Source: Acidithiobacillus thiooxidans ATCC 19377 (GTDB lineage: Bacteria; Pseudomonadota; Gammaproteobacteria; Acidithiobacillales; Acidithiobacillaceae). From it: a stretch of DNA of 64,000 nucleotides. Positions 1-64,000 of the stretch are shown here, one piece after another. The stretch is taken from positions 2,354,501 through 2,418,500 of the forward strand of contig NZ_CP045571.1 of NCBI RefSeq assembly GCF_009662475.1, written 5' to 3'. The position numbers and the translations under genes are program-made. The notes under the pieces were generated by a model. It saw only the letters and a program-made list of their open reading frames with translations. It had not been told where the DNA came from and searched no databases. Numbering within the stretch: position 1 is the first letter of the stretch; each line of letters starts with the position of its first letter.

Positions 1-599
1 ACAAATAATGCCAACTCAATCGTGGCTACCCACATATGGGGAAATCCCCAGATGCAGTTCTCGTTGAAAATGGCACTCCACCAATTCTTCACCTCAAATA
101 GCCCATGTTTCAGAAAGATGCCGTCTGGAGTTTGCATCCACGAATTGGCTACCAAAATCCAGAAAGCGGAGAGAGTTGATGAAAGTCCAACATTAAAAGT
201 GGAAAAGAGATGCATGCCTTTCCCGATCTTGCCCCAGCCAAAGATCATGAGGCCGATGAATCCGGCTTCATACATAAAGGCTGTGATGGTTTCAAAACCC
301 AGGATATTGCCGAAGAATGGACCGACGGCTTGGGAGAAAGGACCGTAAAGGATGCCGAAAGCCATTTCCATGGTGACGCCGGTAGCGACGCCGGCACCGA
401 AATTGATGATAAAGATTTTTTCGAAGAAACGTTCCAGACGATACCAACGCTCGTTGCCCGTTCGTAGCCACGCTACCTCAAGAGCGAAGAGTATCCAGGC
501 CATTCCGATCGTAAGAGGCGTGTAGAGTATATGCAGGGACGTGATCCATGCAAAATCCAAACGACTCAAAAGCACCGGCCATGTGTTTTCCAGTAGCAT
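1..599 (-). CDS. cydA: Cytochrome bd quinol oxidase subunit I, N-terminal part
   Basis: Membrane quinol oxidase subunit carrying the b-type hemes; it oxidises quinol and reduces O2. The first 199 residues are visible and the gene runs off the left edge. Reading leftward, the protein starts MLLENTWPVL, then has SRLDFAW and a conserved heme-ligand His in SLHILYTPLTIG. It continues with TGVTMEMAFG, which holds the conserved Glu, and ILVANSWMQTPDG, in the same order as Escherichia coli CydA. The ATG at 597-599 has GGAG about 8 bases upstream. Three 14-bp dyads lie about 150-210 bases upstream. cydB would be outside the window. Whether this is a CydA or a CioA (cyanide-insensitive) type cannot be told because the Q-loop is not visible. 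Confidence 0.93.
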   Translation of the reverse strand, partial: MLLENTWPVLLSRLDFAWITSLHILYTPLTIGMAWILFALEVAWLRTGNERWYRLERFFEKIFIINFGAGVATGVTMEMAFGILYGPFSQAVGPFFGNILGFETITAFMYEAGFIGLMIFGWGKIGKGMHLFSTFNVGLSSTLSAFWILVANSWMQTPDGIFLKHGLFEVKNWWSAIFNENCIWGFPHMWVATIELALF

Positions 600-751
600 A
601 ATGAAATCTCCGTTATAGTTGATTTGCTAACATCGAATCTATGCAGATTCCAGTTAGCTACAGGCAATAATCATACCTCAGAAGGTTAATATATTAACAT
701 TTTGATTTAAAAATGCTTTTCTTTAGTGATTTTTTACGATTTAGAGAAAAT

Positions 752-807
752 GGTTCATGTAAACCGCAACCACTGGTTTATATGAACCGCTACGGTTGAT
801 ATGAACC
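752..807. promoter_or_regulatory. Three copies of a 14-bp dyad upstream of cydA
   Basis: Three near-identical dyads are seen at 752-765 (GGTTCATGTAAACC), 775-788 (GGTTTATATGAACC) and 794-807 (GGTTGATATGAACC), each followed by G. Their consensus is GGTTNATRTNAACC, and centre spacings are 23 and 19 bases, about two helical turns. This pattern is typical of operators bound cooperatively by a dimeric regulator. They lie upstream of the leftward cydA and of the rightward decayed region. The regulator is unknown. Confidence 0.6.
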
Positions 808-843
808 GTTTTTTGCTGCGAACTGGGTGTGGATCCATGAGGT

Positions 844-1179
844 TTGCCCAACGCACAGTCTCTGGTTGTTCCGTTGGAACTCGTCATCACCGTCAGCCTG
901 CAGATTTTCACCGGAATCGCCATGGTCTTGGATTGTCTTGCTATGCTTCCTTTTTATATGGATGGTGGGATCGTTGCTGGTCGTCTATTCATCGTGCTGG
1001 CACGGCCTTGGTTGCTGGGCACCCGGCCAAGCCGACGCACCTTATTTGATCTCTTCCCGGCTAGTCGACGCTGGCACACCATCATCCAACAAAGTTACCG
1101 ACCCCTGCCCTCAATGCCATCGTCGATGGCGCCTTTCTTGCTTTTGCCACTGGGGAAGCTGTCCTGGGACTGCTTATAG
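844..1179 (+). pseudogene. Possible frameshifted remnant of a small membrane protein (DUF2269-like)
   Basis: One frame reads VITVSLQIFTGIAMVL, and a hydrophobic stretch SWIVLLCFLFIWMVGSLLVV continues in a different frame. Read together with a frameshift near 925, they resemble the transmembrane pattern of DUF2269-type membrane proteins. No single frame gives a convincing protein and no good ribosome binding site is visible. I treat it as a decayed gene; the family guess is weak. The stretch 600-1310 otherwise holds only regulatory sites. Confidence 0.25.
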
Positions 1180-1221
1180 TATTCACATGGTACGTGCTGG
1201 CCGACAAAAATTTAGTGTTTC

Positions 1222-1267
1222 TTGACCAAGATCAAGGAAATACCCTATCGAAATGCCCGACTATAAC
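1222..1267 (+). promoter_or_regulatory. FNR/NnrR-type box and -10 element before the DUF2249 gene
   Basis: TTGACCAAGATCAA (1222-1235) fits the CRP/FNR-family half-site pattern TTGAY-N4-ATCAA and is extended to CTTGAC...ATCAAG. A -10-like TATAAC sits at 1262-1267. With a start near 1273 the box is centred close to -44, near a class II activator position. A sister site (TTGACCAAAGTCAA) precedes the globin gene at 20597. Confidence 0.6.
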
Positions 1268-1310
1268 CCGTAGATGTTTCGCTATGATTCATTGTCAACG
1301 GAGGGAAGCT

Positions 1311-1586
1311 ATGACTACAAACATCCCACCCCAGCCTCATATGCATCTTCGTGTCGACGCTACCTATCCCTTTGACGCGCGTGGCGTAGCCAAACGCTTT
1401 CGCCATGCCGCCATTTTCGGGGCCTTGGATGCTCTACACAGCGGAGAAGCTATGGATTTCATTAACGATCACGATCCATTGCCGCTTCTCGACCAACTAC
1501 ACCGCCGTTACGGTGATGGGATCGATTGGGTTTACCTGGAACGCACACCACACATGATACGGATTCGCTTCAGTAAGATGGGGTAA
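1311..1586 (+). CDS. DUF2249 domain protein
   Basis: 91-residue single-domain protein. The signature is LDALHSGEAMDFINDHDPLPL followed by a C-terminal IRIRFSK strand, the hallmark of DUF2249 (an ndHDPlpl loop in a small alpha/beta fold). Members often sit with denitrification, hemerythrin or sulfur-metabolism genes, but the biochemical role is not settled. The ATG at 1311 is chosen because CGGAGG lies 5-10 bases upstream; a longer in-frame extension lacks such a site and overlaps the FNR-like box. The box suggests induction under low O2 or NO. It is followed, after a 120-base gap with its own -10, by hdrB. Confidence 0.85.
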   Translation: MTTNIPPQPHMHLRVDATYPFDARGVAKRFRHAAIFGALDALHSGEAMDFINDHDPLPLLDQLHRRYGDGIDWVYLERTPHMIRIRFSKMG

Positions 1587-1624
1587 GTGCTGATCCGTAA
1601 AAGGGGTGCGGTTAGGCCCAGGAA

Positions 1625-1651
1625 TTGTTGACCTGAATCACCGACTATAAT
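1625..1651 (+). promoter_or_regulatory. Probable sigma-70 promoter for hdrB
   Basis: A perfect TATAAT (1646-1651) is preceded by TTGTTG at 1625-1630, spacing 15. TTGACCTGAATCAC (1628-1641) overlaps and could be a poor FNR-type site. The promoter would start the hdrB transcript about 50 bases before its ATG. Confidence 0.4.
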
Positions 1652-1710
1652 AGAGGCTGTTGGTTGATCGCATTTTCTCATCGTCGGCCACTAGGCCAAG
1701 GAGCTTTCAC

Positions 1711-3051
1711 ATGAACGACAATAGCACGCAACAAGGATTAGCAGGGCACGGAGCTTTTTTCCAGGACACGAACTTATCGGCCAACGAGGCGGAAGCGGCC
1801 ACGGCATGGGTACGCAGCCACGTTGACCGGCGCACCATGGACCTGGGCGAGCGGATGGATGATATACGTGATCACATGTGGGAACTGGAGAAGGAAGGTG
1901 AGATCATCGTCCACCGCATCAATCCCGGACACCAAGCGAAAGTGGTAAAAACCCTCTATGGTTGGGACAAGAAGATCCCCACCAATCGTCTCTGGCACCA
2001 CAAGAGCTGCGGACAGTGTGGCAACATCCCCGGCTATCCCACCAGCCTCATGTGGTTCATGAACAAGCTGGGCATCGACTACCTTGATGAGACCGACCAG
2101 ACTTCCTGCACTGCCTGGAACTACCACGGCTCTGGTATCGGCAACGTGGAGTCTTTGGCTGCTGTCTTCCTGCGTAACTTCCATCAGGCCTACGTCTCCG
2201 GCAAGCAGCACGGCTTCGAGAATGGCTACTTCTATCCCTTAGTGCACTGCGGCACCTCCTTCGGCAACTATAAAGAGGTCCGCAAATATCTCATTGAGTC
2301 CGCTGAGCTACGGGAGAAAGTTAAAAAGATTCTCGGCAAGCTGGGACGCTTGGTGGATGGTAAGATCGTTATCCCTGAGGAGGTGGTCCACTACAGCGAA
2401 TGGCTGCACGTCATGCGCCAGCGAATTGCCAGCGAATTACAAACCATCGACGTTTCGCACATTCGGGTTGCTGTACATCCTGCCTGCCACGTCTATAAGA
2501 TGGTGCCAGAGGATGCAATCTACGATCCTGAAATTCTTGGTGGTAACCGGGTCGCTGTTACTACATCAGTAGCCATGGCCTTGGGTGCGCAGGTGATAGA
2601 TTATTCCACCTGGTATGACTGCTGCGGTTTCGGCTTCCGTCATATCATATCGGAGCGTGAATTCACTCGTAGTTTTACTATGAACCGAAAGATAAAGGTA
2701 GTAAAAGAGGAAGCTAAGGCTGACGTGTTGATTACTCACGATACGGGCTGTGTCACCACTATGGACAAGAACCAGTGGATCGGCAAGGCGCACGATATGA
2801 ACTATAGTGTACCCGTCATAGCTGACGTGCAACTGGCTGCCCTGGCCTGTGGCGCTGATCCTTTCAAGATCGTCCAGCTCCAGTGGCATGCTTCGCCCTG
2901 TGAAGATCTGGTGGAAAAAATGGGCATCAGCTGGGACAAGGCCAAAGCCGACTTCCAGGAATACCTCAAACAGGTCGAGCAGGGGAATGTGGAATACCTC
3001 TACAACCCCGAGCTCGCCATTGATCAGCACATCAACATGAATGCCGATTGA
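1711..3051 (+). CDS. hdrB: Heterodisulfide reductase subunit B-like protein (sulfur-oxidising Hdr type)
   Basis: 446-residue soluble iron-sulfur protein of the HdrB/CCG family. The C-terminal CCG motif is complete: a Cys in HPACHVYK, the pair in WYDCCGFGFR, and a late Cys in THDTGCVTTMD. The N-terminal motif is atypical: HKSCGQCGNIPG then TSCTAWNYHG, with one Cys where the canonical motif has two. In sulfur oxidisers HdrB-like proteins work with HdrA, HdrC and lipoate-binding protein in the sHdr complex that oxidises persulfide sulfur. None of the other hdr genes is here, so this is an orphan copy. Start at 1711 is supported by AAGGAG nine bases upstream; a longer in-frame start at 1660 lies inside the promoter region. 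A similar paralogue could act as an electron carrier with another partner. Confidence 0.85.
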   Translation: MNDNSTQQGLAGHGAFFQDTNLSANEAEAATAWVRSHVDRRTMDLGERMDDIRDHMWELEKEGEIIVHRINPGHQAKVVKTLYGWDKKIPTNRLWHHKSCGQCGNIPGYPTSLMWFMNKLGIDYLDETDQTSCTAWNYHGSGIGNVESLAAVFLRNFHQAYVSGKQHGFENGYFYPLVHCGTSFGNYKEVRKYLIESAELREKVKKILGKLGRLVDGKIVIPEEVVHYSEWLHVMRQRIASELQTIDVSHIRVAVHPACHVYKMVPEDAIYDPEILGGNRVAVTTSVAMALGAQVIDYSTWYDCCGFGFRHIISEREFTRSFTMNRKIKVVKEEAKADVLITHDTGCVTTMDKNQWIGKAHDMNYSVPVIADVQLAALACGADPFKIVQLQWHASPCEDLVEKMGISWDKAKADFQEYLKQVEQGNVEYLYNPELAIDQHINMNAD

Positions 3052-3176
3052 TGTTTCTTGGTGCAGTTTAGATCAGCATAGGGGACGGCATAAGCCGCAC
3101 CCTGCCACACCACCCAGTATGCGAGTTCGCACCGGGCGGTTCGAGGGGTTGGGGTCATGGGAGTCTGGGGAGGCCA

Positions 3177-3797
3177 ATGTCGCCAGGGTATTTGGCCGTG
3201 ATGTGCAATGTTGGCGCTGTTCCGGCTGAAGGGCCGGCGCCGCGAATCTGGACCATCGGCCACGGCGCGCGTTCCCTGGAAGAATTTATCGACATGCTCC
3301 GGGCCGACGGCGTGCAGGAATTGGTGGATGTGCGCAAGATGCCGCGCTCCCGACACAATCCCCAGTTCAATGGCGACACCCTGCCGACGGCCCTTGCGCC
3401 CTTGGGGATCGGTTATCGCCATGCGGAGGCCCTGGGCGGGTTGCGCCGGGGGCGTGTCGATTCCCCCAACGGCGCCTGGCGCAATGCGAGTTTCCGCGCC
3501 TATGCCGATTATATGCAGACGGCGCCTTTCCAGAAAGGATTGGAGGCCTTGGAGACCTTGGCGCGTAGGCGCAGGACGGTCCTCCTGTGCGCCGAGACCC
3601 TCCCGTGGCGCTGTCATCGCTTTCTCATTGCTGACGTCCTTACCGCCCAGGGTTTTACCGTGGATCACCTGCTGACGCCAGGGCATGACCAGAGGCATTG
3701 TTTGAGCCCTTGGGCGCGGCGGCGTCCCGATGGCGGGATCTGGTATCCGGCCCCTGATCCCCTTCCGCTCCAAGAAGGTTCCCACAGGAGTCCATGA
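3177..3797 (+). CDS. DUF488 family protein
   Basis: 206 residues. IWTIGHGARSLEEFIDML at the start, VDVRKMPRSRHNPQFN in the middle, and a C-terminal LLCAETLPWRCHR with conserved Cys are the three blocks of DUF488. Biochemistry is unknown; members are often beside DNA-repair or thiol-redox genes. GGGGAGG ends 3 bases before the chosen ATG; a start around 3198-3207 is also possible. The stop overlaps the next start (ATGA at 3794), so this heads a three-gene operon with an AhpD-like protein and AlkA. The 125 bases before it hold a small CGGC/GCCG hairpin but no clear promoter. Confidence 0.8.
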   Translation: MSPGYLAVMCNVGAVPAEGPAPRIWTIGHGARSLEEFIDMLRADGVQELVDVRKMPRSRHNPQFNGDTLPTALAPLGIGYRHAEALGGLRRGRVDSPNGAWRNASFRAYADYMQTAPFQKGLEALETLARRRRTVLLCAETLPWRCHRFLIADVLTAQGFTVDHLLTPGHDQRHCLSPWARRRPDGGIWYPAPDPLPLQEGSHRSP

Positions 3798-4255
3798 TGG
3801 AAATACGCCTCGACTATGGCTTGGTATCCCCCAACGGCATCCGCAGCCTGCGGGATCTGGAGACTTATCTCCATGGAAGCGACTTGAAACCAGCGCTGCT
3901 GGAACTGGTGAAGCTGCGCGCATCCATCCTCAACGGCTGCGCCTTTTGCATTGACATGCACAGTAAGGAAGCCCGCGCTCGGGGCGAGATGGAGCAGCGT
4001 CTTTATGGCCTCGCCGCTTGGCGGGAAACGCCCTTTTTCAGCGAGCGCAAATGCGCGGTGCTGGCCTGGACCGACGCCATCACCCGCATCGACGAAGGCG
4101 TCTCGGACGCGCTCTATGCAAACGTCCGCCGTTATTTCGAGGAGAAGGAACTGGTGGATTTGACCCTGGCCGTCGTGGCCATCAACGCCTGGAACCGCCT
4201 GGCCATTGCCTTCCGCACCCCCGCCGGCAGTTATCGGCCGGATCTGGACCGATAG
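3794..4255 (+). CDS. AhpD-like carboxymuconolactone decarboxylase family protein
   Basis: 153 residues with the AhpD-type redox centre NGCAFCIDMHSKEAR (Cys-x-x-Cys and nearby His). In the family this site supports thiol peroxidase or peroxidase-reductant activity in the cytoplasm. The C-terminal half (VDLTLAVVAINAWNRLAI) is the typical second helix block. The start overlaps the DUF488 stop and has GGAG seven bases before it; the stop TAG directly abuts the alkA ATG. Translational coupling suggests a shared role in oxidative or alkylation damage. The substrate is unknown. Confidence 0.9.
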   Translation: MMEIRLDYGLVSPNGIRSLRDLETYLHGSDLKPALLELVKLRASILNGCAFCIDMHSKEARARGEMEQRLYGLAAWRETPFFSERKCAVLAWTDAITRIDEGVSDALYANVRRYFEEKELVDLTLAVVAINAWNRLAIAFRTPAGSYRPDLDR

Positions 4256-5224
4256 ATGGGATACTACTTCCGCCTCAGCCCGCGACCGCCCTTTCGCCTG
4301 GACCTCACGGTCTGGGCGCTGCGCCGTCAAGCCCACAACCGGATGGATGGCTGGGAGAGCGAAACCTATCGGCGGGTCTGGCGCTATGGGGACGGATGGC
4401 TGAAAGTCCGGCTCTGGCAGACGCAGGGCGATCCCGATCCGTTTCTGGAAGGAGAAATCTACGAAGGCCCCCAGGACGAGCGGACTGTCTCTTGGGTCCG
4501 TGCGCAACTCACCTGGATGCTGAGCCTGGATCGGGATCTCGGCCCCTTTTACGCGGTGGCCGCTGCCGATCCTCGTCTTGCGTCCCTGGCGGCGCGCTAC
4601 CGGGGTCTCCGGCCACCTCGTTTCCCCTCCCTCTTCGAAGGACTGGTCAATGCCGTCGCCTGCCAGCAACTGAGTCTGCATCTGGGTATCACCCTCCTCA
4701 ATCGCCTCTCGGAGCTCTGCAGGGAGGGGGTGGGAGAAATGGACTGGGTGTATCCTTTCCCGGATCCCCGCTCTCTGCTGCGACAGGAGGTGACGGCCCT
4801 GCGTGATCTAGGTTTCAGCCGCCAGAAGGTGACCGCCTTGCGCGCCCTGGCGGAAGAAGCGGCGGCCGGCGGACTAGAGCGTGAAGACTGGCAGGGCCTG
4901 CCCAACGCCGCAGCCTTACAGCGTCTGCTGCGTTTGCGCGGCATCGGCCGCTGGTCGGCAGAGTACGTCCTGCTGCGCGCCCTGGGGCGTCTGGACGTTT
5001 TTCCCGGTGACGACGTGGGGGCGCGCAAGGCCCTGGCCCGCTGGCTGGAGACAAACAGCAGCTTGGATTATGCCCAGGTCGCCCATCGGCTCCGGCCATG
5101 GCAGCCCCACGCCGGCATGGTATATTTTCTATTGTTGATGCGGCGACTGGAAGGAGAGGGACGTATGTGGAACCCCAGCGATGAACTGCCCATGTCCCAA
5201 GCGGATCAGGCGGACAGGCGGTAA
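4256..5224 (+). CDS. alkA: DNA-3-methyladenine glycosylase II (AlkA-type HhH-GPD glycosylase)
   Basis: 322 residues. Excises alkylated purines to start base-excision repair. An N-terminal AlkA-like beta domain is followed by the helix-hairpin-helix LLRLRGIGRWSAEYVLL (about 224-240) and the GPD loop with the catalytic Asp in VFPGDDVGAR (about Asp253). Length matches bacterial AlkA without the Ada half. Its ATG follows the upstream stop without a gap, so it is coupled to the AhpD-like gene. Its 3' end overlaps by 19 bases the end of the convergent membrane-protein gene. Confidence 0.93.
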   Translation: MGYYFRLSPRPPFRLDLTVWALRRQAHNRMDGWESETYRRVWRYGDGWLKVRLWQTQGDPDPFLEGEIYEGPQDERTVSWVRAQLTWMLSLDRDLGPFYAVAAADPRLASLAARYRGLRPPRFPSLFEGLVNAVACQQLSLHLGITLLNRLSELCREGVGEMDWVYPFPDPRSLLRQEVTALRDLGFSRQKVTALRALAEEAAAGGLEREDWQGLPNAAALQRLLRLRGIGRWSAEYVLLRALGRLDVFPGDDVGARKALARWLETNSSLDYAQVAHRLRPWQPHAGMVYFLLLMRRLEGEGRMWNPSDELPMSQADQADRR

Positions 5225-5934
5225 TTGCGCAGGATTTCCAGAAAGCGGCTGATCAGCTCCGAATGCCCCTGAATGTGGAAGATATAACGCGGCACACTCC
5301 GTTCCGTACTGCGAGCCATGAAGGGCTCTCCCCAAAAGCTCAGGAGGGCCTCCGTCCGCCCCGTCGCCGCCGAATCCGCCACGATCAGGGAGATGCTTTC
5401 CTGATTATCGATCCAGGTGGGTTCCTGAACTTTATCCGCGCCTGGGCAGGCGCGGATAGTGGGCAGGATTTCTTCCCACAGACGGCGCTGATCTTTGTCC
5501 AGAATGAAGCGCATGGTCGTTATGCGTGGATTCTCCAGGGCCGGCCGGAGCAAGGCATCAAACAATGCCGGGGGCTTGTACATGGTAAGGCAGACATTGA
5601 ACCAGATCATTTCGCCGCTGGCGTGGGCCAAGAACTCCGTGCTGACCTTGCGGATCCGGTTCGGCCCGATGAGTACGGCATCGGGAGGCAGGAGGCCCAC
5701 CTCGATTTCACGCAGGCTTACCTGGACGGCCGCAAGTCGGCCCTCCAAACGCTCCATGGCCCTTTCCCGGCGCATATCGCGTAGAAAGAGCAGAGCGATG
5801 AGCGCAACAGTCAGGGTAAGTAATACCTCACCCTGAATTAGGTGCAGGAGTTCCATGACGATGGCCGTGACCGCCGCGATAACGCCTGCGATGGCATCCC
5901 ATTCCAAATTGAGCAGGCGTTTCGTGTGCACCAT
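5206..5934 (-). CDS. Two-helix membrane protein with a soluble C-terminal domain
   Basis: 242 residues, function not recognised. An N-terminal hairpin of two transmembrane helices (AGVIAAVTAIVMELL and LLTLTVALIALLFL) is followed by a short charged coil and a cytoplasmic domain containing MIWFNVCLTMYKPP and a late PRYIFHIQGHSEL. The layout recalls PLD-fold or STAND-associated domains, but no HKD motif is present. GGAGGGG four bases before the ATG at 5934 decides the start; the longer frame to 6018 has no such site. It converges on alkA. Confidence 0.7.
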   Translation of the reverse strand: MVHTKRLLNLEWDAIAGVIAAVTAIVMELLHLIQGEVLLTLTVALIALLFLRDMRRERAMERLEGRLAAVQVSLREIEVGLLPPDAVLIGPNRIRKVSTEFLAHASGEMIWFNVCLTMYKPPALFDALLRPALENPRITTMRFILDKDQRRLWEEILPTIRACPGADKVQEPTWIDNQESISLIVADSAATGRTEALLSFWGEPFMARSTERSVPRYIFHIQGHSELISRFLEILRNYRLSA

Positions 5935-6098
5935 TACCCCTCCATGATGACGTTTTCCAGGTTTACAGGCGACGGAAACTTTCCGGTTGGATCCCACTGG
6001 TTTCTGTCCCGAGGCCAATGTTCTGGGAGCGGGTACATCGCCAACCCCGTCATATTAATATGGATGCCCTGAGATGCAAGGATCGTCCGCTTTTGGCC

Positions 6099-7187
6099 TC
6101 ATGGCAAAGGGCGGGGGATTCTGGTCTTCGTCCCGGCGCGTAGACTCAGCCCCAAATGATGGATCATTCCGGCCAGGGTGATCACCCAAGCGAGCAGAGC
6201 CAGATTGAAAAAGACATGTCCGAGAGGGAGTAAAAAGGGCAGATCCATGCTTTGTGCCATATGGAGCGTGCAGAGGCTGTACATGCCGAGGGGGAATACG
6301 ACGCCCCAGTAGAGAGGATCGTAACGCATCGGAAGCCTCTTGACTCCGTGGCGCCAGAACTCCAAGGCAATCAACAGCGGAATCCACCAGCTTCCGGTGG
6401 CCCAGTAAAACACGGTGAAACCCTTAAGGAATGGTAGAAGGGAGTGCAGATATGGTGCCTTGCCGCCGTTGGCGATGAGCAGGGAACCCGCCAGAGTGGA
6501 GATGGCCATGGCCCCCATGTTGATCCAGTACGGCGGCACCAGATCCTCAGCCGAAAAACGGAAGAAAGTGTAACGATAAAAGATAAGCACCACGATCCAG
6601 ATGTAGAGCATGCCGCCCCAGAGCCACAGGGAGAGGGCAATGAAGTTGAATTCCAGCCGATGCACTGGGTCCCAGTGCGCATCCAGAACGGCAGCGAGCA
6701 CGGCGAGGGACTGTGCAGCGACCACTGCCAGCAGCCAGATGCCGGTGATGCCTCTCTCCAGAGAAGGCTTACGTTTTTGGATGGTGAAGGTCGTGAAGAT
6801 GCCATAATTCAGTATCAACCAAAGGACCATGGCAAGTCCCCAGAGCAGCATCCCCTTTTTTTCCTCATTCGCCAAGAGGACAAACTGGCTGCCGAGAATA
6901 GCGGATCCGGCTACCACAGAAAAAAAACCTGGACCGCGCTGGTAATCCTTGAAGTCCACGCCCATCCACCGACCGAAGCGCAACATGCGCCAAAAAGTCA
7001 GAAGCCATAAAATAACGTAGAATGTTCCGTTGAGCCAGAAGAGCAAACGGGCGAGGAAAAAATCGCCCACCGCCTGAGCTGCCAAGGAGACAGCACCTGT
7101 AGCCATCACCAAAGCGAAATAGGCAGGAGCCAAGTTCTTGGCGGCGGAGTCTACCAGGCGGGGCAGTCTCATACGATTCCTTTCCAT
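6099..7187 (-). CDS. TehA/SLAC1-family (TDT) transporter
   Basis: 362 residues with about ten hydrophobic helices, the size and pattern of the tellurite-resistance/dicarboxylate transporter family. The N-terminus PAYFALVMATGAVSLA matches the conserved first helix (aFa.vmgtg) of these anion channels. The closely following leftward genes encode a DUF2945 protein and a ferredoxin fused to a TehB-type cupin, so transporter and cupin repeat the TehA/TehB partnership in altered form. The true substrate could be tellurite, sulfite or an organic anion. In the sequence SGVKRLPMRYDPLYWGVVFP the motif before the last helices is conserved in the family. Confidence 0.85.
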   Translation of the reverse strand: MERNRMRLPRLVDSAAKNLAPAYFALVMATGAVSLAAQAVGDFFLARLLFWLNGTFYVILWLLTFWRMLRFGRWMGVDFKDYQRGPGFFSVVAGSAILGSQFVLLANEEKKGMLLWGLAMVLWLILNYGIFTTFTIQKRKPSLERGITGIWLLAVVAAQSLAVLAAVLDAHWDPVHRLEFNFIALSLWLWGGMLYIWIVVLIFYRYTFFRFSAEDLVPPYWINMGAMAISTLAGSLLIANGGKAPYLHSLLPFLKGFTVFYWATGSWWIPLLIALEFWRHGVKRLPMRYDPLYWGVVFPLGMYSLCTLHMAQSMDLPFLLPLGHVFFNLALLAWVITLAGMIHHLGLSLRAGTKTRIPRPLP

Positions 7188-7217
7188 ATCGCAGCCCTCT
7201 CCGTAAGATTTGAATGA

Positions 7218-7457
7218 TCAGTCCCGCGATCCTTCCTCAGCGGAACGCAGGATACCACCCTTGTGGTAGGCCACATGGCAGCTTTTGTCGCTTTGAATGG
7301 CGTATTGCGGGTCTTCCGGGCTCGCATGGTGGGTATAGCCGTGGACCGGAAAATCCTGGTCGTGGATGCCAACGATCCGTCCTATCACCCTGCCTACCTC
7401 CGAATTCCAGGTTACGTGATCGCCCAGGGCAAAACGTGGTACCAGTAATTTCTTCAT
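7218..7457 (-). CDS. DUF2945 (HVA1/TUDOR-like) small protein
   Basis: 79 residues. Motifs FALGDHVTWNSEVGRVIG, VHGYTHHASPEDPQY and a late HKGGILR match the DUF2945 family of small Tudor-like proteins. The function is unknown. AGGAGGCC lies about 8-13 bases before the ATG. It is nine bases downstream of the ferredoxin-cupin gene and upstream of the TehA-like gene on the same strand, so the three probably share a transcript. Confidence 0.85.
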   Translation of the reverse strand: MKKLLVPRFALGDHVTWNSEVGRVIGRIVGIHDQDFPVHGYTHHASPEDPQYAIQSDKSCHVAYHKGGILRSAEEGSRD

Positions 7458-7466
7458 GAGGCCTCC

Positions 7467-8087
7467 TCAGCGCCAAAAGCTTACGTAGAAACGTGCTGGG
7501 CCCAGGAACTCCACTCGGTGCGGCAGATCGGGCGGTATCCATGCAGGCCGTGCCGGACTCAGGATCCAGGCGCGGGCGCTGCCGTCTTCCAGGCAATATC
7601 GCAAGTTCCCTTCCAGGAGCACGATGCGCCCCCAGACCCCGGCTTTGGTGCGATGCTCATGGAGCAGCCCGGCGGGGGTGTCGTCATCGGTGAACTCCGG
7701 TGTGCGCTGGTATTCCATCAAGGGCACGGGCGGCTCGGGCAGGGGCAATTCCGCCCCATCTTCCCCGGTGTCCAGATATTGGCGTTTATCCCGCATATGC
7801 CGCCACTGCTCGGCATCGGGTAGGGCTGGCTTTTTTTGAATGATGACGGGCCAGCGGCGTGCCAGGCGCGCGTTGAGTTCCGGATATTTTTCCATGCCGT
7901 CCGGCAAATCTACGTCGCGGAAGATGGCGTCTACCGGACACTCGGGCACACAGAGGGTGCAATCGATGCATTCGTCCGGATCGATGGCCAAAAAGTTAGG
8001 GCCTTCGTGGAAGCAATCCACCGGGCATACTGTGACGCAATCGGTATACTTGCAGCGAATACAGGCTTCTGTAACCACATGAGTCAT
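7467..8087 (-). CDS. fdxA: FdxA-type ferredoxin fused to a TehB/YeaR-type DUF1971 cupin
   Basis: 206 residues. The first ~110 residues are a 7Fe-type ferredoxin: Cys9, Cys17 and Cys21 form the 3Fe-type set, with extra Cys12 and Cys25, and [13 protein letters not shown] (Cys40-Cys50) binds a 4Fe-4S cluster. Residues ~122-205 ([20 protein letters not shown] ... [16 protein letters not shown]) match DUF1971, the small cupin found alone in YeaR and at the N-terminus of some TehB proteins. The normal FdxA ends near residue 107, so this is a fusion. The cupin could sense or bind an oxyanion while the ferredoxin supplies electrons; that is inference. It heads a leftward operon with DUF2945 and a TehA-like transporter. 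Confidence 0.88.
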
Positions 8088-8363
8088 TGAATATTCCCCT
8101 TAACGTATGCCCCGAAAATGCCCTCAACACCAGATCTGCGGGATTGCGCTCGCCCCATTTCCGAAAATCCATCAAAACTGATCAACATGTCGATAAACAG
8201 ATAGATTTTATCTGTCCCGCGACTCGCCCGCGTTATAGTAACCGTCGAGCCCCTCTAAACCACATTCTCCACGATGAACCCAGATGGCGGAAATTTTCTG
8301 GATAGGGTGCACTGGCGCCGAAGTGGCTCAGGCCTAGGGTCGCGCTCCCTTCCCCCATTCGCC
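8088..8363. other. Intergenic stretch without a recognisable gene
   Basis: Upstream of the ferredoxin-cupin gene. No protein frame with codon structure or a ribosome site is visible. A short inverted repeat AGATAGATTTTATCT occurs near 8200. The remainder of the gap to 8619 is the repeat copy at 8364-8540 and about 80 bases of leader. Confidence 0.5.
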
Positions 8364-8540
8364 GTCACAGCACTCGTGATTAGTCAATTTTCGGTAGGAA
8401 TCAGCGTCTGGATTGTTCACTCTTGAAAACATCGTTGTTTTACTAATATAAAAAATACTTCAATGCACTAATGATATACATCCCGTGAAATGGGGTGGTA
8501 AAACCCTTGTGCTGACCGGGAGCCAAAATCCGTCCAAGAG
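8364..8540 (+). repeat. MITE-like repeat, copy A
   Basis: Starts GTGATTAGTCAATTTTCGG and AATCAGCGTCTGG, then shares about 130 bases with the copy at 24822-25005 read on the other strand, including TTGAAAACATC, CTAATATA and ATGGGGTGGTAAAA. The far end (TGCTGACCGGGAGCCAA) is diverged. Other copies are at 10308-10476 and a single end at 55620. No coding capacity. Confidence 0.7.
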
Positions 8541-8619
8541 GCTGCTTCCACCGTCCTCTTTGTCCGGTTTTCCATACACCACTCTTTTTTGATGTGCATA
8601 GTGTACTCCTAGCCTGGCG

Positions 8620-9342
8620 TCAGTAACCCGAGAACTCCTCTGTGCGGATGTTGTCGTCATTGACTCCCGCTTCATTTAGTAGGTTGCGCATCGCATGCAC
8701 CATTGATCGTGGACCGGCGACGTAGTAAATGGGGAGCGTCAGGTCACCAATGAATTTCAGAAGCATGGCTTGGGTGATGAATCCGATCTCTCCATGCCAC
8801 GCTCGGCTTGACTTTTCCACTTGCGTCATCGTGCCGATAAAAGAGTAATTCGGATTTTCCTTCTGGGCTTCCATCAGTTCTTCCAGAAACGCCGCGTCTT
8901 CCGGTCTGTTATTGGAATCGAACAGGAAAATCTTGTGGGGAAGCTTGTCGTGCGCGGCTTGAAGAACGATGCTCCTGACAGGAGTAACTCCGACGCCTCC
9001 TGTGAGGAAGACGGCAGGAATGCGCGCATTGTTGTGGAGTGTGAACGAGCCGCCAGGACCGTTCAACGTGAGCTCCGCACCAAGCTCCACTGTTTTTAAC
9101 ACCCGCTTGAATGCGGTATCGCGCATTCGGGTCGTAAACATAAGAAAGTCTTCATAAGGCGCGCTCGCTAGAGAAAACCCTCGCGTGTTGCCCTCGGCGT
9201 CAGTTTCAGCGGGGTTGATCAGTGTGAAGTCAGCGTATTGGCCTGCTTTGTAAGTAAACCCTTCTGGCTTTTCAAAATAAAATGCCATTGTTCCAGCAGC
9301 GATTTCCTGTTTTCTTTTTAATTTGATTTTGCAGATTGTCAT
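8620..9342 (-). CDS. FAD-dependent ferredoxin/flavodoxin reductase-like oxidoreductase
   Basis: 240 residues, an FNR-superfamily module without an iron-sulfur domain. The FAD part has YKAGQYADFTLI and RGFSLASAP; the NAD(P) part has FLTGGVGVTPVRSIV and YYVAGPRSMVHAM near the end. It moves electrons between NAD(P)H and a partner protein, possibly a ferredoxin. The ATG at 9342 is chosen because AGGAG lies eight bases before it; the frame continues upstream but without a site. A glutathione S-transferase follows upstream on the same strand after about 130 bases. Confidence 0.88.
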   Translation of the reverse strand: MTICKIKLKRKQEIAAGTMAFYFEKPEGFTYKAGQYADFTLINPAETDAEGNTRGFSLASAPYEDFLMFTTRMRDTAFKRVLKTVELGAELTLNGPGGSFTLHNNARIPAVFLTGGVGVTPVRSIVLQAAHDKLPHKIFLFDSNNRPEDAAFLEELMEAQKENPNYSFIGTMTQVEKSSRAWHGEIGFITQAMLLKFIGDLTLPIYYVAGPRSMVHAMRNLLNEAGVNDDNIRTEEFSGY

Positions 9343-9469
9343 GGTGCAATTCTCCTGACCCTTGCTGGAATTATAGTGCATGCAGCAACGTCTCGCATAG
9401 CCATCGACCGGGATAGGAAATGCCTGCACCGGAAAATTGGCCTGGCGCCGGATGCGTGCCTGCTCAAAT

Positions 9470-10105
9470 TCAGGCGTCAGCGAGTAGCTGACGGCTGCGT
9501 TCGGCGCTCGGACGGGTGCTCACAAGATTGAACCAGGGGCCGAGGTGGGGTAATGCATGGTCGAAGGGTTGCCCCACGCTGTCAGCGAAATCGAGCCAAA
9601 CGTAGAGCCAGATATCGGCTGCAGTGAAGCGCTGTCCGCACAGATAAGGGCCATTGCCGAATATACTGTCGAGCCAGGCGGTACGGTCTCGGGCGACCCT
9701 CTTCAACCCGTCTGCCGCTTCTGGTGCCACCGGGATTCGATCCTTAAATCGCTCCAAGCCTTCTGCATAGTGATAGGCGTTGTGAATGAACTCTGTGATG
9801 TTCAGTTCCACGCGTCGCCACCATTGCCGCGTTTCAGTGCGCTCGATTGCAGTCGTTCCGATCAGCGCGATCTGCGGATTCTCTTCTTCGAGGTACTCGG
9901 CGATCGCCACTGCCTCAGCCAGCACCCGCCCGTCATCAAGTTGCAGCGCTGGCGTCTGTCCAGCGGGATTAAGGCTAAGAAATGGCTCGCCCCGGTTCTC
10001 ACCCGCGAATACGTCGATAGTAATGCTTGGAATCGTCAGATGTTTTTCCAGAATGAACATCCGCAGGCAACGTGGCGCTGGACTGTGTGCATCGTAAAGC
10101 AGCAT
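9470..10105 (-). CDS. Glutathione S-transferase
   Basis: 211 residues. The N-terminal thioredoxin-fold half reads MLLYDAHSPAPRCLRMFI, with Ser/Pro at the usual catalytic position, then the cis-Pro and glutathione-binding NPAGQTPAL and EAVAIAEYLEE. The C-terminal helical domain contains CGQRFTAADIWLYVWLDF, the N-capping box of GSTs. It conjugates or reduces electrophiles with glutathione in the cytoplasm. GGAG precedes the ATG. Probably in one transcript with the reductase downstream, although the spacing is wide. Confidence 0.93.
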   Translation of the reverse strand: MLLYDAHSPAPRCLRMFILEKHLTIPSITIDVFAGENRGEPFLSLNPAGQTPALQLDDGRVLAEAVAIAEYLEEENPQIALIGTTAIERTETRQWWRRVELNITEFIHNAYHYAEGLERFKDRIPVAPEAADGLKRVARDRTAWLDSIFGNGPYLCGQRFTAADIWLYVWLDFADSVGQPFDHALPHLGPWFNLVSTRPSAERSRQLLADA

Positions 10106-11022
10106 AGCGGGAATCTCCTGTCACGGGTCGGCAATATAACGCCACTAGAGGTCAGCGTAGTGGTGCCATTTCTAAGTGCCAAAATTGGAGCCTCAAACAG
10201 GGGCAAGACTGGACGATTTTTGGGTGTTTCGCAACCGTCCTTTTGGGGTTCTTTAACAAATGCCTTGACGTGCAGTAACGTTTCACTTTGAAGATGAGTA
10301 GGTTGGCGCTGCTATTCATATCATCCATTATCCACCTGCTGGCATCATGATTTTACTGTACCAGACAATGCAAAAAATGGTCATAACAAACTGAATAGTT
10401 ATAAGAATATCCTGTTGTGAGGGGCATTCCTGACGCTGATCCCTGAAAAACTGGACAATCATAGGCGCTTTTTGGCGGGATGATGCTTACTGGGGCAGAG
10501 GAACGATGGATGACCCGAGTGTCGAAACCCTTGATAGCCGGACGCTCAAATTTGATGGTCACATAGCGACCGGCAGATGGGCTAGATGGTAGGTTTTTTG
10601 GGGACCCGATGACGGTATTGCTCTGGCGTCAGGTCCGTCATGTCCGAGCCGATGGCTTCAATGGTCGAGGCAGGAACTTTGTCGGCATCAAAGAAAGGGG
10701 CCGATTCGGTCCAGCCTATATCAATCTTCAACTTTGTGGCGGATAAACCCAATCGCCGGCGCCGCACGTTACAAAACCATGCTACAATCTCAGGTGTTGT
10801 TAGCAGTTTTTAACTCTTGCCTAAAGACATGGGATCTATGACTATGAAAGCACTATGCTACGTTTGCGATGCTGAACTAGGCTTTTGCCAGATGCTACTC
10901 CATTCCAAGCGGAGACTTTGTGTATTCAGTCTCTGCATTAGTCCAAATGCCCAACATGCTCATTTTTAGGTGTGCACTCATTCCAGTGCTCCGTAAATTT
11001 GAGTTATTGCGAGGGAGAATTA
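10106..11022. other. Long intergenic stretch before narG
   Basis: About 900 bases with no convincing protein. It contains repeat copy B (10308-10476). A 61-codon leftward frame at 10582-10767 has no ribosome site and no recognisable motif. The AT-rich part after 10800 presumably carries the nar promoter, but I could not find a clear FNR or NarL site. Confidence 0.5.
10308..10476 (-). repeat. MITE-like repeat, copy B (diverged)
   Basis: Right end CGCTGATCCCTGAAAAACTG ... ACAATCATAGGCGCT matches the ends of copies A, C and D. The left end CCACCTGCTGGCATCATGAT matches the left end of copy C (CCAACTTTCAGCATCATGTT). The centre is largely diverged. Same orientation as copy C. Confidence 0.55.
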
Positions 11023-11145
11023 ATGCCACATGCTGAGTTGGTTTCTATTGGAAAATTATCTAAGGAACAGGTTTCGACTACCGAAAAGAATAAAAAATAT
11101 TCAAAGCAGACTCAGACGTGGTCAGAAAGCATGTTGTGCGCATGA
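11023..11145 (+). CDS. Possible 40-residue protein upstream of narG
   Basis: ATG with GGGAG about seven bases before it; the product is hydrophilic, rich in Lys/Ser/Thr, with a single Trp and no recognised motif. It ends 60 bases before narG. It could be a leader peptide, a gene remnant or chance. Confidence 0.3.
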   Translation: MPHAELVSIGKLSKEQVSTTEKNKKYSKQTQTWSESMLCA

Positions 11146-11207
11146 ATTAAGCTTATAAGCCTATCCTACAGGCTGAGGCGGCTGAAACATTATCGAAGGA
11201 GTTCTTT

Positions 11208-14200
11208 ATGAGTCATTTGCTGGATCGCCTGAAGTATTTAGTTCGTTACCACGAATCCTTCTCGGATGGACATGGTGTCAAATTGCAGGACGATCGGCTC
11301 TGGGAAGACGCATATCGGCATCGCTGGCGGTATGACAAGGTAGTACGCACGACTCATGGTGTAAACTGTACAGGCGGTTGCAGTTGGAATGTCCATGTCA
11401 AAAACGGGCTGGTTGTTTTTGAGATGCAGGCACATGATTACCCAAAAACGCGCCCAGACCTACCCAACCACGAACCTCGCGGTTGTCAACGAGGTGCCAG
11501 TTTTTCCTGGTATTTATATAGTCCTCATCGTATCAAATACCCCATGATCCGTGGGCGGTTGCTGGAGCTATATCGCCATGAAAGAGCCACGGGGAAAGAT
11601 CCAGTAGAAGCTTGGAGAGCCATTCAGGAAGACCCAAAAAAACGCAGTAGTTACATCGCGGTGCGTGGATTGGGCGGTTTCGTCCGCAGTAGCTGGGATG
11701 AAATCAACGAAATCATTGCGGCTGCGAATATTTATACCATATTACGTTACGGACCTGATCGTATCGCCGGATTCTCCGTCATTCCTGCAATGTCGATGAT
11801 CAGCTACGCTGCTGGAACACGGTATCTTTCATTGATTGGGGGCGTACCACTGAGTTTCTATGATTGGTATTGCGACCTCCCACCATCTTCACCTCAAGTC
11901 TGGGGAGAGCAGACCGACGTACCAGAATCAGCCGATTGGTATAATTCTACCTATATCATCGTAGCTGGAACCAATATTCCGGCGACACGTACCCCTGATG
12001 CTCATTTTTATTCTGAAGTCAGATATAAAGGTACCAAAGTCGTCGCGATAGCTCCAGATTATGCGGAATACGTAAAATTTGCCGATGAGTGGTTACCTGT
12101 ACGAGCGGGCACCGATGCTGCGTTATTTTTAGCAATGGGTCATGTGGTATTACAGGAATTCTTTTTGCAAAAAAGGACATCCTATTTTCAAGATTATGCA
12201 AGACAATTCACTGACCTGCCGATGCAAATACTATTAAGACCGTTGGATGATACCCGATACACCAGCGATCGCTTTTTACGGGCCTCTGATTTTGATAATC
12301 AGCTGGGTCAAAATGAAAATCCCGAATGGAAAACTATCGTTTATGATTCGAAAAGCGAGAGTTATCGATGCCCCAAAGGATCCATAGGTTTTCGGTGGAG
12401 TCAAACTGAGGGTAACTGGAACCTGCTACAAGAAGATGCGACAACGAACGAATACATTGAGGCAGAATTATCCTGCTTAGGTTTACAAGATATCGTGCTC
12501 CAAGTGGTTTTCCCTGATTATGGCAATAGTGACGGCCAAGCAAAGCTGTTTGAACGCAAGATCCCGGCGCGCCGTTTACAAACTACGCATGGTGAACAAT
12601 TTGTTTGTTCCGTCTTTGATCTGTTGCTTGCACAATATGGCGTCAACCGTGCCGAAATCGAAGGCACGACCGATGCAAACTATACAGATAGCAATCAGCT
12701 TTTCACTCCAGCTTGGCAGCAAGGCATTACCGGTATTCCACAAGAGAATTGCATAAGAATCGCGCAAGAGTTTGCGGAAAACGCCGTGCTTACACAAGGG
12801 AAGTCCATGGTGATTGTCGGTGCCGGAACCAATCATTGGTACCATAACGATATGAATTATCGGTCAATTATTAATCTTGTGCATCTTTGTGGATGTGTTG
12901 GTCAAAGTGGTGGAGGCTGGGCACATTATGTTGGTCAGGAAGCACTTCGACCCCAAGCTGGGTGGTTACCTTTGGCTTTTGCTGGCGACTGGCATCTACA
13001 CTCGCGCCAAGCAGCGGGGACTAGTTACTGGTATTTACATACGGACCAATGGCGCTATGAGCGCGTCACCGCTGATAGCCTCATGCATCCTGCCGCAAAA
13101 GCCAGCTACAAAGGCCATACATTGGCAGATTACAATATTGTAGCCGAGCGTTTGGGATGGCTTCCCGCCGCACCCCACTTTCAAAGTAACCCATTAGATA
13201 TCGCCGAAGCCGCCGGTCAGGATTCCAAAGGTGTTGCGGATTATGTTGCTCATGAACTTCATAATGGACACCTCACTTTTGCCAGTGAAGATATTGACCA
13301 CCAAGAGAATTGGCCGCGCAATCTGTTCGTCTGGCGCAGTAACCTGATCGGTACCAACGCGAAAGGTCATGAATACTTTCTCAAGCATCTTCTCGGGGCC
13401 GAAAATGCCGTGCTGGGAGAAGATGGCTCGGGCAGAGCTTCGCAAGAAATCCAGTGGCACGAGAAAGCCCCCGTTGGCAAGCTGGACTTAATGATAGATA
13501 TCAACTTTAGGTTAAATAGCACTGGGGCCTATGCGGATATTATCCTGCCAACGGCTACATGGTACGAAAAGGACGACCTGAACACCACAGACATGCATCC
13601 CTTCATCCACCCTCTTGGTGCTGCAGTGGATCCAGGTTGGGAAAGTCGCAGCGATTGGCAGATTTTTCGGCATTTAGCCAAAAGCTTTTCAACACTTGCT
13701 GAAAAACATCTCGGGAAAAGAAAGGATTTGCTTGCTATTTCACTACTTCACGATACCCCTAATGAGCTAGGACAAGCTGTGGGAGTCAGCGATTGGAAAC
13801 GTGAAGGAAAAATTCCAGAGCCTGGACGTACTTGTCCAAATTTTGAAATTGTGGAACGTGATTATCCGCATATTTATGAACAGTACAGCAGCATTGGACC
13901 GCTGCTGGCCACTCACGGCAATGGTGCAAAGGGCGAGCATTGGGAGACCGGGCAAGAAATTTCGGAATTGCTGGCGATTAACGGAACATTCCCTTCTTCA
14001 AGAAAGGGTAAAGAAGACGCTCGCCCCTCCCTTGAGAGTGATATCAACGCATGCAATATGGTTCTTCATCTCTCCCCGGAGACTAACGGAGAAGTGGCGC
14101 ATAAAGGATGGCTGTCGTTGAGCACCAAAACTGGACTTTCTCTAACCAAACTTGCCAACGATCGCCGGGGTGAGAAATTTAGCTTTCATGACTTGCAAGT

Positions 14201-14963
14201 ACAACCCCGAAAGGTGATTTCATCTCCTTCATGGAGTGGTCTGATGTCGGAAGAAGTCAGTTACAATGCTGGATATGTAAATGTGCACTATGCCACGCCC
14301 TATAGAACACTCACCGGACGTGGTCAGTTTTATCTGGATCATGAATGGATGTTGGATTTTGGTGAAGGTCTTTGTACCTATCGCCCGCCTTTAACCACAC
14401 ACGCCGTCGCAGGCTTGCCTGAGGCCATCGCCCAACAGGGTGGCATCGTATTACGGTTTCTTACGCCACACGACAAATGGGGAATTCATAGCACCTATCA
14501 TGACGATTTGCGCATGATGCATCTTTCCCGAGGGGGTCCCCATATCTGGCTCAGCGAGAAAGATGCCGATCAGCTTAAAATATCTGACAACGACTGGTTA
14601 GAAGCAGTTAATGAAAATGGTGCCCTTATGGCACGTGCGGTGGTGAGCCAACGCATTCCAGAAGGGGTGGCCATCATGTATCACCAACAGGAAAAAACAC
14701 TGAATGTTCCAGGTGCGCCAAGCACAGGTAAACGTGGTGGCATCAATAACAGCGCTACACGAGTAATTGTAAAGCCGACCCATATGATCGGTGGCTATGC
14801 ACAACTCGCCTGGACACTGAATTATTATGGACCTGTCGGAAGTCAGCGCGATGCTGAAGTACTGATTCGCAAGGTAAACGATGCACAAATCTCGTGGATG
14901 GAAAATCAGTTAGGCTCGGATCTAGAGACAGAACTGCGTCAAGCAGTGGAGGAAAGTCAATGA
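11208..14963 (+). CDS. narG: Respiratory nitrate reductase alpha subunit
   Basis: 1251 residues, the molybdenum-cofactor subunit of membrane-bound nitrate reductase; reduces nitrate to nitrite on the cytoplasmic side using electrons from NarH. His50, Cys54, Cys58 and Cys93 (THGVNCTGGCSW, EPRGCQRGAS) bind FS0, and the Mo-ligand Asp is Asp223 in FYDWYCDLPP. LPTATWYEKDDLNTTDMHPF and the C-terminal KPTHMIGGYA are the usual NarG blocks. No Tat leader, as in other cytoplasmic NarG. AAGGAG is eight bases before the ATG. The stop overlaps the narH start (ATGA). The gene is visibly AT-richer than the genes to the left, which suggests transfer. Confidence 0.98.
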   Translation: MSHLLDRLKYLVRYHESFSDGHGVKLQDDRLWEDAYRHRWRYDKVVRTTHGVNCTGGCSWNVHVKNGLVVFEMQAHDYPKTRPDLPNHEPRGCQRGASFSWYLYSPHRIKYPMIRGRLLELYRHERATGKDPVEAWRAIQEDPKKRSSYIAVRGLGGFVRSSWDEINEIIAAANIYTILRYGPDRIAGFSVIPAMSMISYAAGTRYLSLIGGVPLSFYDWYCDLPPSSPQVWGEQTDVPESADWYNSTYIIVAGTNIPATRTPDAHFYSEVRYKGTKVVAIAPDYAEYVKFADEWLPVRAGTDAALFLAMGHVVLQEFFLQKRTSYFQDYARQFTDLPMQILLRPLDDTRYTSDRFLRASDFDNQLGQNENPEWKTIVYDSKSESYRCPKGSIGFRWSQTEGNWNLLQEDATTNEYIEAELSCLGLQDIVLQVVFPDYGNSDGQAKLFERKIPARRLQTTHGEQFVCSVFDLLLAQYGVNRAEIEGTTDANYTDSNQLFTPAWQQGITGIPQENCIRIAQEFAENAVLTQGKSMVIVGAGTNHWYHNDMNYRSIINLVHLCGCVGQSGGGWAHYVGQEALRPQAGWLPLAFAGDWHLHSRQAAGTSYWYLHTDQWRYERVTADSLMHPAAKASYKGHTLADYNIVAERLGWLPAAPHFQSNPLDIAEAAGQDSKGVADYVAHELHNGHLTFASEDIDHQENWPRNLFVWRSNLIGTNAKGHEYFLKHLLGAENAVLGEDGSGRASQEIQWHEKAPVGKLDLMIDINFRLNSTGAYADIILPTATWYEKDDLNTTDMHPFIHPLGAAVDPGWESRSDWQIFRHLAKSFSTLAEKHLGKRKDLLAISLLHDTPNELGQAVGVSDWKREGKIPEPGRTCPNFEIVERDYPHIYEQYSSIGPLLATHGNGAKGEHWETGQEISELLAINGTFPSSRKGKEDARPSLESDINACNMVLHLSPETNGEVAHKGWLSLSTKTGLSLTKLANDRRGEKFSFHDLQVQPRKVISSPSWSGLMSEEVSYNAGYVNVHYATPYRTLTGRGQFYLDHEWMLDFGEGLCTYRPPLTTHAVAGLPEAIAQQGGIVLRFLTPHDKWGIHSTYHDDLRMMHLSRGGPHIWLSEKDADQLKISDNDWLEAVNENGALMARAVVSQRIPEGVAIMYHQQEKTLNVPGAPSTGKRGGINNSATRVIVKPTHMIGGYAQLAWTLNYYGPVGSQRDAEVLIRKVNDAQISWMENQLGSDLETELRQAVEESQ

Positions 14964-16522
14964 AAGTACGTGCACAATTTGCTCTCGTTTTTAATCTAGA
15001 TAAGTGCATCGGTTGTCATACATGCTCGGTGACCTGCAAAAATACCTGGACCAACCGTCGAGGAACGGAATATATCTGGTTCAATAATGTCGAAACCAAA
15101 CCAGGAATAGGTTATCCCAAAAACTGGGAAAATCAGGACCAATGGCATGGCGGGTGGATATTGAAGAATGGTAAGTTATCCCTAAAACAAGGTGGTCGTT
15201 TCTGGGAGCTGATGACTATTTTTGCCAATCCACATTTACCCGAGATTTTGGACTACTACGAACCTTTTACGTACGACTATGCACATCTCCTCAATGCACA
15301 ATTATCAGAAACAGCACCGGTCGCACGCCCAGTTTCACTGGTGAGCGGTCAGGTTATGGAAAAAATTGAATGGAGTGCGAACTGGGAAGATCAATTGGGT
15401 GGTACTTATCAAACGCGATCTGTCGATTACAATCTTAGAGATGTCCCAGGCAAAGACCTTTTGGGGGAATTCGAGAAAACCTTTCTTTTTTATTTACCAC
15501 GCATGTGTAACCATTGCTTAAATCCGGCCTGCGTTGCTGCGTGCCCTTCTGGGGCCATTTATAAACGAGAAGAGGATGGCATTGTTCTCATTGATCAGGA
15601 TCGCTGTCGCGGTTGGCGTATGTGTATCTCTGCGTGCCCATATAAAAAGGTATATTTCAATTGGGACTCCGGTAAATCGGAAAAATGTATTGCTTGCTAT
15701 CCCCGAGTTGAATCAGGATTGCCAACTATCTGCTCAGACACCTGTGTGGGGCGTATCCGTTACAATGGCATTATGTTGTACGATGCAGATCGCATTGCTG
15801 AACTGGCCGGCACGAATGAAGAACAGGATCTTTATGAAGCACAAATGAACATTTTTCTCAATCCGCACGATCCAGAGGTAATCGCACAAGCACGACTCGA
15901 TGACGTTCCAGATTCCTGGATTGATGCAGCACAGCGCTCACCTATTTACAAAATGGCAATGGACTGGAAAATAGCACTGCCTTTGCATCCTGAATTCCGA
16001 ACCCTCCCCATGGTCTGGTATATCCCTCCTTTATCGCCCATGGGGCGCGAAATATCACCACGAAATATTCCGAGTAAGGCAGAGGACATAATTCCACGCT
16101 TGGAATCATTGCGTATACCAATCGACTATCTAGCCAGTCTTTTTACGGCGGGGAACCATAAGCCAGTAATCGCATCGTTGAAAAAACTCATTGCAATGCG
16201 AGCCTATCAGCGCAGTCTACATGTTCAAGGCGTGCCTAATACAGAGGTTTTAGACGGAGCCGATTTGGACGAGGCCACCGCTCAGGATATGTATCGGTAT
16301 CTGGCCATAGCCAATTATGAAGATCGGTTTGTGATCCCTACCAGCCATCAGGAAACCATGATGGATGATCCATACGATTTTCAAGGACAAAATGGCTTTG
16401 TGTTTGGTAACGAAAGTAGTGTGGGTATCAGCGCTGGAGAGCTATTCCCAAGGCGTCGCAAAGAAACACCAGCGGCGAACGTGCAGCCGCTCCATTTCGT
16501 TCGGCACCGGGGAAACGTATGA
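14960..16522 (+). CDS. narH: Respiratory nitrate reductase beta subunit
   Basis: 520 residues. Carries the chain of one 3Fe-4S and three 4Fe-4S clusters passing electrons from NarI to NarG. Cys groups: CIGCHTCSVTCKNTW near the start, MCNHCLNPACVAACPSG, CRGWRMCISACPY (Trp in place of a Cys marks the 3Fe cluster) and CIACYPRVESG. The ATG at 14960 overlaps the narG stop and is the start that fits the family N-terminus MKVRAQ. The last four bases overlap narJ. Confidence 0.98.
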   Translation: MKVRAQFALVFNLDKCIGCHTCSVTCKNTWTNRRGTEYIWFNNVETKPGIGYPKNWENQDQWHGGWILKNGKLSLKQGGRFWELMTIFANPHLPEILDYYEPFTYDYAHLLNAQLSETAPVARPVSLVSGQVMEKIEWSANWEDQLGGTYQTRSVDYNLRDVPGKDLLGEFEKTFLFYLPRMCNHCLNPACVAACPSGAIYKREEDGIVLIDQDRCRGWRMCISACPYKKVYFNWDSGKSEKCIACYPRVESGLPTICSDTCVGRIRYNGIMLYDADRIAELAGTNEEQDLYEAQMNIFLNPHDPEVIAQARLDDVPDSWIDAAQRSPIYKMAMDWKIALPLHPEFRTLPMVWYIPPLSPMGREISPRNIPSKAEDIIPRLESLRIPIDYLASLFTAGNHKPVIASLKKLIAMRAYQRSLHVQGVPNTEVLDGADLDEATAQDMYRYLAIANYEDRFVIPTSHQETMMDDPYDFQGQNGFVFGNESSVGISAGELFPRRRKETPAANVQPLHFVRHRGNV

Positions 16523-17070
16523 GCATCTTTCATCAACCCATTTTGCACATTGTGGCACTGCTACTGGATTATCCAGACGACGAACTCCTACAGAACCTAC
16601 CAGAGATCGCCTTCGCACTAGAATCACTAGACAATGCACATGAAAAAGAAGTTGCTATGTTGCACGATCACATAAAGTGGATGCAAAGTCTGGCCCCTTT
16701 GCAATTAGAAGCTTTATATGTGAATACATTTGACTGGAATCCCAGTTGCGACCTGCATCTGAGTAATCACATCCTTCCTGAGGATGATCGTGGCCGAGGC
16801 GACGTTCTCGTCCGACTTCTTGAATACTACTCTACTTATGGATGGGCTCCAGGTGCTCGGGCGTTGCCAGACTTCCTACCTGTTGTTTTGGATTTCGCGG
16901 CAACCTTAGAGATAGAGGAGTCTTACATCTTTCTGAGCAGCGCAGACGAAAGTATTCAGATATTGCGAAACAATCTTTCAGAAATACAGAGTCCCTATGC
17001 CCGTTTATTAGAACCAGTACTGTATCGCAGTCATTTTCTTTCACCTATTTCATCAGGAGTTTCTGTATGA
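16519..17070 (+). CDS. narJ: Nitrate reductase assembly chaperone
   Basis: 183 residues of the NarJ/TorD-like helical family; binds apo-NarG and is needed for cofactor insertion and membrane attachment. Recognisable blocks are LLDYPDDELL, YVNTFDWNPSCDLHLSNH and a following GDVLVRLLEYY. Shorter than E. coli NarJ (236 residues) at the C-terminus. Overlaps both narH and narI by ATGA junctions, so the subunits are translationally coupled. Confidence 0.93.
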   Translation: MSIFHQPILHIVALLLDYPDDELLQNLPEIAFALESLDNAHEKEVAMLHDHIKWMQSLAPLQLEALYVNTFDWNPSCDLHLSNHILPEDDRGRGDVLVRLLEYYSTYGWAPGARALPDFLPVVLDFAATLEIEESYIFLSSADESIQILRNNLSEIQSPYARLLEPVLYRSHFLSPISSGVSV

Positions 17071-17765
17071 TCTGGTCTTGGAATATCTTCTTGTTTGGCA
17101 TCTATCCTTACATAGCCGGAACAATATTCTTGTTGGGTTCAATTATTCGCTATGAACGTGAGCAAGCCGGCTGGACTAGTTATTCCAGTCAGATTTTGGC
17201 GTCGAAACGCTATATGATGTGGGCGAGTAATCTCTGGCATATAGGCATACTGACGCTTTTTCTCGGTCATTTTACGGGATTTCTGACCGACACCCTGGAA
17301 TGGCTAGGTTTAGATCCTGTCGAGCATCAATGGCTTGCTGCTAGCGCAGGTATCACGGCTGGAGTGGTGGCAATGGTTGGTGGAGTTATGCTTTTATTAC
17401 GCAGAGTGCTTGATCCAAAAGTGCGTTACGCTAGTCGCCCTATGGATATTATTATATTAGTATGGTTATTGATCACACTTTGCTTTGGTTTGGGCACCCA
17501 ATTCATCAGTGTGCCCGAAGTGATTCATGATCATGTCCAAAATATGGAAATACTTATTCATTATGTTCGAAGCATTGCCGAGTTTCAAGCCAATCCGCAG
17601 CTCATTATAAACATCCCATTGATCTATAAGATACACATGTTTTGTGGATTTACTGTATTTCTCCTTTTTCCCTTCAGTAGGCTAGTGCATATATGGACCG
17701 TACCATTAAATTATGTTGTCAGGCCTTATCAGTTGGTACGCTCAAAGATTCGTTCCGTCGTTTAA
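17067..17765 (+). CDS. narI: Nitrate reductase gamma subunit (cytochrome b)
   Basis: 232 residues, five transmembrane helices. Oxidises quinol at the periplasmic side and passes electrons over two b hemes to NarH. The heme-ligand His pairs are visible: NLWHIGILTLFLGHFTG and KIHMFCGFTVFLLFPFSRLVH. The ATG at 17067 overlaps the narJ stop. Its stop codon lies in the left arm of a 9-bp inverted repeat before narK. Confidence 0.96.
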   Translation: MIWSWNIFLFGIYPYIAGTIFLLGSIIRYEREQAGWTSYSSQILASKRYMMWASNLWHIGILTLFLGHFTGFLTDTLEWLGLDPVEHQWLAASAGITAGVVAMVGGVMLLLRRVLDPKVRYASRPMDIIILVWLLITLCFGLGTQFISVPEVIHDHVQNMEILIHYVRSIAEFQANPQLIINIPLIYKIHMFCGFTVFLLFPFSRLVHIWTVPLNYVVRPYQLVRSKIRSVV

Positions 17766-17790
17766 TAGAGAGAATACATCTTCTATTAAA
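17761..17790. terminator. Hairpin between narI and narK
   Basis: TTTAATAGA (17761-17769) and TCTATTAAA (17782-17790) form a 9-bp stem with a 12-base loop. No T-run follows, so it may tune mRNA stability or partial termination rather than end the transcript. Confidence 0.45.
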
Positions 17791-17842
17791 GCGGAATCGT
17801 TTGGGAAAATTCGATTAATCATTATTATAGAATGGAGGTAAC

Positions 17843-19150
17843 GTGGGAGCCACCCAACCCACAGTAACCGGATCGGCCAACCGCGCATTAATTGGCGCAA
17901 CCATAGGATTTTTTATTGGTGCAGGGTCTGTTTCCCTGTTTGGGCCAACCGCACACATCTTTCTGAAAGCTATGCACCTGTCTCCCCAACAAGTGGGACT
18001 ATTGGTAGCTATGCCTATGCTCACTGGATCCCTGCTGCGCATACCCTTTGGTGCATCTGTTGACAGGAATGGTGGTCGATTACCCTTTCTTGTATTGCTA
18101 ATTGCATCCGTTATTGGTATTGCCGGGCTTTATTGGATGCTTCTGACGCTATATCCGAATCATCTTACGGAAAAATACTATCCGATGCTATTAACCTTTG
18201 GTGCACTAGCAGGGTGTGGAATTGCCACATTCTCTGTTGGTATTGGACAGGTATCGTATTGGTACTCAAAAAAGAAACAAGGATGGGCGCTCGCCGTTTT
18301 TGGTGGACTCGGTGATTCATCACCGGGATTTGTTGTCTTGATATTGCCGGCTGTTATTATGACCGTCGGCCTTTGGGGTGGGTATTTGTTTTCCTTGGCA
18401 ATTATTATCGTTGGAATAATAATTTATTACCTCATGGGATTGAATGCACCATATTACCAATTCTATAAACGAAACCATGATACTGCTCGTGCTACTGAGG
18501 AAGCCAAAAAGTACGGTCAAGAGCTTTTTCCTACTGGCGGGACCTGGCATACGCTCCTTTTATCGGCAAAGCATTGGCGGACCTGGCCTCTAGTTATTCT
18601 GTATTTTACAAATTTTGGCGGATTTCTTGCGTTAACTGCATGGTTGCCTATTTTCTGGCAAACGTATTTCCATGTGGGCGCATTTCATTCCGTAGTGCTT
18701 ACTGCGGTATTTTCATTAATTGCGGCATTTATTCGCGTTTATGGTGGAAAATTGTCTGACGAGATGGGTGGCGAAAAGACCGCAGTTATTTCGCTGGTTG
18801 TATTGCTAGTTGGATCTGTAATTATGACTTTTTCCAGCTTGTTATGGTTAACCATCATTGGGGAAATATTGGTTGGTGCGGGTATGGGGGTGAATAATGC
18901 TGCGGTGTTTAAACTGGTCCCACATTACGTACCAGATGCTGTAGGTGGTACTGCGGGTTGGGTCGGAGGATTGGGGTGTCTTGGTGGTTTCGCAATTCCT
19001 CCGATACTAGGAGATATCGTTGCATTAGTGGGTATCAACGGCTACGCCTTAGGATTCGGTATATATATTTTATTATCCATCTTATGTTTGTTATTGGTTT
19101 GGTTGCTGTATAGAACCAGAGAAAATCTCACGGCACATCTCAGTCGCTGA
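17843..19150 (+). CDS. narK: Nitrate/nitrite transporter (NarK, MFS)
   Basis: 435 residues, twelve transmembrane helices of the nitrate/nitrite porter family. The family signature appears twice as Gly-rich helices: FGGLGDSSPGFVVL and GGTAGWVGGLGCLGGFAIPP. RIPFGASVDRNGGR is the usual loop after helix 2. Brings nitrate in and/or exports nitrite. GTG start, fixed by GGAGG five bases before it. It lies 77 bases after narI, beyond a hairpin, and is probably partly co-transcribed with narGHJI. Confidence 0.95.
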   Translation: MGATQPTVTGSANRALIGATIGFFIGAGSVSLFGPTAHIFLKAMHLSPQQVGLLVAMPMLTGSLLRIPFGASVDRNGGRLPFLVLLIASVIGIAGLYWMLLTLYPNHLTEKYYPMLLTFGALAGCGIATFSVGIGQVSYWYSKKKQGWALAVFGGLGDSSPGFVVLILPAVIMTVGLWGGYLFSLAIIIVGIIIYYLMGLNAPYYQFYKRNHDTARATEEAKKYGQELFPTGGTWHTLLLSAKHWRTWPLVILYFTNFGGFLALTAWLPIFWQTYFHVGAFHSVVLTAVFSLIAAFIRVYGGKLSDEMGGEKTAVISLVVLLVGSVIMTFSSLLWLTIIGEILVGAGMGVNNAAVFKLVPHYVPDAVGGTAGWVGGLGCLGGFAIPPILGDIVALVGINGYALGFGIYILLSILCLLLVWLLYRTRENLTAHLSR

Positions 19151-19335
19151 TATTTTTCGTGATTAAGTATTCTTTGCTATCATTCTGTCCGCCACTACCG
19201 CTAAAGAACAAAATGAAAATTTTCTCTCTCGTTGAGCCATGGGTTTCCTGGTACAGAAGAGCCAAAACGACGCTTACTATTGATGTATTTGATTAATCTC
19301 TTACCGAAACTGCCCATTAACAATGGAGCCTTAAG

Positions 19336-19893
19336 ATGATATGGAATAATTACTTACTAAACAGCCTGCACAGAGTTTGTACTTTTGAGGTATTGAATCA
19401 AGCGTTCACACGTAGAAGCAGATCTGCAACGACAATCAAAGCTGCAAAAGAAAAGCCTACGAAATGGCTTATAACCATTCTGCTTTGTTATTCACTATTG
19501 CTCAGTTATGGGGTGGCGTGGGCCGCCAATGAGCCTGCTTGGGGCCACGGACCTTACCGAATGCTCTTTGAAGTCGACTCAGCAAAACCATCAGCGTGGA
19601 CGATGACTCTTGGTGCAGTCACTCACATCGTCCACAAGGTCGGCATTCCACCTGCCCGGTTGGAAGTGTTGGCCTGGGGGCCTGGCCTGCAAATGCTCTT
19701 AAAGAATGCTCCGGATGCCATGGAAATTACCATTTTACAGATGCGTGGAGTTCGTTTCGTAGCCTGTCAAACATCCATGCGTCGGCTGCATATTACGGCG
19801 CGTCAATTAGCTCCCGGAGTGAATGTAGTGGCTGGAGGCATGGCAGAGCTGATGAAACGTCATAATGAAGGTTGGGCCGAAGTCAAAATGTAG
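19336..19893 (+). CDS. Periplasmic DsrE-fold protein
   Basis: 185 residues. A hydrophobic segment (LITILLCYSLLLSYGVAWA) ends at a likely signal-peptidase site before ANEPAWG. The rest is a DsrE/DsrF-like fold with the conserved GVRFVACQTSMRR loop, whose Cys is the one that carries sulfur in related proteins. Family members bind or move sulfane sulfur; the substrate here is unknown. GGAG precedes the ATG, which gives a long N-terminal region before the membrane segment; a later start at an internal codon is possible. It lies 185 bases after narK, before the hemerythrin gene. Confidence 0.75.
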   Translation: MIWNNYLLNSLHRVCTFEVLNQAFTRRSRSATTIKAAKEKPTKWLITILLCYSLLLSYGVAWAANEPAWGHGPYRMLFEVDSAKPSAWTMTLGAVTHIVHKVGIPPARLEVLAWGPGLQMLLKNAPDAMEITILQMRGVRFVACQTSMRRLHITARQLAPGVNVVAGGMAELMKRHNEGWAEVKM

Positions 19894-20022
19894 AGCCTGG
19901 TTGCAATGTTCCCAAAACCTACGTAATCACCACCCCCCTGCCGCTAGCACGATTAAGAATCGTGACGCAGGGAGAAACACAGACGTCTTCCTTCTTTCCC
20001 GACGCAAAGGAGTACCTTTATC

Positions 20023-20541
20023 ATGTCACTTTTTTTTACTGCTCCTGACTTTGATGATCCTATTGGTCTACTGCTGGCCTGTCATAACAAAATTTTGAGC
20101 CATTGCGAAACACTGGAACAGTTGCCTGCACATCTGGTCAGTCACGGACCAGATGAGGAAGCCAGGCAGGCTGCTGGGCGTGTCCTCAAATATTTCTGTC
20201 AGGCTGAACGCCTTCATCATGACGATGAAGAACAAAATCTTTTCCCTTTACTCACTGCTTACCCCGATTTTCCAGAAAACCTACGCGCCCCCTTACACAA
20301 TCTGAGCCTACAGCATCGTGATCTAGAAAAAGCATGGTCAAAACTTTCTCAAGATCTGGAAGCGATAGTGGCCGGGAAAGAAGTTCATCTTTCTCCAACC
20401 GCTTTCATCGCTATGAATCGCGCCCACATTATCCTCGAAAACAATGAAATCTTTCCCGTAGCCCTACAATTGTTGTCGAGGGATACCCTGGTCGAAATTG
20501 GTGCGGCCATGCGAGCACGTCATGTCGGGCCACTCACATAA
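20023..20541 (+). CDS. Hemerythrin-domain protein
   Basis: 172 residues, HHE-type four-helix bundle. Iron-ligand candidates: His in ACHNKILSHCE, HHDDEEQNLFPLL and SLQHRDLEKAW, plus a late HIILENNEIFP. Such proteins bind O2 or NO at a di-iron centre or help repair iron-sulfur clusters. AAGGAG lies about 10 bases before the ATG. It sits between the DsrE gene and the globin; the block suggests handling of NO formed during nitrate reduction. Confidence 0.88.
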   Translation: MSLFFTAPDFDDPIGLLLACHNKILSHCETLEQLPAHLVSHGPDEEARQAAGRVLKYFCQAERLHHDDEEQNLFPLLTAYPDFPENLRAPLHNLSLQHRDLEKAWSKLSQDLEAIVAGKEVHLSPTAFIAMNRAHIILENNEIFPVALQLLSRDTLVEIGAAMRARHVGPLT

Positions 20542-20596
20542 TCCATGTTTAACGAGAAATCATCTCTATCAACACAACAAGGTAAGGAATGCGAAC

Positions 20597-20638
20597 TTGA
20601 CCAAAGTCAAGGAATGTCCAATGATAGTTCGTTACACT
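20597..20638 (+). promoter_or_regulatory. FNR/NnrR-type box and -10 before the globin gene
   Basis: TTGACCAAAGTCAA (20597-20610) is a perfect inverted repeat of TTGAC around CAAA. GATAGT at 20633-20638 can be the -10; the predicted start near 20645 places the box at -41.5, the class II position. Nearly identical to the box at 1222. Confidence 0.62.
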
Positions 20639-20702
20639 GGGGCCGTAGCACACAAGTAGGCATCTGTCTTCATTTGTTTCATATAGAAGGAGTAACCAAT
20701 AA

Positions 20703-21164
20703 ATGAGCATTAATATTCAACTGATCCAGTCCAGTGGTGCAGCCGTGAAAGACCTGGGTGTTCCGGTAGCCGAGCACTTTTATGACTATATGTTTACGCA
20801 TTTTCCGGAAGTCCGGAAAATGTTTCCGGGAGACATGACCGAACAACGTATTCGGCTTTTTAATTCGGTCATTCTGATTGCGACCACTATCGACAATCTG
20901 GAAGTGTTGGTCCCTTATCTGAAAGAACTGGGCATTTCACACATCAAATATGATACGCGTCCGGAACATTATCCCATCGTCGGTAAAAGCCTGCTCAATA
21001 CCCTGAAACATTTTCTGGGCGCTGCATGGACTCAGGAAATGGCAGAATCCTGGATTGAGGCCTACAACCTCGCGTCCACGGTTTGTATTGAGGCCGCCTA
21101 TGAGGCGATGGCTCCTTCCCGTTTTGTCCCGGTCACCATCGACGACGTTCCGCCTGCTGTGTGA
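20703..21164 (+). CDS. Single-domain globin
   Basis: 153 residues, a flavohemoglobin-type globin without the reductase half. The proximal heme-ligand His is in RPEHYPIVGKSLL, and the distal region is YDYMFTHFPEVRKMFPGD. Binds O2 or NO. The next gene encodes an FAD/[2Fe-2S] reductase, so the two may act together as a split NO dioxygenase. GAAGGAG is 10 bases before the ATG. An FNR-type box precedes the gene. Confidence 0.92.
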   Translation: MSINIQLIQSSGAAVKDLGVPVAEHFYDYMFTHFPEVRKMFPGDMTEQRIRLFNSVILIATTIDNLEVLVPYLKELGISHIKYDTRPEHYPIVGKSLLNTLKHFLGAAWTQEMAESWIEAYNLASTVCIEAAYEAMAPSRFVPVTIDDVPPAV

Positions 21165-21223
21165 TTAAAGCATACCGGTGGCGCAGGAATATTTCCGCTG
21201 CGCCACGCTGATGAGGTGACGCC

Positions 21224-22204
21224 ATGGAATACGAAATTTGTCTAGAGCCCTCCGGTGTCCGCTTCAAGGCGGATGAAAGCCAGAATATTGTCGAAGCAGC
21301 AAAAGCCCATCATGTGGCCATTAAACATGGATGCGCCAGCGGTTCTTGCGGAGATTGCAAGGGCACCATCCTGTCCGGAGAAAGTGAGCAGGGACCCTTC
21401 ATGCCCCTGCTTTTATTGCCTACAGAGCGCGCTGCGGGCATGGCCATTTTGTGCAAGCTTTATCCGCGCAGTGATCTGCGGCTGCAGGCTGAAGTGATTT
21501 CCGGGGACGTCTGGAATACTGAAATTGTGGGGTTGAGCAAACTGGCCTGGAATGTGCTGGAACTGCGGTTACGGCCGGAAAAACCCTATCCATACCGAAG
21601 CGGGCAATATGCACGGATGGCCGTGCCGGGACAGGAAAATCAATGGCGTTCTTACTCCATGGCCACCCCTCCACAGGACCGGGACGAGTTGGTTTTTCAT
21701 ATCCGCGAACTTCCGGGTGGTCTGTTCAGTCGCTGGCTTTTCTACCAGGCTCAATGCGGCGACGCAATCACGCTCGGACCGCCACAAGGAGACTTCGCTC
21801 TCCAGGATAATACGCGGCCCCTGCTTTGTATTGCCGCAGGAACAGGATTGGCACCCATTGAAGCCATCATTCAGGAAAGTATGCACACAGGGCAAACCCG
21901 CCCGATTCATCTTTTTTACGGCGCCAAAAAACAGCGGGATTTTTATCATCTGGAAACCCTGCAGCAATGGGCCGGACAGTATGCCCATTTCACTTTTACA
22001 CCCACCATTTCCGATGGCGAAGATACGCAGTGGAAAGGTGCCCGCCGTCTTCTGCCCACGGTGGCAGCCAACGGCCACTGGCAGGATCATGAAGTGTATT
22101 TGTGTGGCGGACCCGGCATGATAGAAGCGGCCATTGATCTCCTGCGTTCTCATGACGTGCCTCATGCGCACATACATTTTGATTCTTTTGCACCCAACGG
22201 TTAG
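21224..22204 (+). CDS. [2Fe-2S]-FAD-NAD(P)H oxidoreductase
   Basis: 326 residues. Plant-type ferredoxin domain first (HGCASGSCGDCKGTIL and ILCKLYP, four Cys), then the FAD domain with YRSGQYARM and WRSYSMATPP, then the NAD domain with LLCIAAGTGLAPIEAII and VYLCGGPGMIEA. This is the order of phenol-hydroxylase or benzoate-dioxygenase reductases. Likely electron source for the globin encoded upstream, or for the mini-thioredoxin region. It starts 59 bases after the globin; TGAGGTG is about 5-11 bases before the ATG. Confidence 0.9.
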   Translation: MEYEICLEPSGVRFKADESQNIVEAAKAHHVAIKHGCASGSCGDCKGTILSGESEQGPFMPLLLLPTERAAGMAILCKLYPRSDLRLQAEVISGDVWNTEIVGLSKLAWNVLELRLRPEKPYPYRSGQYARMAVPGQENQWRSYSMATPPQDRDELVFHIRELPGGLFSRWLFYQAQCGDAITLGPPQGDFALQDNTRPLLCIAAGTGLAPIEAIIQESMHTGQTRPIHLFYGAKKQRDFYHLETLQQWAGQYAHFTFTPTISDGEDTQWKGARRLLPTVAANGHWQDHEVYLCGGPGMIEAAIDLLRSHDVPHAHIHFDSFAPNG

Positions 22205-22224
22205 CGCGATTGGAGGAGATGAAG

Positions 22225-22470
22225 ATGAAAGTACAAATTCTGGTCTCGAAATGGTGCCCGGTTTGCCCGCAGGCTGAAGCAGTATGGAAACAAGCTGCGG
22301 AAAAGGTGCCGATGGAACTGCAGGTACTGGATGTGGCGGATCGCGAAGGGCGCGAAATCGTCAGCAATCTGCGCATTAAAACGGTCCCGGCCATTGTCGT
22401 GGACGGTGCCCTGAAGACAGTGGGCGCACAGCCTCTGGGCGAAGTGCTGAAAATGCTCGGCGTCCAATGA
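22225..22470 (+). CDS. Mini-thioredoxin/glutaredoxin-like protein
   Basis: 81 residues, a minimal thioredoxin fold: SKWCPVCPQAEAVW holds the Cys-x-x-Cys near residue 9, and TVPAIVVDG holds the cis-Pro. No signal peptide, so cytoplasmic. GGAGGAG is seven bases before the ATG at 22225; two earlier in-frame codons overlap the site and are less likely. It is 20 bases after the reductase gene, which may reduce it. Confidence 0.88.
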   Translation: MKVQILVSKWCPVCPQAEAVWKQAAEKVPMELQVLDVADREGREIVSNLRIKTVPAIVVDGALKTVGAQPLGEVLKMLGVQ

Positions 22471-22555
22471 ATACAACTTCCTGAATGCGCCTGAACAAAG
22501 CTTCGGCCACGTTCATGTCCCGTAGAAACACACCACAACCTTTTTGGAGAATGTC

Positions 22556-23014
22556 ATGACACCCATAGATCAGATCATGCAACAGGACCATGAACGCCTG
22601 GATCAACTTTTGGAGCAAAGTGCCCAGGCTGTCCGCCAAGGCGCATGGCAGGAAGCTGCGCAGTTACTGGAAGCCTTCCGCCATGGGATTGTCGATGGTC
22701 ATATGGTTGTGGAAGAAAACACCTTATTCCCTGCCTTTGAGCTGCAGGAAGGTAGCGAAGATCATCCTCTGACTGCGCTACTCCGCAAGGGGCATCAGGA
22801 TCTGCGGGTGTTTTTTGAAGAAATGGCGGAGGCCATTGCAGACCAAGACGCCGAGACCTTTGACGATCTGCTGAGTACCGTCCAAACCATTCTCAAACAA
22901 CACGATGCCAAGGAGGAAACTGAACTTTATCCCTATCTGGCTGCCGCATTGGCGGATCAGGGTGAAGCTGCGGGAAAGCGTATTCTCGACTTTGAGGCGG
23001 AGGCCAGATCATGA
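22556..23014 (+). CDS. Hemerythrin HHE-domain protein
   Basis: 152 residues. HHE di-iron ligands: QDHERLDQLL, DGHMVVEENTLFPAF, LRKGHQDLRVFF and KQHDAKEETELYPYL. Shorter and more canonical than the hemerythrin-like protein at 20023. Likely O2/NO binding or iron-sulfur repair. TGGAG lies 8 bases before the ATG at 22556. The stop overlaps the start of the lipoyl H-like gene (ATGA), so the two are coupled. Confidence 0.92.
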   Translation: MTPIDQIMQQDHERLDQLLEQSAQAVRQGAWQEAAQLLEAFRHGIVDGHMVVEENTLFPAFELQEGSEDHPLTALLRKGHQDLRVFFEEMAEAIADQDAETFDDLLSTVQTILKQHDAKEETELYPYLAAALADQGEAAGKRILDFEAEARS

Positions 23015-23457
23015 GCGAACATAATGGTTGTGAACTACCTGAAGACCTGTTTTATGATCTCGATTATGTCTGGGTGCGTCCGGAAGAGGACGGTACGCTG
23101 ACGATTGGCGTCACAGACCCTGCACAGACCATGTCGGGCCGCCTGCAAAAAGCCCGTATTAAAAAAGTCGGAACACATCTGGAGGCCGGACGGCATGTGG
23201 CTACGCTGGAAAGTGGCAAATGGGCGGGCGGCGTACCCGTGCCCTTTGCCGGTGAAGTCATTGCCCGCAATGAGCAATTGTTGGAAGACCCACACCTGAT
23301 CAATATTGATCCTTACAAAGACGCCTGGATTGCCCGCATCAAACCGGATGATCCCCAACATGCCCTGGACAACGTCAAAACCGGTAGTGAAGCTATTGAA
23401 GCACTGGAGGCCTGGATCAAACGGTATGGGGTGCAGTGTATGCGCTGTTCGGAATGA
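23011..23457 (+). CDS. Glycine-cleavage H-like lipoyl-binding protein
   Basis: 148 residues with the H-protein fold: VWVRPEEDGTLTIGVTDPAQ at the start and the lipoylation loop VATLESGKWAGG, where Lys70 would carry lipoate, followed by PFAGEVIARNEQL. No other glycine-cleavage gene is near. In sulfur oxidisers such proteins (LbpA) serve the sHdr pathway; an orphan hdrB lies at 1711. Here it is coupled to a hemerythrin, so its partner may be different. A C-terminal CMRC motif is an unusual addition. Confidence 0.85.
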   Translation: MSEHNGCELPEDLFYDLDYVWVRPEEDGTLTIGVTDPAQTMSGRLQKARIKKVGTHLEAGRHVATLESGKWAGGVPVPFAGEVIARNEQLLEDPHLINIDPYKDAWIARIKPDDPQHALDNVKTGSEAIEALEAWIKRYGVQCMRCSE

Positions 23458-23657
23458 TCCATGAAACAGGCCGCAAGCCGTTTTACGCTCAGCCCGCCCG
23501 CGTCCTTCTGGACTGGACCTGACTGGCTGGGGCGCTCAGGTGGTGGGATGTGTATGCATACGTAGTCGCGGATGATGATAGCGGTCGAATCTCCTCGCGC
23601 TACAAACTGACTGACGTTCACCCCGGTGCGGCTAGCCAGATGGATTACGATGAATAG

Positions 23658-24821
23658 CTATTTACAGATTATCGAAGATGACCTGACAACACCTATATAT
23701 CGTTTGTTGACACAATCAATCACTGGCATCTCGGAAAAATAAGGTTGATCAAGAAGATCGATGACCTCTTTACGGCTCTGATCGGATCGAATAGCGGTAA
23801 TTGGTGTTTTCAAATCGTCGGCCGCTGCAACATTCAAGGTACGCGTCAGCAAGTCCGCAGTTCTTAGGTTTTTCGAAAAAATCATACCGGCGAGTTGACC
23901 GCTGTGATCCACCACATAGAAATTGTGCGGGGGATCGTCAGTACTCATCAACTTTACAAGGTGGCTGTAGCTGGCAGAGATCGGCACGATATTCTGAAAT
24001 GACGGCGTGATCAGGTCATCAAATGCAGTATGTACTGGGTGCGTAGAGACTTGCTCAATGAATGGCTCAATACCGGCAGGGCCAGAATAAATAGACCGCT
24101 TATCTAACAGGCGAGCAGTGAAAACAGCGGATACTATGGCTAACAGAACAGGAATCATAATGCCCATAGTATTGTGCGTGAGTTCCAGCAGCAAAACTAT
24201 GGCGGCCAGAGGCGCTTGCATCGTTGCAGCGAGTAAAGCACCCGCGCCAATTACGGCGTAACTTCCAATAGCCGCTCCAGGCCAGATCAAAGACCACAAA
24301 TCACCCATTGATCCTCCTAACACCGCTCCATAGGTAATACTGGGTGTGAAAAGACCTCCCGGAGCACCACTTCCAAGACACCCTGCCGTCACCAGGGGTT
24401 TTAACACGACAAGAGTAAGCATTAGAAGTAAAGGAAGTTGGCTATTAAAAGCAAACTCAGTGACATCCTTTCCATTTCCTAAAAGTTGTGGATAAGGGAT
24501 GGACAATATCCCAAGCAAGGTAAACATAAGCAGGGGTGCCCACATAAACCATCCCGACTGAGGCTTATGGAGATCCGCCCATATAATGAGACGAACAAAC
24601 AAAACAGACATAACGCCGGCTAATGGTCCAAATAGGAGCGACCAGCACAGTTCTCCGATATGAAACGTATAAATTGGAAGTGTGTACGTGGGCTGGTCAG
24701 GAAGAGTGATCCAGGAAACTGCAGTAGCAATCAATGCCGTGGTAATGGCGGGCAACAGAAGAGGTAAGGCCACTGAACCCAGCAGGACTTCCAGCGCAAA
24801 AAGCGCGCCACCGAGTGGAAC
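23658..24821 (-). pseudogene. CLC-type chloride channel/transporter, 5' end deleted
   Basis: About 388 in-frame codons remain. They start in VPLGGALFALEVLLGSVALP, which aligns with the middle of CLC proteins (the aaFntPlgGvlFalE helix), so roughly 150 N-terminal residues with the selectivity-filter GSGIP and GKEGP motifs are missing. GCLGSGAPGGLFTP and the C-terminal CBS domain pair remain. The break is at the TGT end of the repeat at 24822-25005, and the missing part is not on its other side. A GTG start at 24773 would give a protein lacking half the channel, so it is probably dead. Confidence 0.85.
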
Positions 24822-25005
24822 TGTTAATCAGCGTCATTCATTGGCCAACTTTCAGCATCATGTTTTTACCACCCCATATCGCGGAATATAAATCATCAGC
24901 GCATTGAAATATTTTGTATATTAGAAAAAACTGATGTTTTCAAGGATGAACAACCCAAACGCTGATTTCTGCTGAAAACTGGCCAATCACTGGCGCTGTT
25001 TGACA
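24822..25005 (-). repeat. MITE-like repeat, copy C, with terminal inverted repeats
   Basis: 184 bases. Left end TGTTAATCAGCGTCATTCAT and right end, read inward, TGTCAAACAGCGCCAGTGAT continue into ATTGGCCAnnTTTCAGCA on both sides, an imperfect ~37-bp terminal inverted repeat starting 5'-TGT. The centre matches copy A. Size, TGT ends and lack of a gene fit a non-autonomous element; repeated GGCCA/TTTCAG blocks recall IS21-family ends (inference). It replaces the 5' end of the CLC gene. Confidence 0.75.
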
Positions 25006-25060
25006 ACTGAGGATTTGCTATCGACCGCTAGACATAGACTCCATCATGAATGCTTCTAAT

Positions 25061-26461
25061 CTAACCTTCCTCAGCCACCACTTCCAGAACTTCCAGGACA
25101 TCAGCTACATCATCCTGCAAAGGATGATAATGCCGACCCGCTTTCTGAAAAAGACGGGACAGCAAGCCATGCGACAGACTCACCGTCATTTCAGGCATCA
25201 CATCCCCTGTTTCGGCGAGCGCCCTGGCCGCGCTGGACACCCCCGACGCATTGGCAGCTTCCCATTCCATTCCATGCGTTTCGGTGCCGGCTGTGGGCTT
25301 CGGCACCCGCCCAGAAGGCTGACGTGCGACAGAGACCGCATCGGCAGCCACTGCAGACAATGTGCCGGAAAATTCGGGCTCACTCTCTTCTTCATCCTCA
25401 TCCAGATAATGATCTGCCGCACCCTCATCCGGATCCGGCGTAGGCAATACTTCCTCACCCTCTGAATCAAGAGGACTCGACACTTCTGGGGCCGTTGTTT
25501 CGTCTTGGTAAGCAGCCCGTAGTGCCTGCTCTGAAGACATGCCCGACTTCAGATTCTGGAATGCCAGGCGCTTGGCCGCATCATTGGACGATACCCAATC
25601 CTGCGCTTCGCGCAATTGTTCCATGCTCAAATCTGATCGATCCTGCAAACCTAAACCATTGCGTAGCGTCCAGATTTCTTCTGCTTCATCAATGACCGTG
25701 CGCTTCAGTTCAATGCCTGCGCTGACGCGCTCTTTCAGATCCACGAAAATCGCGCGCTTACCCTCGGTATCGCGCCACCAGCCCATGAGCCGAACGAGCT
25801 CATTCTGACCAACGGCATTCACATCTATTTCCAGGTGCTCGATCAATGCCCGGGCATCGGGATGCACTTTGCTCAACATCTGGTTCACCCAGGTCCGCGA
25901 ACGTCCCAGACGGCGACCCAACTCTTCCTGGCTGACCTTTTGGGTCTCAATCAATGATTGAAGTGCATAAGCGGTATCCAGCGGGCTCATATCAGCCCGC
26001 GCCAGATTCTCGACCATCTGCATTTCCAGTCGATCTACATCGGACTGAGGTTCTACCAGAACAGCAGGGATACGGCTCAAATCGTAGCCAGGACGTTCGC
26101 ATTTCTTCCCAGTAGAGAGCGCATGCCGGGATGCCCGCCAGCGTCTCTCGCCAGTCACAATCTGGAATCCACCATCCAGTCGCCTGACCGTAATGGGTTG
26201 AATCACACCATGACGCAAAATGCTTTCCGCCAGCAGTTCCAAATCTTCGTCTGCTTCATCGGATAAACGACGGGGTTGATTGGGATCGGGCGTAATTTCA
26301 TCCAACTTCAAAAACAGGCCAGAAGGCAGGTTTTCAGACAGATTCCGTCCTCCGCTTTTCTTTCCGGCAGAAGATGTTCCAGATCCATTTTGCCCTTCAG
26401 CGTCTTCCTGAAGCGCAAATGCCAAAGACTCCATCACATCATCCTTCTTGATCTTCGCCAC
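25061..26461 (-). CDS. parB: ParB-family partition protein
   Basis: 466 residues, longer than plain ParB. Order: basic N-terminus; ParB/Srx-like domain with EITPDPNQPRR and RHGVIQPITVRR, GGFQIVTGERRWRAS (the CTP-binding box); VENLARADMSPLDTAYAL; helix-turn-helix SQEELGRRLGRSRTWVNQML; then a long acidic, low-complexity C-terminus (DEDEEESEPEF). Binds parS sites and drives plasmid or element segregation with ParA. The GTG at 26461 is preferred over the TTG at 26467 because AAGGAGG lies seven bases before it. Overlaps the end of parA. No parS-like 16-mer was found by eye. Confidence 0.92.
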   Translation of the reverse strand: MAKIKKDDVMESLAFALQEDAEGQNGSGTSSAGKKSGGRNLSENLPSGLFLKLDEITPDPNQPRRLSDEADEDLELLAESILRHGVIQPITVRRLDGGFQIVTGERRWRASRHALSTGKKCERPGYDLSRIPAVLVEPQSDVDRLEMQMVENLARADMSPLDTAYALQSLIETQKVSQEELGRRLGRSRTWVNQMLSKVHPDARALIEHLEIDVNAVGQNELVRLMGWWRDTEGKRAIFVDLKERVSAGIELKRTVIDEAEEIWTLRNGLGLQDRSDLSMEQLREAQDWVSSNDAAKRLAFQNLKSGMSSEQALRAAYQDETTAPEVSSPLDSEGEEVLPTPDPDEGAADHYLDEDEEESEPEFSGTLSAVAADAVSVARQPSGRVPKPTAGTETHGMEWEAANASGVSSAARALAETGDVMPEMTVSLSHGLLSRLFQKAGRHYHPLQDDVADVLEVLEVVAEEG

Positions 26462-27239
26462 CTTCAACCTCCTTATTCAGCAAATTTTCGACTATTCTGA
26501 CACAAACTCTGCGCCAAACACTCGCGCCAGGGTCTCTGGGTGCATATTGCCACACCGCCTTACCTTCGCGCAGCGCATCGGGTGCCAACACCCGATCCGT
26601 AAAGACCTCGGGCAACACACTGTCTTTATGAACAGTTTTTCGTAACATTTCGATCATGCGTGACTGGTTGGCACTTGTCATCTTGTATTTATTGATCAAG
26701 ATGGTCATATCCAGTGGCACACCGGAATTCAGGACCATTTGACGATCACGAATAGCACCGACCATCCCCTGAACCGCCAGGGTATCCGGTATCACCGGTA
26801 TGACCAGTACCCCGCCCAACAACATGGGGGCCAGTTGTAGCACCCCGGGTGCGGGGGGCACATCGAAAACAATCAGATCAAATGAGAACTCACGCAACCG
26901 ATCCATCGCCATGCGGGCTTCCCGCATACCTTCAGGATTCACTGTTCCCTGTCCAGGAACAGCCACTGCATGTTCACTACCCGGCAGAATAAAAAAATTA
27001 AAGTCGTCATATTTCCTGAATTCCATCTCGGAATCTTCATCCCAAAGATCGGTCACCGCAATATCCAGGTCAGATGATTTGCGTACTTTTCTGGTTACTA
27101 TAGTCGTAGCATTGCATTGACTATCCATGTCCACTAGGAGTGTTTTTAGTCCCATTTCAGCAGCACACGCGGCCAAATGTAGGGCAATGGTGGTTTTCCC
27201 CACCCCGCCCTTCCGATTCATCACGGTAATCGCTTTCAC
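26439..27239 (-). CDS. parA: ParA-family partition ATPase
   Basis: 266 residues. Deviant Walker A MNRKGGVGKTTIALHLA at the N-terminus, Walker A' LLVDMDSQCNATT and Walker B DLIVFDVPPAPG. Short ParA type Ib without an N-terminal DNA-binding domain. It moves ParB-bound DNA along the nucleoid. GTG start at 27239 overlaps the stop of the upstream ribbon-helix-helix gene (GTGA). Together with parB and that gene it forms a three-gene leftward operon. Confidence 0.95.
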   Translation of the reverse strand: MKAITVMNRKGGVGKTTIALHLAACAAEMGLKTLLVDMDSQCNATTIVTRKVRKSSDLDIAVTDLWDEDSEMEFRKYDDFNFFILPGSEHAVAVPGQGTVNPEGMREARMAMDRLREFSFDLIVFDVPPAPGVLQLAPMLLGGVLVIPVIPDTLAVQGMVGAIRDRQMVLNSGVPLDMTILINKYKMTSANQSRMIEMLRKTVHKDSVLPEVFTDRVLAPDALREGKAVWQYAPRDPGASVWRRVCVRIVENLLNKEVEGGEDQEG

Positions 27240-27673
27240 GCTTTTGATCCCCCACTTCTCTGGGCCTGCAGCTTTGCACGCCTTTCACGTTCATAGGCTG
27301 GCGGATAAACATACCAGGTCCACCAATACAGGATGGTATAGGTAACCGATGACATGCTGATATCCGCACTCTGTGCAATCCGCGTTAGATCGGCCCCTTG
27401 CTCGGGAGTCACACGCATGTTGATTTGCATCCATCCGGTAGCCTGGCGCCCCGCACTTTCCGTAAGTGTCTGGGATAGCCCTTTGGTCTGGCGCCACTTC
27501 AGACCCGTTTCCCAAGGCTTTTCACGCAAAAACTTTTCAGTCATTTCGATATAACTCTGTCGCAAGTTCTGATTCAGAGCAAAAGCCAACGCCTTGGCAT
27601 ACATGTGCATTTTAACGGGCACACGCGTCGGAATCTCATCAAACGTCTGCCCTTTTACGATGATTTTTCGCAT
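27236..27673 (-). CDS. Small DNA-binding-type protein heading the par operon (ribbon-helix-helix-like)
   Basis: 145 residues. The C-terminal third, WMQINMRVTPEQGADLTRIA and SMSSVTYTILYWW, has the beta-strand plus two-helix layout of ribbon-helix-helix regulators. Position before parA and close to inverted repeats at 27695 suggests an autorepressor of the operon; this is inference. AGGAAGAGG lies just upstream of the ATG at 27671-27673. The frame continues upstream without a site. Confidence 0.65.
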   Translation of the reverse strand: MRKIIVKGQTFDEIPTRVPVKMHMYAKALAFALNQNLRQSYIEMTEKFLREKPWETGLKWRQTKGLSQTLTESAGRQATGWMQINMRVTPEQGADLTRIAQSADISMSSVTYTILYWWTWYVYPPAYERERRAKLQAQRSGGSKA

Positions 27674-27694
27674 ACAAAACCTCTTCCTGAATTT

Positions 27695-27733
27695 GGTTAT
27701 GGTATAGCATAACACATGACGTAATGGTATACC
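27695..27733 (-). promoter_or_regulatory. Inverted repeats at the par operon promoter
   Basis: GTTATG-GTATAG-CATAAC (27696-27713) has perfect 6-bp arms, and GGTATACC (27726-27733) is an 8-bp palindrome; both contain GGTATA. The 13-mer GGTATGGTATAGC at 30244-30256, before the next leftward gene, matches the first site (GGTTATGGTATAGC at 27695-27708). Candidate operators, also overlapping a -10 (TATACC on the coding strand). Confidence 0.5.
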
Positions 27734-27750
27734 CTGTTTTCGGAAAACAT

Positions 27751-28092
27751 TCAGACGACATGACGGTATCGCTTTCGACACAACGATTCGACCGCAAAAG
27801 CTTCTGACCAGGTCGGATGGCTTGTGCGCTGCAACAGGTCTTTGGCATGCGGACAGAATCTTGCGTACCAGTGCAGTGTCGTCAGTGCACTTTCTGAAAC
27901 CTGTTCTTTGTCTGTGCGCATTTCCCAGGCAATACCCCAGACAATACAAAGAAAACCGACAGCAAACCCGGCGGCAATCCAGTATTCGGTGATCGGATAC
28001 CCATGGCCGCGCAAACTGGCAAGACCAATAGCGATGCCCCAGACACCCAGGCCCACCTCAGCAGTTATCGTGCCTTTATGATAGATGTGCAT
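27751..28092 (-). CDS. Small membrane protein, unknown
   Basis: 113 residues with two hydrophobic helices (VGLGVWGIAIGLASL, WIAAGFAVGFLCIVWGIA) then a soluble tail of about 60 residues containing HWYARFCPHAKDLL. Function not recognised. The ribosome site is weak. It is the third of a run of leftward plasmid-type genes after the TraF-like peptidase. Confidence 0.55.
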   Translation of the reverse strand: MHIYHKGTITAEVGLGVWGIAIGLASLRGHGYPITEYWIAAGFAVGFLCIVWGIAWEMRTDKEQVSESALTTLHWYARFCPHAKDLLQRTSHPTWSEAFAVESLCRKRYRHVV

Positions 28093-28099
28093 TCTGACT

Positions 28100-28351
28100 T
28101 CATTCTGAAAATTTCATCATATTTTTTATGTAGATCCTTCTAAACGCTTCGAGAAAAACAAAAAACAGGACATCCCCTACTGGTGAGAACAAAAGGCCGG
28201 TAACAATCCCTTTGATTATTTGAATTCTTGGCAAAGGAAAATGAAAACCGGGCACCATGACGACCATTGCGCAGATCAGAAGGAGCGAGAGAATCATGCC
28301 CACCGCTTCAATCAACGTCAGGATGACAGCCAACAACCTGACCTTGACCAC
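28100..28351 (-). CDS. Small membrane protein, unknown
   Basis: 83 residues, two or three hydrophobic helices (LLAVILTLIEAVGMILSLLL, VTGLLFSPVGDVLFFVFL). GTG start with GGGGAT about five bases before it; the gene begins one base after the stop of the TraF-like gene, so they are probably coupled. No family recognised. Confidence 0.6.
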   Translation of the reverse strand: MVKVRLLAVILTLIEAVGMILSLLLICAMVVMVPGFHFPLPRIQIIKGIVTGLLFSPVGDVLFFVFLEAFRRIYIKNMMKFSE

Positions 28352-28352
28352 C

Positions 28353-28925
28353 TTAATCCCCTTTTTTCAGCCAGAATTGGCTTCCAGGAATCACCCACCA
28401 CGGACGCACCTTTTCCAGGATATTGTTTTCCGAAACCGGTCCGTAATAACTCGAATCGAAGGCATAATTACCAGAGGCATAGAGCCAAACCTGTCCCTGT
28501 TTCAGATGATAAGTACCAAATGGATAGTGCAGAATCCGATGATGATGCCCGGGTGTCCATCTATCGACATGACTATTCGGCAATAACCGGCCATCTACCC
28601 GGACACCCTGCCGTTTGAGAACCACCGTCTGGCCGGGCAAAGCCACCACATTCTTGATCCAGGGCTCGCCTTTCGGAAACCAATGATACTTCAATCCCTC
28701 TGCGACCGCTGGATGATCCTGCGGACCCGGGATTTCGACTTCTACCAGTTCCCCATCGTGAAGTGGTAAAGGGGTCCCAAGCAACTGATAAAACCCAACC
28801 GGCTGGCAAGTGGAATCAGTAACCACCAACCTTTCAAAGTGCCCGAAAAGCATGCCCACGCCAACCAGAACGATGAATCCTACCAGCGACCAGTATATCC
28901 ATTCGACTCTACGCAAAGAGAACAT
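28353..28925 (-). CDS. traF: TraF-like conjugative signal peptidase (S26), Cys at the nucleophile position
   Basis: 190 residues. One N-terminal transmembrane helix, then VTDSTCQPVGFYQL in place of the usual S-x-P-x-G box, PWIKNVVALPGQTV with the general-base Lys91, a VDGRLLPNS loop and a late GNYAFDSSYYGPV. These are the four boxes of TraF/LepB S26 peptidases. TraF processes pilin in conjugative plasmids. Cys40 stands where the catalytic Ser is expected. ATG at 28925 has GAGG six bases before it; the earlier ATG at 28937 overlaps the upstream stop and is possible. Confidence 0.8.
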   Translation of the reverse strand: MFSLRRVEWIYWSLVGFIVLVGVGMLFGHFERLVVTDSTCQPVGFYQLLGTPLPLHDGELVEVEIPGPQDHPAVAEGLKYHWFPKGEPWIKNVVALPGQTVVLKRQGVRVDGRLLPNSHVDRWTPGHHHRILHYPFGTYHLKQGQVWLYASGNYAFDSSYYGPVSENNILEKVRPWWVIPGSQFWLKKGD

Positions 28926-28933
28926 GTGAAACC

Positions 28934-30202
28934 TCATTGAGAGGATAAGACTTCTGACGTGTAAATAAAGGTGCTTTGCCCATCCATCCGCGCCTCAAAA
29001 ACCATATTTCCGTAGCATTTTGGAGCCATCCATTGATGATCCTTGCTTTCATTCCGTTCAGCTACCGATCTCCAATCTAGTCCAACAATCTCGTGGATAG
29101 GCAACATCGCCGTACATAAGGCCGGAAGATTGTTGTTTTGAAAAAATTTCCTAATTCGTTCGCGGCGAACAGGACCAATCTCAGGAATGGACAGAATCTG
29201 CTCGTTTGACATAAGCGCCAAGTCTTTTATGGTATGGCACCCTCGTTCTTCCAACCTTGTACGGATCCCTGCAGGTAAATTCGCAGCACTCAAATCCTGG
29301 GGATCAACGTAAGACTTGCAAATTTCACGCTGGTAAGCATCAAATAGGGCATCCGCTGTTTTTAAGGCCACCCGATAAGCCGTCCTGGAAACGTGATAAC
29401 CATAGCGCATAGTCTCCACGATATCGCGACATTGCTGCGCCATATCCCGAAATTTCTCTACCTGGACTTCCATTGCCTGTAAATCAAGTCGCATAGCGGC
29501 CATTTTAAGATTAACCGATTCAGAAGAAAGCGGCGTCATTTGGTCATGTATCGCAAAAAACACGGAGTGAATGACGGAAATATCCTCCTCTTCCAAAGAT
29601 CGTCCCGTTGATTCAATCAGTTGAACTTCAGCCAGCATCCGCGCCAAATCTCCGCGCACCAGGCGGATCAATTCCTTCACATCATTCAATGGTGATGGAC
29701 GTTGCAAGAAAAACGCATCGGGCATATTCGGCGTTTTTTGAATGCTTTCGGGATATGACCATTCATCCCGATTAGCATGGGCCTGAATGTCTGAAAACTT
29801 TTTTTCAGTCCGATCGCAATCCCGCATAAAATCTTCCAAAGCCCGTAAATCCGCTTTGTCTTCATCAAATTCCACCGAGCTTGTCAGACGATCCAAAGTT
29901 TCCGGTGCTGGTGGCAAAAAATCCGGCGCACCACGACGCGAAAGAGAAAAAACTTTTCGGGGAACAGAAGCATTCACCATCGACTCCAATTCTTCCAATT
30001 CATTATCCATCGTGTCTACCTCCACTCCGTCATCGTGAACTTCAGAGGGGGTGCTGACAACAGCATTCATACTAGAGCAACCCTGTTCATCCGTTTCCCG
30101 GTCATCCAATTCCCGCCCACTGTTTTCAGGAGCAGTAGAATGTTGATGCATCCCTAACCAATGACACATCCAATTTTTCACAAAAAGCCCCCTTGCCACC
30201 AT
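28934..30202 (-). CDS. Unknown plasmid-type protein with a helix-hairpin-helix
   Basis: About 422 residues. The first ~100 are acidic and disordered, the middle is helical and coiled-coil-like, and a helix-hairpin-helix is visible in LAALMSNEQ... as EQILSIPEIGPVRRERIRKF (about 310-330 of the longest frame). The end contains ALCTAMLPIHEIVGLDW. Function not recognised; HhH suggests DNA binding. The start is uncertain: the ATG at 30202 has GGAAAAG nearby, and a GTG at 30238 lies too near the GCTATACCAT promoter motif. Upstream of traF on the same strand. Confidence 0.55.
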   Translation of the reverse strand: MVARGLFVKNWMCHWLGMHQHSTAPENSGRELDDRETDEQGCSSMNAVVSTPSEVHDDGVEVDTMDNELEELESMVNASVPRKVFSLSRRGAPDFLPPAPETLDRLTSSVEFDEDKADLRALEDFMRDCDRTEKKFSDIQAHANRDEWSYPESIQKTPNMPDAFFLQRPSPLNDVKELIRLVRGDLARMLAEVQLIESTGRSLEEEDISVIHSVFFAIHDQMTPLSSESVNLKMAAMRLDLQAMEVQVEKFRDMAQQCRDIVETMRYGYHVSRTAYRVALKTADALFDAYQREICKSYVDPQDLSAANLPAGIRTRLEERGCHTIKDLALMSNEQILSIPEIGPVRRERIRKFFQNNNLPALCTAMLPIHEIVGLDWRSVAERNESKDHQWMAPKCYGNMVFEARMDGQSTFIYTSEVLSSQ

Positions 30203-30308
30203 TGGCTTTTCCAGACAACCTACATCAACCCCAAACACTATCAGGTATGGTATAGCCCATGAGGTGCAAAGGTTTGCTTACTGCCTTTTAAGAACTCTAT
30301 CTAACCGT

Positions 30309-30572
30309 TCAGGCCCGATAATCCCGCTTCTTCCGAACCGTGACAGGGATAGTCTTCGACGGTTCAGGCTGTATCTGCCGGGGCTGCACCAATGCACCGC
30401 CATCAGGAAGATCAAGATCCTTGGGATACCAGAATTTCCGGGTTTCACAGCGTTCCTGTTCAGGCTGCGACGAACTGACCACGTCTTGTTGTGATTTCGG
30501 ATAACGATTTGCTTTAGCCCTGGCGCGATTCCCAAACTGGGGCGCTACCGAACGGGTTTCGCGCTTAATCAT
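30309..30572 (-). CDS. Small basic, Gln/Pro-rich protein
   Basis: 87 residues, no hydrophobic segment, rich in Arg, Gln and Pro. Its ATG overlaps the stop region of the PLD-like gene by eight bases, which supports translation by coupling. No family recognised. Confidence 0.4.
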   Translation of the reverse strand: MIKRETRSVAPQFGNRARAKANRYPKSQQDVVSSSQPEQERCETRKFWYPKDLDLPDGGALVQPRQIQPEPSKTIPVTVRKKRDYRA

Positions 30573-31176
30573 AATTCCGCGCCCTCGCCCAGTCCCGATT
30601 GAACTGCGCCTGAAGTTTGGGAATATCAGAACCGTTCAGCAGCAATCCAACCTCTCGGTTGACCTCCAGTGATGTCTGGGTCAGGTTCTCGCTACCGATA
30701 TAAGCCAATGAATTTCCTAATACTAATTTGGCGTGCAAATATATCGGTTTCACCGGTAGTAGCCTGACCTGTACGCCATGTGCTTCCAGAAATAGCGCAT
30801 CTTGGCGATCTTGGGTATTGATATTGGCTGGCATGATTACCCGCGCCAATCGGCCTTTTTCGGCAATCGCATCAAGCGTCGGCGCATAAGGTCCGATCTC
30901 CTCATCTTCAATAGCAATCGGTCCCGGCTGGTCGATGACCTGAATAATCTGATGCACCGAAGTACCGGGCGATAGCACCAGATCACGATGTGTCCATGCA
31001 GGCGCGTGCCGATTCTGCCAATCCGCATTAAATACAGCGTTGACTGCCCGCACGATGGTTGGATTTTTCGTGACGTAGAGGTAGTTTCTGGCATCGTGGA
31101 AATCAGACCAGGCAAAATTCGGATTACCGATCTCAGCTTCATGGCCTGACGCCAGATATTTTGCATGGTATGTCAC
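30565..31176 (-). pseudogene. PLD-superfamily nuclease-like protein, 5' truncated
   Basis: About 203 residues with two HKD half-sites: TYHAKYLASGHEAEIGNPNF right at the N-terminus and YLHAKLVLGNSLAYIGSENL near residue 150. Two-motif PLD enzymes normally have 100 or more residues before the first motif; here a GTG start would fall four residues before it. The frame runs open upstream to a stop near 31302 without a start codon. The gene faces the recombinase trio and was probably cut by it. I read it as a truncated gene; a short active protein cannot be excluded. Confidence 0.6.
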
Positions 31177-31358
31177 CCTATGTTTGTTGACAATAAAGAT
31201 AACATGTTTACAGCGAATTATAAGTATGACATAGTAACTCTCAAAGAGAGAGTCGGGTAAGGCCCAAATGATGTGTAGGGGTAGGTTGGCATCCAGTTAG
31301 AAGAACCCCCTTGGAAAGAGAGCCAAGGTAAGGAGATTATCTTTGTTGGGTACATTAC

Positions 31359-32489
31359 ATGAAACTTTTCTTTACCGATTCTACATGTAGCATTGAGGGC
31401 GTTGAGCGCCCCAATATTCCTTTTCTGTGCGATGCCCAGATGGAGTTGGTGAGTCCACCCAATCAGTATCTGCGCTACATAGCTACAGTCAGAGGCAGAA
31501 CGCGGTCGGAGAAAACCTGGCAAACTTACGGGTCGAACCTGCTGGAATATTTTGCCTTTCTGGAAGCAAACGGACTGGACTGGAACGCTGTCAGCCAGGG
31601 ACAAATTGCCGCATGGCGGGATGCCATGCTGGAGAGGGGGTGTGCACGGAGCACGGTCAATCAAAGATTGCGGAGTGTGCATGCTTTTTATGACTGGTCC
31701 GTTAAATCGGGAACGGCCACTGCAGTACCCTTTTCCAAGCAGGATATTTGGGTGGCCAAGCCGCGAGGATTTCTGGCCCATGTGGACGCTAAAGGAGGCC
31801 GTCTTGAGGTGAACGCGCTAACCCTCAAGACCTACGATCGTAGACCCCAATTTCTATTATTGGAAAAGGCTATCCATTTTCTGGAAGAGACCCACCCACG
31901 ACGACTGCAATTGATGGGCTATCTCATGTTGTTGACGGGGATGAGACGGGAAGAAGTCACCGCCCTGGACTATCGGGTAGTCCCCAATCCCGCAGGGCGG
32001 GATCCAGGAAAACAGATCCCGATGGTCCTGGATGCGAGCATGACACCCACGAAAGGCAACAAAACGCGAACTGTGATGTTGCCTTATGATCTCGCAGTCG
32101 CCCTCCATGAATATTTTACATTCGTATGGCCCAAGCTGTTGGCCCTTCATAGAAAAAAATACAAAACTGAAACCACGCGTTTTTTTCTATCAAGAACAGG
32201 GGATCCGCTCTCCATCAAGGGCGTCAATAATGCTTTTGCCAAAGTCAGCCTGAAAACAGGTATTCCCTGTCATCCACATCTCCTGCGGCATACCTATGGG
32301 ACCTATGAACTTTTGCGCATGCTCCGAACCAAGGGAGAAAGTCAGGCATTACTTTGGGTCAAGGATCGTATGGGGCACAGTTCCATTACCACAACTGAAC
32401 AATACATCCATGCTGCCGACCTGATTCAGCAAGATGATATTGACGGTTACATAGCCGATGTCTGCAGGTCGCTGAGCCATGGCCATTAG
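31359..32489 (+). CDS. Tyrosine recombinase A of the trio
   Basis: 376 residues. N-terminal SAM-like core-binding domain (SEKTWQTYGSNLLEYFAF) and catalytic domain with Arg in LLTGMRREEVTAL, His-x-x-Arg in HPHLLRHTYGT, a second His in GHSSITTTEQYIHA and the nucleophile Tyr in the same segment. All catalytic residues present. Corresponds in size to TnpA of Tn554. No clear ribosome site before the ATG at 31359; a later Met near 31441 is possible. Confidence 0.9.
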   Translation: MKLFFTDSTCSIEGVERPNIPFLCDAQMELVSPPNQYLRYIATVRGRTRSEKTWQTYGSNLLEYFAFLEANGLDWNAVSQGQIAAWRDAMLERGCARSTVNQRLRSVHAFYDWSVKSGTATAVPFSKQDIWVAKPRGFLAHVDAKGGRLEVNALTLKTYDRRPQFLLLEKAIHFLEETHPRRLQLMGYLMLLTGMRREEVTALDYRVVPNPAGRDPGKQIPMVLDASMTPTKGNKTRTVMLPYDLAVALHEYFTFVWPKLLALHRKKYKTETTRFFLSRTGDPLSIKGVNNAFAKVSLKTGIPCHPHLLRHTYGTYELLRMLRTKGESQALLWVKDRMGHSSITTTEQYIHAADLIQQDDIDGYIADVCRSLSHGH

Positions 32490-34128
32490 GCGGACAAAAT
32501 TAGACCGGAAGGTGTCCCTGACAGAAAAGGACGGCGAGCTGATTGATCTGCCACCCGGTTGGGCTTTCACAATCCAGTGTCCCCATATGGGCGAAGTCCA
32601 TCTGGATTTTAACCGTTATCGGACGAATGGGAGGGAAGAGCTTGCTGAACAAATACGGGATGTTTTCTGGATGTTGCGCCATTCCTTGTCTGCAAAAAGC
32701 ATTCAGACATATGAAAATATTGGCTTAAGACGCTTTTGGCTTTTTTTAGATGATTACGAACAAAATTACATTACAAATTTTAACCAAATTGATCGCCAGG
32801 TCGTTGATGATTTCTTGGTATGGTTGGGTCATAAAATATCTACAAAGGGAAAGAACAAAGGAAATAATTTTCCTATAAATTCCCAACAAAAAACATTTTA
32901 TCTTGTTAAAAATATATTACTTAACTGCAAGAAATTAAATTTTAATGTCGCGAATAAGAAGTTAACATTTCCTGCAAATCCTTTTCCAAATTCTAATCGT
33001 AGTGCATTGCACCGTAAACCCTATTCACAAAATGAACAAAAACAGATTATCAATGCACTTAATGCAGATCTAAAAATAATCCATAGTGAAGACGCTAAAA
33101 AAATATCAGATTCCCAAATAATAGCCGTCCACTTGCTGATATTAGGTCTTGCAACTGGAAGAAACCTTAGCTGTTTATTAGATTTACGGGACAATAGCAT
33201 ACGATCACATCCAATGGATGGTCGTGACATCCTGATAACAAAAAAACGTCGAGGTTATACATCATTGGCAACATCTCTGAGTAAAAAGCATGAGAAAAAA
33301 GAACAAAAAAATATGGATACAATTCCTTCAAATATTAGTGAGCACTTCAACTTCTTTCGAAATTGGAGCAGATCCACCTATGGCGATGCTCCAGAAGGAT
33401 TACAGGGATATTTATTCCTTTGGCGTATAGCACGTGACGAAAGAAAAGGCTTGCTTGTTAAGCTGCAAGATTCAACCGCAGGGAGATTCGTAATAACTTT
33501 TTCAAAGCGACACCGACTTCTGGACGACGAAGGAAAATTGCTGAAACTCAATATATCACGGCTGCGACCCACAATGGCCACCGATTTATACCGACGTACA
33601 CGAGACGTACGTCGTGTGCAGATGGCGCTAGGGCATGCGCAGGCCGATACCACGCTTCGATACTACGTCACACAACCCTTAGAATCAGAAAGAGATTATG
33701 CTTTTATAATTAATAGCATGGTGAGTCAGTTCTCAAAGACGGAGGTAGAGGGTAAAGTCATGTTGGCAGCAGATGGTTCCGTGCCACTGGAGAATATAAA
33801 AAATCTAATGAGTGGTGGATACAATACAGGGATAGCGCGGTGTCAAAATCCGTTTCGCGAAAACGAATCGGTGTGCAAGAAGTTTCTCACTTGTTTTCGT
33901 TGCCCCAATATGTGTGTTTTTGAGGATGATCTTTGGCGACTATTAAGCTTTTACTATAGGCTTTTAGCTGAACGTAGCAAAATCAACCCCAACCATTGGG
34001 CCAAAACCTATGCGCCCATTATTCGACGCATAGATATAGATATTCTTCCAAACTTCTCCAGTTCTGTCGTCGCCTTAGCGAAGGAAAAAGCCCAAAAAGA
34101 TCCACACCCTACCTGGCGGAGCGCTTAG
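32479..34128 (+). CDS. Tyrosine recombinase B of the trio
   Basis: 549 residues. Catalytic domain in the middle: GLATGRNLSCLLDL, LNISRLRPTMATDLYRR, LGHAQADTTLRYYV. His of the usual H-x-x-R box is replaced by Ser (SRLRPT). A C-terminal extension with CQNPFRENESVCKKFLTCF and CPNMC has Cys-rich spacing that could bind zinc. Starts 11 bases before the end of recombinase A. Confidence 0.88.
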   Translation: MAIRRTKLDRKVSLTEKDGELIDLPPGWAFTIQCPHMGEVHLDFNRYRTNGREELAEQIRDVFWMLRHSLSAKSIQTYENIGLRRFWLFLDDYEQNYITNFNQIDRQVVDDFLVWLGHKISTKGKNKGNNFPINSQQKTFYLVKNILLNCKKLNFNVANKKLTFPANPFPNSNRSALHRKPYSQNEQKQIINALNADLKIIHSEDAKKISDSQIIAVHLLILGLATGRNLSCLLDLRDNSIRSHPMDGRDILITKKRRGYTSLATSLSKKHEKKEQKNMDTIPSNISEHFNFFRNWSRSTYGDAPEGLQGYLFLWRIARDERKGLLVKLQDSTAGRFVITFSKRHRLLDDEGKLLKLNISRLRPTMATDLYRRTRDVRRVQMALGHAQADTTLRYYVTQPLESERDYAFIINSMVSQFSKTEVEGKVMLAADGSVPLENIKNLMSGGYNTGIARCQNPFRENESVCKKFLTCFRCPNMCVFEDDLWRLLSFYYRLLAERSKINPNHWAKTYAPIIRRIDIDILPNFSSSVVALAKEKAQKDPHPTWRSA

Positions 34129-36045
34129 ATGACAGCAGGAAATTTATCGTTTCGTGAATTTCGCGCTTTGAGTCCGATTGAAAAGGCGAAAACCGCTGTT
34201 TCAGTAGATATCTCGCAAAATGGAACTTCAGTAGTAGTCAGCCGCTTTGGCGATGATATATGGGATTTTTATCCATTGATTCCACAAGATAATTTAAGTG
34301 CATCCGTAAAGAGAATTTTATGGGATGTAGTCTTGCCGGATGGGAAAAGGTTGACTGATGCTGAATTTGCATCACTACTAATGGCTTCCAAGGAGTTTAT
34401 ATGGTCACTCTATGCTGAACCGGTAGAAGGGGAAAAGCGTCCTTCATTGCTTACAATAATTCACAAACACGCTTATTTAAGACATTTGTTGTACTGGATG
34501 ACGAAAAATAATGTTCGTTCATTCTCAGAGTTGACTGGTCGCACCATTGAATACTGTAATTATCTGAAGCACAAAAAAAATAAACCACTGAAGCCGGGAA
34601 CTCTACTAATGTATTTGGGTGTTGTTGAAAATTTATATAAACAAAGAGATAAACTGAATGATGCGATAAGAACTCATCCATGGCCATTGGAAACGACTTA
34701 TTCTTTATCCGGTATACTTCAATCATCAAAAAACTACCGAATACCTTCGACAGAGTTCATTCCCGACGGTTTTGCCACTCTAATTGCTCAAAAAGCGATT
34801 GATTATGTTGTCAATAAATCCGATTATATATTGAAAATAGAAGAATTCTTTGATCCTTACGGGAAAATCAGTCCGTCAGACCAGTTGGAGTCATTAACAG
34901 CAAATATATCCGAGCCATACATTATAAGCACTAAAACCATTCTCAATAAAGAAAAAATATTATTGCGCACTGCTTGTTATATCATCATTGCAATGTTTTC
35001 AGAAATACGCGATTCTGAAATAAAATCTCTTGAAACTGATTGTGTGATTCATAGACCAAGCAAAGATGGGCTAGTAGATACGATCTGGATAAAAGGGATG
35101 ATTTATAAAACTGGTCTGCGTCAAAAGTTATGGCAGGTACCTCCTATTGTAGAAACAGCAATTGATGTTTTGACTCGTTTATCGGAGCCATTGCGGTACA
35201 TATTCGAAGAGGAAGAGAAATATATAAAAGATCAACCAATTGAAAACCATGAAATAATAAATATCGAACACAACAAAAGAATTAATACTATAAAAAAACA
35301 AAAAAATAAGCTATTTATTGCTTTGAATAGGAAATATGGTAAATCCATATCCGTAATAAATGGTTCAACCATAAATCATAATATACAGCATTTCTGTGAG
35401 CAATTATTGAGTTCGGGTAGCTCTGAGAGCCCATTTCATCTACATCCTCATCAGTTTCGACGAACGTATGCGCGATTCATCGCCCGCTCGGAATTGGGCG
35501 ATTTACTGGCACTGCGCGAACATTTCGGTCATTGGAGCCTGGATATGACCACTTATTATGCGGATGGGGGTGCAGATGAGTATGAATCGGACATCGAATT
35601 GATGGCCATGGTCACCCAGGAAAAGCAAACCCGGCAATCCGAGATTATGACTGGGTTGCTGGATTCAGAGGCCCCTTTGGCCAAGGGGGGCGAATGGCTG
35701 AAAGCCTGGCGGTCCTCAGTCCGTACGGCGGAAAACAAAGAAAAGCTGATTGCGGAGTATTCAGGATCCATTACCCTGAATGGAACCGGTCATTCCTGGT
35801 GCGTAGGGAATGCCCGGGGAACGGGATGTGGCGGCTTGTGCATTTTCGAAGCGCAAATGTGTGTGGATTGCCATTATGGCATTATTGGCCCTGAACATCG
35901 GCCCGTCTGGGAGGGTATTCGTGACCAGCAAAAGGAGGCGTTGGCTCTGGACGATATGGGAGAATCGGGTCGCGCCCGGGCGCAACTGATCCTGGACAAA
36001 GCCGAAACCGTTCTACGCAGACTGGAAGCATCAAAGGACCAATAA
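34129..36045 (+). CDS. Tyrosine recombinase C of the trio (TnpB-like)
   Basis: 638 residues, the size of Tn554 TnpB (630). Catalytic region: ISEIRDSEIKSLETD, HPHQFRRTYARFI and FGHWSLDMTTYYADGG. A C-terminal Cys/His cluster (HSWCVGNARGTGCGGLC and CVDCHYG) probably binds metal. ATG directly follows the stop of gene B. AT-rich codon use in the first two thirds. Confidence 0.9.
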   Translation: MTAGNLSFREFRALSPIEKAKTAVSVDISQNGTSVVVSRFGDDIWDFYPLIPQDNLSASVKRILWDVVLPDGKRLTDAEFASLLMASKEFIWSLYAEPVEGEKRPSLLTIIHKHAYLRHLLYWMTKNNVRSFSELTGRTIEYCNYLKHKKNKPLKPGTLLMYLGVVENLYKQRDKLNDAIRTHPWPLETTYSLSGILQSSKNYRIPSTEFIPDGFATLIAQKAIDYVVNKSDYILKIEEFFDPYGKISPSDQLESLTANISEPYIISTKTILNKEKILLRTACYIIIAMFSEIRDSEIKSLETDCVIHRPSKDGLVDTIWIKGMIYKTGLRQKLWQVPPIVETAIDVLTRLSEPLRYIFEEEEKYIKDQPIENHEIINIEHNKRINTIKKQKNKLFIALNRKYGKSISVINGSTINHNIQHFCEQLLSSGSSESPFHLHPHQFRRTYARFIARSELGDLLALREHFGHWSLDMTTYYADGGADEYESDIELMAMVTQEKQTRQSEIMTGLLDSEAPLAKGGEWLKAWRSSVRTAENKEKLIAEYSGSITLNGTGHSWCVGNARGTGCGGLCIFEAQMCVDCHYGIIGPEHRPVWEGIRDQQKEALALDDMGESGRARAQLILDKAETVLRRLEASKDQ

Positions 36046-36047
36046 TT

Positions 36048-36560
36048 ATGGGTTCGGAAAAAAGCCTCGCAGCCTTGACGCAGCACGGTCAAAATTCGCT
36101 TAAGGCGACTCGCCGCAAGCTGGAAGCGGCCCTGAGCCGTCTAGTGCGTGGCAATCCGCGCCGGGTGAAAAAAGGGAGCAAAATCACGGCCACTGCCGTG
36201 GCTGTAGAAGCAGACGTGGATCGGGCGACGCTGTATCGTTTTCATGAACCGATCCTGGTACAGATTCGTAAAATCAACGACACGGCCCCTCGTACACAAC
36301 TCAAGGCCCAGCGTTCCGAATTGGCAGAGGCCGAAGCGAAACTCAAGGAATACCGGAAACTGGTAGAAGAAGCGCAAGCCGAAGTCGCTGCCCTGGCCCG
36401 GATCAATTACCGGCTGGATCTCCGCATTCATGAACTGGAAACGCAACTGCAGGTCCGTGATGCCCGTATCGTGGACTATCAGAAACTGATGCGTGCACCC
36501 ACAACCTTACAGAAAGTGGTCACCCTACCTAATGCTGGGGATGGAGAGACTCTCTCCTGA
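36048..36560 (+). CDS. HTH and coiled-coil accessory protein of the recombinase trio
   Basis: 170 residues. N-terminal half has a TetR-like helix-turn-helix (KITATAVAVEADVDRATLYR), then a long coiled coil (ELAEAEAKLKEYRKLVEEAQ). Similar in position and type to TnpC of Tn554 and to the fourth genes of some RIT elements. Starts three bases after the stop of gene C. Confidence 0.75.
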   Translation: MGSEKSLAALTQHGQNSLKATRRKLEAALSRLVRGNPRRVKKGSKITATAVAVEADVDRATLYRFHEPILVQIRKINDTAPRTQLKAQRSELAEAEAKLKEYRKLVEEAQAEVAALARINYRLDLRIHELETQLQVRDARIVDYQKLMRAPTTLQKVVTLPNAGDGETLS

Positions 36561-36643
36561 CAGTTTTGCGCCGGAGAGCCTGACACCCGGGGGGGGGTAC
36601 GTCTCCACCAGACATATTTGATATTGATCTGAATTTGGCCCAA

Positions 36644-36655
36644 CATATAGATATG
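36644..36655 (+). promoter_or_regulatory. Candidate ArsR operator
   Basis: CATATAGATATG is an inverted repeat of CATAT around AG, followed by TTATATGAG, 24 bases before the arsR-type start codon. ArsR proteins bind such AT-rich dyads and repress their own operon. Confidence 0.5.
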
Positions 36656-36678
36656 CACTTATATGAGTCAATTTTGAT

Positions 36679-37050
36679 ATGATTTTCCGCGAACCTGATC
36701 AGCCACAAGTCATTCCGGCACTCAAGGTGCTCGGAGAAGCAAACCGTCTACGCATCCTGTGCGAACTGGGTCTTGAGTGCCGTCCGGTGACAGACGTCAT
36801 CACGGCAACGGGCATGGGACAAAGTAACGTCTCCTTCCACTTGCGCGTGTTGCGTGAGGCGGGATTCGTTCGCGCCGAGCGGCGCGGACCGTTCATCTAT
36901 TACTGCCTCGCAGACCCCGAATTGCTGCACATCCTGCACGACCTCAAACAATGGTTGGACACGCGCCAGGCACGGGTCGCTGGCATGGACCATCAGCTCA
37001 GCCGACCGACCAGGCACCCTTCGGCAGGTGCAAGAACCAAGAGAGGATAG
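36679..37050 (+). CDS. ArsR-family transcriptional regulator
   Basis: 123 residues, winged HTH: PALKVLGEANRLRILCEL, then the recognition helix GMGQSNVSFHLRVLREAGFV and the wing RRGPFIYYCLAD. One Cys pair position (CELGLECRP) could sense metal or oxidant. No ribosome site before the ATG, so the start may be leaderless or weak. First gene of an operon with a SHOCT protein, methyltransferase and AhpD-like protein. Confidence 0.9.
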   Translation: MIFREPDQPQVIPALKVLGEANRLRILCELGLECRPVTDVITATGMGQSNVSFHLRVLREAGFVRAERRGPFIYYCLADPELLHILHDLKQWLDTRQARVAGMDHQLSRPTRHPSAGARTKRG

Positions 37051-37053
37051 TCC

Positions 37054-37284
37054 ATGTGGTCATATAGGTCGTGGGAATGGTTTCCGTTGATGTGGATCTT
37101 TCCACTGATCTTCTTGGTCGTGTTGTTGATTTTCCTCTTCCGATGTAGGGATTGGCCGATCTGCGGAAGGCGAGAGATGCGTGACAGAGAGGAAAGCGCG
37201 AAAGCGATTCTCGACCGGCGTTACGCTCGTGGGGAGATTAGCCAAGAGGAATATCAGCGAATGAAAAAGGAACTTGAATTATGA
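37054..37284 (+). CDS. SHOCT-domain small membrane protein
   Basis: 76 residues. One transmembrane helix (LMWIFPLIFLVVLLIFLF), then the short SHOCT motif ILDRRYARGEISQEEYQRMK at the C-terminus. Three bases after arsR; its stop overlaps the methyltransferase start. Role unknown; SHOCT motifs often mediate oligomer formation. Confidence 0.88.
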   Translation: MWSYRSWEWFPLMWIFPLIFLVVLLIFLFRCRDWPICGRREMRDREESAKAILDRRYARGEISQEEYQRMKKELEL

Positions 37285-37880
37285 TTCAGGAGCGCTTGTT
37301 TCCGGCCACAGGGATGCCCGACAGAAACTGGTGGCAAGCCTTATGGCCTGACCCCGACGGTGTAATCAAAGCACTGGGTATCAAGCCCGGAATGACAGTA
37401 GTCGACCTGGGTTGCGGATATGGTTATTTCACTGCCGCCATGGCCCGGCAGGTTGGGGCGGGACATGTCATAGGTTTCGACCTTGACCCGGAGATGCTGG
37501 ATCAGGCGCAATTGGCTTGCGAGGGAATGACAAATTGTGAATGGTTGCTCGGAGACGCTATGGAACTGAGCCGCCTGGCGGGCGCAACAGCCGACTATGT
37601 CCTGATTGCGAACACCTTCCACGGCGCCCCGGACAAGACGGCGTTAGCTCGGGAAGTTGCTGCGGCTTTGAAGCCCAACGGTCGTTTGGCCATCGTCAAT
37701 TGGTATCCCCTGCCGCGCGAAGAGACGACTGTATTAGACCAACCGCGAGGGCCGAGTACCCAAATGCGCATGTCCCCGGAACAAACCTGCTCGGTGGTCG
37801 AACCGGCCGGCTTTACGCTGGAAACCCTGGTCGAGTTGCCTCCTTATCATTATGGGGCAGTCTTCGTCCGTGCAAACTGA
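37281..37880 (+). CDS. SAM-dependent class I methyltransferase
   Basis: 199 residues. SAM-binding motif I VVDLGCGYGYFTAAMA, followed by GFDLDPEML and LLGDAMELS. No Cys triad of the ArsM arsenite methyltransferase, so its substrate is not clearly arsenic. The ATG overlaps the SHOCT gene stop. Same operon as the ArsR regulator. Confidence 0.88.
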   Translation: MIQERLFPATGMPDRNWWQALWPDPDGVIKALGIKPGMTVVDLGCGYGYFTAAMARQVGAGHVIGFDLDPEMLDQAQLACEGMTNCEWLLGDAMELSRLAGATADYVLIANTFHGAPDKTALAREVAAALKPNGRLAIVNWYPLPREETTVLDQPRGPSTQMRMSPEQTCSVVEPAGFTLETLVELPPYHYGAVFVRAN

Positions 37881-37899
37881 TTCAGAACAGGAGAAAACT

Positions 37900-38178
37900 A
37901 TGGCCGACAATCATGATGAAGTCATCGAACACTACAACCGCTTTCATGCGGCCGTCTATGGCCCGGTGGGCGCACTGGACCGCAAGACGCGTCATCTCAT
38001 CTGTCTCGGGGCAGCGCTGGGGGCAAACTGTGAATTCTGCACGAAATATGCCCTTGGCGTGCTACGGGAACTCCAGGCGAGTGATGCGGAGATCGATGAG
38101 GCGATTAGCGTTGCCATGACCGTGGGCGCGAGCAACGCGAGGCTGCTGGCCAAGAAAGTTCGGGCTGAAAACCCATAG
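37900..38178 (+). CDS. AhpD-like carboxymuconolactone decarboxylase family protein
   Basis: 92 residues, one CMD domain with ALGANCEFCTKYAL (Cys-x-x-Cys). It may reduce thiols or peroxides. AGGAG is eight bases before the ATG. Fourth gene of the ArsR operon, 19 bases after the methyltransferase. Shorter than the AhpD-like protein at 3794. Confidence 0.88.
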   Translation: MADNHDEVIEHYNRFHAAVYGPVGALDRKTRHLICLGAALGANCEFCTKYALGVLRELQASDAEIDEAISVAMTVGASNARLLAKKVRAENP

Positions 38179-38219
38179 AACGAGAAGGATCAACCCAATC
38201 ATTCACTAGGAGGTTGGAC

Positions 38220-38510
38220 ATGGAACCCAAAGATCAAAACACCAAAACAAGCGACGAATCGCAGCACGAACCAGGCGGCGCTTCCAATCCGATGGTGATG
38301 GGTATGGGCATGATGAAAAAGAGGATGGCTCAGATGGGAAACTAGCCGGGGGGTGAAACCGGCCACTTCATGCAATAGATGATGGGGATGTGCATGGGCA
38401 TGCGCTCGGAAATGCTAGCTGTCATCCACAAGACTACCTCAATCGCAGCCTTTGCCACGCCGGAACTTCCCACCCTTCAACTACGAAATTGGGGATATCA
38501 GGGAGTTTGA
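38220..38510 (+). pseudogene. Met-rich small protein gene with two in-frame TAG codons
   Basis: An AGGAGG site precedes the ATG. The frame reads MEPKDQNTKT, a Met-rich segment MVMGMGMMKKRMAQMGN, TAG (38343), PGGETGHFMQ, TAG (38376), then MMGMCMGMRSEMLAVIH and TSIAAFATPELP to a TGA at 38508. The same frame stays coherent across both TAGs, and the final part resembles the Met-rich CMGMCSEML proteins I associate with this kind of operon. It is either a recent pseudogene or a 41-residue protein ending at the first TAG. Confidence 0.55.
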
Positions 38511-38581
38511 CGGGGTCCTGAGTGTCAGGCACCGTTCCCTTCGGGGAAAACCACGTGGTCGTTATGAAAAAGGAGTTAATC

Positions 38582-38896
38582 ATGAGTAAGGAAATGACAA
38601 ATCGTAAACATACTTTCCAGCGTGCACTGCTTGCTGGGGCTGTCACTATGGCTGGAGTGGGTTTTGCTGGCACAGCGATGGCAGGCGGGATGCCACCGGG
38701 CTATGTCAAGTGTTATGGCATTGCCCGTGCGCATCAAAACCAGTGTATGTCCATAGGCGGTATTACTCCCGGATCCGCAAAAACCAATGGCAATCCCGAT
38801 GCCTGGCTGGCCGTACCGAAAGGGGTTTGCCTGAAAATCGTGGGTGGCAGCCTGACCCCCGGAAAGACCCCCACTAAAACCCCTGCTAAGAAATAA
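38582..38896 (+). CDS. bufA: DUF2282 bufferin-like RiPP precursor
   Basis: 104 residues. Signal peptide to about residue 34 (LLAGAVTMAGVGFAGTAMAG), then a short core: KCYGIARAHQNQC with Cys44 and Cys55, and VPKGVC with Cys83, ending in a Thr/Pro/Lys tail. DUF2282 peptides are the precursors of bufferins; an MNIO enzyme converts two core cysteines to thiooxazoles and the peptide buffers copper in the periplasm. Usual members have four core Cys; here the third is missing (ITPGSAKT where others carry HSC). AAGGAG is six bases before the ATG. A strong hairpin follows the gene. Confidence 0.85.
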   Translation: MSKEMTNRKHTFQRALLAGAVTMAGVGFAGTAMAGGMPPGYVKCYGIARAHQNQCMSIGGITPGSAKTNGNPDAWLAVPKGVCLKIVGGSLTPGKTPTKTPAKK

Positions 38897-38904
38897 ATAG
38901 GGGG

Positions 38905-38968
38905 GCCGAGGTCTCACTGGCCTCGGCATATTTTTTAGAATGCTGAAAAAACCTTTTTTGAGCATTCT
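38905..38968 (+). terminator. Terminator or attenuator between precursor and MNIO gene
   Basis: GCCGAGG (38905-38911) pairs with CCTCGGC (38921-38927) and is followed by ATATTTTTT: a classical intrinsic terminator. A second hairpin follows at once: AGAATGCT (38937-38944) with AGCATTCT (38961-38968) plus inner A/T pairs. Partial read-through would give much more precursor than enzyme, as is usual in RiPP operons. Confidence 0.75.
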
Positions 38969-38989
38969 GGTAGCCAGGAGAACACGCTG

Positions 38990-39865
38990 ATGATCCAGGA
39001 CACTACAGCAATTCACACTGGTGCCTTATCCAGGGAGATCCCAGTAGCTGCAGGGATTGGCCTACGTGCCTGCCATTATCGCGATTTCCAAAACGGCAAA
39101 CCGCCAACGGCCTGGGTCGAGGCGCATAGTGAAAACCTGTTTGCTGCGGGTGGCTTGCCTCATAGAGTGATGCACCAGGTGCGCAGTCATTATCCCGTGA
39201 GTCTGCATGGCGTCGGTCTGTCTCTGGGAAGTGCGGACCCGTTGAATAAGGAACACCTCCAACAACTGCAGCAAGTGATCAGCCGTTATGAACCGGGACT
39301 GATTTCCGAACATCTCTGCTGGGTGTCATCGGAAGGACGCTATCTGCACGATTTATTACCCATACCGTATACCGAAGGCATGCTGCAGCATGTCAGTGAT
39401 CGGATTGACCAGGTGCAGAATGTTCTGCAGCGCCAAATCCTGATCGAGAATGTTTCGGCCTATCTGCATTTTGCCGACAATCAGATGGCAGAATGGGCTT
39501 TTTTGAATGCCCTGGTAGGACGTACGGGGTGCGGGTTATTGCTGGATATCAACAATCTGTACGTCAACAGCCGGAATCTCGGAATAAATAGTGATGAGTA
39601 TTTGGTAAATCTCCAAGCCAATGCCATCCATGAGATTCATTTGGCAGGATTTTCGATAGAAACTGCTTTAGGTCAGGAAGTGTTCATCGATACGCACAGC
39701 CAGGCAGTCTGGCCCGAAGTCTGGACGCTTTATCGACGGGCCCTGCAGATTATCGGCCGCCCAATCCCCACACTTATTGAATGGGATACGAACATTCCGC
39801 CACTTGCTATTCTGCTGGAGGAAGCTCAAAAAGCACAGCATATTTTGGAGGGGATCCATGCATGA
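38990..39865 (+). CDS. bufB: DUF692 multinuclear iron (MNIO) RiPP maturase
   Basis: 291 residues, TIM-barrel. All DUF692 landmark motifs are seen in order: GIGLRACHYRDF, WVEAHSENLF, SLHGVGLSLGS, EHLCWVSS, ILIENVSAYL, LLLDINNLYVNSRN, IHEIHLAGF, DTHSQAVWPEVW and LIEWDTNIP; their His/Asp/Glu bind two or three irons. It oxidises Cys side chains of the precursor, here presumably the DUF2282 peptide. Begins 93 bases after bufA across two hairpins and overlaps the DUF2063 gene by eight bases. Confidence 0.93.
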   Translation: MIQDTTAIHTGALSREIPVAAGIGLRACHYRDFQNGKPPTAWVEAHSENLFAAGGLPHRVMHQVRSHYPVSLHGVGLSLGSADPLNKEHLQQLQQVISRYEPGLISEHLCWVSSEGRYLHDLLPIPYTEGMLQHVSDRIDQVQNVLQRQILIENVSAYLHFADNQMAEWAFLNALVGRTGCGLLLDINNLYVNSRNLGINSDEYLVNLQANAIHEIHLAGFSIETALGQEVFIDTHSQAVWPEVWTLYRRALQIIGRPIPTLIEWDTNIPPLAILLEEAQKAQHILEGIHA

Positions 39866-40571
39866 TGCGCTGGACTACCAAAAATCCTTTGTAGCTGCCG
39901 TCCTGTCACCGGAAGAGGGCCGCGTTATTCCCGGACTGAGCGGATCAATTTCTGCGGCTGTTGCAACTGCCATTTATCGCAACAATATTCTGGAAGGCTT
40001 CAGCGAAAGCCTCAAAAATGTTTACGGTGCGATCTTCGTGCTGATTGGAGAGGATTGTTTTCGTGAAATCGCTTATTCCTATGCTCGCTCCATTCCCTCA
40101 TTATCTGGCGACCGCAACGCCTATGGCGAGCACATGCCTGCCTTTCTTGCCCACCATCCTCTCACCCGGAAACTCGCCTATTTACCCGATATGGCACGGC
40201 TGGAATGGGCCAGTCATGAAGCTTACTCTGCAGCAGAAAACTTCATCGTTAATGGATTGCATGCTTCCCTGCATCTGGTGGAGTCGAGCTATCCGCTGAT
40301 GGCGCTCTGGCAACTGTGCCAGCACCCCAATGAGGAAGGCACGCTGGATTTGGATGCACTTGGTGGTGATAGCGTCCTGGTTGTGCGCCCACAGGAAGAC
40401 GTACTGATGCGCAGCTTGTCCCCGGGCGAGGCGGCTTGGTATCGGGCCTTACTGGAAGGACATACCCCCGATCAGGCCACTGCTGCCGCCCGAACAGTTG
40501 AACCGGACTGTGACCCCATGTTGTACGGGGAAACAGCAGTCGGTGATGGGGTTTTACAACAACAACACTGA
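39858..40571 (+). CDS. bufC: DUF2063 partner of the MNIO maturase
   Basis: 237 residues. The N-terminal DUF2063 domain (YRNNILEGFSESLKNVYGAI, then FLAHHPLTRKLAYLPDMARLEW) and a C-terminal RRE-like part (SVLVVRPQEDVLMRSL, SPGEAAWYRALLEG). In bufferin systems it binds precursor and enzyme. GGAGGGG is five bases before the ATG at 39858, which overlaps the bufB stop. Followed 14 bases later by dsbD. Confidence 0.92.
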   Translation: MHDALDYQKSFVAAVLSPEEGRVIPGLSGSISAAVATAIYRNNILEGFSESLKNVYGAIFVLIGEDCFREIAYSYARSIPSLSGDRNAYGEHMPAFLAHHPLTRKLAYLPDMARLEWASHEAYSAAENFIVNGLHASLHLVESSYPLMALWQLCQHPNEEGTLDLDALGGDSVLVVRPQEDVLMRSLSPGEAAWYRALLEGHTPDQATAAARTVEPDCDPMLYGETAVGDGVLQQQH

Positions 40572-40585
40572 GGTAGCGAACACGA

Positions 40586-42574
40586 ATGAAGTATCCAGTT
40601 ATGAGCAGCACCTCTCAGGAACGAGGAGATCATCTCATCAGACTAGCGGGAAATGCCTTTTTTGGGCTGTGGGCACCGCTCATCGTATTGTTGCTGATGC
40701 TCTCTCCATCCGCCCTTGCCAGTTCATTGGTTTCAATAACGAGTCTCAATGCTTCGTCATTGATGTCGTCCACCAATAGCGTGCATCACTCACCGTTTCT
40801 GGCACCGGCCAAAGCCTTCCTCTTTAAGGCGCGCATGGCACCAAACGATACCCTGGTCCTCCAGTGGATCGCCGCGCCTCATTATCACCTCTACCGCAAT
40901 CGGATCACTTTACAGGTAAGCCCTCGTTCTGCCCATTTGGCGCCTTATACCCTGCCACCGGGCAAACCGATGGATATACCGGGGGTCGGAACCCTGGCTG
41001 TTTATGAGGGCGATACCACCACGATTCGGGTGCCCGTACATTTCACGGGCACGCCCCCCAAGCAACTTCGAGTCACCAGCAGTTTTCAGGGATGTGCCAA
41101 TGCCGGTGTCTGCTACCCAGTCATCACGAAAAGCTATACGCTAAGCCCGACGGGAATTATTGCCAGCACCGTACGGCATGCTCCGGCTTTGGCCGACACG
41201 CATCCTGCTCTGCAGAAGCCGGTTCAACCTTCTGTGGTGGCCGGTCAATATGGGCAGTTCGCAGCGGGATTAGCCGGCGGGCAAGTCCTCTTAACGCTAC
41301 TGCTTTTCTTTCTGGCGGGCCTTGGACTAGCCTTCACACCCTGCATTTTCCCCATGATTCCCATTCTGTCCTCCCTGGTGGTCGGTCAGGGGAACACTCA
41401 GTTGACCGTGAAACAGTCCAGAAGGCATGCATTCTGGATTTCTCTGGCCTACGTGCTGGGTATGTCATTGGCCTATACGGTTGCCGGGGTTCTTGCAGCG
41501 ATCACTGGATCCTATCTGCAGGCCTTTTTTCAAAATCCCTGGGTGCTCAGTGGATTCAGTGCATTGTTTGTCGTACTGGCGCTCTCCATGTTCGGTTTCT
41601 ACGAATTGCAGATGCCCAATGCCATACAATCGCGCCTGTCCCGTTACGGGAAGGGCGGACACTTTCTCAGCGCCTTCGTGATGGGTGTGCTGTCCGCCCT
41701 GATCGTCGGACCGTGTGTCGCGGCCCCATTAGCGGGGGCTCTGCTGTTCATTGCCCACACCGGCAACGTAGTTCTGGGGGGGGTGGCCCTGTTCCTTCTG
41801 GGGTTGGGCATGGGGGTCCCCCTGCTGATCATCGGGACTTCTGCCGGACATTTTCTGCCCAAATCCGGCGCATGGATGAATGGCGTAAAGGCCGTCTTTG
41901 GCGTGGTTCTGCTGGGAGTGGCCATCTGGTTCCTGTCACGAATTGTGCCGGGACCGGTTACGCTGGCCTTATGGTCAGCGCTCGCCATCCTCTCAGGTAT
42001 TTTTCTGGGGGCGTTTGCAGCCAATTCCGGGGGATGGCCCCGATTCTTCCAGGGACTCGGCATACTGGCTGTTGTCTATGGTGTGGTTCTCGGAGTCGGT
42101 GCCTCGGCGGGTGCTTCCCTGGTGCTTGAACCTTTGGCACCTTTCGTGGCAAAAGAGGTTTCAGTCGCCCCTCTACAGAACCATGCACTTCAAAAGCATC
42201 ATCCCCTCCAGTTTACCGTGGTTCGCAGCCTTCCCCAGCTGCAATCGGCTTTGGCCGCAGCAAAAGGGCACCCGGTATTGGTGGATTTCTGGGCAACCTG
42301 GTGTGTAGAGTGCCAGCGTATGGATGTCGAAACCTATGACAATCCCCATGTAGAAAAGGCCTTGCAACCACTCACGCTAATTCGGGTGAATGTGACAGCA
42401 AGTGATGCCGCATCGCGCCACCTGCTTCATCATTTCCAGTTATTTGGGCCACCGGCAGTATTGCTGGTCAATGCGCAAGGGCATCTGGTTGCCCAATATG
42501 AAGGCTATGAAGGACCCGAAACGCTCCTGCAGCACCTGCAGCAGAAGCTGGGCCATACGATGACTGATCATTGA
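40586..42574 (+). CDS. dsbD: Thiol:disulfide interchange protein DsbD
   Basis: 662 residues. Order: signal/membrane start; periplasmic alpha domain with QGCANAGVCYPV; eight-helix transmembrane core with FTPCIFPMIPILSSLV and IVGPCVAAPL (the two core Cys); C-terminal thioredoxin-like gamma domain DFWATWCVECQRMD. It carries reducing power from cytoplasmic thioredoxin to periplasmic Dsb proteins. It starts 14 bases after bufC and precedes three DsbC/G-like genes, so it is presumably their reductant. A start at the second Met (40601) is possible. Confidence 0.94.
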   Translation: MKYPVMSSTSQERGDHLIRLAGNAFFGLWAPLIVLLLMLSPSALASSLVSITSLNASSLMSSTNSVHHSPFLAPAKAFLFKARMAPNDTLVLQWIAAPHYHLYRNRITLQVSPRSAHLAPYTLPPGKPMDIPGVGTLAVYEGDTTTIRVPVHFTGTPPKQLRVTSSFQGCANAGVCYPVITKSYTLSPTGIIASTVRHAPALADTHPALQKPVQPSVVAGQYGQFAAGLAGGQVLLTLLLFFLAGLGLAFTPCIFPMIPILSSLVVGQGNTQLTVKQSRRHAFWISLAYVLGMSLAYTVAGVLAAITGSYLQAFFQNPWVLSGFSALFVVLALSMFGFYELQMPNAIQSRLSRYGKGGHFLSAFVMGVLSALIVGPCVAAPLAGALLFIAHTGNVVLGGVALFLLGLGMGVPLLIIGTSAGHFLPKSGAWMNGVKAVFGVVLLGVAIWFLSRIVPGPVTLALWSALAILSGIFLGAFAANSGGWPRFFQGLGILAVVYGVVLGVGASAGASLVLEPLAPFVAKEVSVAPLQNHALQKHHPLQFTVVRSLPQLQSALAAAKGHPVLVDFWATWCVECQRMDVETYDNPHVEKALQPLTLIRVNVTASDAASRHLLHHFQLFGPPAVLLVNAQGHLVAQYEGYEGPETLLQHLQQKLGHTMTDH

Positions 42575-42604
42575 TGTTATAAAAATTATATTGAGGAGAT
42601 CGCT

Positions 42605-43210
42605 ATGAACTGCAACACAAGACTGACCGTTTTAACCGGCATGCTGATCGGCATCTTGGGCATAGGATCTGCCCTGGCAGCCACAGAACTTCCGCCTTTA
42701 CCCAAAATGGCTCAGAACAATTATTGGAAGGACATCGGCCAGCGACTGACCTATATCCAGGAAGGGCATAAAGGACCGGTCATTTATGATTTTTTTGATC
42801 CGAATTGTCCTTATTGCCACGGTATGTACGATGAGGAGCAGCCGCTAATCAAAGCCGGGAAACTCTCCGTACGTTATGTGCCGGTCGCTTATCTCATGCC
42901 CAGTAGCACCCCTGAAGCTGCCGCTATTCTGCAATCCCCGCATCGGGTCCAGGCGCTGCAACATTTTGAGGGATTGGCTGCCAAGAGTTTCGCGGCACCT
43001 ATGGGACCCCAGGGGCCTGTTGGTCTGCCGCAAGCCAAAGCACTTCCACAGACGCTTCACGCTTTAAAAGTGAACATGACTGTACTGCAAAGTGCCCACT
43101 CGATGGGCGTACCCGCCATTTTGTATGAACGCAAAAATGGCACAACAGGATTAATGCCCGGCATGGTATCTCGCGGGGAACTGCTGACCATCATTCCGAA
43201 TCTGAAATAA
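42605..43210 (+). CDS. DsbC/DsbG-like periplasmic thioredoxin-fold protein 1
   Basis: 201 residues. Signal peptide to about residue 25 (GILGIGSALAA), then a DsbC/G-type thioredoxin fold with FFDPNCPYCHGMYDE (C-P-Y-C) and cis-Pro in SMGVPAILYERKNG. It lacks the N-terminal dimerisation domain of DsbC/G. First of three tandem paralogues; TGAGGAG precedes the ATG, 30 bases after dsbD. Probably a disulfide isomerase or reductant acting on the precursor or its metal-loaded form (inference). Confidence 0.9.
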   Translation: MNCNTRLTVLTGMLIGILGIGSALAATELPPLPKMAQNNYWKDIGQRLTYIQEGHKGPVIYDFFDPNCPYCHGMYDEEQPLIKAGKLSVRYVPVAYLMPSSTPEAAAILQSPHRVQALQHFEGLAAKSFAAPMGPQGPVGLPQAKALPQTLHALKVNMTVLQSAHSMGVPAILYERKNGTTGLMPGMVSRGELLTIIPNLK

Positions 43211-43236
43211 TCTGCGTACCAGGAGAATAGCGCGAC

Positions 43237-43869
43237 ATGGAAAACAGGATGAGAACCCGCTGGCTGAAATGGCTGGGAATCGGGCTATTTGGCAGTAGTC
43301 TATTACTTTTTGGCACGACTTTCGCTGAAGCTCAGACAGCAACGGGAACGGCTACAGCGGTACCGCCAAAAAAACTGACGGCGAATGTTCTTTGGAAGCA
43401 TATTCTGGCGCATCACCTCACTTATATTCAGGAAGGCCACCACGGTCCCATCATTTATGATTTTCAGGATCCCAATTGTCCTTACTGCCATGTGATGTAC
43501 AACCATGAGGCCGCCTTGATTAAGGGCGGAAAATTGACGGTCCGTTATGTCCCCGTGGCCTTCCTGACGCCACAAAGTCCGGCAGAAGCCGCCGCTTGGC
43601 TGCAATCTTCCCATCCTCTGACAACATTGAAACATTTTGAATCCATTGTTGGTCCGGCGTTACAGAGCGGTGACTATCGCAGCCTTCCCAAAGCCACACC
43701 CACAGCAAAAACAACCCAGGATCTTAAGCATAATCTGGAAATGATGGGTGCATTGGGTTTCAATGGCACGCCCGCCATGTTGTATCGTCTCAAAAATGGT
43801 CATATTGGCCGCATCCCCGGCATGATTTCTGAAAAACAGCTTTCCGGGCTGCTGCCGCATTTGCGGTGA
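43237..43869 (+). CDS. DsbC/DsbG-like periplasmic thioredoxin-fold protein 2
   Basis: 210 residues, closest to its upstream neighbour: LTYIQEGHHGPIIYDFQDPN, CPYCHVMYNHEAALIKGGKL, then cis-Pro in FNGTPAMLYRLKNG. Signal peptide ends near TFAEAQ. AGGAG is 12 bases before the ATG, 26 bases after gene 1. The pair looks like a recent tandem duplication. Confidence 0.9.
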   Translation: MENRMRTRWLKWLGIGLFGSSLLLFGTTFAEAQTATGTATAVPPKKLTANVLWKHILAHHLTYIQEGHHGPIIYDFQDPNCPYCHVMYNHEAALIKGGKLTVRYVPVAFLTPQSPAEAAAWLQSSHPLTTLKHFESIVGPALQSGDYRSLPKATPTAKTTQDLKHNLEMMGALGFNGTPAMLYRLKNGHIGRIPGMISEKQLSGLLPHLR

Positions 43870-43975
43870 GTATTATAGGAACGTTGATGGCTATTGGGTC
43901 ATTCCCTTCCAGGAAGCGTCACCGGAGATTGTTCGCCCAAGAGACCATTACCTACGGGTTATTGAGGAGTGCGCT

Positions 43976-44593
43976 ATGAAGAAAAGAAGGTTGTCAGGAT
44001 GGCTGCTGACTGGATGGCTGATCACACTTCCGTTGGCGGCCACGGCTGCACCTGCCCAGGAGAACATGCTTTTTCAGGAAATGACAAAGCCCCAACACGC
44101 CAATCCCAAGGCGCTTCCTCCAAGTGCTATTGCTGCAGCGATAACCCACGCACACACTTTTCTGGTCGGGCATCAGGGGCCTGAGTTAACGGCATTTATG
44201 GACCCTAACTGTATCTGGTGCCATAGATTGTATGAGAAAGCTCTGCCCATCATCGGGGCTGAAAAATTGCGGTTGCGGGTAGTTCTGGTGGGATTTCTGA
44301 AGCCCTCCAGTCCTGCCAAGGCCGCATCCATCCTGATGGCGAATAATCCAGCCAAGGCATTGGCCTATGATGAATCGCATTTCAATACCCAAACAGAAGA
44401 AGGCGGGATCCGTCCAGCCCCCAATCCTCCGCCCTTGATACGTCGCGCCGTGCGCAATAATACCCGGCTGCTTATCCGTACGGGTGAGGAAGCAACGCCC
44501 ACGTTACTCTACCGGAACAAACATGGGCAGTGGGAACTACAACATGGTTTGGGGAGCCATGGGTTGCATAAAATCATGGAGATCATCTCATAA
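43976..44593 (+). CDS. DsbC/DsbG-like periplasmic thioredoxin-fold protein 3
   Basis: 205 residues, more diverged. Signal peptide to about residue 24 (LITLPLAATAAPA). Active site FMDPNCIWCHRLYE (C-I-W-C, not C-P-Y-C) and cis-Pro in EATPTLLYRNKHG. Trp in the motif predicts different redox behaviour from the first two. GAGGAG precedes the ATG; the gap to gene 2 is 106 bases without a clear promoter. Confidence 0.88.
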   Translation: MKKRRLSGWLLTGWLITLPLAATAAPAQENMLFQEMTKPQHANPKALPPSAIAAAITHAHTFLVGHQGPELTAFMDPNCIWCHRLYEKALPIIGAEKLRLRVVLVGFLKPSSPAKAASILMANNPAKALAYDESHFNTQTEEGGIRPAPNPPPLIRRAVRNNTRLLIRTGEEATPTLLYRNKHGQWELQHGLGSHGLHKIMEIIS

Positions 44594-45234
44594 GTTGAGC
44601 GGTAAAACGCTGGAGGCGCTGGGCGGAGTGGAGGGTGCTGCCTATGCTGCCTCCGGTCACGCCAGCTACACCAAGCCCATGGCGGAGAACAGCCTGTAGT
44701 CCTGACCGAACGATATCTGATCGGGTTCCTAGTCCTGAGCTATTTGGGGTTAAAATGGCTGGGTCGTCCCACGGTTATTTCGGGGACACATACTCTTAGA
44801 GTAACTTGGGACAACGGCAGCTATCCCGCGCAAAGTGGTGACCATGGAAGGGCTTTTTAGGAACGCGGATCTGGCTGAACATGTAGCACTCTATACTGGG
44901 AGCCCAAACCCGAGGATGCCTTAAGGCTGAAAGCCAATCTCAATATAGCAACAATCGATTTGTTCGATATTATACAGTCGATCAGGAGTCTGAACCAAAG
45001 TCACCCGCGCAAATATCCTATTGATTAAGCTCAACTGCTACCACTGGAAGGCCTACTGAGTTAAAGGCACACTGCATACCGATGCATTTGCATTTCGGGG
45101 GTCGAATCGGTCTGGCGCTGACTAACCGCAAAGGCCGATTAGTGTGCGTTAGTCCAATGGCCGGTCTCGAGAACATGACAGTCAGTCTGCCGAATGACCG
45201 CTTCCGCTGCAAAATCGCCCATTATTCACCTTAT
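44594..45234. other. Gap with gene remnants, no intact gene
   Basis: About 640 bases. A short open frame near 44690-44860 reads VLTERYLIGFLVLSYLGLKW followed by a soluble stretch, with no start codon or ribosome site, so it looks like the rest of a membrane protein. Stops interrupt all other frames. No repeat or RNA recognised. Confidence 0.5.
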
Positions 45235-45684
45235 TCAAGCTGCGTGGCGTTCAATCACCTCATAACCGATGCAGGCCAGCCAAACGGTCTTTGGTATCGG
45301 GCGGGAGCCATTTTTGTAGTAGGCCATCATGCGCCGAGTCATACCGATGGCTTCCGCCGCACGGCTTAAGCTGAGCTTGTTCCGCTCCATCCACAGGATG
45401 AAATCCTCACGTGTTGGTAATCCGGCCTGTTTCCTCCCCAAGGCATAGAGACTGTCTGCGCCCAGATCCAGTCCGCCGGGCCAACTCAGACCATCGCCCC
45501 AGTCATCTGTATGCCCCTGAGCGAAGAAAGCCGGATCATGGAGTGCACAAAAGGGATCTTCCGCCCGTGAAGGGCCAATAAGATCCTTAAGATCCGTGGT
45601 AAACACTTCTCCGGTGGACCAATGGATTTCTACCTGGAACAGGCCAGTAATCGTCGCCGTTTCAATTTTGGGTGCTTGATTCAT
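45235..45684 (-). CDS. DUF2442 fused to a Cro/C1-type HTH
   Basis: 149 residues. Residues ~1-55 resemble DUF2442 (IHWSTGEVFTTDLKDLIG), and the C-terminal part is an XRE-type helix-turn-helix: MERNKLSLSRAAEAIGMTRRMMAYYKNG. Follows the DUF4160 gene by 14 bases on the same strand; DUF4160/DUF2442 pairs are proposed toxin-antitoxin-like modules. The HTH part suggests autoregulation. Confidence 0.8.
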   Translation of the reverse strand: MNQAPKIETATITGLFQVEIHWSTGEVFTTDLKDLIGPSRAEDPFCALHDPAFFAQGHTDDWGDGLSWPGGLDLGADSLYALGRKQAGLPTREDFILWMERNKLSLSRAAEAIGMTRRMMAYYKNGSRPIPKTVWLACIGYEVIERHAA

Positions 45685-45698
45685 GGATTCAACCTCCG

Positions 45699-45917
45699 TT
45701 ATTCCGTCAATAGGGCATCCCGATGCGCCTGAATCCAGGTCCGCACCGGTTCCAATCGCTTTCGGGGCGAGACATAGCCGACTAGAAGCGCGCCTGTTTC
45801 AATGGCCAGCGACACACGGGATCCGTCACGAAACTGCACATGGACGTGCGGAAGCGGATGCTGCTCCCGGCCATTGATGCGTATATGCCAGTCATCCCCT
45901 ACGGAGTAGTTGGTCAT
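45699..45917 (-). CDS. DUF4160 protein
   Basis: 72 residues with NGREQHPLPHVHVQFRDGSR, the conserved His-x-His block of DUF4160, followed by LVGYVSPRKRL. Small partner of the DUF2442-HTH gene; function unproven. Confidence 0.85.
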   Translation of the reverse strand: MTNYSVGDDWHIRINGREQHPLPHVHVQFRDGSRVSLAIETGALLVGYVSPRKRLEPVRTWIQAHRDALLTE

Positions 45918-45969
45918 GGCTTCATAGTAGGGAAATCATTGCACCCTATCAAGGTTGACATCAATTTCG

Positions 45970-46599
45970 TTACACTTCGGTTTGCTCGGCCATTTCCAGG
46001 GCATCGTCAACCTTAATGCCGAGATAACGGACGGTGCTCTCCAGCTTGGTGTGTCCCAGCAGAAGTTGCACGGCGCGCAGATTCTTGGTGCGCTTGTAAA
46101 TCAATGTGGCCTTGGTTCGGCGCATGGTATGCGTGCCATAGGCGGACGGATCCAATCCTATAGAAATAACCCAACGTTCTACAACACGCGCATACTGACG
46201 GATGGAAAGATGAGGTGAGGCGTGTTTCCTGCTGGGGAAAAGAAACTGGTCATCCTTGAGTTTGGCATGGGTGATCCAAGCAGTCAGGGCCTCTCGGGTG
46301 TGTTCGGTGATCTCAAATTGGACGGGCCTCTGAGTTTTTTGTTGGAGCACAATGGCGCGGTTCATAACGGCGTGACCATGGGCGATATCGGAAACATGCA
46401 GTCCCACGAGGTCACAGCCCCCCAATTTGCTATCGATGGCGATGTTGAAGAAGGCTAATTCACGGATCTGTTGGGCCAGTTGCAGGCGAATTCTAATGGC
46501 CCATACCTCCTGTAGTTTCAAGGGCCGTTTCTGACCTATGATTTTGTCTTTGTTCCAAGGGGTGTTGAGGTGCTGGGTGCCGTTGGGTTTTGTTTGCAT
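45970..46599 (-). CDS. Tyrosine integrase with the first catalytic Arg replaced
   Basis: 209 residues, a short phage/plasmid-type integrase. GTHTMRRTKATLIY (His-x-x-Arg), LLGHTKLESTVRYLG (second His and Tyr) are present. The Arg-I position, normally DSKLRGCDLV in this family, reads DSKLGGCDLVGL: Gly instead of Arg by a single C-to-G change. Strand transfer should be impaired. Adjacent to the DUF4160 pair, possibly an old mobile-element end. Confidence 0.85.
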   Translation of the reverse strand: MQTKPNGTQHLNTPWNKDKIIGQKRPLKLQEVWAIRIRLQLAQQIRELAFFNIAIDSKLGGCDLVGLHVSDIAHGHAVMNRAIVLQQKTQRPVQFEITEHTREALTAWITHAKLKDDQFLFPSRKHASPHLSIRQYARVVERWVISIGLDPSAYGTHTMRRTKATLIYKRTKNLRAVQLLLGHTKLESTVRYLGIKVDDALEMAEQTEV

Positions 46600-46746
46600 G
46601 ACACGGTCTCCATGGTTGTGAGAAGAAGACCATTTTTTGCAAACTCAAAGGGCGGCGCCAGACTGATAGCGGTCATTCATTATCCATGACCACTTGCAGA
46701 ATTTTGTTTTGTTTTATGGCGAATCGCATCTCATATTCTTGATCTA

Positions 46747-47130
46747 TCAGTGATGCCAATTTCCATGGTGCCAGGGTCCGTGGTGCCAATTGCCATGTTG
46801 CCAGGGTCCTGGCCTTCCATGCCCTGCCCATGGTGGCGGCCCCCGCCGAAGCCAAGGTCTGGGTCCATAGGCAACGACAGGGGGTGGCACGGGATAATAT
46901 CTGACCACTGGTGGCGGCGTGTAATAAGCGACGGGGGGCGGCGCATAATACACCGGCGGTGGCGCGTAGTAGACGGGAGGCGTACCCAATTGTACGCTCA
47001 GTCCGGGAACCGCCAATCCTAAAGAAACGGCTGCCATGGCCGATGAACTGGTTAAACTCAACATCGCTGCTGCAAGGACGCCAGCAAAAATTGTCGTGCG
47101 TTTTATCGTGCGGGATTGTGGATTATTCAT
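46747..47130 (-). CDS. Secreted Pro/Tyr/His-rich protein
   Basis: 127 residues. Signal peptide to about residue 33 (AMLSLTSSSAMAA), then VSLGLAVPGLSVQLG and repeats of YYAPPPV, a PRPWLRRGPPPW hinge, and a His/Trp-rich tail (WHHGPWHHGNWHH) that could bind metal. Shares the VSLGLAVPGLSV block with the protein at 48380. Function unknown; an envelope structural or metal-binding role is possible. Confidence 0.75.
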   Translation of the reverse strand: MNNPQSRTIKRTTIFAGVLAAAMLSLTSSSAMAAVSLGLAVPGLSVQLGTPPVYYAPPPVYYAPPPVAYYTPPPVVRYYPVPPPVVAYGPRPWLRRGPPPWAGHGRPGPWQHGNWHHGPWHHGNWHH

Positions 47131-47259
47131 AAATATCTCTCGAAAAATCTTAATGGGCCGGATGGGTAATGTGCTTCCGTGCGTACATTGTTACTGATAA
47201 CCCGCATGCAAGCTCCCTGGAAATAAGTCGGGTGCCCTAACACTCAGTGCAGTAACGGG

Positions 47260-47535
47260 TTAATTACCGTTCAGGCTGTTTTCTATTTGGGGGAGAGCAG
47301 CACCTACCCCCGCACCCACCGCACCACCTACCGCAGCACCGACGGCAGGATTGCCCGCAGCGACTGTTCCCAAAACCGCACCGCCAGCAGCACCAATAGC
47401 ACCGCCACTCAGGGCACGCTGGCCCGTTGGGCTCATGTTGGCACAACCGGCTAATGCCATCACTGCTGTCAAAAGTAAGACTGCCCGGACCCACGAAGCG
47501 GCAGGATTTGCAGTTTTTATATCCGTTCCAGACAT
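47260..47535 (-). CDS. Glycine-zipper lipoprotein
   Basis: 91 residues. Lipobox VMALAGC, then CANMSPTGQRALSGGAIGAA and alternating Gly/Ala (AVGAAVGGAVGAGVGAAL), the glycine-zipper pattern of small outer-membrane lipoproteins. The ATG at 47535 has AGGAGG six bases before it. Almost identical in the core to the protein at 49246. Confidence 0.85.
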   Translation of the reverse strand: MSGTDIKTANPAASWVRAVLLLTAVMALAGCANMSPTGQRALSGGAIGAAGGAVLGTVAAGNPAVGAAVGGAVGAGVGAALPQIENSLNGN

Positions 47536-47911
47536 CGTAACCTCCTGTTCAAGGATTTCTCTATCAGACAATAGTCCGTAGAAATTTGCTCATACTGCAT
47601 TATAGCCAACATCTGAGGCTTTCATCTGGCCATGATTCTCGTAGATCCTGACTGTAAGGACCAAAGAGGATGCGGACTGGCAGGCCATAAGGCGTCAATT
47701 ACGATCTGCTGTGGTCACTGCTATATGTTGATATTTCATTTTTTGTTCCAATTTTTCAATGTCCTGAACGGGTATTGTTCTCCACTGTTCTTTCTTTGGA
47801 ACTGATGATGCCAGTACTGTGGTTTGATTTTTCAACCACCATGTGGAATATCTAATGCAGAATGCGTGCCCAAGATTTACAGCCAAACCTACCTCCACGA
47901 AGGATCGAATC
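47536..47911. other. Intergenic stretch without a supported gene
   Basis: About 375 bases between divergent lipoprotein genes. A 72-codon leftward frame (47695-47913) has no ribosome site or recognisable motif. No repeat recognised. Confidence 0.45.
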
Positions 47912-48106
47912 ATGACGCAAAAAACACGGCCAGACGGTCACTGGACGTTAGAGAAACTGCAAAGCCTGCTGGGTTTTATCCTGCGTATAATAATCGCTTG
48001 CGGCACCGCCATGATGATCAGTGGCTGCTTGCCGTTAATGGCGGCAAGCGCTGCAGGTAGTGTCGTTTACTATAACATGCCGCATTCCAATAAAAATGCT
48101 GATTGA
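47912..48106 (+). CDS. Small lipoprotein
   Basis: 64 residues: basic N-terminus, hydrophobic segment and lipobox-like ISGC, then a short tail SAAGSVVYYNMPHSNKNAD. AAGGA is seven bases before the ATG. No family recognised. Confidence 0.55.
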   Translation: MTQKTRPDGHWTLEKLQSLLGFILRIIIACGTAMMISGCLPLMAASAAGSVVYYNMPHSNKNAD

Positions 48107-48262
48107 GCGTATTGTCTGACGCCCATTCCCAGTTGCCCTGCTGTGCGGCACATGCGGCCAATGATCGCCTGACAGTGGCTATTATTCCGGGTAGATTCTC
48201 AACCTGACTGAAGAGCGACAACACAAATGCTTAAAAATTAACCAGATGGAATAAGTCAGCGT

Positions 48263-48276
48263 TCCACTGTAGTGGA
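48263..48276 (+). promoter_or_regulatory. Dyad upstream of the Pro-rich protein gene
   Basis: TCCACTGTAGTGGA has 6-bp arms, followed directly by ACTACAGTACAGTAG with a doubled ACAGT. About 104 bases before the 48380 gene. Operator-like; the regulator is unknown. Confidence 0.4.
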
Positions 48277-48379
48277 CTGACTACAGTACAGTAGGGCTCG
48301 ACCGAATGAAAACCGGCTGAAATCTTGTAGGAATGCTTTTTGCTGGTACGCCTTTGGTCTTTTTTATGGGAGCATCATT

Positions 48380-48784
48380 ATGAAATCCATTCCCTCCCCC
48401 TCAACAGCTCGACGAAAATCGGTGCTATGGGTGGTGGCTACCACCCTCGTCCTTTCATCGGCCGTTGGGATCACTCCAGCACTCGCCGATAATCTTTCAT
48501 TAGGCCTGGCCGTTCCGGGGCTGAGTGTTTCAGTAGGCGGAGCACCGGCCTATTATCCCGTATCCCCACCAGTAGTTTATGTGCCACCCCCACAACCCGT
48601 GTATTATTATGCGGCTCCGCCACCCCCGCCACCTCCACCGCCACCGGGACCGCCTCCACCAGGCCCGCCTCCACCGGGACCCGGGCCTTGGGGAGGGCCG
48701 CCACCACCGCCCCCACCCGGGCCTCCATCCGGCTATTACGCGGCTCCCACGCCTGTAGTGGGTTATGTATCTACTCCCTGGTAG
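48380..48784 (+). CDS. Secreted Pro-rich protein
   Basis: 134 residues. Signal peptide to about residue 36 (SSAVGITPALA), then NLSLGLAVPGLSVSVGGAPA followed by a Pro/Tyr and Pro/Gly tract. Shares its first mature block with the protein at 46747. The poly-Pro tract may be a rod across the periplasm or outer surface. Confidence 0.75.
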   Translation: MKSIPSPSTARRKSVLWVVATTLVLSSAVGITPALADNLSLGLAVPGLSVSVGGAPAYYPVSPPVVYVPPPQPVYYYAAPPPPPPPPPPGPPPPGPPPPGPGPWGGPPPPPPPGPPSGYYAAPTPVVGYVSTPW

Positions 48785-48793
48785 GAATGTTGC

Positions 48794-49231
48794 TTGTATT
48801 TGCAAAACAGGATAAGAGAAAGGCCGTATTATTGGCTGATTGCGGGCACTTTATTGTTGAGCGGCTGCGCCTCAACGATAGCTGCCCCACCCCCAACACC
48901 TGCGTCGACGCACTATCGGCCTGAACAGATCTTACCTTATCCACCCGCCTCAACCATCTTGGCGCCCACGCATCCAATCCAGAGAACATCAGGACTACAG
49001 CGCGATTGCCAGCAATACCAGGCGCAGGTGCGTCTATTGCAACAAAAGCTGACAAAACGGCCGCACGCAGAAGGTCAAAGCGACGACCTTGACCAAATTC
49101 AGGCGGTCGTACAGCCGTTATGCACCAAACCGCTTTCTGGAACGTCCTATCGGATTGCCCGACAAGAAATTCTTCAGGCAACCCGGGATGTGGAACAACT
49201 ATCCGGATCCCCTTCCACTACTACACCATAA
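48794..49231 (+). CDS. Small lipoprotein with Pro-rich linker
   Basis: 145 residues, TTG start (AGGA eight bases before it). Lipobox LLLSGC at about residue 20-25, then a Pro/Thr linker and a helical part with CQQYQAQVRLLQQKL. The last 14 residues are low-complexity (SGSPSTTTP). Function unknown. Ten bases after the Pro-rich gene. Confidence 0.6.
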   Translation: MYLQNRIRERPYYWLIAGTLLLSGCASTIAAPPPTPASTHYRPEQILPYPPASTILAPTHPIQRTSGLQRDCQQYQAQVRLLQQKLTKRPHAEGQSDDLDQIQAVVQPLCTKPLSGTSYRIARQEILQATRDVEQLSGSPSTTTP

Positions 49232-49245
49232 GGAGCCTAATCCCC

Positions 49246-49494
49246 ATGCAATATCCCCTTCGATTAAAATTCGGTCATCACCGGTACGGGTTAAAAGTTC
49301 TGGCGTTGGGTTTTTGTCTGATCGCCATGACTGGCTGCGCCAATATGAGCCCCACAGGACAACGCGCACTGAGTGGTGGGGCTATCGGTGCTGCGGGCGG
49401 TGCAGTGCTGGGTGCTGTTGTGGGTGGCAATCCGGCCGTAGGGGCCGCAGTGGGCGGTGCAGCAGGAGCAGCAACCGGCGCTTTGATGCACTGA
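49246..49494 (+). CDS. Glycine-zipper lipoprotein
   Basis: 82 residues. Lipobox LIAMTGC followed by ANMSPTGQRALSGGAIGAAG and VVGGNPAVGAAVGGAAGA, nearly the same core as the protein at 47260. AAGGAG is 11 bases before the ATG. A strong terminator lies 20 bases after its stop. Confidence 0.85.
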   Translation: MQYPLRLKFGHHRYGLKVLALGFCLIAMTGCANMSPTGQRALSGGAIGAAGGAVLGAVVGGNPAVGAAVGGAAGAATGALMH

Positions 49495-49517
49495 AATCCT
49501 GATTCATGACCGGAGGA

Positions 49518-49550
49518 AAAGCCCCATTTCAGAAAAATGGGGCTTTTTTT
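49518..49550 (+). terminator. Intrinsic terminator
   Basis: GCCCCATTT and AAAATGGGGC form a perfect stem with a CAGA loop, followed by TTTTTTT. It ends the rightward lipoprotein transcript. Confidence 0.9.
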
Positions 49551-49609
49551 AGACCTGTTTACAGAAAAATTGTCTGACTTTTACAAGACATACGCGCCCA
49601 TAAAATCCT

Positions 49610-49858
49610 TCACGGAGGGGGTGGCGGGGGCGGCGGCCCCGGTTGCTGGTAATACGCCCCGGGACCCGCTGGCCCTCCGGGCGGCGGTGGGGGTGGGGGC
49701 GGTGCAGGATGCGCATAATATCCGCCAGGGCCCGGAGGCGGTCCAGGGGGATAGGCATAACATCCCGCCAACGCCATCAAGGTGCCGAACAAGGTCGCTA
49801 CACGTAAAGCTGGCTGCCAGACTTTACGGCGCTTCAGTGACTCCATTTCATGGAACAT
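49610..49858 (-). CDS. Pro-rich lipoprotein
   Basis: 82 residues. N-terminal MFHEMESLKRRK and hydrophobic segment with lipobox LMALAGC, then YAYPPGPPPGPGGYY and runs of Pro. AGGAG is eight bases before the ATG. Convergent with the glycine-zipper gene. Confidence 0.7.
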   Translation of the reverse strand: MFHEMESLKRRKVWQPALRVATLFGTLMALAGCYAYPPGPPPGPGGYYAHPAPPPPPPPPGGPAGPGAYYQQPGPPPPPPPP

Positions 49859-50394
49859 ACGGTTCTCCTGTAGGAAGATCGGTTTTTTATCTTTCCCCGA
49901 ACAAATGGCTCAGGGGTTACGGTATAAAAATGTGCATACCTCCTTTCCGCTTTGCGGTCACGCTTTTCGGACTTGTGTAGCGCTTTCCAATATTGAGAAA
50001 GCAATAAGCGTTCCAGCACAGCGGAAGGATCTTGCGACAGAAGCGACATACTGAGCCGTGCCCGATTCCAGAAGAGAAGAGATCCGTTTTTATGGTAAGG
50101 GCATACAACAGGGACGCTATAGAGTCATATTGTCGCTAAAGTACAACAGACCTGCTGAAGAAAGGGCCATCTAGTCGCACCATTTCGTGAGCAGACGGCG
50201 CAGGCCACTGATTACATGAAAAATCTATCCCACGGGAACCTTTGGCATAAATTCTGCTGTCTTAGTCTCTGGACTCGACAGGGAGATTGCCTACTTCTTG
50301 TCTATCCCGAGTGGCTTGATCGTAACGGTGTGACTTCGAAAGTCCTGCCATCACTTTCCGGCTGTTTTTTGACTCAACCAACAGGAGTGTTCCG
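49859..50394. other. Intergenic stretch before the barrel gene
   Basis: About 535 bases without a supported gene. Several short frames (for example 49834-50049 leftward and 50216-50398 rightward) show no motif or ribosome site. Confidence 0.45.
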
Positions 50395-51066
50395 ATGATT
50401 CAGAAAAAAATATGGCTTACCGCATTGACCCTCGCACTGGCATTACCCCTGGGCGCAGAAGCGTCCGTATATGGCGTCATGAATCAGGTTGGTGTTTCCG
50501 GCAATGTACAAGGGGCCACCAATCGGTATGGGAACACCAACGGTGGACTCGGTCTACGGGCCAGCCTTTACAATGGTGGATTGTTCGGCACGGCGAAATA
50601 CCGCCATGAGTTCGGGGCTACTTACCAGGGTTACACCGGTGGCAATACCAACACCATTGGGCTCAAGCTCGGCTATCTTTTCAACGCCAGCAATATCCTG
50701 GCTGTCGGGCCTTATGTCGGCTATGAGTATAACCGCTTTGCACAGTCCAATGCCTATTATGACTCTCACTCTTCGCTGAGCACCAACGGTCTGGGTGGTG
50801 GTCTTTATGCGGCAGCATCTCTGCCAGGCGTCAATTTCACCGGATATGTCGGATACCTTGGCGGTATTTCGGAAACCCAGCATCTCTCTGGATTCGCACC
50901 AACCACTTTCAATCGCACTTCAGACCTTCTACAAATGGGGGTGAACGCCTATTATCCCCTAATGGCCAATGTCTCCCTGTACGTCGGATTACATGATGAT
51001 GATTTTACACAGCGAGGCGCGCCCAATATTCTTCGCGGCGATGTGGGCTTGGGTATGCAGTTTTAA
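50395..51066 (+). CDS. Outer-membrane beta-barrel protein
   Basis: 223 residues. Signal peptide to about residue 23 (ALALPLGAEAS), then alternating amphipathic strands (GLKLGYLFNASNILAVGPYV, TGYVGYLGGIS) ending in GLGMQF with a C-terminal Phe, as required for barrel insertion. About eight strands. Function not recognised. No clear ribosome site other than AGGAG 9 bases before the ATG. Confidence 0.75.
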   Translation: MIQKKIWLTALTLALALPLGAEASVYGVMNQVGVSGNVQGATNRYGNTNGGLGLRASLYNGGLFGTAKYRHEFGATYQGYTGGNTNTIGLKLGYLFNASNILAVGPYVGYEYNRFAQSNAYYDSHSSLSTNGLGGGLYAAASLPGVNFTGYVGYLGGISETQHLSGFAPTTFNRTSDLLQMGVNAYYPLMANVSLYVGLHDDDFTQRGAPNILRGDVGLGMQF

Positions 51067-51156
51067 GGCACCATGCAGGCAGGATGGTCTGAAGCATACA
51101 TCAGCGCCTGGAAACGGCGAATCCAGTATCACATTAGCCACATCAGGAGGTTAAAA

Positions 51157-51213
51157 ATGTCCTACAGGCTTGAATTATTGCCTATCTCTCCGAGTATAGC
51201 CGCTTTGTCGTAA
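51157..51213 (+). CDS. Possible 18-residue leader peptide
   Basis: CAGGAGG lies six bases before an ATG; the frame encodes 18 residues (MSYRLELLPISPSIAALS) and ends in TAA. A perfect ribosome site before such a short frame suggests a leader or a gene start left by deletion. Confidence 0.3.
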   Translation: MSYRLELLPISPSIAALS

Positions 51214-51289
51214 AATTTTTCCGAAATACGAATGGCGGGGAGAAGGATATTGAAGATTACACGAACTGAACTAGGATACTCTCAAAGAG

Positions 51290-52183
51290 TCAATCCTTCT
51301 GACCCTTAAGGATAACCTGTACATGTAGGTGTTCCTGGTTTTTGGGTTTCGCTAAAGCCAAGGGCGGAGGGACGGCCGCACTATTGGCTGCAGGACCATA
51401 CGGGGCGTAAGCATATGGCTTGGCTGGAAGTGCTGCAGATAGTGTTTGATAACTAGGTGAATGAACGCCTATGGGTAAAGCGACTGTATTGTGCTCTTCA
51501 ACGATGCGACGCACCCTGCCCCAGTTAATTTTTTCATGAACTCCATGTTTCGTCATGAATAGCTTGATGCGCATAACGGCGCGCTGGAGGTCTGAAAATC
51601 CCTCTTTATGATAAGCGTCCAAGGGCTTATAGGACTGAAGATAAAGCTGGCCATTATCAATGCCGACCAAATTGGGCCGGTCGATAATGCGAACCGGGGT
51701 CCCGACCGGAACCATGGGGAACAATTGCGCGATATTTTCAGGATACATCTGAAAACAGCCCTGACTGGACCGCATGCCTACGCCCCATGGATGGTATGTT
51801 CCATGAATGAAAATACTAGAGAGTCCCGTTTCCATCGCCAATTCGCCCATAGGATTTTCGGGGCCAGGCGGCCAGTACCATGGTATATTCATGTGAAATT
51901 TCTTCTTGAACCAGGCATGGATGTTCTTCGGAACATTCCATGCAGGCATCCGGTACTTGGCAATGATTTCAGTAGTCGTCAAGCTTTCTTTCCAGCCGGG
52001 TAGAAACACCCCAACAGGGTAAGTAAATACGACATGATCATGGGCTGGAAAGTAATAAATCCGCCGCGCAGGGATATCTACAACAATACCTACCCAAGGT
52101 TTGGGTGGTAAAACATACTGGGCGGGGATGACCACTTTACGAGCCTGCCCGGGTAGCCACGGATTAACGCCGCGGGCTAGCAT
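51290..52183 (-). pseudogene. L,D-transpeptidase missing its N-terminus
   Basis: About 297 residues. The YkuD core is clear: GIVVDIPARRIYYFP, then FIHGTYHPWGVGMRSSQGCF with the catalytic Cys in SSQGC (SHGC in most members), then a C-terminal extension. Family members start with a signal peptide and a LysM-like region ending in PWLPG; here the frame starts just before VNPWLPGQ, and no signal peptide is present. The frame stays open upstream for about 60 residues but has no start or hydrophobic segment. Confidence 0.65.
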
Positions 52184-52438
52184 TCCTCGAACTGTATCGC
52201 GTTCGCCAGCTTGCCGATAATGGCTCCGACACCGTGACCAACGCGGTTGCGCTATGCCCGAATCGCGATACAGATGTCCACAACGTTGAAAAATAAAGAA
52301 AATATATTTATCAGCTCCACGCGCACAAGTAAGCAGGTGGTTAGTCCGTGAATAATTTGTATATCCCTTAAATGGAGCTAGTGGATATTACTCATACCCA
52401 GTAGCGCACAAAAATGTCCGGTATAAGCCCGTCATTAT
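52184..52438. other. Intergenic stretch
   Basis: About 255 bases between the 5' end of the transpeptidase remnant and the 3' end of the signalling gene. An open leftward frame extends the transpeptidase frame but lacks a start. No other feature seen. Confidence 0.4.
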
Positions 52439-55150
52439 CTACTCCCGGACATCCAGAATAGCCTGCAAAAATTCGTTCAGGGCAAACTCCATAACCCTCC
52501 ATGAACCATGGTCACTGATATTTCTTGCAACGGCACCAAGGGCAAGGTGGTAGGCATCGTGTAATTGTACCAGATGGCTATCGTCTCCATACCCAAAACG
52601 ATGTAATACGCTATGACCGCGACACTGGTGACCATCCGCAAGAGATGCCAGGTCAAGTTGTATCGGATTGATTAGTAGCATATTTTTTATGGCGGTGTGC
52701 GATTTCAATGTGCCAGCATAAAAACCGAGTAGACTGACCGGGCGTATGTCGGTATCCATGACATAACCAGAGAGAAACTGCTGCAGATCGGTCAGCGGCA
52801 AGGGCTTGGATATCGCATATCCCTGTAGATGGGGCACACCGGTCGTGAGCATGGCATCAAGGATGTCTGCGGTTTCCACACCTTCCACTACCAGGTCCAG
52901 TTGCAGCTCTGAGGCTAGGTCCTGAATAGTGCGGACGAAATGCAGGTCTTGTGGTCTTGCCCCAAGAGACCGAACAAAGCCTTGATCTAGTTTGATCTCG
53001 TCAATAGGGAGTTCTTTTAGACGTAAGAGGGAGGCGTAGGCGCTGCCTACGTCATCAAGCGCCAGGCGAATGCCCATTTCTTTGATGCCCTGCAAGACGG
53101 ACAGGGCTACGTTGCGCTCCAGAAAATCGCTGCCCTCCAGAATCTCTAGAGTAATCCGTTGAGGAGCCACCCCACTAGCGCTAATTACTCCTTGCAGGCA
53201 GGGCACACAGCTCCCGCAGAATGACTCCGGGACGACGTTGAAAGATACCCACAATGACCACCCCAGATTATCCAGCTTTTTCAGGTCTTCCAGCGCCTGA
53301 GTGAGGACCATGCTGCTGAGATTGGTCAGATCATCGACCGATAACTGACGCAAAAACTCTGCCGGATACAGGATTCTGCCATCTTCATCCCGCAACCGTG
53401 CCAGCGCTTCCACACCCACCACTTTGCGGCTATCGCCACTCAGAACCGGTTGATACCAGACCTCCATAGCGCCTTCGCTCAAGAGCCGTTGAACTGGCGT
53501 ACGCTGCCGTTCCCGTGCTGCATTTTTTTCATCGAGCACCCAAAAGTGCTCCCTATGCAACTTTTTGGACTTGCTCTCATAGAGGGCGTGGTCGGCGCTG
53601 CGCAGCAGTTGGTCGCCCGTTTCTTCTTTTCCGAAGGGATATAGAGCGATCCCCATACTTCCACTGATCTGGACGATCTCGCCATGGCTCAGTGGGATAG
53701 GGGTATTCATGGCTTCTTCTACCTTGGCAAGGATCGGGGTGAGATCATTCGGTCCAGAGAGATCTTCCACCAGGAGCACGAACTCATCACCTCCCAGGCG
53801 AGCCACAAAGTCCGATTTGCGCAATGCCTCCGGCAATCGTTTCCCCAGGGTCACGAGCACCTCGTCGCCGGCTTCGTGGCCATAGGCGTCGTTAACGGGT
53901 TTAAAGCCGTCCAGATCCAGCATACACACTGCCAGCAGTTTCCCATACCGCTCTGCACGTGGTAAGGCTTGATTCAGTTGTTCTTCCAGAAACCGGCGGT
54001 TTGGTAAATGTGTCAGCATGTCATGGCGCGCCAGAGTTTCAATTTCTGCTTTTGCCTGTTCCAACTCGCGCTGTTCAAAATATCGACTCAGACCCAACCC
54101 CAAGCTGGTAGCTAACTGTTTCAATGTTTCCTGCAATGATCGTGTGAAATGCCGGATTTCTTCGCTCTCGATCACCAACACAACGAAAGGGGTTTCCCCT
54201 CCACCCACAAATACCGGGATGGCCATGACACTGCGGACACGGTCAAATACACCCCGGTCATCCTTGGCATCTTGCGTCAGTGCCAATGAATTTGGATTCA
54301 GCGGGCCTTGTTGAAGTCCTGTACGGACCACCTCACCCGCCACGATGGTGGGACATATTCCTTGCACGGGATATCGTGAGGGTGCAGATCTAGCGGAAAT
54401 TGAATCATCGTCCGTATCGGCCATCGCCTGTATGGTCAAAAACGAGCCTTCCGGCTCTCTGGAAATGACATAAGCCCCGATTGCTTCTGTCTGGTCTACT
54501 ACCTTATCCACCAGCCGTTGGTACATGGCCTGGGGGGCGTCCTGACTCAGGAGATCCTGCTGAACCATCAAGGTGACGACCTGATATTGACGCAGACGTA
54601 TCAATTGGCGGAGCAGGTTGTTGGTAAACCAGCCGACGCCGGCAATCAACAATAGACCAGCTAATAAAATAGGCAATCGTTCCCGTTCGGCCCGCCAGTA
54701 TACCTGACGGACCAACATTGGGGCCCATTGCATATGTAACGTCCCTGGGTGTCCTGGTACAGATATGGCCACCGTGCCGACGGGGAGGTGTGAATGGGGC
54801 TCCGGCGGTGCCCAATAACCACTCTTCCAAGAGGAAATTACCTGGCCTTGCGGATTAGTGAGCAGGACGATATGGGGAGAGTTGGAAAAGTCTGTCTGTA
54901 TAGCTTGCTCCAGCACGGTTGCTTGCCAAAAGGCAAGGGCGAGAAACGCTACGCCCAGTGCTACAAAAAAGATGTTACTCCACCACAGGATCCGCCGGTC
55001 CGATTGGGACTGAAACAGTTCAGATACACTAGACAATAGGACTCGAAGTCGATTAGAAACAGACCACCTTAGTAGTCTGGCTACAGGTTTTTTAAACATT
55101 TTGTCGGGACCCATGTCGTCACTGAGCACGTCGCTTTTTTTGCAACGCAT
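52439..55150 (-). CDS. GGDEF-EAL protein with a C-terminal CZB-like domain
   Basis: 903 residues. Two transmembrane helices enclose a periplasmic sensor part; then a GAF-like region, GGDEF (ARLGGDEFVLLVED, intact) and EAL with VEALARL, ITLEILEGSDF, LALDDVGSAYASL, IDEIKLDQGFV and VVEGVET. The EAL motif itself is diverged (VEALARL for E-x-L), so cyclase activity is more certain than phosphodiesterase. The C-terminus carries His/Cys (DGHQCRGHS ... LHDAYH) like a CZB zinc-binding domain. Makes or degrades cyclic di-GMP. The start is uncertain. Confidence 0.88.
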   Translation of the reverse strand: MRCKKSDVLSDDMGPDKMFKKPVARLLRWSVSNRLRVLLSSVSELFQSQSDRRILWWSNIFFVALGVAFLALAFWQATVLEQAIQTDFSNSPHIVLLTNPQGQVISSWKSGYWAPPEPHSHLPVGTVAISVPGHPGTLHMQWAPMLVRQVYWRAERERLPILLAGLLLIAGVGWFTNNLLRQLIRLRQYQVVTLMVQQDLLSQDAPQAMYQRLVDKVVDQTEAIGAYVISREPEGSFLTIQAMADTDDDSISARSAPSRYPVQGICPTIVAGEVVRTGLQQGPLNPNSLALTQDAKDDRGVFDRVRSVMAIPVFVGGGETPFVVLVIESEEIRHFTRSLQETLKQLATSLGLGLSRYFEQRELEQAKAEIETLARHDMLTHLPNRRFLEEQLNQALPRAERYGKLLAVCMLDLDGFKPVNDAYGHEAGDEVLVTLGKRLPEALRKSDFVARLGGDEFVLLVEDLSGPNDLTPILAKVEEAMNTPIPLSHGEIVQISGSMGIALYPFGKEETGDQLLRSADHALYESKSKKLHREHFWVLDEKNAARERQRTPVQRLLSEGAMEVWYQPVLSGDSRKVVGVEALARLRDEDGRILYPAEFLRQLSVDDLTNLSSMVLTQALEDLKKLDNLGWSLWVSFNVVPESFCGSCVPCLQGVISASGVAPQRITLEILEGSDFLERNVALSVLQGIKEMGIRLALDDVGSAYASLLRLKELPIDEIKLDQGFVRSLGARPQDLHFVRTIQDLASELQLDLVVEGVETADILDAMLTTGVPHLQGYAISKPLPLTDLQQFLSGYVMDTDIRPVSLLGFYAGTLKSHTAIKNMLLINPIQLDLASLADGHQCRGHSVLHRFGYGDDSHLVQLHDAYHLALGAVARNISDHGSWRVMEFALNEFLQAILDVRE

Positions 55151-55261
55151 TGTATGTAAGAGATTTAATTGCTATTCACCAGGTAGAACTATGCCAATAG
55201 CCATTGCGCAAGAGGTGACCACGCCCACCAAGCTCATTGAGCGAAATTGCAGGATACGCGG

Positions 55262-55582
55262 CTACTCCGTTAATGGAACGCCCGATGATTTTCGCTGCCG
55301 GCGGCGAATACTCCGTATTACCAAAACATCCATTATCAGGATGCCAATGATAGTCATCGCCAGAAGGAGGTGAAGCATTATCTCCGATGAAACAGCAGGT
55401 GCTTTAACACCGAGATGAACTAGGTAGTCAAACGGTAGCGGCAAAACCATATTCAGGGCAATGAACGTCAAGGCCCACCACATCAATGTAGACGGATTAC
55501 CCGCTACCGTCCGGTGTATCCGTTTAACGACTATGGTGTCGTTGGTAAATGCTAACAACTTAAAAAGGTTTGCGACGGACAT
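55262..55582 (-). CDS. Small membrane protein, unknown
   Basis: 106 residues, two or three hydrophobic helices (TLMWWALTFIALNMVLPL, MLHLLLAMTIIGILIMDV). TTTGGAG is eight bases before the ATG. No family recognised. Confidence 0.6.
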   Translation of the reverse strand: MSVANLFKLLAFTNDTIVVKRIHRTVAGNPSTLMWWALTFIALNMVLPLPFDYLVHLGVKAPAVSSEIMLHLLLAMTIIGILIMDVLVIRSIRRRQRKSSGVPLTE

Positions 55583-55619
55583 TTCTTAATCTCCAAATTC
55601 AACGAAAAAAATTCAATCG

Positions 55620-55670
55620 TGCCAAATCGCGCCTGTCATTGATCAGTTTTCAGTCGTGATTAGCGTCAAA
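55620..55670 (+). repeat. MITE-like repeat, single end (copy D)
   Basis: TGCCAAATCGCGCCTGTCAT, then TGATCAGTTTTCAG and GATTAGCGTC follow the right-end consensus of copies A-C. Downstream sequence is unrelated, so only one end remains. It lies in the 289-base gap between the small membrane gene and the EAL remnant, which has no other supported feature. Confidence 0.55.
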
Positions 55671-55870
55671 CGAGGATGACAAAAACCAGCTCCATCCCTG
55701 GAGATACTCTCTCCTATATATTTGGCTATGATCAGTTTGCCATAGCATGGAACGAAAAAACCGGGGTCTGTCAAGGTAGTTGTCGTGTCACCCATTTCTT
55801 AAGTGACCTTTTTATCCTGCCGCTGCATTTTGATTGTTCGGATCTTACGCTTGCCGATCCGTGATATTAA

Positions 55871-56032
55871 ATGACCCAACACACGCACGCACCATGGTGG
55901 TCATGGCCCATGACCTCGTCGATTCAAGAGGTCGCGGAGAGCGTTGAGGACCATCAAACGGCAGAGATTCTAAATGCCCTGGGCGTGCAGCATACCCCGG
56001 AGTATCTGTTTGATAAACCCACTTATAAATAA
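55871..56032 (+). pseudogene. EAL-domain C-terminal remnant
   Basis: 53 residues. VAESVEDHQTAEILNALGVQ and PEYLFDKP match the last EAL motifs (vaEGVED...LGv...GYlFgKP) but no EAL core is upstream. The opposite orientation to the three neighbouring signalling genes suggests a separate, deleted gene. Confidence 0.6.
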
Positions 56033-56046
56033 TGAGTTGCAGAGCC

Positions 56047-57042
56047 TCAAGCGGACAAATCCGAATGCATCGTCGATAACGCCTTTCGGAATGCTTCGTG
56101 CTGCTTTTGCAGTGCTTCGCGCAAGGCCGGCAAATCTGGTGAATCTTCTTGCGTCGCCTGCAGGAGCTGAACAGCTAACTGATGAATCTGCTGATGCGGG
56201 ACGGCCAAGTCCTGAAAACCACGAAGGGAAGCAAACTGCATCCGGCCGGTACCATCGTACCATTTCCCCAGACGGCAGGCATGAGAATCCATGGGCAGCG
56301 GCAGGTGATCTGGAGACAGTGCCTGGGTGCCCTTTTCGGATTCGCGCAAGGCCACCTCGACGAAATGCTGGTGCGTCTCCTGTGTCGCTTCAAACTGTAA
56401 TCGCGTGGTCATCTTCCGCAAATGATGCGACTTGTCCAATAAGCGCTGCACGACAGAATCGACGCCAGCCGTCTGCTCCTGAACTGCGCTGTTTTTCTGT
56501 TGCATGGCTTTTCCGGAATCTGCAATCTGTTCCATGCTCTCCCGGATTTCGACGGTTGCTTCCTGAACATGGGCTGCCAAGCTGCGTACTTCATCAGCCA
56601 CCACTGCAAACCCCCGCCCATGTTCTCCTGCCCGCGCTGCCTCAATGGCCGCATTCAAGGCGAGCAGATTGGTTTTATAGGAAATATCCTTGATAGTACC
56701 CACGACCCGACTAATTTCCTGAATCTTTTTGAGCAGCAACTGCACCGAAGACACATTATCCGTAATGGCCGATTTAACCTGACCAGAACTTTGTTGCACT
56801 TCCTGCATGGCTGTTTCAATATCCGCCGCCGCCCCATCCACATTGACGGTAACCGCCCGCAAGTGCTCCACCAGTTGATGGGTTTTTTCCTGTAAACCCA
56901 ATACTCGGGAAATCATGGGTTGCGCGAGGGCTTCAAAGTCGGGGTGCTCAACAAGGATCTGCTCAATACGCGGCCCATCACCTTCCAATTGGGCCTCCAG
57001 ATATTCCAGTAATGCCCGTACTGCCTGACTTTCTTCTGCCAC
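56047..57042 (-). CDS. Soluble chemoreceptor with a CZB domain
   Basis: 331 residues, no transmembrane helix. MCP signalling tip [20 protein letters not shown] and [14 protein letters not shown] are conserved; a CZB zinc-binding domain is at the C-terminus ([40 protein letters not shown]). Such receptors sense hypochlorite, zinc or redox state in the cytoplasm. GTG start with GAGGAGAG before it. Next to two GGDEF-EAL proteins whose C-termini look like relatives of the same domain. Confidence 0.9.
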
Positions 57043-57076
57043 AGTTATCTCTCCTCGCTATTTTTTATCCACTGCA

Positions 57077-57328
57077 TTAAGCACGGTCACTGATCTCAGG
57101 ACCCTGTGGACGGGTAATGTCATGGGTTCTCGCTGCCGACATATCCGGAGCACCAGAGACCCCCGTGCTGCGATCAACGCAATAGCCCAGGAGGGCCTCC
57201 ATGAGGAGGATATCCAGCATCCGTTCCGCCGACAGGCCAGAATCCCCGATCAATAGGGTGAGTACCCTTTTCTGAAAAGGCGTGATGCTTTCTCCGGACA
57301 GGGAATGGATTTTTCTAGCAATCTTCAT
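57077..57328 (-). CDS. Small protein between chemoreceptor and GGDEF-EAL genes
   Basis: 83 residues from the ATG at 57328 (GGGGGG about 10 bases before it). A helical segment ITPFQKRVLTLLIGDSGLSA and ERMLDILLMEALLGYCVD, then a disordered tail. No family recognised; the gene pattern suggests a shared transcript with the chemoreceptor. Confidence 0.5.
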   Translation of the reverse strand: MKIARKIHSLSGESITPFQKRVLTLLIGDSGLSAERMLDILLMEALLGYCVDRSTGVSGAPDMSAARTHDITRPQGPEISDRA

Positions 57329-57394
57329 CTGGCATACCCCCCATGATCGTCCCACGCAGACCGTTTCCTTTGAGGCCCGGTAAAGAGCACCCAC

Positions 57395-60300
57395 CTACCG
57401 AACATGGGGATGCCCCAGAAAGCGGTGTAACACATCTATCAGCTGGGCATTGGTTTCCAGCAGCTCCTGAGCTAATTGCCGCGCTTGCGGACTGCCCGGT
57501 GGACCGACATGATCTCTTAGCAGTTGGTGCAGGCGGTGATGGAGCTGATCCACGTCGACCGGCAAAGCGGCGCGGTCGGGCAGCTGGTTCAACCACAGGG
57601 CCAGATGACAATGTTCTGCATCATCACGACCCAAGATCCGCTCCGGCAGACAGCCCTTCCCCTGGAGGTACTGAATGGATTCTTGTACGCGTATCTGGTG
57701 CGCGCCCAACAGCCCTGTATCCGTGATACCCATGAGGTGATTGCGTGGTGCAGCAGAATTACCGATGTAATTTATTATGTTAAACGCCTTTACCCAGGCT
57801 GGCACGGCCTCTGCGGGCATCGGTTTGGCAAACAGATAGCCCTGCAGGGCCGGGCAGTCCAGAGCCTCCAGCAACTGTAAATGCCCGACGGTTTCCACGC
57901 CTTCGGCAATGACCTCCAGACCCAGCATGCGGGCGGTCTTTACGACGCCAGCAACAATGGCAAAGTCACGAGGATCATTGAGCATGTCCAGGACAAAACT
58001 CTGGTCAATCTTGATGGTCTGGGCAGGCAGTTTCTGCAGATAGCTCAAGGAGGCATTCCCCGTTCCGAAATCATCCAGGGCGATGCGTAGACCCAGGGCA
58101 TTACAGTGCTGGAGTGTTTCCTGAGCCTTCTGAAAATCCAGCATGGGGGCACTTTCGGTGACTTCAATTTCGCAATACGCCGGGGCTATCCCGGGATGTG
58201 CAGCCAGAGCGCACTGCAAGTCATTCAGAAACTCGGGATCCAGCAGATGCCGGGCGCTGATATTCAGCGACAGGCGTAAGGGAAGCCCGGCCTGGTGCCA
58301 CTGTTCTCCCTGGGACAGGACCGCATCCAATACAAAGCAGCCAATCCGACGGGCCAGGCGGGGATGGTCCAGCGCTTCGGCGAACACAGCGGGCGTGAGC
58401 AGCCCCCGTTGGGGATGCTGCAAGCGGATCAGGGCCTCAAAACCAATCACGCCCTGCTCCGGTGACGCAGAAGGGGCAGGCCGGGTCACTACCGGCTGGT
58501 AGTACATGACCAAGTTCTGGGCTTCAAGCGCTTCCTGGGTCATCGCCAACATCTCCATCAGCTGTTCTTGTTCAACATCCAGGGTTTTTTCATAAAAACA
58601 ATACTGATTGCGACCCCGGGCTTTGGCCGCGTAAAGCGCGAGATCCGCATGCCGCAATATCTGCGGGGCATCACCCGTATCCCCGGGGAGAATCGTCCAT
58701 CCGATACTGGCTGAGACGTTCGCCACCTGCGTGTCCATCTCAATAGGCTGGTTCAACGCCTGGATCAGCCGGTGGGCGAGATGCTGGGCGTCTTCCAGAT
58801 CGTGCATATGGGGCAGCAGCAGCCCGAACTCATCCCCGCCCAGGCGGCTGACGCTATCTTCAGGCCGCAGCGTTTCACGGACCCGTTGTGCTACCGTACA
58901 AAGCAGTTGATCCCCTTGGTCGTGTCCCCAGCGATCATTGACCTGTTTGAATCCATCCAGATCGAGAATGCCAACCAGGAGGAGGTCTCCCGGCAGGGGC
59001 TGCGTCTCTGTGGCCTGGCGGAGCTGCTCCAGAAACCACTTGCGGTTGGGCAAGCCGGTCAAATCATCGTGATGCGCCTGATAAGCCAGGTGCTCGGTCA
59101 AACGACGCCGTTCCGTGACATCATGAAAGACCAGTACGGCGCCCAACACCTGACCATCCCGTCCGTGAATCGGTGCTGCAGAATCTTCAATGGCGATCTC
59201 CTGACCATCCGCGCGCAGGAGAACCGTATGGTTGGCCAGCCCCACGATCCGGCCTTCCTGCAAGACTCTGCGGATGGGGTTTTCTACCGGAAGGTGATCC
59301 CCCTCATGGGCAATGTGGAAAACCGTTTCGAGCGGTTTCCCCAGAAGGTCTGAGCGTGCAGAACCCAGCATGGATTCAGCTACGGGATTGATATCTGTGA
59401 CCCGACCTTGGGTGTCGGTCGTTATCACCCCGTCACCAATGGAATGGAGGGTGACTTCCGCCCGCTCCTTGGCCTCCCACAACCTCAGATCATGGGCCGA
59501 TCTTTCACGCTGCCGGTCTTCGCCGATGCGGCGAAAGGTCCAATAGCCGAAGGTAGAAAGCAGCAGCAGAGCCAGCATGGCCGCCAAAGGTCCGGTCATC
59601 CGATTCCACCAGGCGGCCAGCAGAAAGGAACGTGGCAGCCCCACACCGGCTACCAGCGGATAGCCTCGCACCTGGTTCCAGGCCCCGAGACGCCATTGAT
59701 TGAACGCCGTAGCCAGGCCATAAAAGCTGGCAGAGCGGGCCTGGGGGTGCGCCCGGATGGACTGGACGGCAATGCCGTTTTGGCGTGTACCAAAGGGGCT
59801 TTGTGTGGGCAGCGGATAGAGGCTTTCCAGAAAGCCATCCCGGCGCAGCAGAAAGACCGAACTCAAGGCAGGAAGCTGCAGATTGTGCCAAAAAGGGAAT
59901 TGGCCGTGCTGCAAGGGCAGCAGGGCCACCATGTTGGTCACTACGGAATGTCGGTAGGGGATCCCTTGTGCCCCCAGGAAAAGCGGTACCACCCAGTGTG
60001 GATGTTGGGGGTGTTCCGGATTACGCACCGCCAAAGGAGGACCGACGCAAAGGTCGGAAGCCTGTCTACAACGCTGGATCAGTTGCCGCTGCTGGTCCGT
60101 AATCCGGGATCGGGCATCCGGCGATGCCGGAAGTGAAAGCAAGGTCCGCAGCAGTCCCTTGTCCATCCCGGCAGCCACCACTCCGTCACCTGCCGTACGC
60201 ACACCGACACTGTTGAAATCGGGATTGAGGACCAGGTAGTCCTGCAATTTTTCGTGAATCGCCAGAGGCGTGCCATCGGCTCCTGTGCCCGTGTCCTGAC

Positions 60301-60493
60301 CCAGCATGGCCAATGAAGACTGGGTCCCCTTGAGAAATAAATGCGTGCCATCCGCCACAGCGGCTGCCAGCACCCGCAAGTTGGTGCTGTATTCCTGACA
60401 AACATCCTGCCATGTTTCATAAGCCAGGCCTTCTCCAGCCAGCACCACAATGACCACAAACAAAAGCCAGGCACGCAATAACCAGGGTAGCAT
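57395..60493 (-). CDS. PAS-GGDEF-EAL protein with a C-terminal CZB-like domain
   Basis: 1032 residues. A signal/membrane helix, a large periplasmic sensor (roughly 30-300), a second helix (LAAMLALLLLSTFGYWTF), PAS (HSIGDGVITTDTQGRVTDIN), GGDEF (SRLGGDEFGLLLPH) and EAL (FEALIRLQHPQRGLL, EIEVTESAPMLD, IALDDFGTGNASLSYL, TIKIDQSFV, VIAEGVETV), then a C-terminal CZB-like part (HCHLALWLNQ, HHRLHQLL). Both catalytic centres look intact. The ATG at 60493 has AAGGTGG about 11 bases before it. Confidence 0.9.
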   Translation of the reverse strand: MLPWLLRAWLLFVVIVVLAGEGLAYETWQDVCQEYSTNLRVLAAAVADGTHLFLKGTQSSLAMLGQDTGTGADGTPLAIHEKLQDYLVLNPDFNSVGVRTAGDGVVAAGMDKGLLRTLLSLPASPDARSRITDQQRQLIQRCRQASDLCVGPPLAVRNPEHPQHPHWVVPLFLGAQGIPYRHSVVTNMVALLPLQHGQFPFWHNLQLPALSSVFLLRRDGFLESLYPLPTQSPFGTRQNGIAVQSIRAHPQARSASFYGLATAFNQWRLGAWNQVRGYPLVAGVGLPRSFLLAAWWNRMTGPLAAMLALLLLSTFGYWTFRRIGEDRQRERSAHDLRLWEAKERAEVTLHSIGDGVITTDTQGRVTDINPVAESMLGSARSDLLGKPLETVFHIAHEGDHLPVENPIRRVLQEGRIVGLANHTVLLRADGQEIAIEDSAAPIHGRDGQVLGAVLVFHDVTERRRLTEHLAYQAHHDDLTGLPNRKWFLEQLRQATETQPLPGDLLLVGILDLDGFKQVNDRWGHDQGDQLLCTVAQRVRETLRPEDSVSRLGGDEFGLLLPHMHDLEDAQHLAHRLIQALNQPIEMDTQVANVSASIGWTILPGDTGDAPQILRHADLALYAAKARGRNQYCFYEKTLDVEQEQLMEMLAMTQEALEAQNLVMYYQPVVTRPAPSASPEQGVIGFEALIRLQHPQRGLLTPAVFAEALDHPRLARRIGCFVLDAVLSQGEQWHQAGLPLRLSLNISARHLLDPEFLNDLQCALAAHPGIAPAYCEIEVTESAPMLDFQKAQETLQHCNALGLRIALDDFGTGNASLSYLQKLPAQTIKIDQSFVLDMLNDPRDFAIVAGVVKTARMLGLEVIAEGVETVGHLQLLEALDCPALQGYLFAKPMPAEAVPAWVKAFNIINYIGNSAAPRNHLMGITDTGLLGAHQIRVQESIQYLQGKGCLPERILGRDDAEHCHLALWLNQLPDRAALPVDVDQLHHRLHQLLRDHVGPPGSPQARQLAQELLETNAQLIDVLHRFLGHPHVR

Positions 60494-60727
60494 CGGTATC
60501 AATCCACCTTGGAGAAGCGGACATCATGAGTAAGCACTTTCTACGGCATCCTTTCACATGCACGAGTAATGTTTCATAAATAGTACAGGTTGGGGAATTT
60601 ACCACGAAACCCGCCGCACCTTATCCTGCGTTTCTGCAGTAATTGTCATACAGGCTTTTGCAAAACCAGGGGGGACGCGGTGCTCCACTCGTTGCGGTAA
60701 CAATAAATCCATACCGGCGCTTAGCGC

Positions 60728-61111
60728 TTAGTCCGTTATTTCCGTGGCATATAGGTAAAGGGCATGGCGCGCCAGGCGGCCTACCGAACTGGGATGACCA
60801 CTCAAAAGCCGCCACTGACGCAACGCCCAAAAGCGGTTTTGGGCGATTCCGCGACCCAGGTACAGGGCCTTGCCATAGTAGTAGCGTGACCAGCGACATC
60901 CATGAGGAAAGGCGGCACACCAGCAGGCAACTGCCCGTTCCGGCTCTTTCGTGCGAAACCAGTAGACCCCCAGGTAACGCTGGGCATTGACATGCCCAGC
61001 GCACGCCCGTCGCTCAAGGGTGGCTAAGGCCGTCGCATCGCCTTTGCGCGCATGGTAAAGGAGCCCGCGTATTTCAGTGTCGCTATACTTGGTGATCAAG
61101 TTGCTGCTCAT
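60728..61111 (-). CDS. Sel1-repeat-like protein
   Basis: 127 residues. Short helical repeats typical of Sel1-like proteins: DATALATLERRACAGHVNAQ, RYLGVYWFRTKEPERAVACW and YYYGKALYLGRGIAQNRFWA. GGAGG lies 12 bases before the ATG at 61111. Function unknown. The gaps 60503-60727 and 61112-61432 hold nothing supported. Confidence 0.65.
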   Translation of the reverse strand: MSSNLITKYSDTEIRGLLYHARKGDATALATLERRACAGHVNAQRYLGVYWFRTKEPERAVACWCAAFPHGCRWSRYYYGKALYLGRGIAQNRFWALRQWRLLSGHPSSVGRLARHALYLYATEITD

Positions 61112-61432
61112 GCCATCAGAGTGCCTCCATGAGGTAGCGGTAGCGGTTTCTATAGGCAAAGAGGACTGTCAGTTTGCCCTCTCCGTCTAACTTCATGACG
61201 CCGGCACTTTCCAGGAATAGCCCCCTATGATGTTTCTCATCATACTGCCCAAACCTGAGGCATTAGCCACGGTAAATTTTCTCTAATTGTAACTAACTGA
61301 TTATCAAGTGTAATGTTGCATTCTTATGTCTTGGAGTCAGTCAGTATGTACTGGTACCCTCCGGCTGATCCCCGGAGTGAGGCAGATCAGATTGTTTGCA
61401 CGCTTGGGGCATGACTCTGTTAAACAAATCAA
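61112..61432. other. Intergenic stretch left of the insertion sequence
   Basis: About 320 bases; only a short CTCCGG/CCGGAG hairpin near 61359 is seen. Sequence next to the element's left end (ATCAA) does not match the TTTAT duplication on the right side. Confidence 0.4.
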
Positions 61433-63055
61433 CCTAAAAACAGCAGTTTCCCCTGCTGAAATGACCTTATCCATCTGATAGGATGAGGTTTTCCCTGATG
61501 ATGGAGGTTCACCCGATGGGTGAAGCAGAAAAACACCCGCAGAAGGCTATTCCGGCGGCGGTGCAGACCATGATAGTAGACACCCTGGGCGGTCGTATTC
61601 AGGTATCCTGGGACCAGGAATCTGCGGCAACGCTCATGGGCTAGATGGTGTTTTTTGCCGCCTATCTGGAGACCACGGGTCTGTTTGACACTCGGGTGGA
61701 AGAGAGTCCCTTGCACTACACCAGCCCCAATGCCCCACAGAAACAGGACGTGCTGGGGGCCTTGTTCCTCTCTATTCTGGCGGGTCACCGCCGCTATGCC
61801 CATGTTACGGGATTACGCAGTGATGGCGTGAGTCCCAATATTCTGGGGATGGACAAGATCGTCAGTGAAGATGCCCTACGCCGGGCGTTAGGCAAAATCC
61901 CCGAAGCCGAAGGGACGGAATGGATGCGCAAGCATCTGTTCAAAAGCGTGGTGGCCGCCTGCCAGACCCCCTGGATTCTGGATATCGATACGACCGTCAA
62001 GCCCCTGTTCGGGCATCAGGAAGGCGCGGAAGTGGGCTACAATCCGCACAAGCCCGGACGTCCCTCCCATGCCTATCACGCCTACTGGATAGGCAACCTG
62101 CGTTTGCTGCTGGATGTAGAAGTGACGGCGGGGAATACCACCGCGTCCAATCATGCCCAGCCCGGCTTGAATCGCGTCCTGGATGCCCTGCGCGCTGAAC
62201 AGCGTCCCTATCTGGTCCGTGGCGACTGCGGCTTTGGCAATGATGCCGTGATTCGGGAAATGGAGTCCCGGCAGCAACCGTACCTGTTCAAATTGCGCCA
62301 GTCCTCGCGTGTGAAGCGCCTGCTACAGCGCGTTTTTACCCGCCGGGACTGGATAGATGCGGGACAAGGCTGGGAAGGCCGTGAGGATACGATCCAATTG
62401 GCGGGTTGGGCGCAAAGTCGTCGGGTCGTCATCCTGCTGCGCTTGCTGAAGGAAAACCTGATCGCCACCCGGGAACAGCGCGGTCAACTGGCCTTTGCCT
62501 TTGTGGACCGACGCCAGACCAAGGTCTATGAATATGCCGTCTTGGTGACCGATCTCTCCGAAGGCGTTTTGAGTGTCGCACAGCTGTATCGTGACCGGGC
62601 AGATGCTGAGAACGGCTTTGACGAACTCAAGAATCAATGGGGATGGGGTGTGGCTACACCACCCGGGATCTGGCGCGTTGCCGACTTTCTGCGCGCGCCG
62701 TGGGGCTGATCTACAACTGGTGGAGCGGGTATACCCGGCTGGCCTTCCCGGAAATGCGGGAGGAGGCTATCACCAGTCGCCCAATACTGTTGTCCGCCAT
62801 CGGCCGGAGCACCAAACACGTGGGACAGACCCATCTGTATTTGATCCCGATGCACGCCGCACAAAAAAAGATCGAACGCGGAATCGAAAATATTTGCAAT
62901 GGGTTAAAGACCATCCAGCAGACTGCGGAACGGTTGCTGGGAGCAAATCCTTGGGACCTTCTTGTCAGCTACATCGTCGCCCAAATTACCCAAAAACCAT
63001 GGGTGCCACCCGGGGCTTTCCCAGCCCTTGTCGGACCGTAACTGCTTTTTCTAGG
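61433..63055 (+). mobile_element. IS1380-type insertion sequence, degenerate
   Basis: 1623 bases. Ends CCTAAAAACAGCAGTT (61433) and, inverted, CCTAGAAAAAGCAGTTA (63055) are imperfect inverted repeats. One transposase gene fills the element. The right flank TTTAT is duplicated at 63886-63890 next to a second left end, but the left flank is unrelated, so the element's left side was rearranged after insertion. Confidence 0.8.
61516..63041 (+). pseudogene. IS1380-family transposase with amber codon and frameshift
   Basis: The protein starts MGEAEKHPQKAIPAAVQTMI, hits an in-frame TAG at 61642 (family position Gln, ATLMG-TAG-MVFFAAYL), continues through the DDE core (ILDIDTTVKPLFGH, YLVRGDCGFGNDAV, DRADAENGFDELKNQWGWG) and shifts frame near 62647 before GYTTRDLARCRLSARAVGLI. 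One base is missing there. Without both repairs it is not functional. Confidence 0.85.
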
Positions 63056-63707
63056 TTTATGGAACCATGGTGATATGCCCATCTACCTGCAAGATTATAT
63101 GGGCCATGAAGCGCAGACCGCAGGGCTGGTCATGGCCCCGCAAGGGATAGGCTCCTGGGTTTCCATGTGGATGGCAGGCAGACTGCTTAATCGCGGGGCC
63201 AACCCGCGCTGGATGATTCTGGCGGGAATCGGTCTGGGGGCCACGGGCACTTGGTTGAGTCTCTCCTACAACCTGCAGGTGAGCCCTTTCTGGATAATCT
63301 GGCCTGGGGTTATCCGTGGTCTCGGCCTGGGCCTGGTATCCATTCCTCTATTCACACTGGCTTTTGCAACCCTGAGCAAAGAACAGACACCCGAAGGATC
63401 GGGGATATTCAATCTGATGCGTAATCTGGGGGGCTCTATGGGTATTGCTATCATCTCCACCATCATGACGGAAGAAGCCCAGGAGGCCTGGAATCAGATG
63501 GGTGGACATATCAATCCGTTCAGCGCGGCACTACCCCGCTATATGCGTGATGCGGGATTACATCAGGGAACGCTGGCTTGGCAGGTACTGGGACAAACTC
63601 TGGCGCAACACGCAGCAATGCGAGGGATACTGGATGCATTCACGTTCCTCTTCTGGAGTTTCATAGCGATCATATTGATTGTGTTACTCATGAGAAACAA
63701 AGCATGA
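63056..63707 (+). pseudogene. C-terminal half of a DHA2-type MFS drug efflux protein
   Basis: About 215 residues after the element: MPIYLQDYMGHEAQTAGLVM, APQGIGSWVSMWMAGRLLNR and PGVIRGLGLGLVSIPLFTLA, the second half of EmrB/QacA-type transporters. The start (around 280 residues in the family) is missing. It joins the fragment at 63886 through the TTTAT duplication; rejoining leaves a one-base frameshift (ATGGTGAT then ATGCCC). Confidence 0.85.
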
Positions 63708-63735
63708 TCGTCAATACATCCCTTCCGGGCGTCAC

Positions 63736-63885
63736 GCGTCGACGATTATGGTCTGTACCGCCTCCGGAATGGCCTTTTGCGGGTGTTTTTCTTCTTCACC
63801 CATAGGGTGGCCTCCATGTGCAGGAAAAGCCTCATCTTATCAAATGGATAATCTTATTTCAGTAGGGGTAACTGCTGTTTTTAGG
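63736..63885 (-). mobile_element. Left-end remnant of a second IS1380-type copy
   Basis: About 150 bases matching the first part of the element at 61433: CCTAAAAACAGCAGTTACCC, then the start of its transposase (ATGGGTGAAGAAGAAAAACA on the minus strand). It breaks off near 63736 beside the end of the MFS fragment. Confidence 0.8.
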
Positions 63886-64000
63886 ATAAAGCACCAAACC
63901 GAATAAACCGATTCCTGCACTGCCCAGAGTCAGGGAGCGATCTTTAAGGAGACGCAAATTCACCAGTGGATGGGAAACATTGAGCGAGCGCAGTACAAAC
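63886..64000 (-). pseudogene. Part of the same MFS gene, N-terminal side
   Basis: On the minus strand: FVLRSLNVSHPLVNLRLLKD and RSLTLGSAGIGLFGLVLY, the segment just before MPIYLQ in DHA2 transporters. It ends at the IS remnant with the bases TTTAT. Opposite in direction to the fragment at 63056. The rest lies beyond the window. Confidence 0.75.

Follow-up and report, generated by a model that had tools for sequence, protein, structure and literature searches.

Organization of the operon

The window, a 64,000-nt stretch of the Acidithiobacillus thiooxidans ATCC 19377 genome, holds seven genes at 38582-44593, all on the plus strand, that encode a bufferin-type precursor, an MNIO enzyme, a DUF2063 partner, DsbD and three DsbG-like proteins (Table 1). 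Profile matches confirmed every member of this series, which the original prediction had described as closely spaced: 93 bp separate the precursor and MNIO genes, the MNIO gene overlaps the DUF2063 gene directly 3′ of it by 8 bp, dsbD follows after 14 bp, and the later gaps, up to the third dsbG-like gene, measure 30, 26 and 106 bp. The first gap contains a probable attenuator, and a hairpin occurs at the same place in all eight loci that were folded (z -2.6 to -4.5), with stem sequences that differ. The notion that the Dsb genes might have a promoter of their own fared unevenly: promoter-like sites are rarer than in shuffled sequences (3 vs 6.8, both strands), yet one plus-strand site lies at 43184-43211, between dsbG-like genes 1 and 2. 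Because the seven-gene order recurs at 99.4% identity and related cassettes exist in three other genomes, the arrangement reflects more than chance.

Table 1 Features of the MNIO-Dsb operon and its duplicated unit
Feature	Position	Strand	Evidence
DUF2282 (Buf1-type) precursor, 104 aa	38582..38896	+	PF10048, 66 bits (cut-off 22.4)
Probable attenuator between precursor and MNIO genes: GC-rich hairpin, then T run	38905..38927	+	9-bp stem
MNIO enzyme, BufB type	38990..39865	+	NF050167 MNIO_BufB, 375.6 bits (cut-off 310); PF05114
DUF2063 partner (BufC type)	39858..40571	+	PF09836, 53.9 bits (cut-off 27.2)
DsbD, full length	40586..42574	+	Pfam domains; NF001419, 508.3 bits (cut-off 330); six Cys
DsbG-like protein 1 (CPYC; VPA loop)	42605..43210	+	PRK11657, 95.1 bits, model 96-247 of 251
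DsbG-like protein 2 (CPYC; TPA loop)	43237..43869	+	PRK11657, 100.5 bits, model 97-248
DsbG-like protein 3 (CIWC; TPT loop)	43976..44593	+	PRK11657, 99.3 bits, model 113-248
Duplicated unit	38535..44597	+	blastn, 99.4% identical to L008 10072-16134, same genome

Precursor cysteines and Dsb proteins

The precursor appears, as judged by eye, to bear a Sec signal peptide. On a corrected count, its mature part has three cysteines, compared with four in canonical Buf1, the four Buf1 positions reading C-C-T-C. The third conserved cysteine is missing from the window gene and from all nine distinct genes of the three-Cys form, which among the loci compared is found only in Acidithiobacillaceae, and a three-Cys bufferin adjoins a four-Cys one in seven of nine Dsb-linked loci. 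A disulfide is reported to join the first and last cysteines of Buf1 (PMC12452194), and both are retained in the three-Cys form. The residue following the core cysteine is Met or Asn. One related enzyme is described as favouring a small residue there, and DUF2282 precursors as showing little conservation around their cysteines (PMC13097082).

DsbD comprises DsbD_N, a membrane domain and a C-terminal thioredoxin domain, has cysteines at positions 170, 176, 253, 377, 573 and 576, and passes its curated cut-off. The three DsbG-like proteins all score under the PRK11657 cut-off of 124 bits and match the catalytic part only; the match begins at model positions 96-113 of 251, and a profile match to a solved DsbG chain begins at residue 96. 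By sequence, each has a catalytic thioredoxin domain with a CXXC motif and a Pro loop, and each lacks the N-terminal dimerisation domain, which DsbC/DsbG-type disulfide isomerases employ. DsbG-like protein 2 is the kind of DsbG that relatives retain in their Buf1-type loci; an AlphaFold2 model of it (mean pLDDT 43, alignment of seven rows) was set aside. For DsbG-like protein 1, the 136 matching plasmid records, from a collection that may leave out records very near the source genome, all fell below 60% identity and included no close copy. Within the genome, DsbG-like sequences matched 19 times at E 1e-30, and 14 of these matches fall inside the five Dsb-bearing MNIO loci. Two short rows, L024 and L055, were left out of the DsbG tree.

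Dsb-linked MNIO loci in the genome and the family

Five of the six MNIO loci in the genome bear Dsb genes. Besides the near-identical L008, the locus L007 has the same gene order minus the last dsbG, with its dsbD split by a transposase, and adds a four-Cys bufferin, a DoxX gene and an ECF sigma gene. As the original prediction had remarked, the window operon contains no DoxX gene; the absence is local: L007 has the gene, and L008 carries it in two frames. Since these sister loci have DoxX, its lack in the window operon reflects a shortened copy, and a design without DoxX was dropped as an explanation.

Of the two MNIO/precursor kinds that carry related Dsb genes, we termed the Buf1-type (DUF2282) one kind A and the one that combines a different MNIO with a new-looking precursor kind B; L041, a 3.3-kb contig, was left out of the table of MNIO types. 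Across the nine kind-A loci, dsbG is intact in seven, truncated in one and at a contig end in one, and a single dsbG persists in five of six Buf1-type loci of relatives, in truncated form in one of them. The Buf1-type loci of the five relatives with enough sequence lack both dsbD and the first dsbG. A DsbD-like fragment lies about 5 kb from the Buf1-type locus in L016, and in A. concretivorus about 26 nt of the start of dsbD remain at the corresponding place, a remnant best explained by deletion of dsbD and dsbG1 from an operon that would once have had both. The ECF sigma gene is found in the kind-A cluster of L007 (checked against Pfam) and of five relatives.

Two further loci of the A. thiooxidans genome belong to kind B, and three other genomes, from two other genera, have MNIO genes flanked by related dsbD-dsbG cassettes. 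DsbD and three dsbG genes are present in 5/5 kind-B loci, which also carry sulfur-type genes (MBL hydrolase, ArsR, MFS, DsrE and OsmC). Kind-B precursors have two motif cysteines; that of L011 had no match in Pfam or NCBIfam at E 0.001. The L011 MNIO scores 285.7 bits to BufB (cut-off 310) and 184.1 bits to HvfB (cut-off 360), and an HvfB assignment was dropped because the scores are nearer BufB. A wider kind-B search of 369 genomes of the class found 52 places outside the own genome; among the best of them, 20 places were examined after two at contig edges had been set aside. None of the 20 had dsbD, and one had a distant dsbG-like gene, on a contig equal in length to that of L070.

Dsb genes are absent from the 20 other MNIO loci of Acidithiobacillaceae within the stretches examined, and dsbD from all 75 bufferin loci outside the family; a single locus among the 75 has a dsbG-like gene, at a distance of about 8 kb. 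Recurrence in two architectures, contrasted with these Dsb-less loci, supports the earlier assignment of the Dsb genes to the MNIO operon. The expectation that dsb genes are conserved at DUF692/DUF2063 loci holds in part: they recur in both architectures within the family and one dsbG is kept, but dsbD is absent from the relatives' Buf1-type loci and from the 75 loci elsewhere.

At the level of gene classes, a second class of dsbD adjoins an MNIO in 8/11 places, compared with 0/26 for the other class, of which each of 26 genomes has one copy (six of these genomes lack MNIO). Three second-class cassettes, in G010, G014 and G016, have no MNIO nearby, and co-occurrence of second-class dsbD with kind A or B in the same genome is weak (4/7 genomes, p 0.07). 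The five cassettes of the A. thiooxidans genome represent two types in several copies, which puts the number of independent joinings at about two.

Comparison with known systems

The operon shares its DUF2282 precursor, BufB MNIO, DUF2063 protein and bufABC order with Buf1 clusters (gig operons; captophorins), from which it differs in the missing third conserved cysteine and in the dsbD and three dsbG-like genes that come after. DoxX and an ECF sigma gene are described for Buf1 clusters (PMC12452194) and are shared by the window's sister loci; DoxX is frequent, not universal, in such clusters. The words dsb, thioredoxin and redoxin are absent from the main text of that survey, and none of the matches listed in a literature search joins DUF692, DUF2282, MNIO or captophorin with DsbD or DsbG. 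With the DsbD-DsbG reductive pathway, the operon has in common a full six-Cys DsbD and DsbG-type catalytic domains whose motif is CPYC or CIWC; it differs in that the DsbG-like proteins are one-domain, score below the cut-off, number three and lie inside a RiPP operon. The ScsB-ScsC copper-sensitivity suppressors, a DsbD/DsbC-like pair known in copper tolerance (PMC8900818), are alike in their DsbD-like membrane protein, periplasmic thioredoxin-fold partner and copper context, whereas the DsbG-like profile is far nearer DsbG (best E 8e-27) than the solved Scs protein 4gxz (weak, E 3e-4; one Scs chain). Kind B resembles EGKCG-type MNIO systems (oxazolin, fontiphorin) in a short precursor with repeated Gly-Cys motifs ahead of MNIO and DUF2063 genes, although its repeat is MM(R/G)(H/N)GCS(G/S) instead of EGKCG.

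A candidate copper and thiol-stress unit

The window most likely contains a two-armed periplasmic copper/thiol-stress operon. That its bufferin-type (thiooxazole metallophore) genes and periplasmic reductase cassette form one co-expressed unit has, in our estimate, about an even chance of being correct. Before export, the MNIO and its DUF2063 partner would convert the lone core cysteine of the three-Cys precursor oxidatively into a thiooxazole; the exported peptide would then bind copper in the periplasm. DsbD would draw electrons from cytoplasmic thioredoxin and hand them to the DsbG-like proteins, which may stop copper, iron and acid from oxidising the unpaired sulfur of their presumed clients, envelope proteins and possibly the peptide. 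Such a unit is favoured by the tight spacing, the recurrence of the seven-gene order and of related Dsb genes in both kinds, the Dsb-less state of other MNIO loci, the class bias of dsbD, the concentration of DsbG-like matches in Dsb-bearing loci and the ECF sigma gene of kind-A clusters. It is also favoured by the copper tolerance linked to ScsB-ScsC and by a report that A. ferridurans, once adapted to incineration residues, upregulates a DsbD and a DsbG (PMC12053936), which may or may not correspond to the genes described here. Counting against it are the second-class dsbD genes without an MNIO, the weak co-occurrence, the roughly two joinings, the relatives' Buf1-type loci without dsbD and, at the precursor, Met or Asn in place of a small residue.

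Direct action of the Dsb proteins on the peptide (on disulfide state, metal release or recycling) is a plausible hypothesis. Its narrower form, in which the main task of the DsbG-like proteins is to recycle the bufferin for copper binding by reducing its one sulfur that is unpaired or part of a thiooxazole, or else a sulfenic acid or mixed disulfide arising at that position, is possible, with prospects well short of even. Dsb-linked operons hold the three-Cys form, and loci with four-Cys bufferins only, such as L036 and L037 (two near-copies from the same genus), have no Dsb genes in the operon, in line with the 75 loci elsewhere. DsbG has been described as guarding single cysteines against oxidation (PMC7089426), and L045, which has a precursor remnant and no MNIO, has dsbD in two frames. 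However, at the free-standing loci L042 and L047 the Dsb genes are intact with no MNIO nearby; the two motif cysteines of kind-B precursors mean that the single-Cys argument does not simply extend to them; and, because the three-Cys form and the Dsb link are confined to one taxon, common descent alone could explain their match.

Less likely still, the Dsb cassette could be a separate sulfur/thiol-stress module, travelling on mobile islands with the sulfur-type genes of kind B, that landed by MNIO genes without a functional tie. Those genes, and an MBL-ArsR-MFS-DsrE-dsbG series without MNIO at L046, fit this unlikely reading, as do the three consecutive recombinase-like genes and ParA-type gene near the window copy and the mosaic build of the operon, whose similarity to L007 rises abruptly from 88% to 97% near 40800, the point at which a match to L042 also begins. 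Against it, kind-B order is unchanged in three genera, kind A keeps dsbG in G001, G009 and G025, genomes without second-class dsbD, and the A. concretivorus remnant suggests loss of dsbD and dsbG1 from a joint operon. That the DsbG-like proteins proofread the first-to-last-Cys disulfide after export is very improbable: both cysteines are kept, but a three-Cys peptide allows few wrong pairings, four-Cys bufferins elsewhere manage without linked dsbD, kind-B precursors lack that pair and the proteins lack the dimerisation domain.

Implications

The Buf1-type cluster is known; as far as sequence goes, the coupling to DsbD and DsbG-like genes and the three-Cys precursor are its variant features. 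The cited passages do not explain how exported MNIO peptides preserve their sulfur groups in an oxidising periplasm. In these acid-loving sulfur bacteria, the recurrent pairing of genes for a probable copper-binding modified peptide with a thiol-reducing system may mean that exposed sulfur groups are maintained in reduced form at the same time as copper is buffered. The operons, from bioleaching bacteria that encounter high copper, supply a candidate reductase, a natural precursor with one core cysteine and a second precursor type, all of which can be tested in a laboratory host. Speculatively, and with the balance of probability clearly against so specific a proposal, Acidithiobacillaceae may in the course of evolution have equipped a metal-binding RiPP system with a dedicated source of electrons. 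A relay from DsbD to one-domain DsbG would then hold the modified, unpaired sulfur of the reduced-Cys bufferin in a reduced, metal-competent state within an acid, oxidising periplasm, and would do the same for an HGCSG-type RiPP, perhaps anchored to lipid, in the second architecture.

A seven-gene operon encoding a three-cysteine bufferin

The original prediction placed a DUF2282 precursor, a DUF692 MNIO, a DUF2063 partner, dsbD and three DsbC/G-like genes in one row, and gene calls and profile matches recovered all seven on the same strand with tight spacing, in a genome consisting of one 3.42-Mb contig. The precursor is Buf1-type, the MNIO BufB-type and the last three genes (dsbG1 to dsbG3) DsbG-like. 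The encoded DsbD is complete, with six cysteines. The DsbG-like proteins carry the CXXC motifs CPYC, CPYC and CIWC, in that order; because their similarity to DsbG is confined to its catalytic part, they lack the dimerisation domain. Signal peptides were assigned by eye.

Buf1 has four conserved cysteines, of which the central ones are modified and the outer ones disulfide-bonded (PMC12452194). In an alignment of 126 Buf1 domains, in which places present twice are counted twice, all four occurred in 112; the 14 domains without the third cysteine represent nine distinct genes, all from Acidithiobacillaceae. Given that the central cysteines are the modified ones, a single core cysteine would remain in this form. 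The residue following it is Met (Asn in L015, a relative's locus). PMC13097082 describes a related enzyme with a preference for a small residue following the cysteine, and DUF2282 precursors as little conserved around their cysteines.

Positions of the features discussed
Feature	Sequence	Position
Window	own genome, G000:C1	2354501-2418500
Respiratory nitrate reductase alpha and beta genes	window	11208-16522
ParA-type gene	window	26439-27239
Three consecutive recombinase-like genes	window	31359-36045
Segment copied in L008	window	38535-44597
Seven-gene operon	window, + strand	38582-44593
Hairpin	window	38905-38927
Segment matched by L042	window	40790-44732
Change in similarity to L007	window	about 40800
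Span searched for promoter- and terminator-like sites	window	37800-45300
ORF preceding MNIO	L009	8554-8898
MNIO	L009	8964-9812
Kind-B precursor	L011	9113-9379
DoxD-like gene (by eye)	L047	3361-4488

The genome's six MNIO loci

A PF05114 search of the genome found six MNIO places. L008 carries a copy of the operon at 99.4% DNA identity, and L007 reads four-cysteine Buf, DoxX, three-cysteine Buf, MNIO, DUF2063, dsbD, dsbG1, dsbG2 and an ECF sigma factor. There is no dsbG3 in L007, and a gene that by eye looks like a transposase splits its dsbD. DoxX is indeed absent from the window operon, as first noted, but this absence is local: L007 has the four-cysteine gene and DoxX upstream, and L008 retains both, its DoxX readable in two frames, so the window copy starts inside a longer operon. 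Upstream of the window copy lie genes for ArsR, a small membrane protein, a methyltransferase and a carboxymuconolactone decarboxylase-like protein, with no DNA match there to L007 or L008; as judged from sequence, this context is new.

A second architecture (kind B) is present in two nearly identical copies, L010 and L011, ordered redoxin, MBL hydrolase, ArsR, MFS, DsrE, OsmC, dsbD, dsbG1, dsbG2, small precursor, MNIO, DUF2063, dsbG3 and Lnt. At the sixth place, L009, the MNIO gene is preceded by an ORF carrying the motifs EGNC and DGKCG, and the 19.5 kb examined contain no Dsb gene. Many relatives, known in this respect from MNIO genes alone, have MNIO genes whose identity to that of the window resembles that of L009.

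Elsewhere in the window, two of the recombinase-like genes match the phage integrase family and the third has no match at E 1e-5; with the neighbouring ParA-type gene, KfrA-like gene and ParB-like ORF (the last two by eye), this region looks mobile. The nitrate reductase genes of this Acidithiobacillus have genes for an MFS transporter and a globin nearby.

Dsb genes accompany two kinds of MNIO locus

The 29 family genomes hold 35 MNIO places, each taken with flanks of at most about 10 kb, as the contig permitted; a 3.3-kb fragment (L041) was excluded from counts by kind. Nine Buf1-type loci have a three-cysteine gene (kind A). Seven of them keep an intact dsbG (window, L007, L008, L013, L014, L016 and L017), L024 has a truncated one, and none is visible in L015, where the contig ends. 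Only the three own-genome loci have dsbD downstream; a DsbD-like fragment lies near L016 (64% across roughly 70 aa; 75 bits for this locus under its other handle, L066). Kind B (five loci, four genomes, three genera) has dsbD and three dsbG genes throughout. Within the stretch examined around each, none of the 20 loci of other kinds has DsbG or DsbD, against 13 of 14 for kinds A and B together, with the truncated dsbG scored as present and the contig end as absent (Fisher's test, p 1.5e-8, a description rather than an independent probability, because the loci share descent).

Named genomes gave 480 BufB-like loci, of which the best 80 were examined. Four of the five from Acidithiobacillus have DsbG (the fifth is on a short contig). 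One of the other 75 has a DsbG-like gene, at a distance of about 8 kb from its MNIO, and none has DsbD within the stretch examined; DsbD was likewise absent, within that scope, from the 20 class-level places examined out of 52. Short contigs carry many of these outside loci, and the two sets share at least two places.

The kind-B precursor, located between dsbG2 and MNIO in all five loci, matches no Pfam or NCBIfam model (L011 copy). Two MM(R/G)(H/N)GCS(G/S) motifs are kept in the five loci of four genomes, and every leader has an extra cysteine within FLASCLAGG. Since LASC is lipobox-like (by eye) and a gene for Lnt (apolipoprotein N-acyltransferase) closes the row in all five, a lipid anchor is possible.

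Dsb genes also occur away from MNIO

The Dsb genes are not exclusive to MNIO operons, as both dsbD and DsbG-like genes are found elsewhere. Three of 11 dsbD genes of the class found at Dsb-bearing MNIO loci are not at MNIO: one in two frames beside a remnant of the kind-B precursor (L045, G010), one intact in a genome rated 96% complete with no PF05114 match (L047, G014) and one intact on a 5.9-kb contig (L042, G016). A DoxD-like gene lies upstream of the intact dsbD-dsbG pair of L047. Genomes with this dsbD class overlap those with kinds A or B in four of seven cases (p 0.07). None of the 26 genes of the other dsbD class, one per genome, is at MNIO by position or contig, and six of these genomes have no MNIO.

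DsbG-like genes outside MNIO loci are common in relatives, and 18 such places, picked as lying outside, contained no MNIO; loci L046, L055 and L043 resemble incomplete or degenerate cassettes. With a threshold of E 1e-30, the own genome has 19 DsbG-like matches; 14 lie in its five Dsb-bearing MNIO loci and the remaining five outside them. Each of the 29 family genomes searched has one or more matches at that threshold; neither of two genomes from a sister family of the same order has any.

History of the cassette

Judged from its alignments, the window operon is a mosaic. Its similarity to L007 changes from 88% to 97% near the start of the segment that the free-standing cassette L042 matches at 98%. 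The A. concretivorus locus (L013) aligns through the first ~26 bases of dsbD and again just before dsbG2, a pattern for which a deletion there of both dsbD and dsbG1 is the best explanation. A DsbG tree of 51 rows (two short rows left out) places dsbG1 in one supported group of 11 (eight MNIO-linked, three not) and dsbG3 in another of nine (seven and two), with dsbG2-type rows dispersed. On this sequence evidence, kinds A and B would need about two Dsb–MNIO joinings, or one older arrangement later reshuffled.

Regulation and proposed function

A strong hairpin lies between the three-cysteine gene and MNIO, and was present at that place in all eight kind-A loci folded (window, L007, L013, L014, L015, L016, L017 and L024; z -2.6 to -4.5); L008, identical there to the window, was left out. 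The stems vary in sequence with pairing retained. The hairpin is probably an attenuator and may set the precursor:enzyme ratio. Neither promoter-like sites (3 vs 6.8) nor terminator-like sites (8 vs 8.2) exceeded shuffles across the span searched.

The observation behind the original prediction is confirmed, and its interpretation, a thiol-redox branch for the peptide's cysteines, is partly supported, in that Dsb genes recur with MNIO genes; they may also act on the peptide itself. Thiooxazole peptides of the bufferin class bind copper (PMC13097082, PMC12452194), DsbG is described as being kept reduced by DsbD and as shielding single cysteines (PMC7089426), and the DsbD-like and DsbC-like proteins ScsB and ScsC can serve copper tolerance (PMC8900818). 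Taken together with co-location, these precedents are best accommodated by a two-armed copper/thiol operon: the thiooxazole peptide would bind copper and the DsbD–DsbG arm would serve thiols, with the peptide a possible DsbG client.
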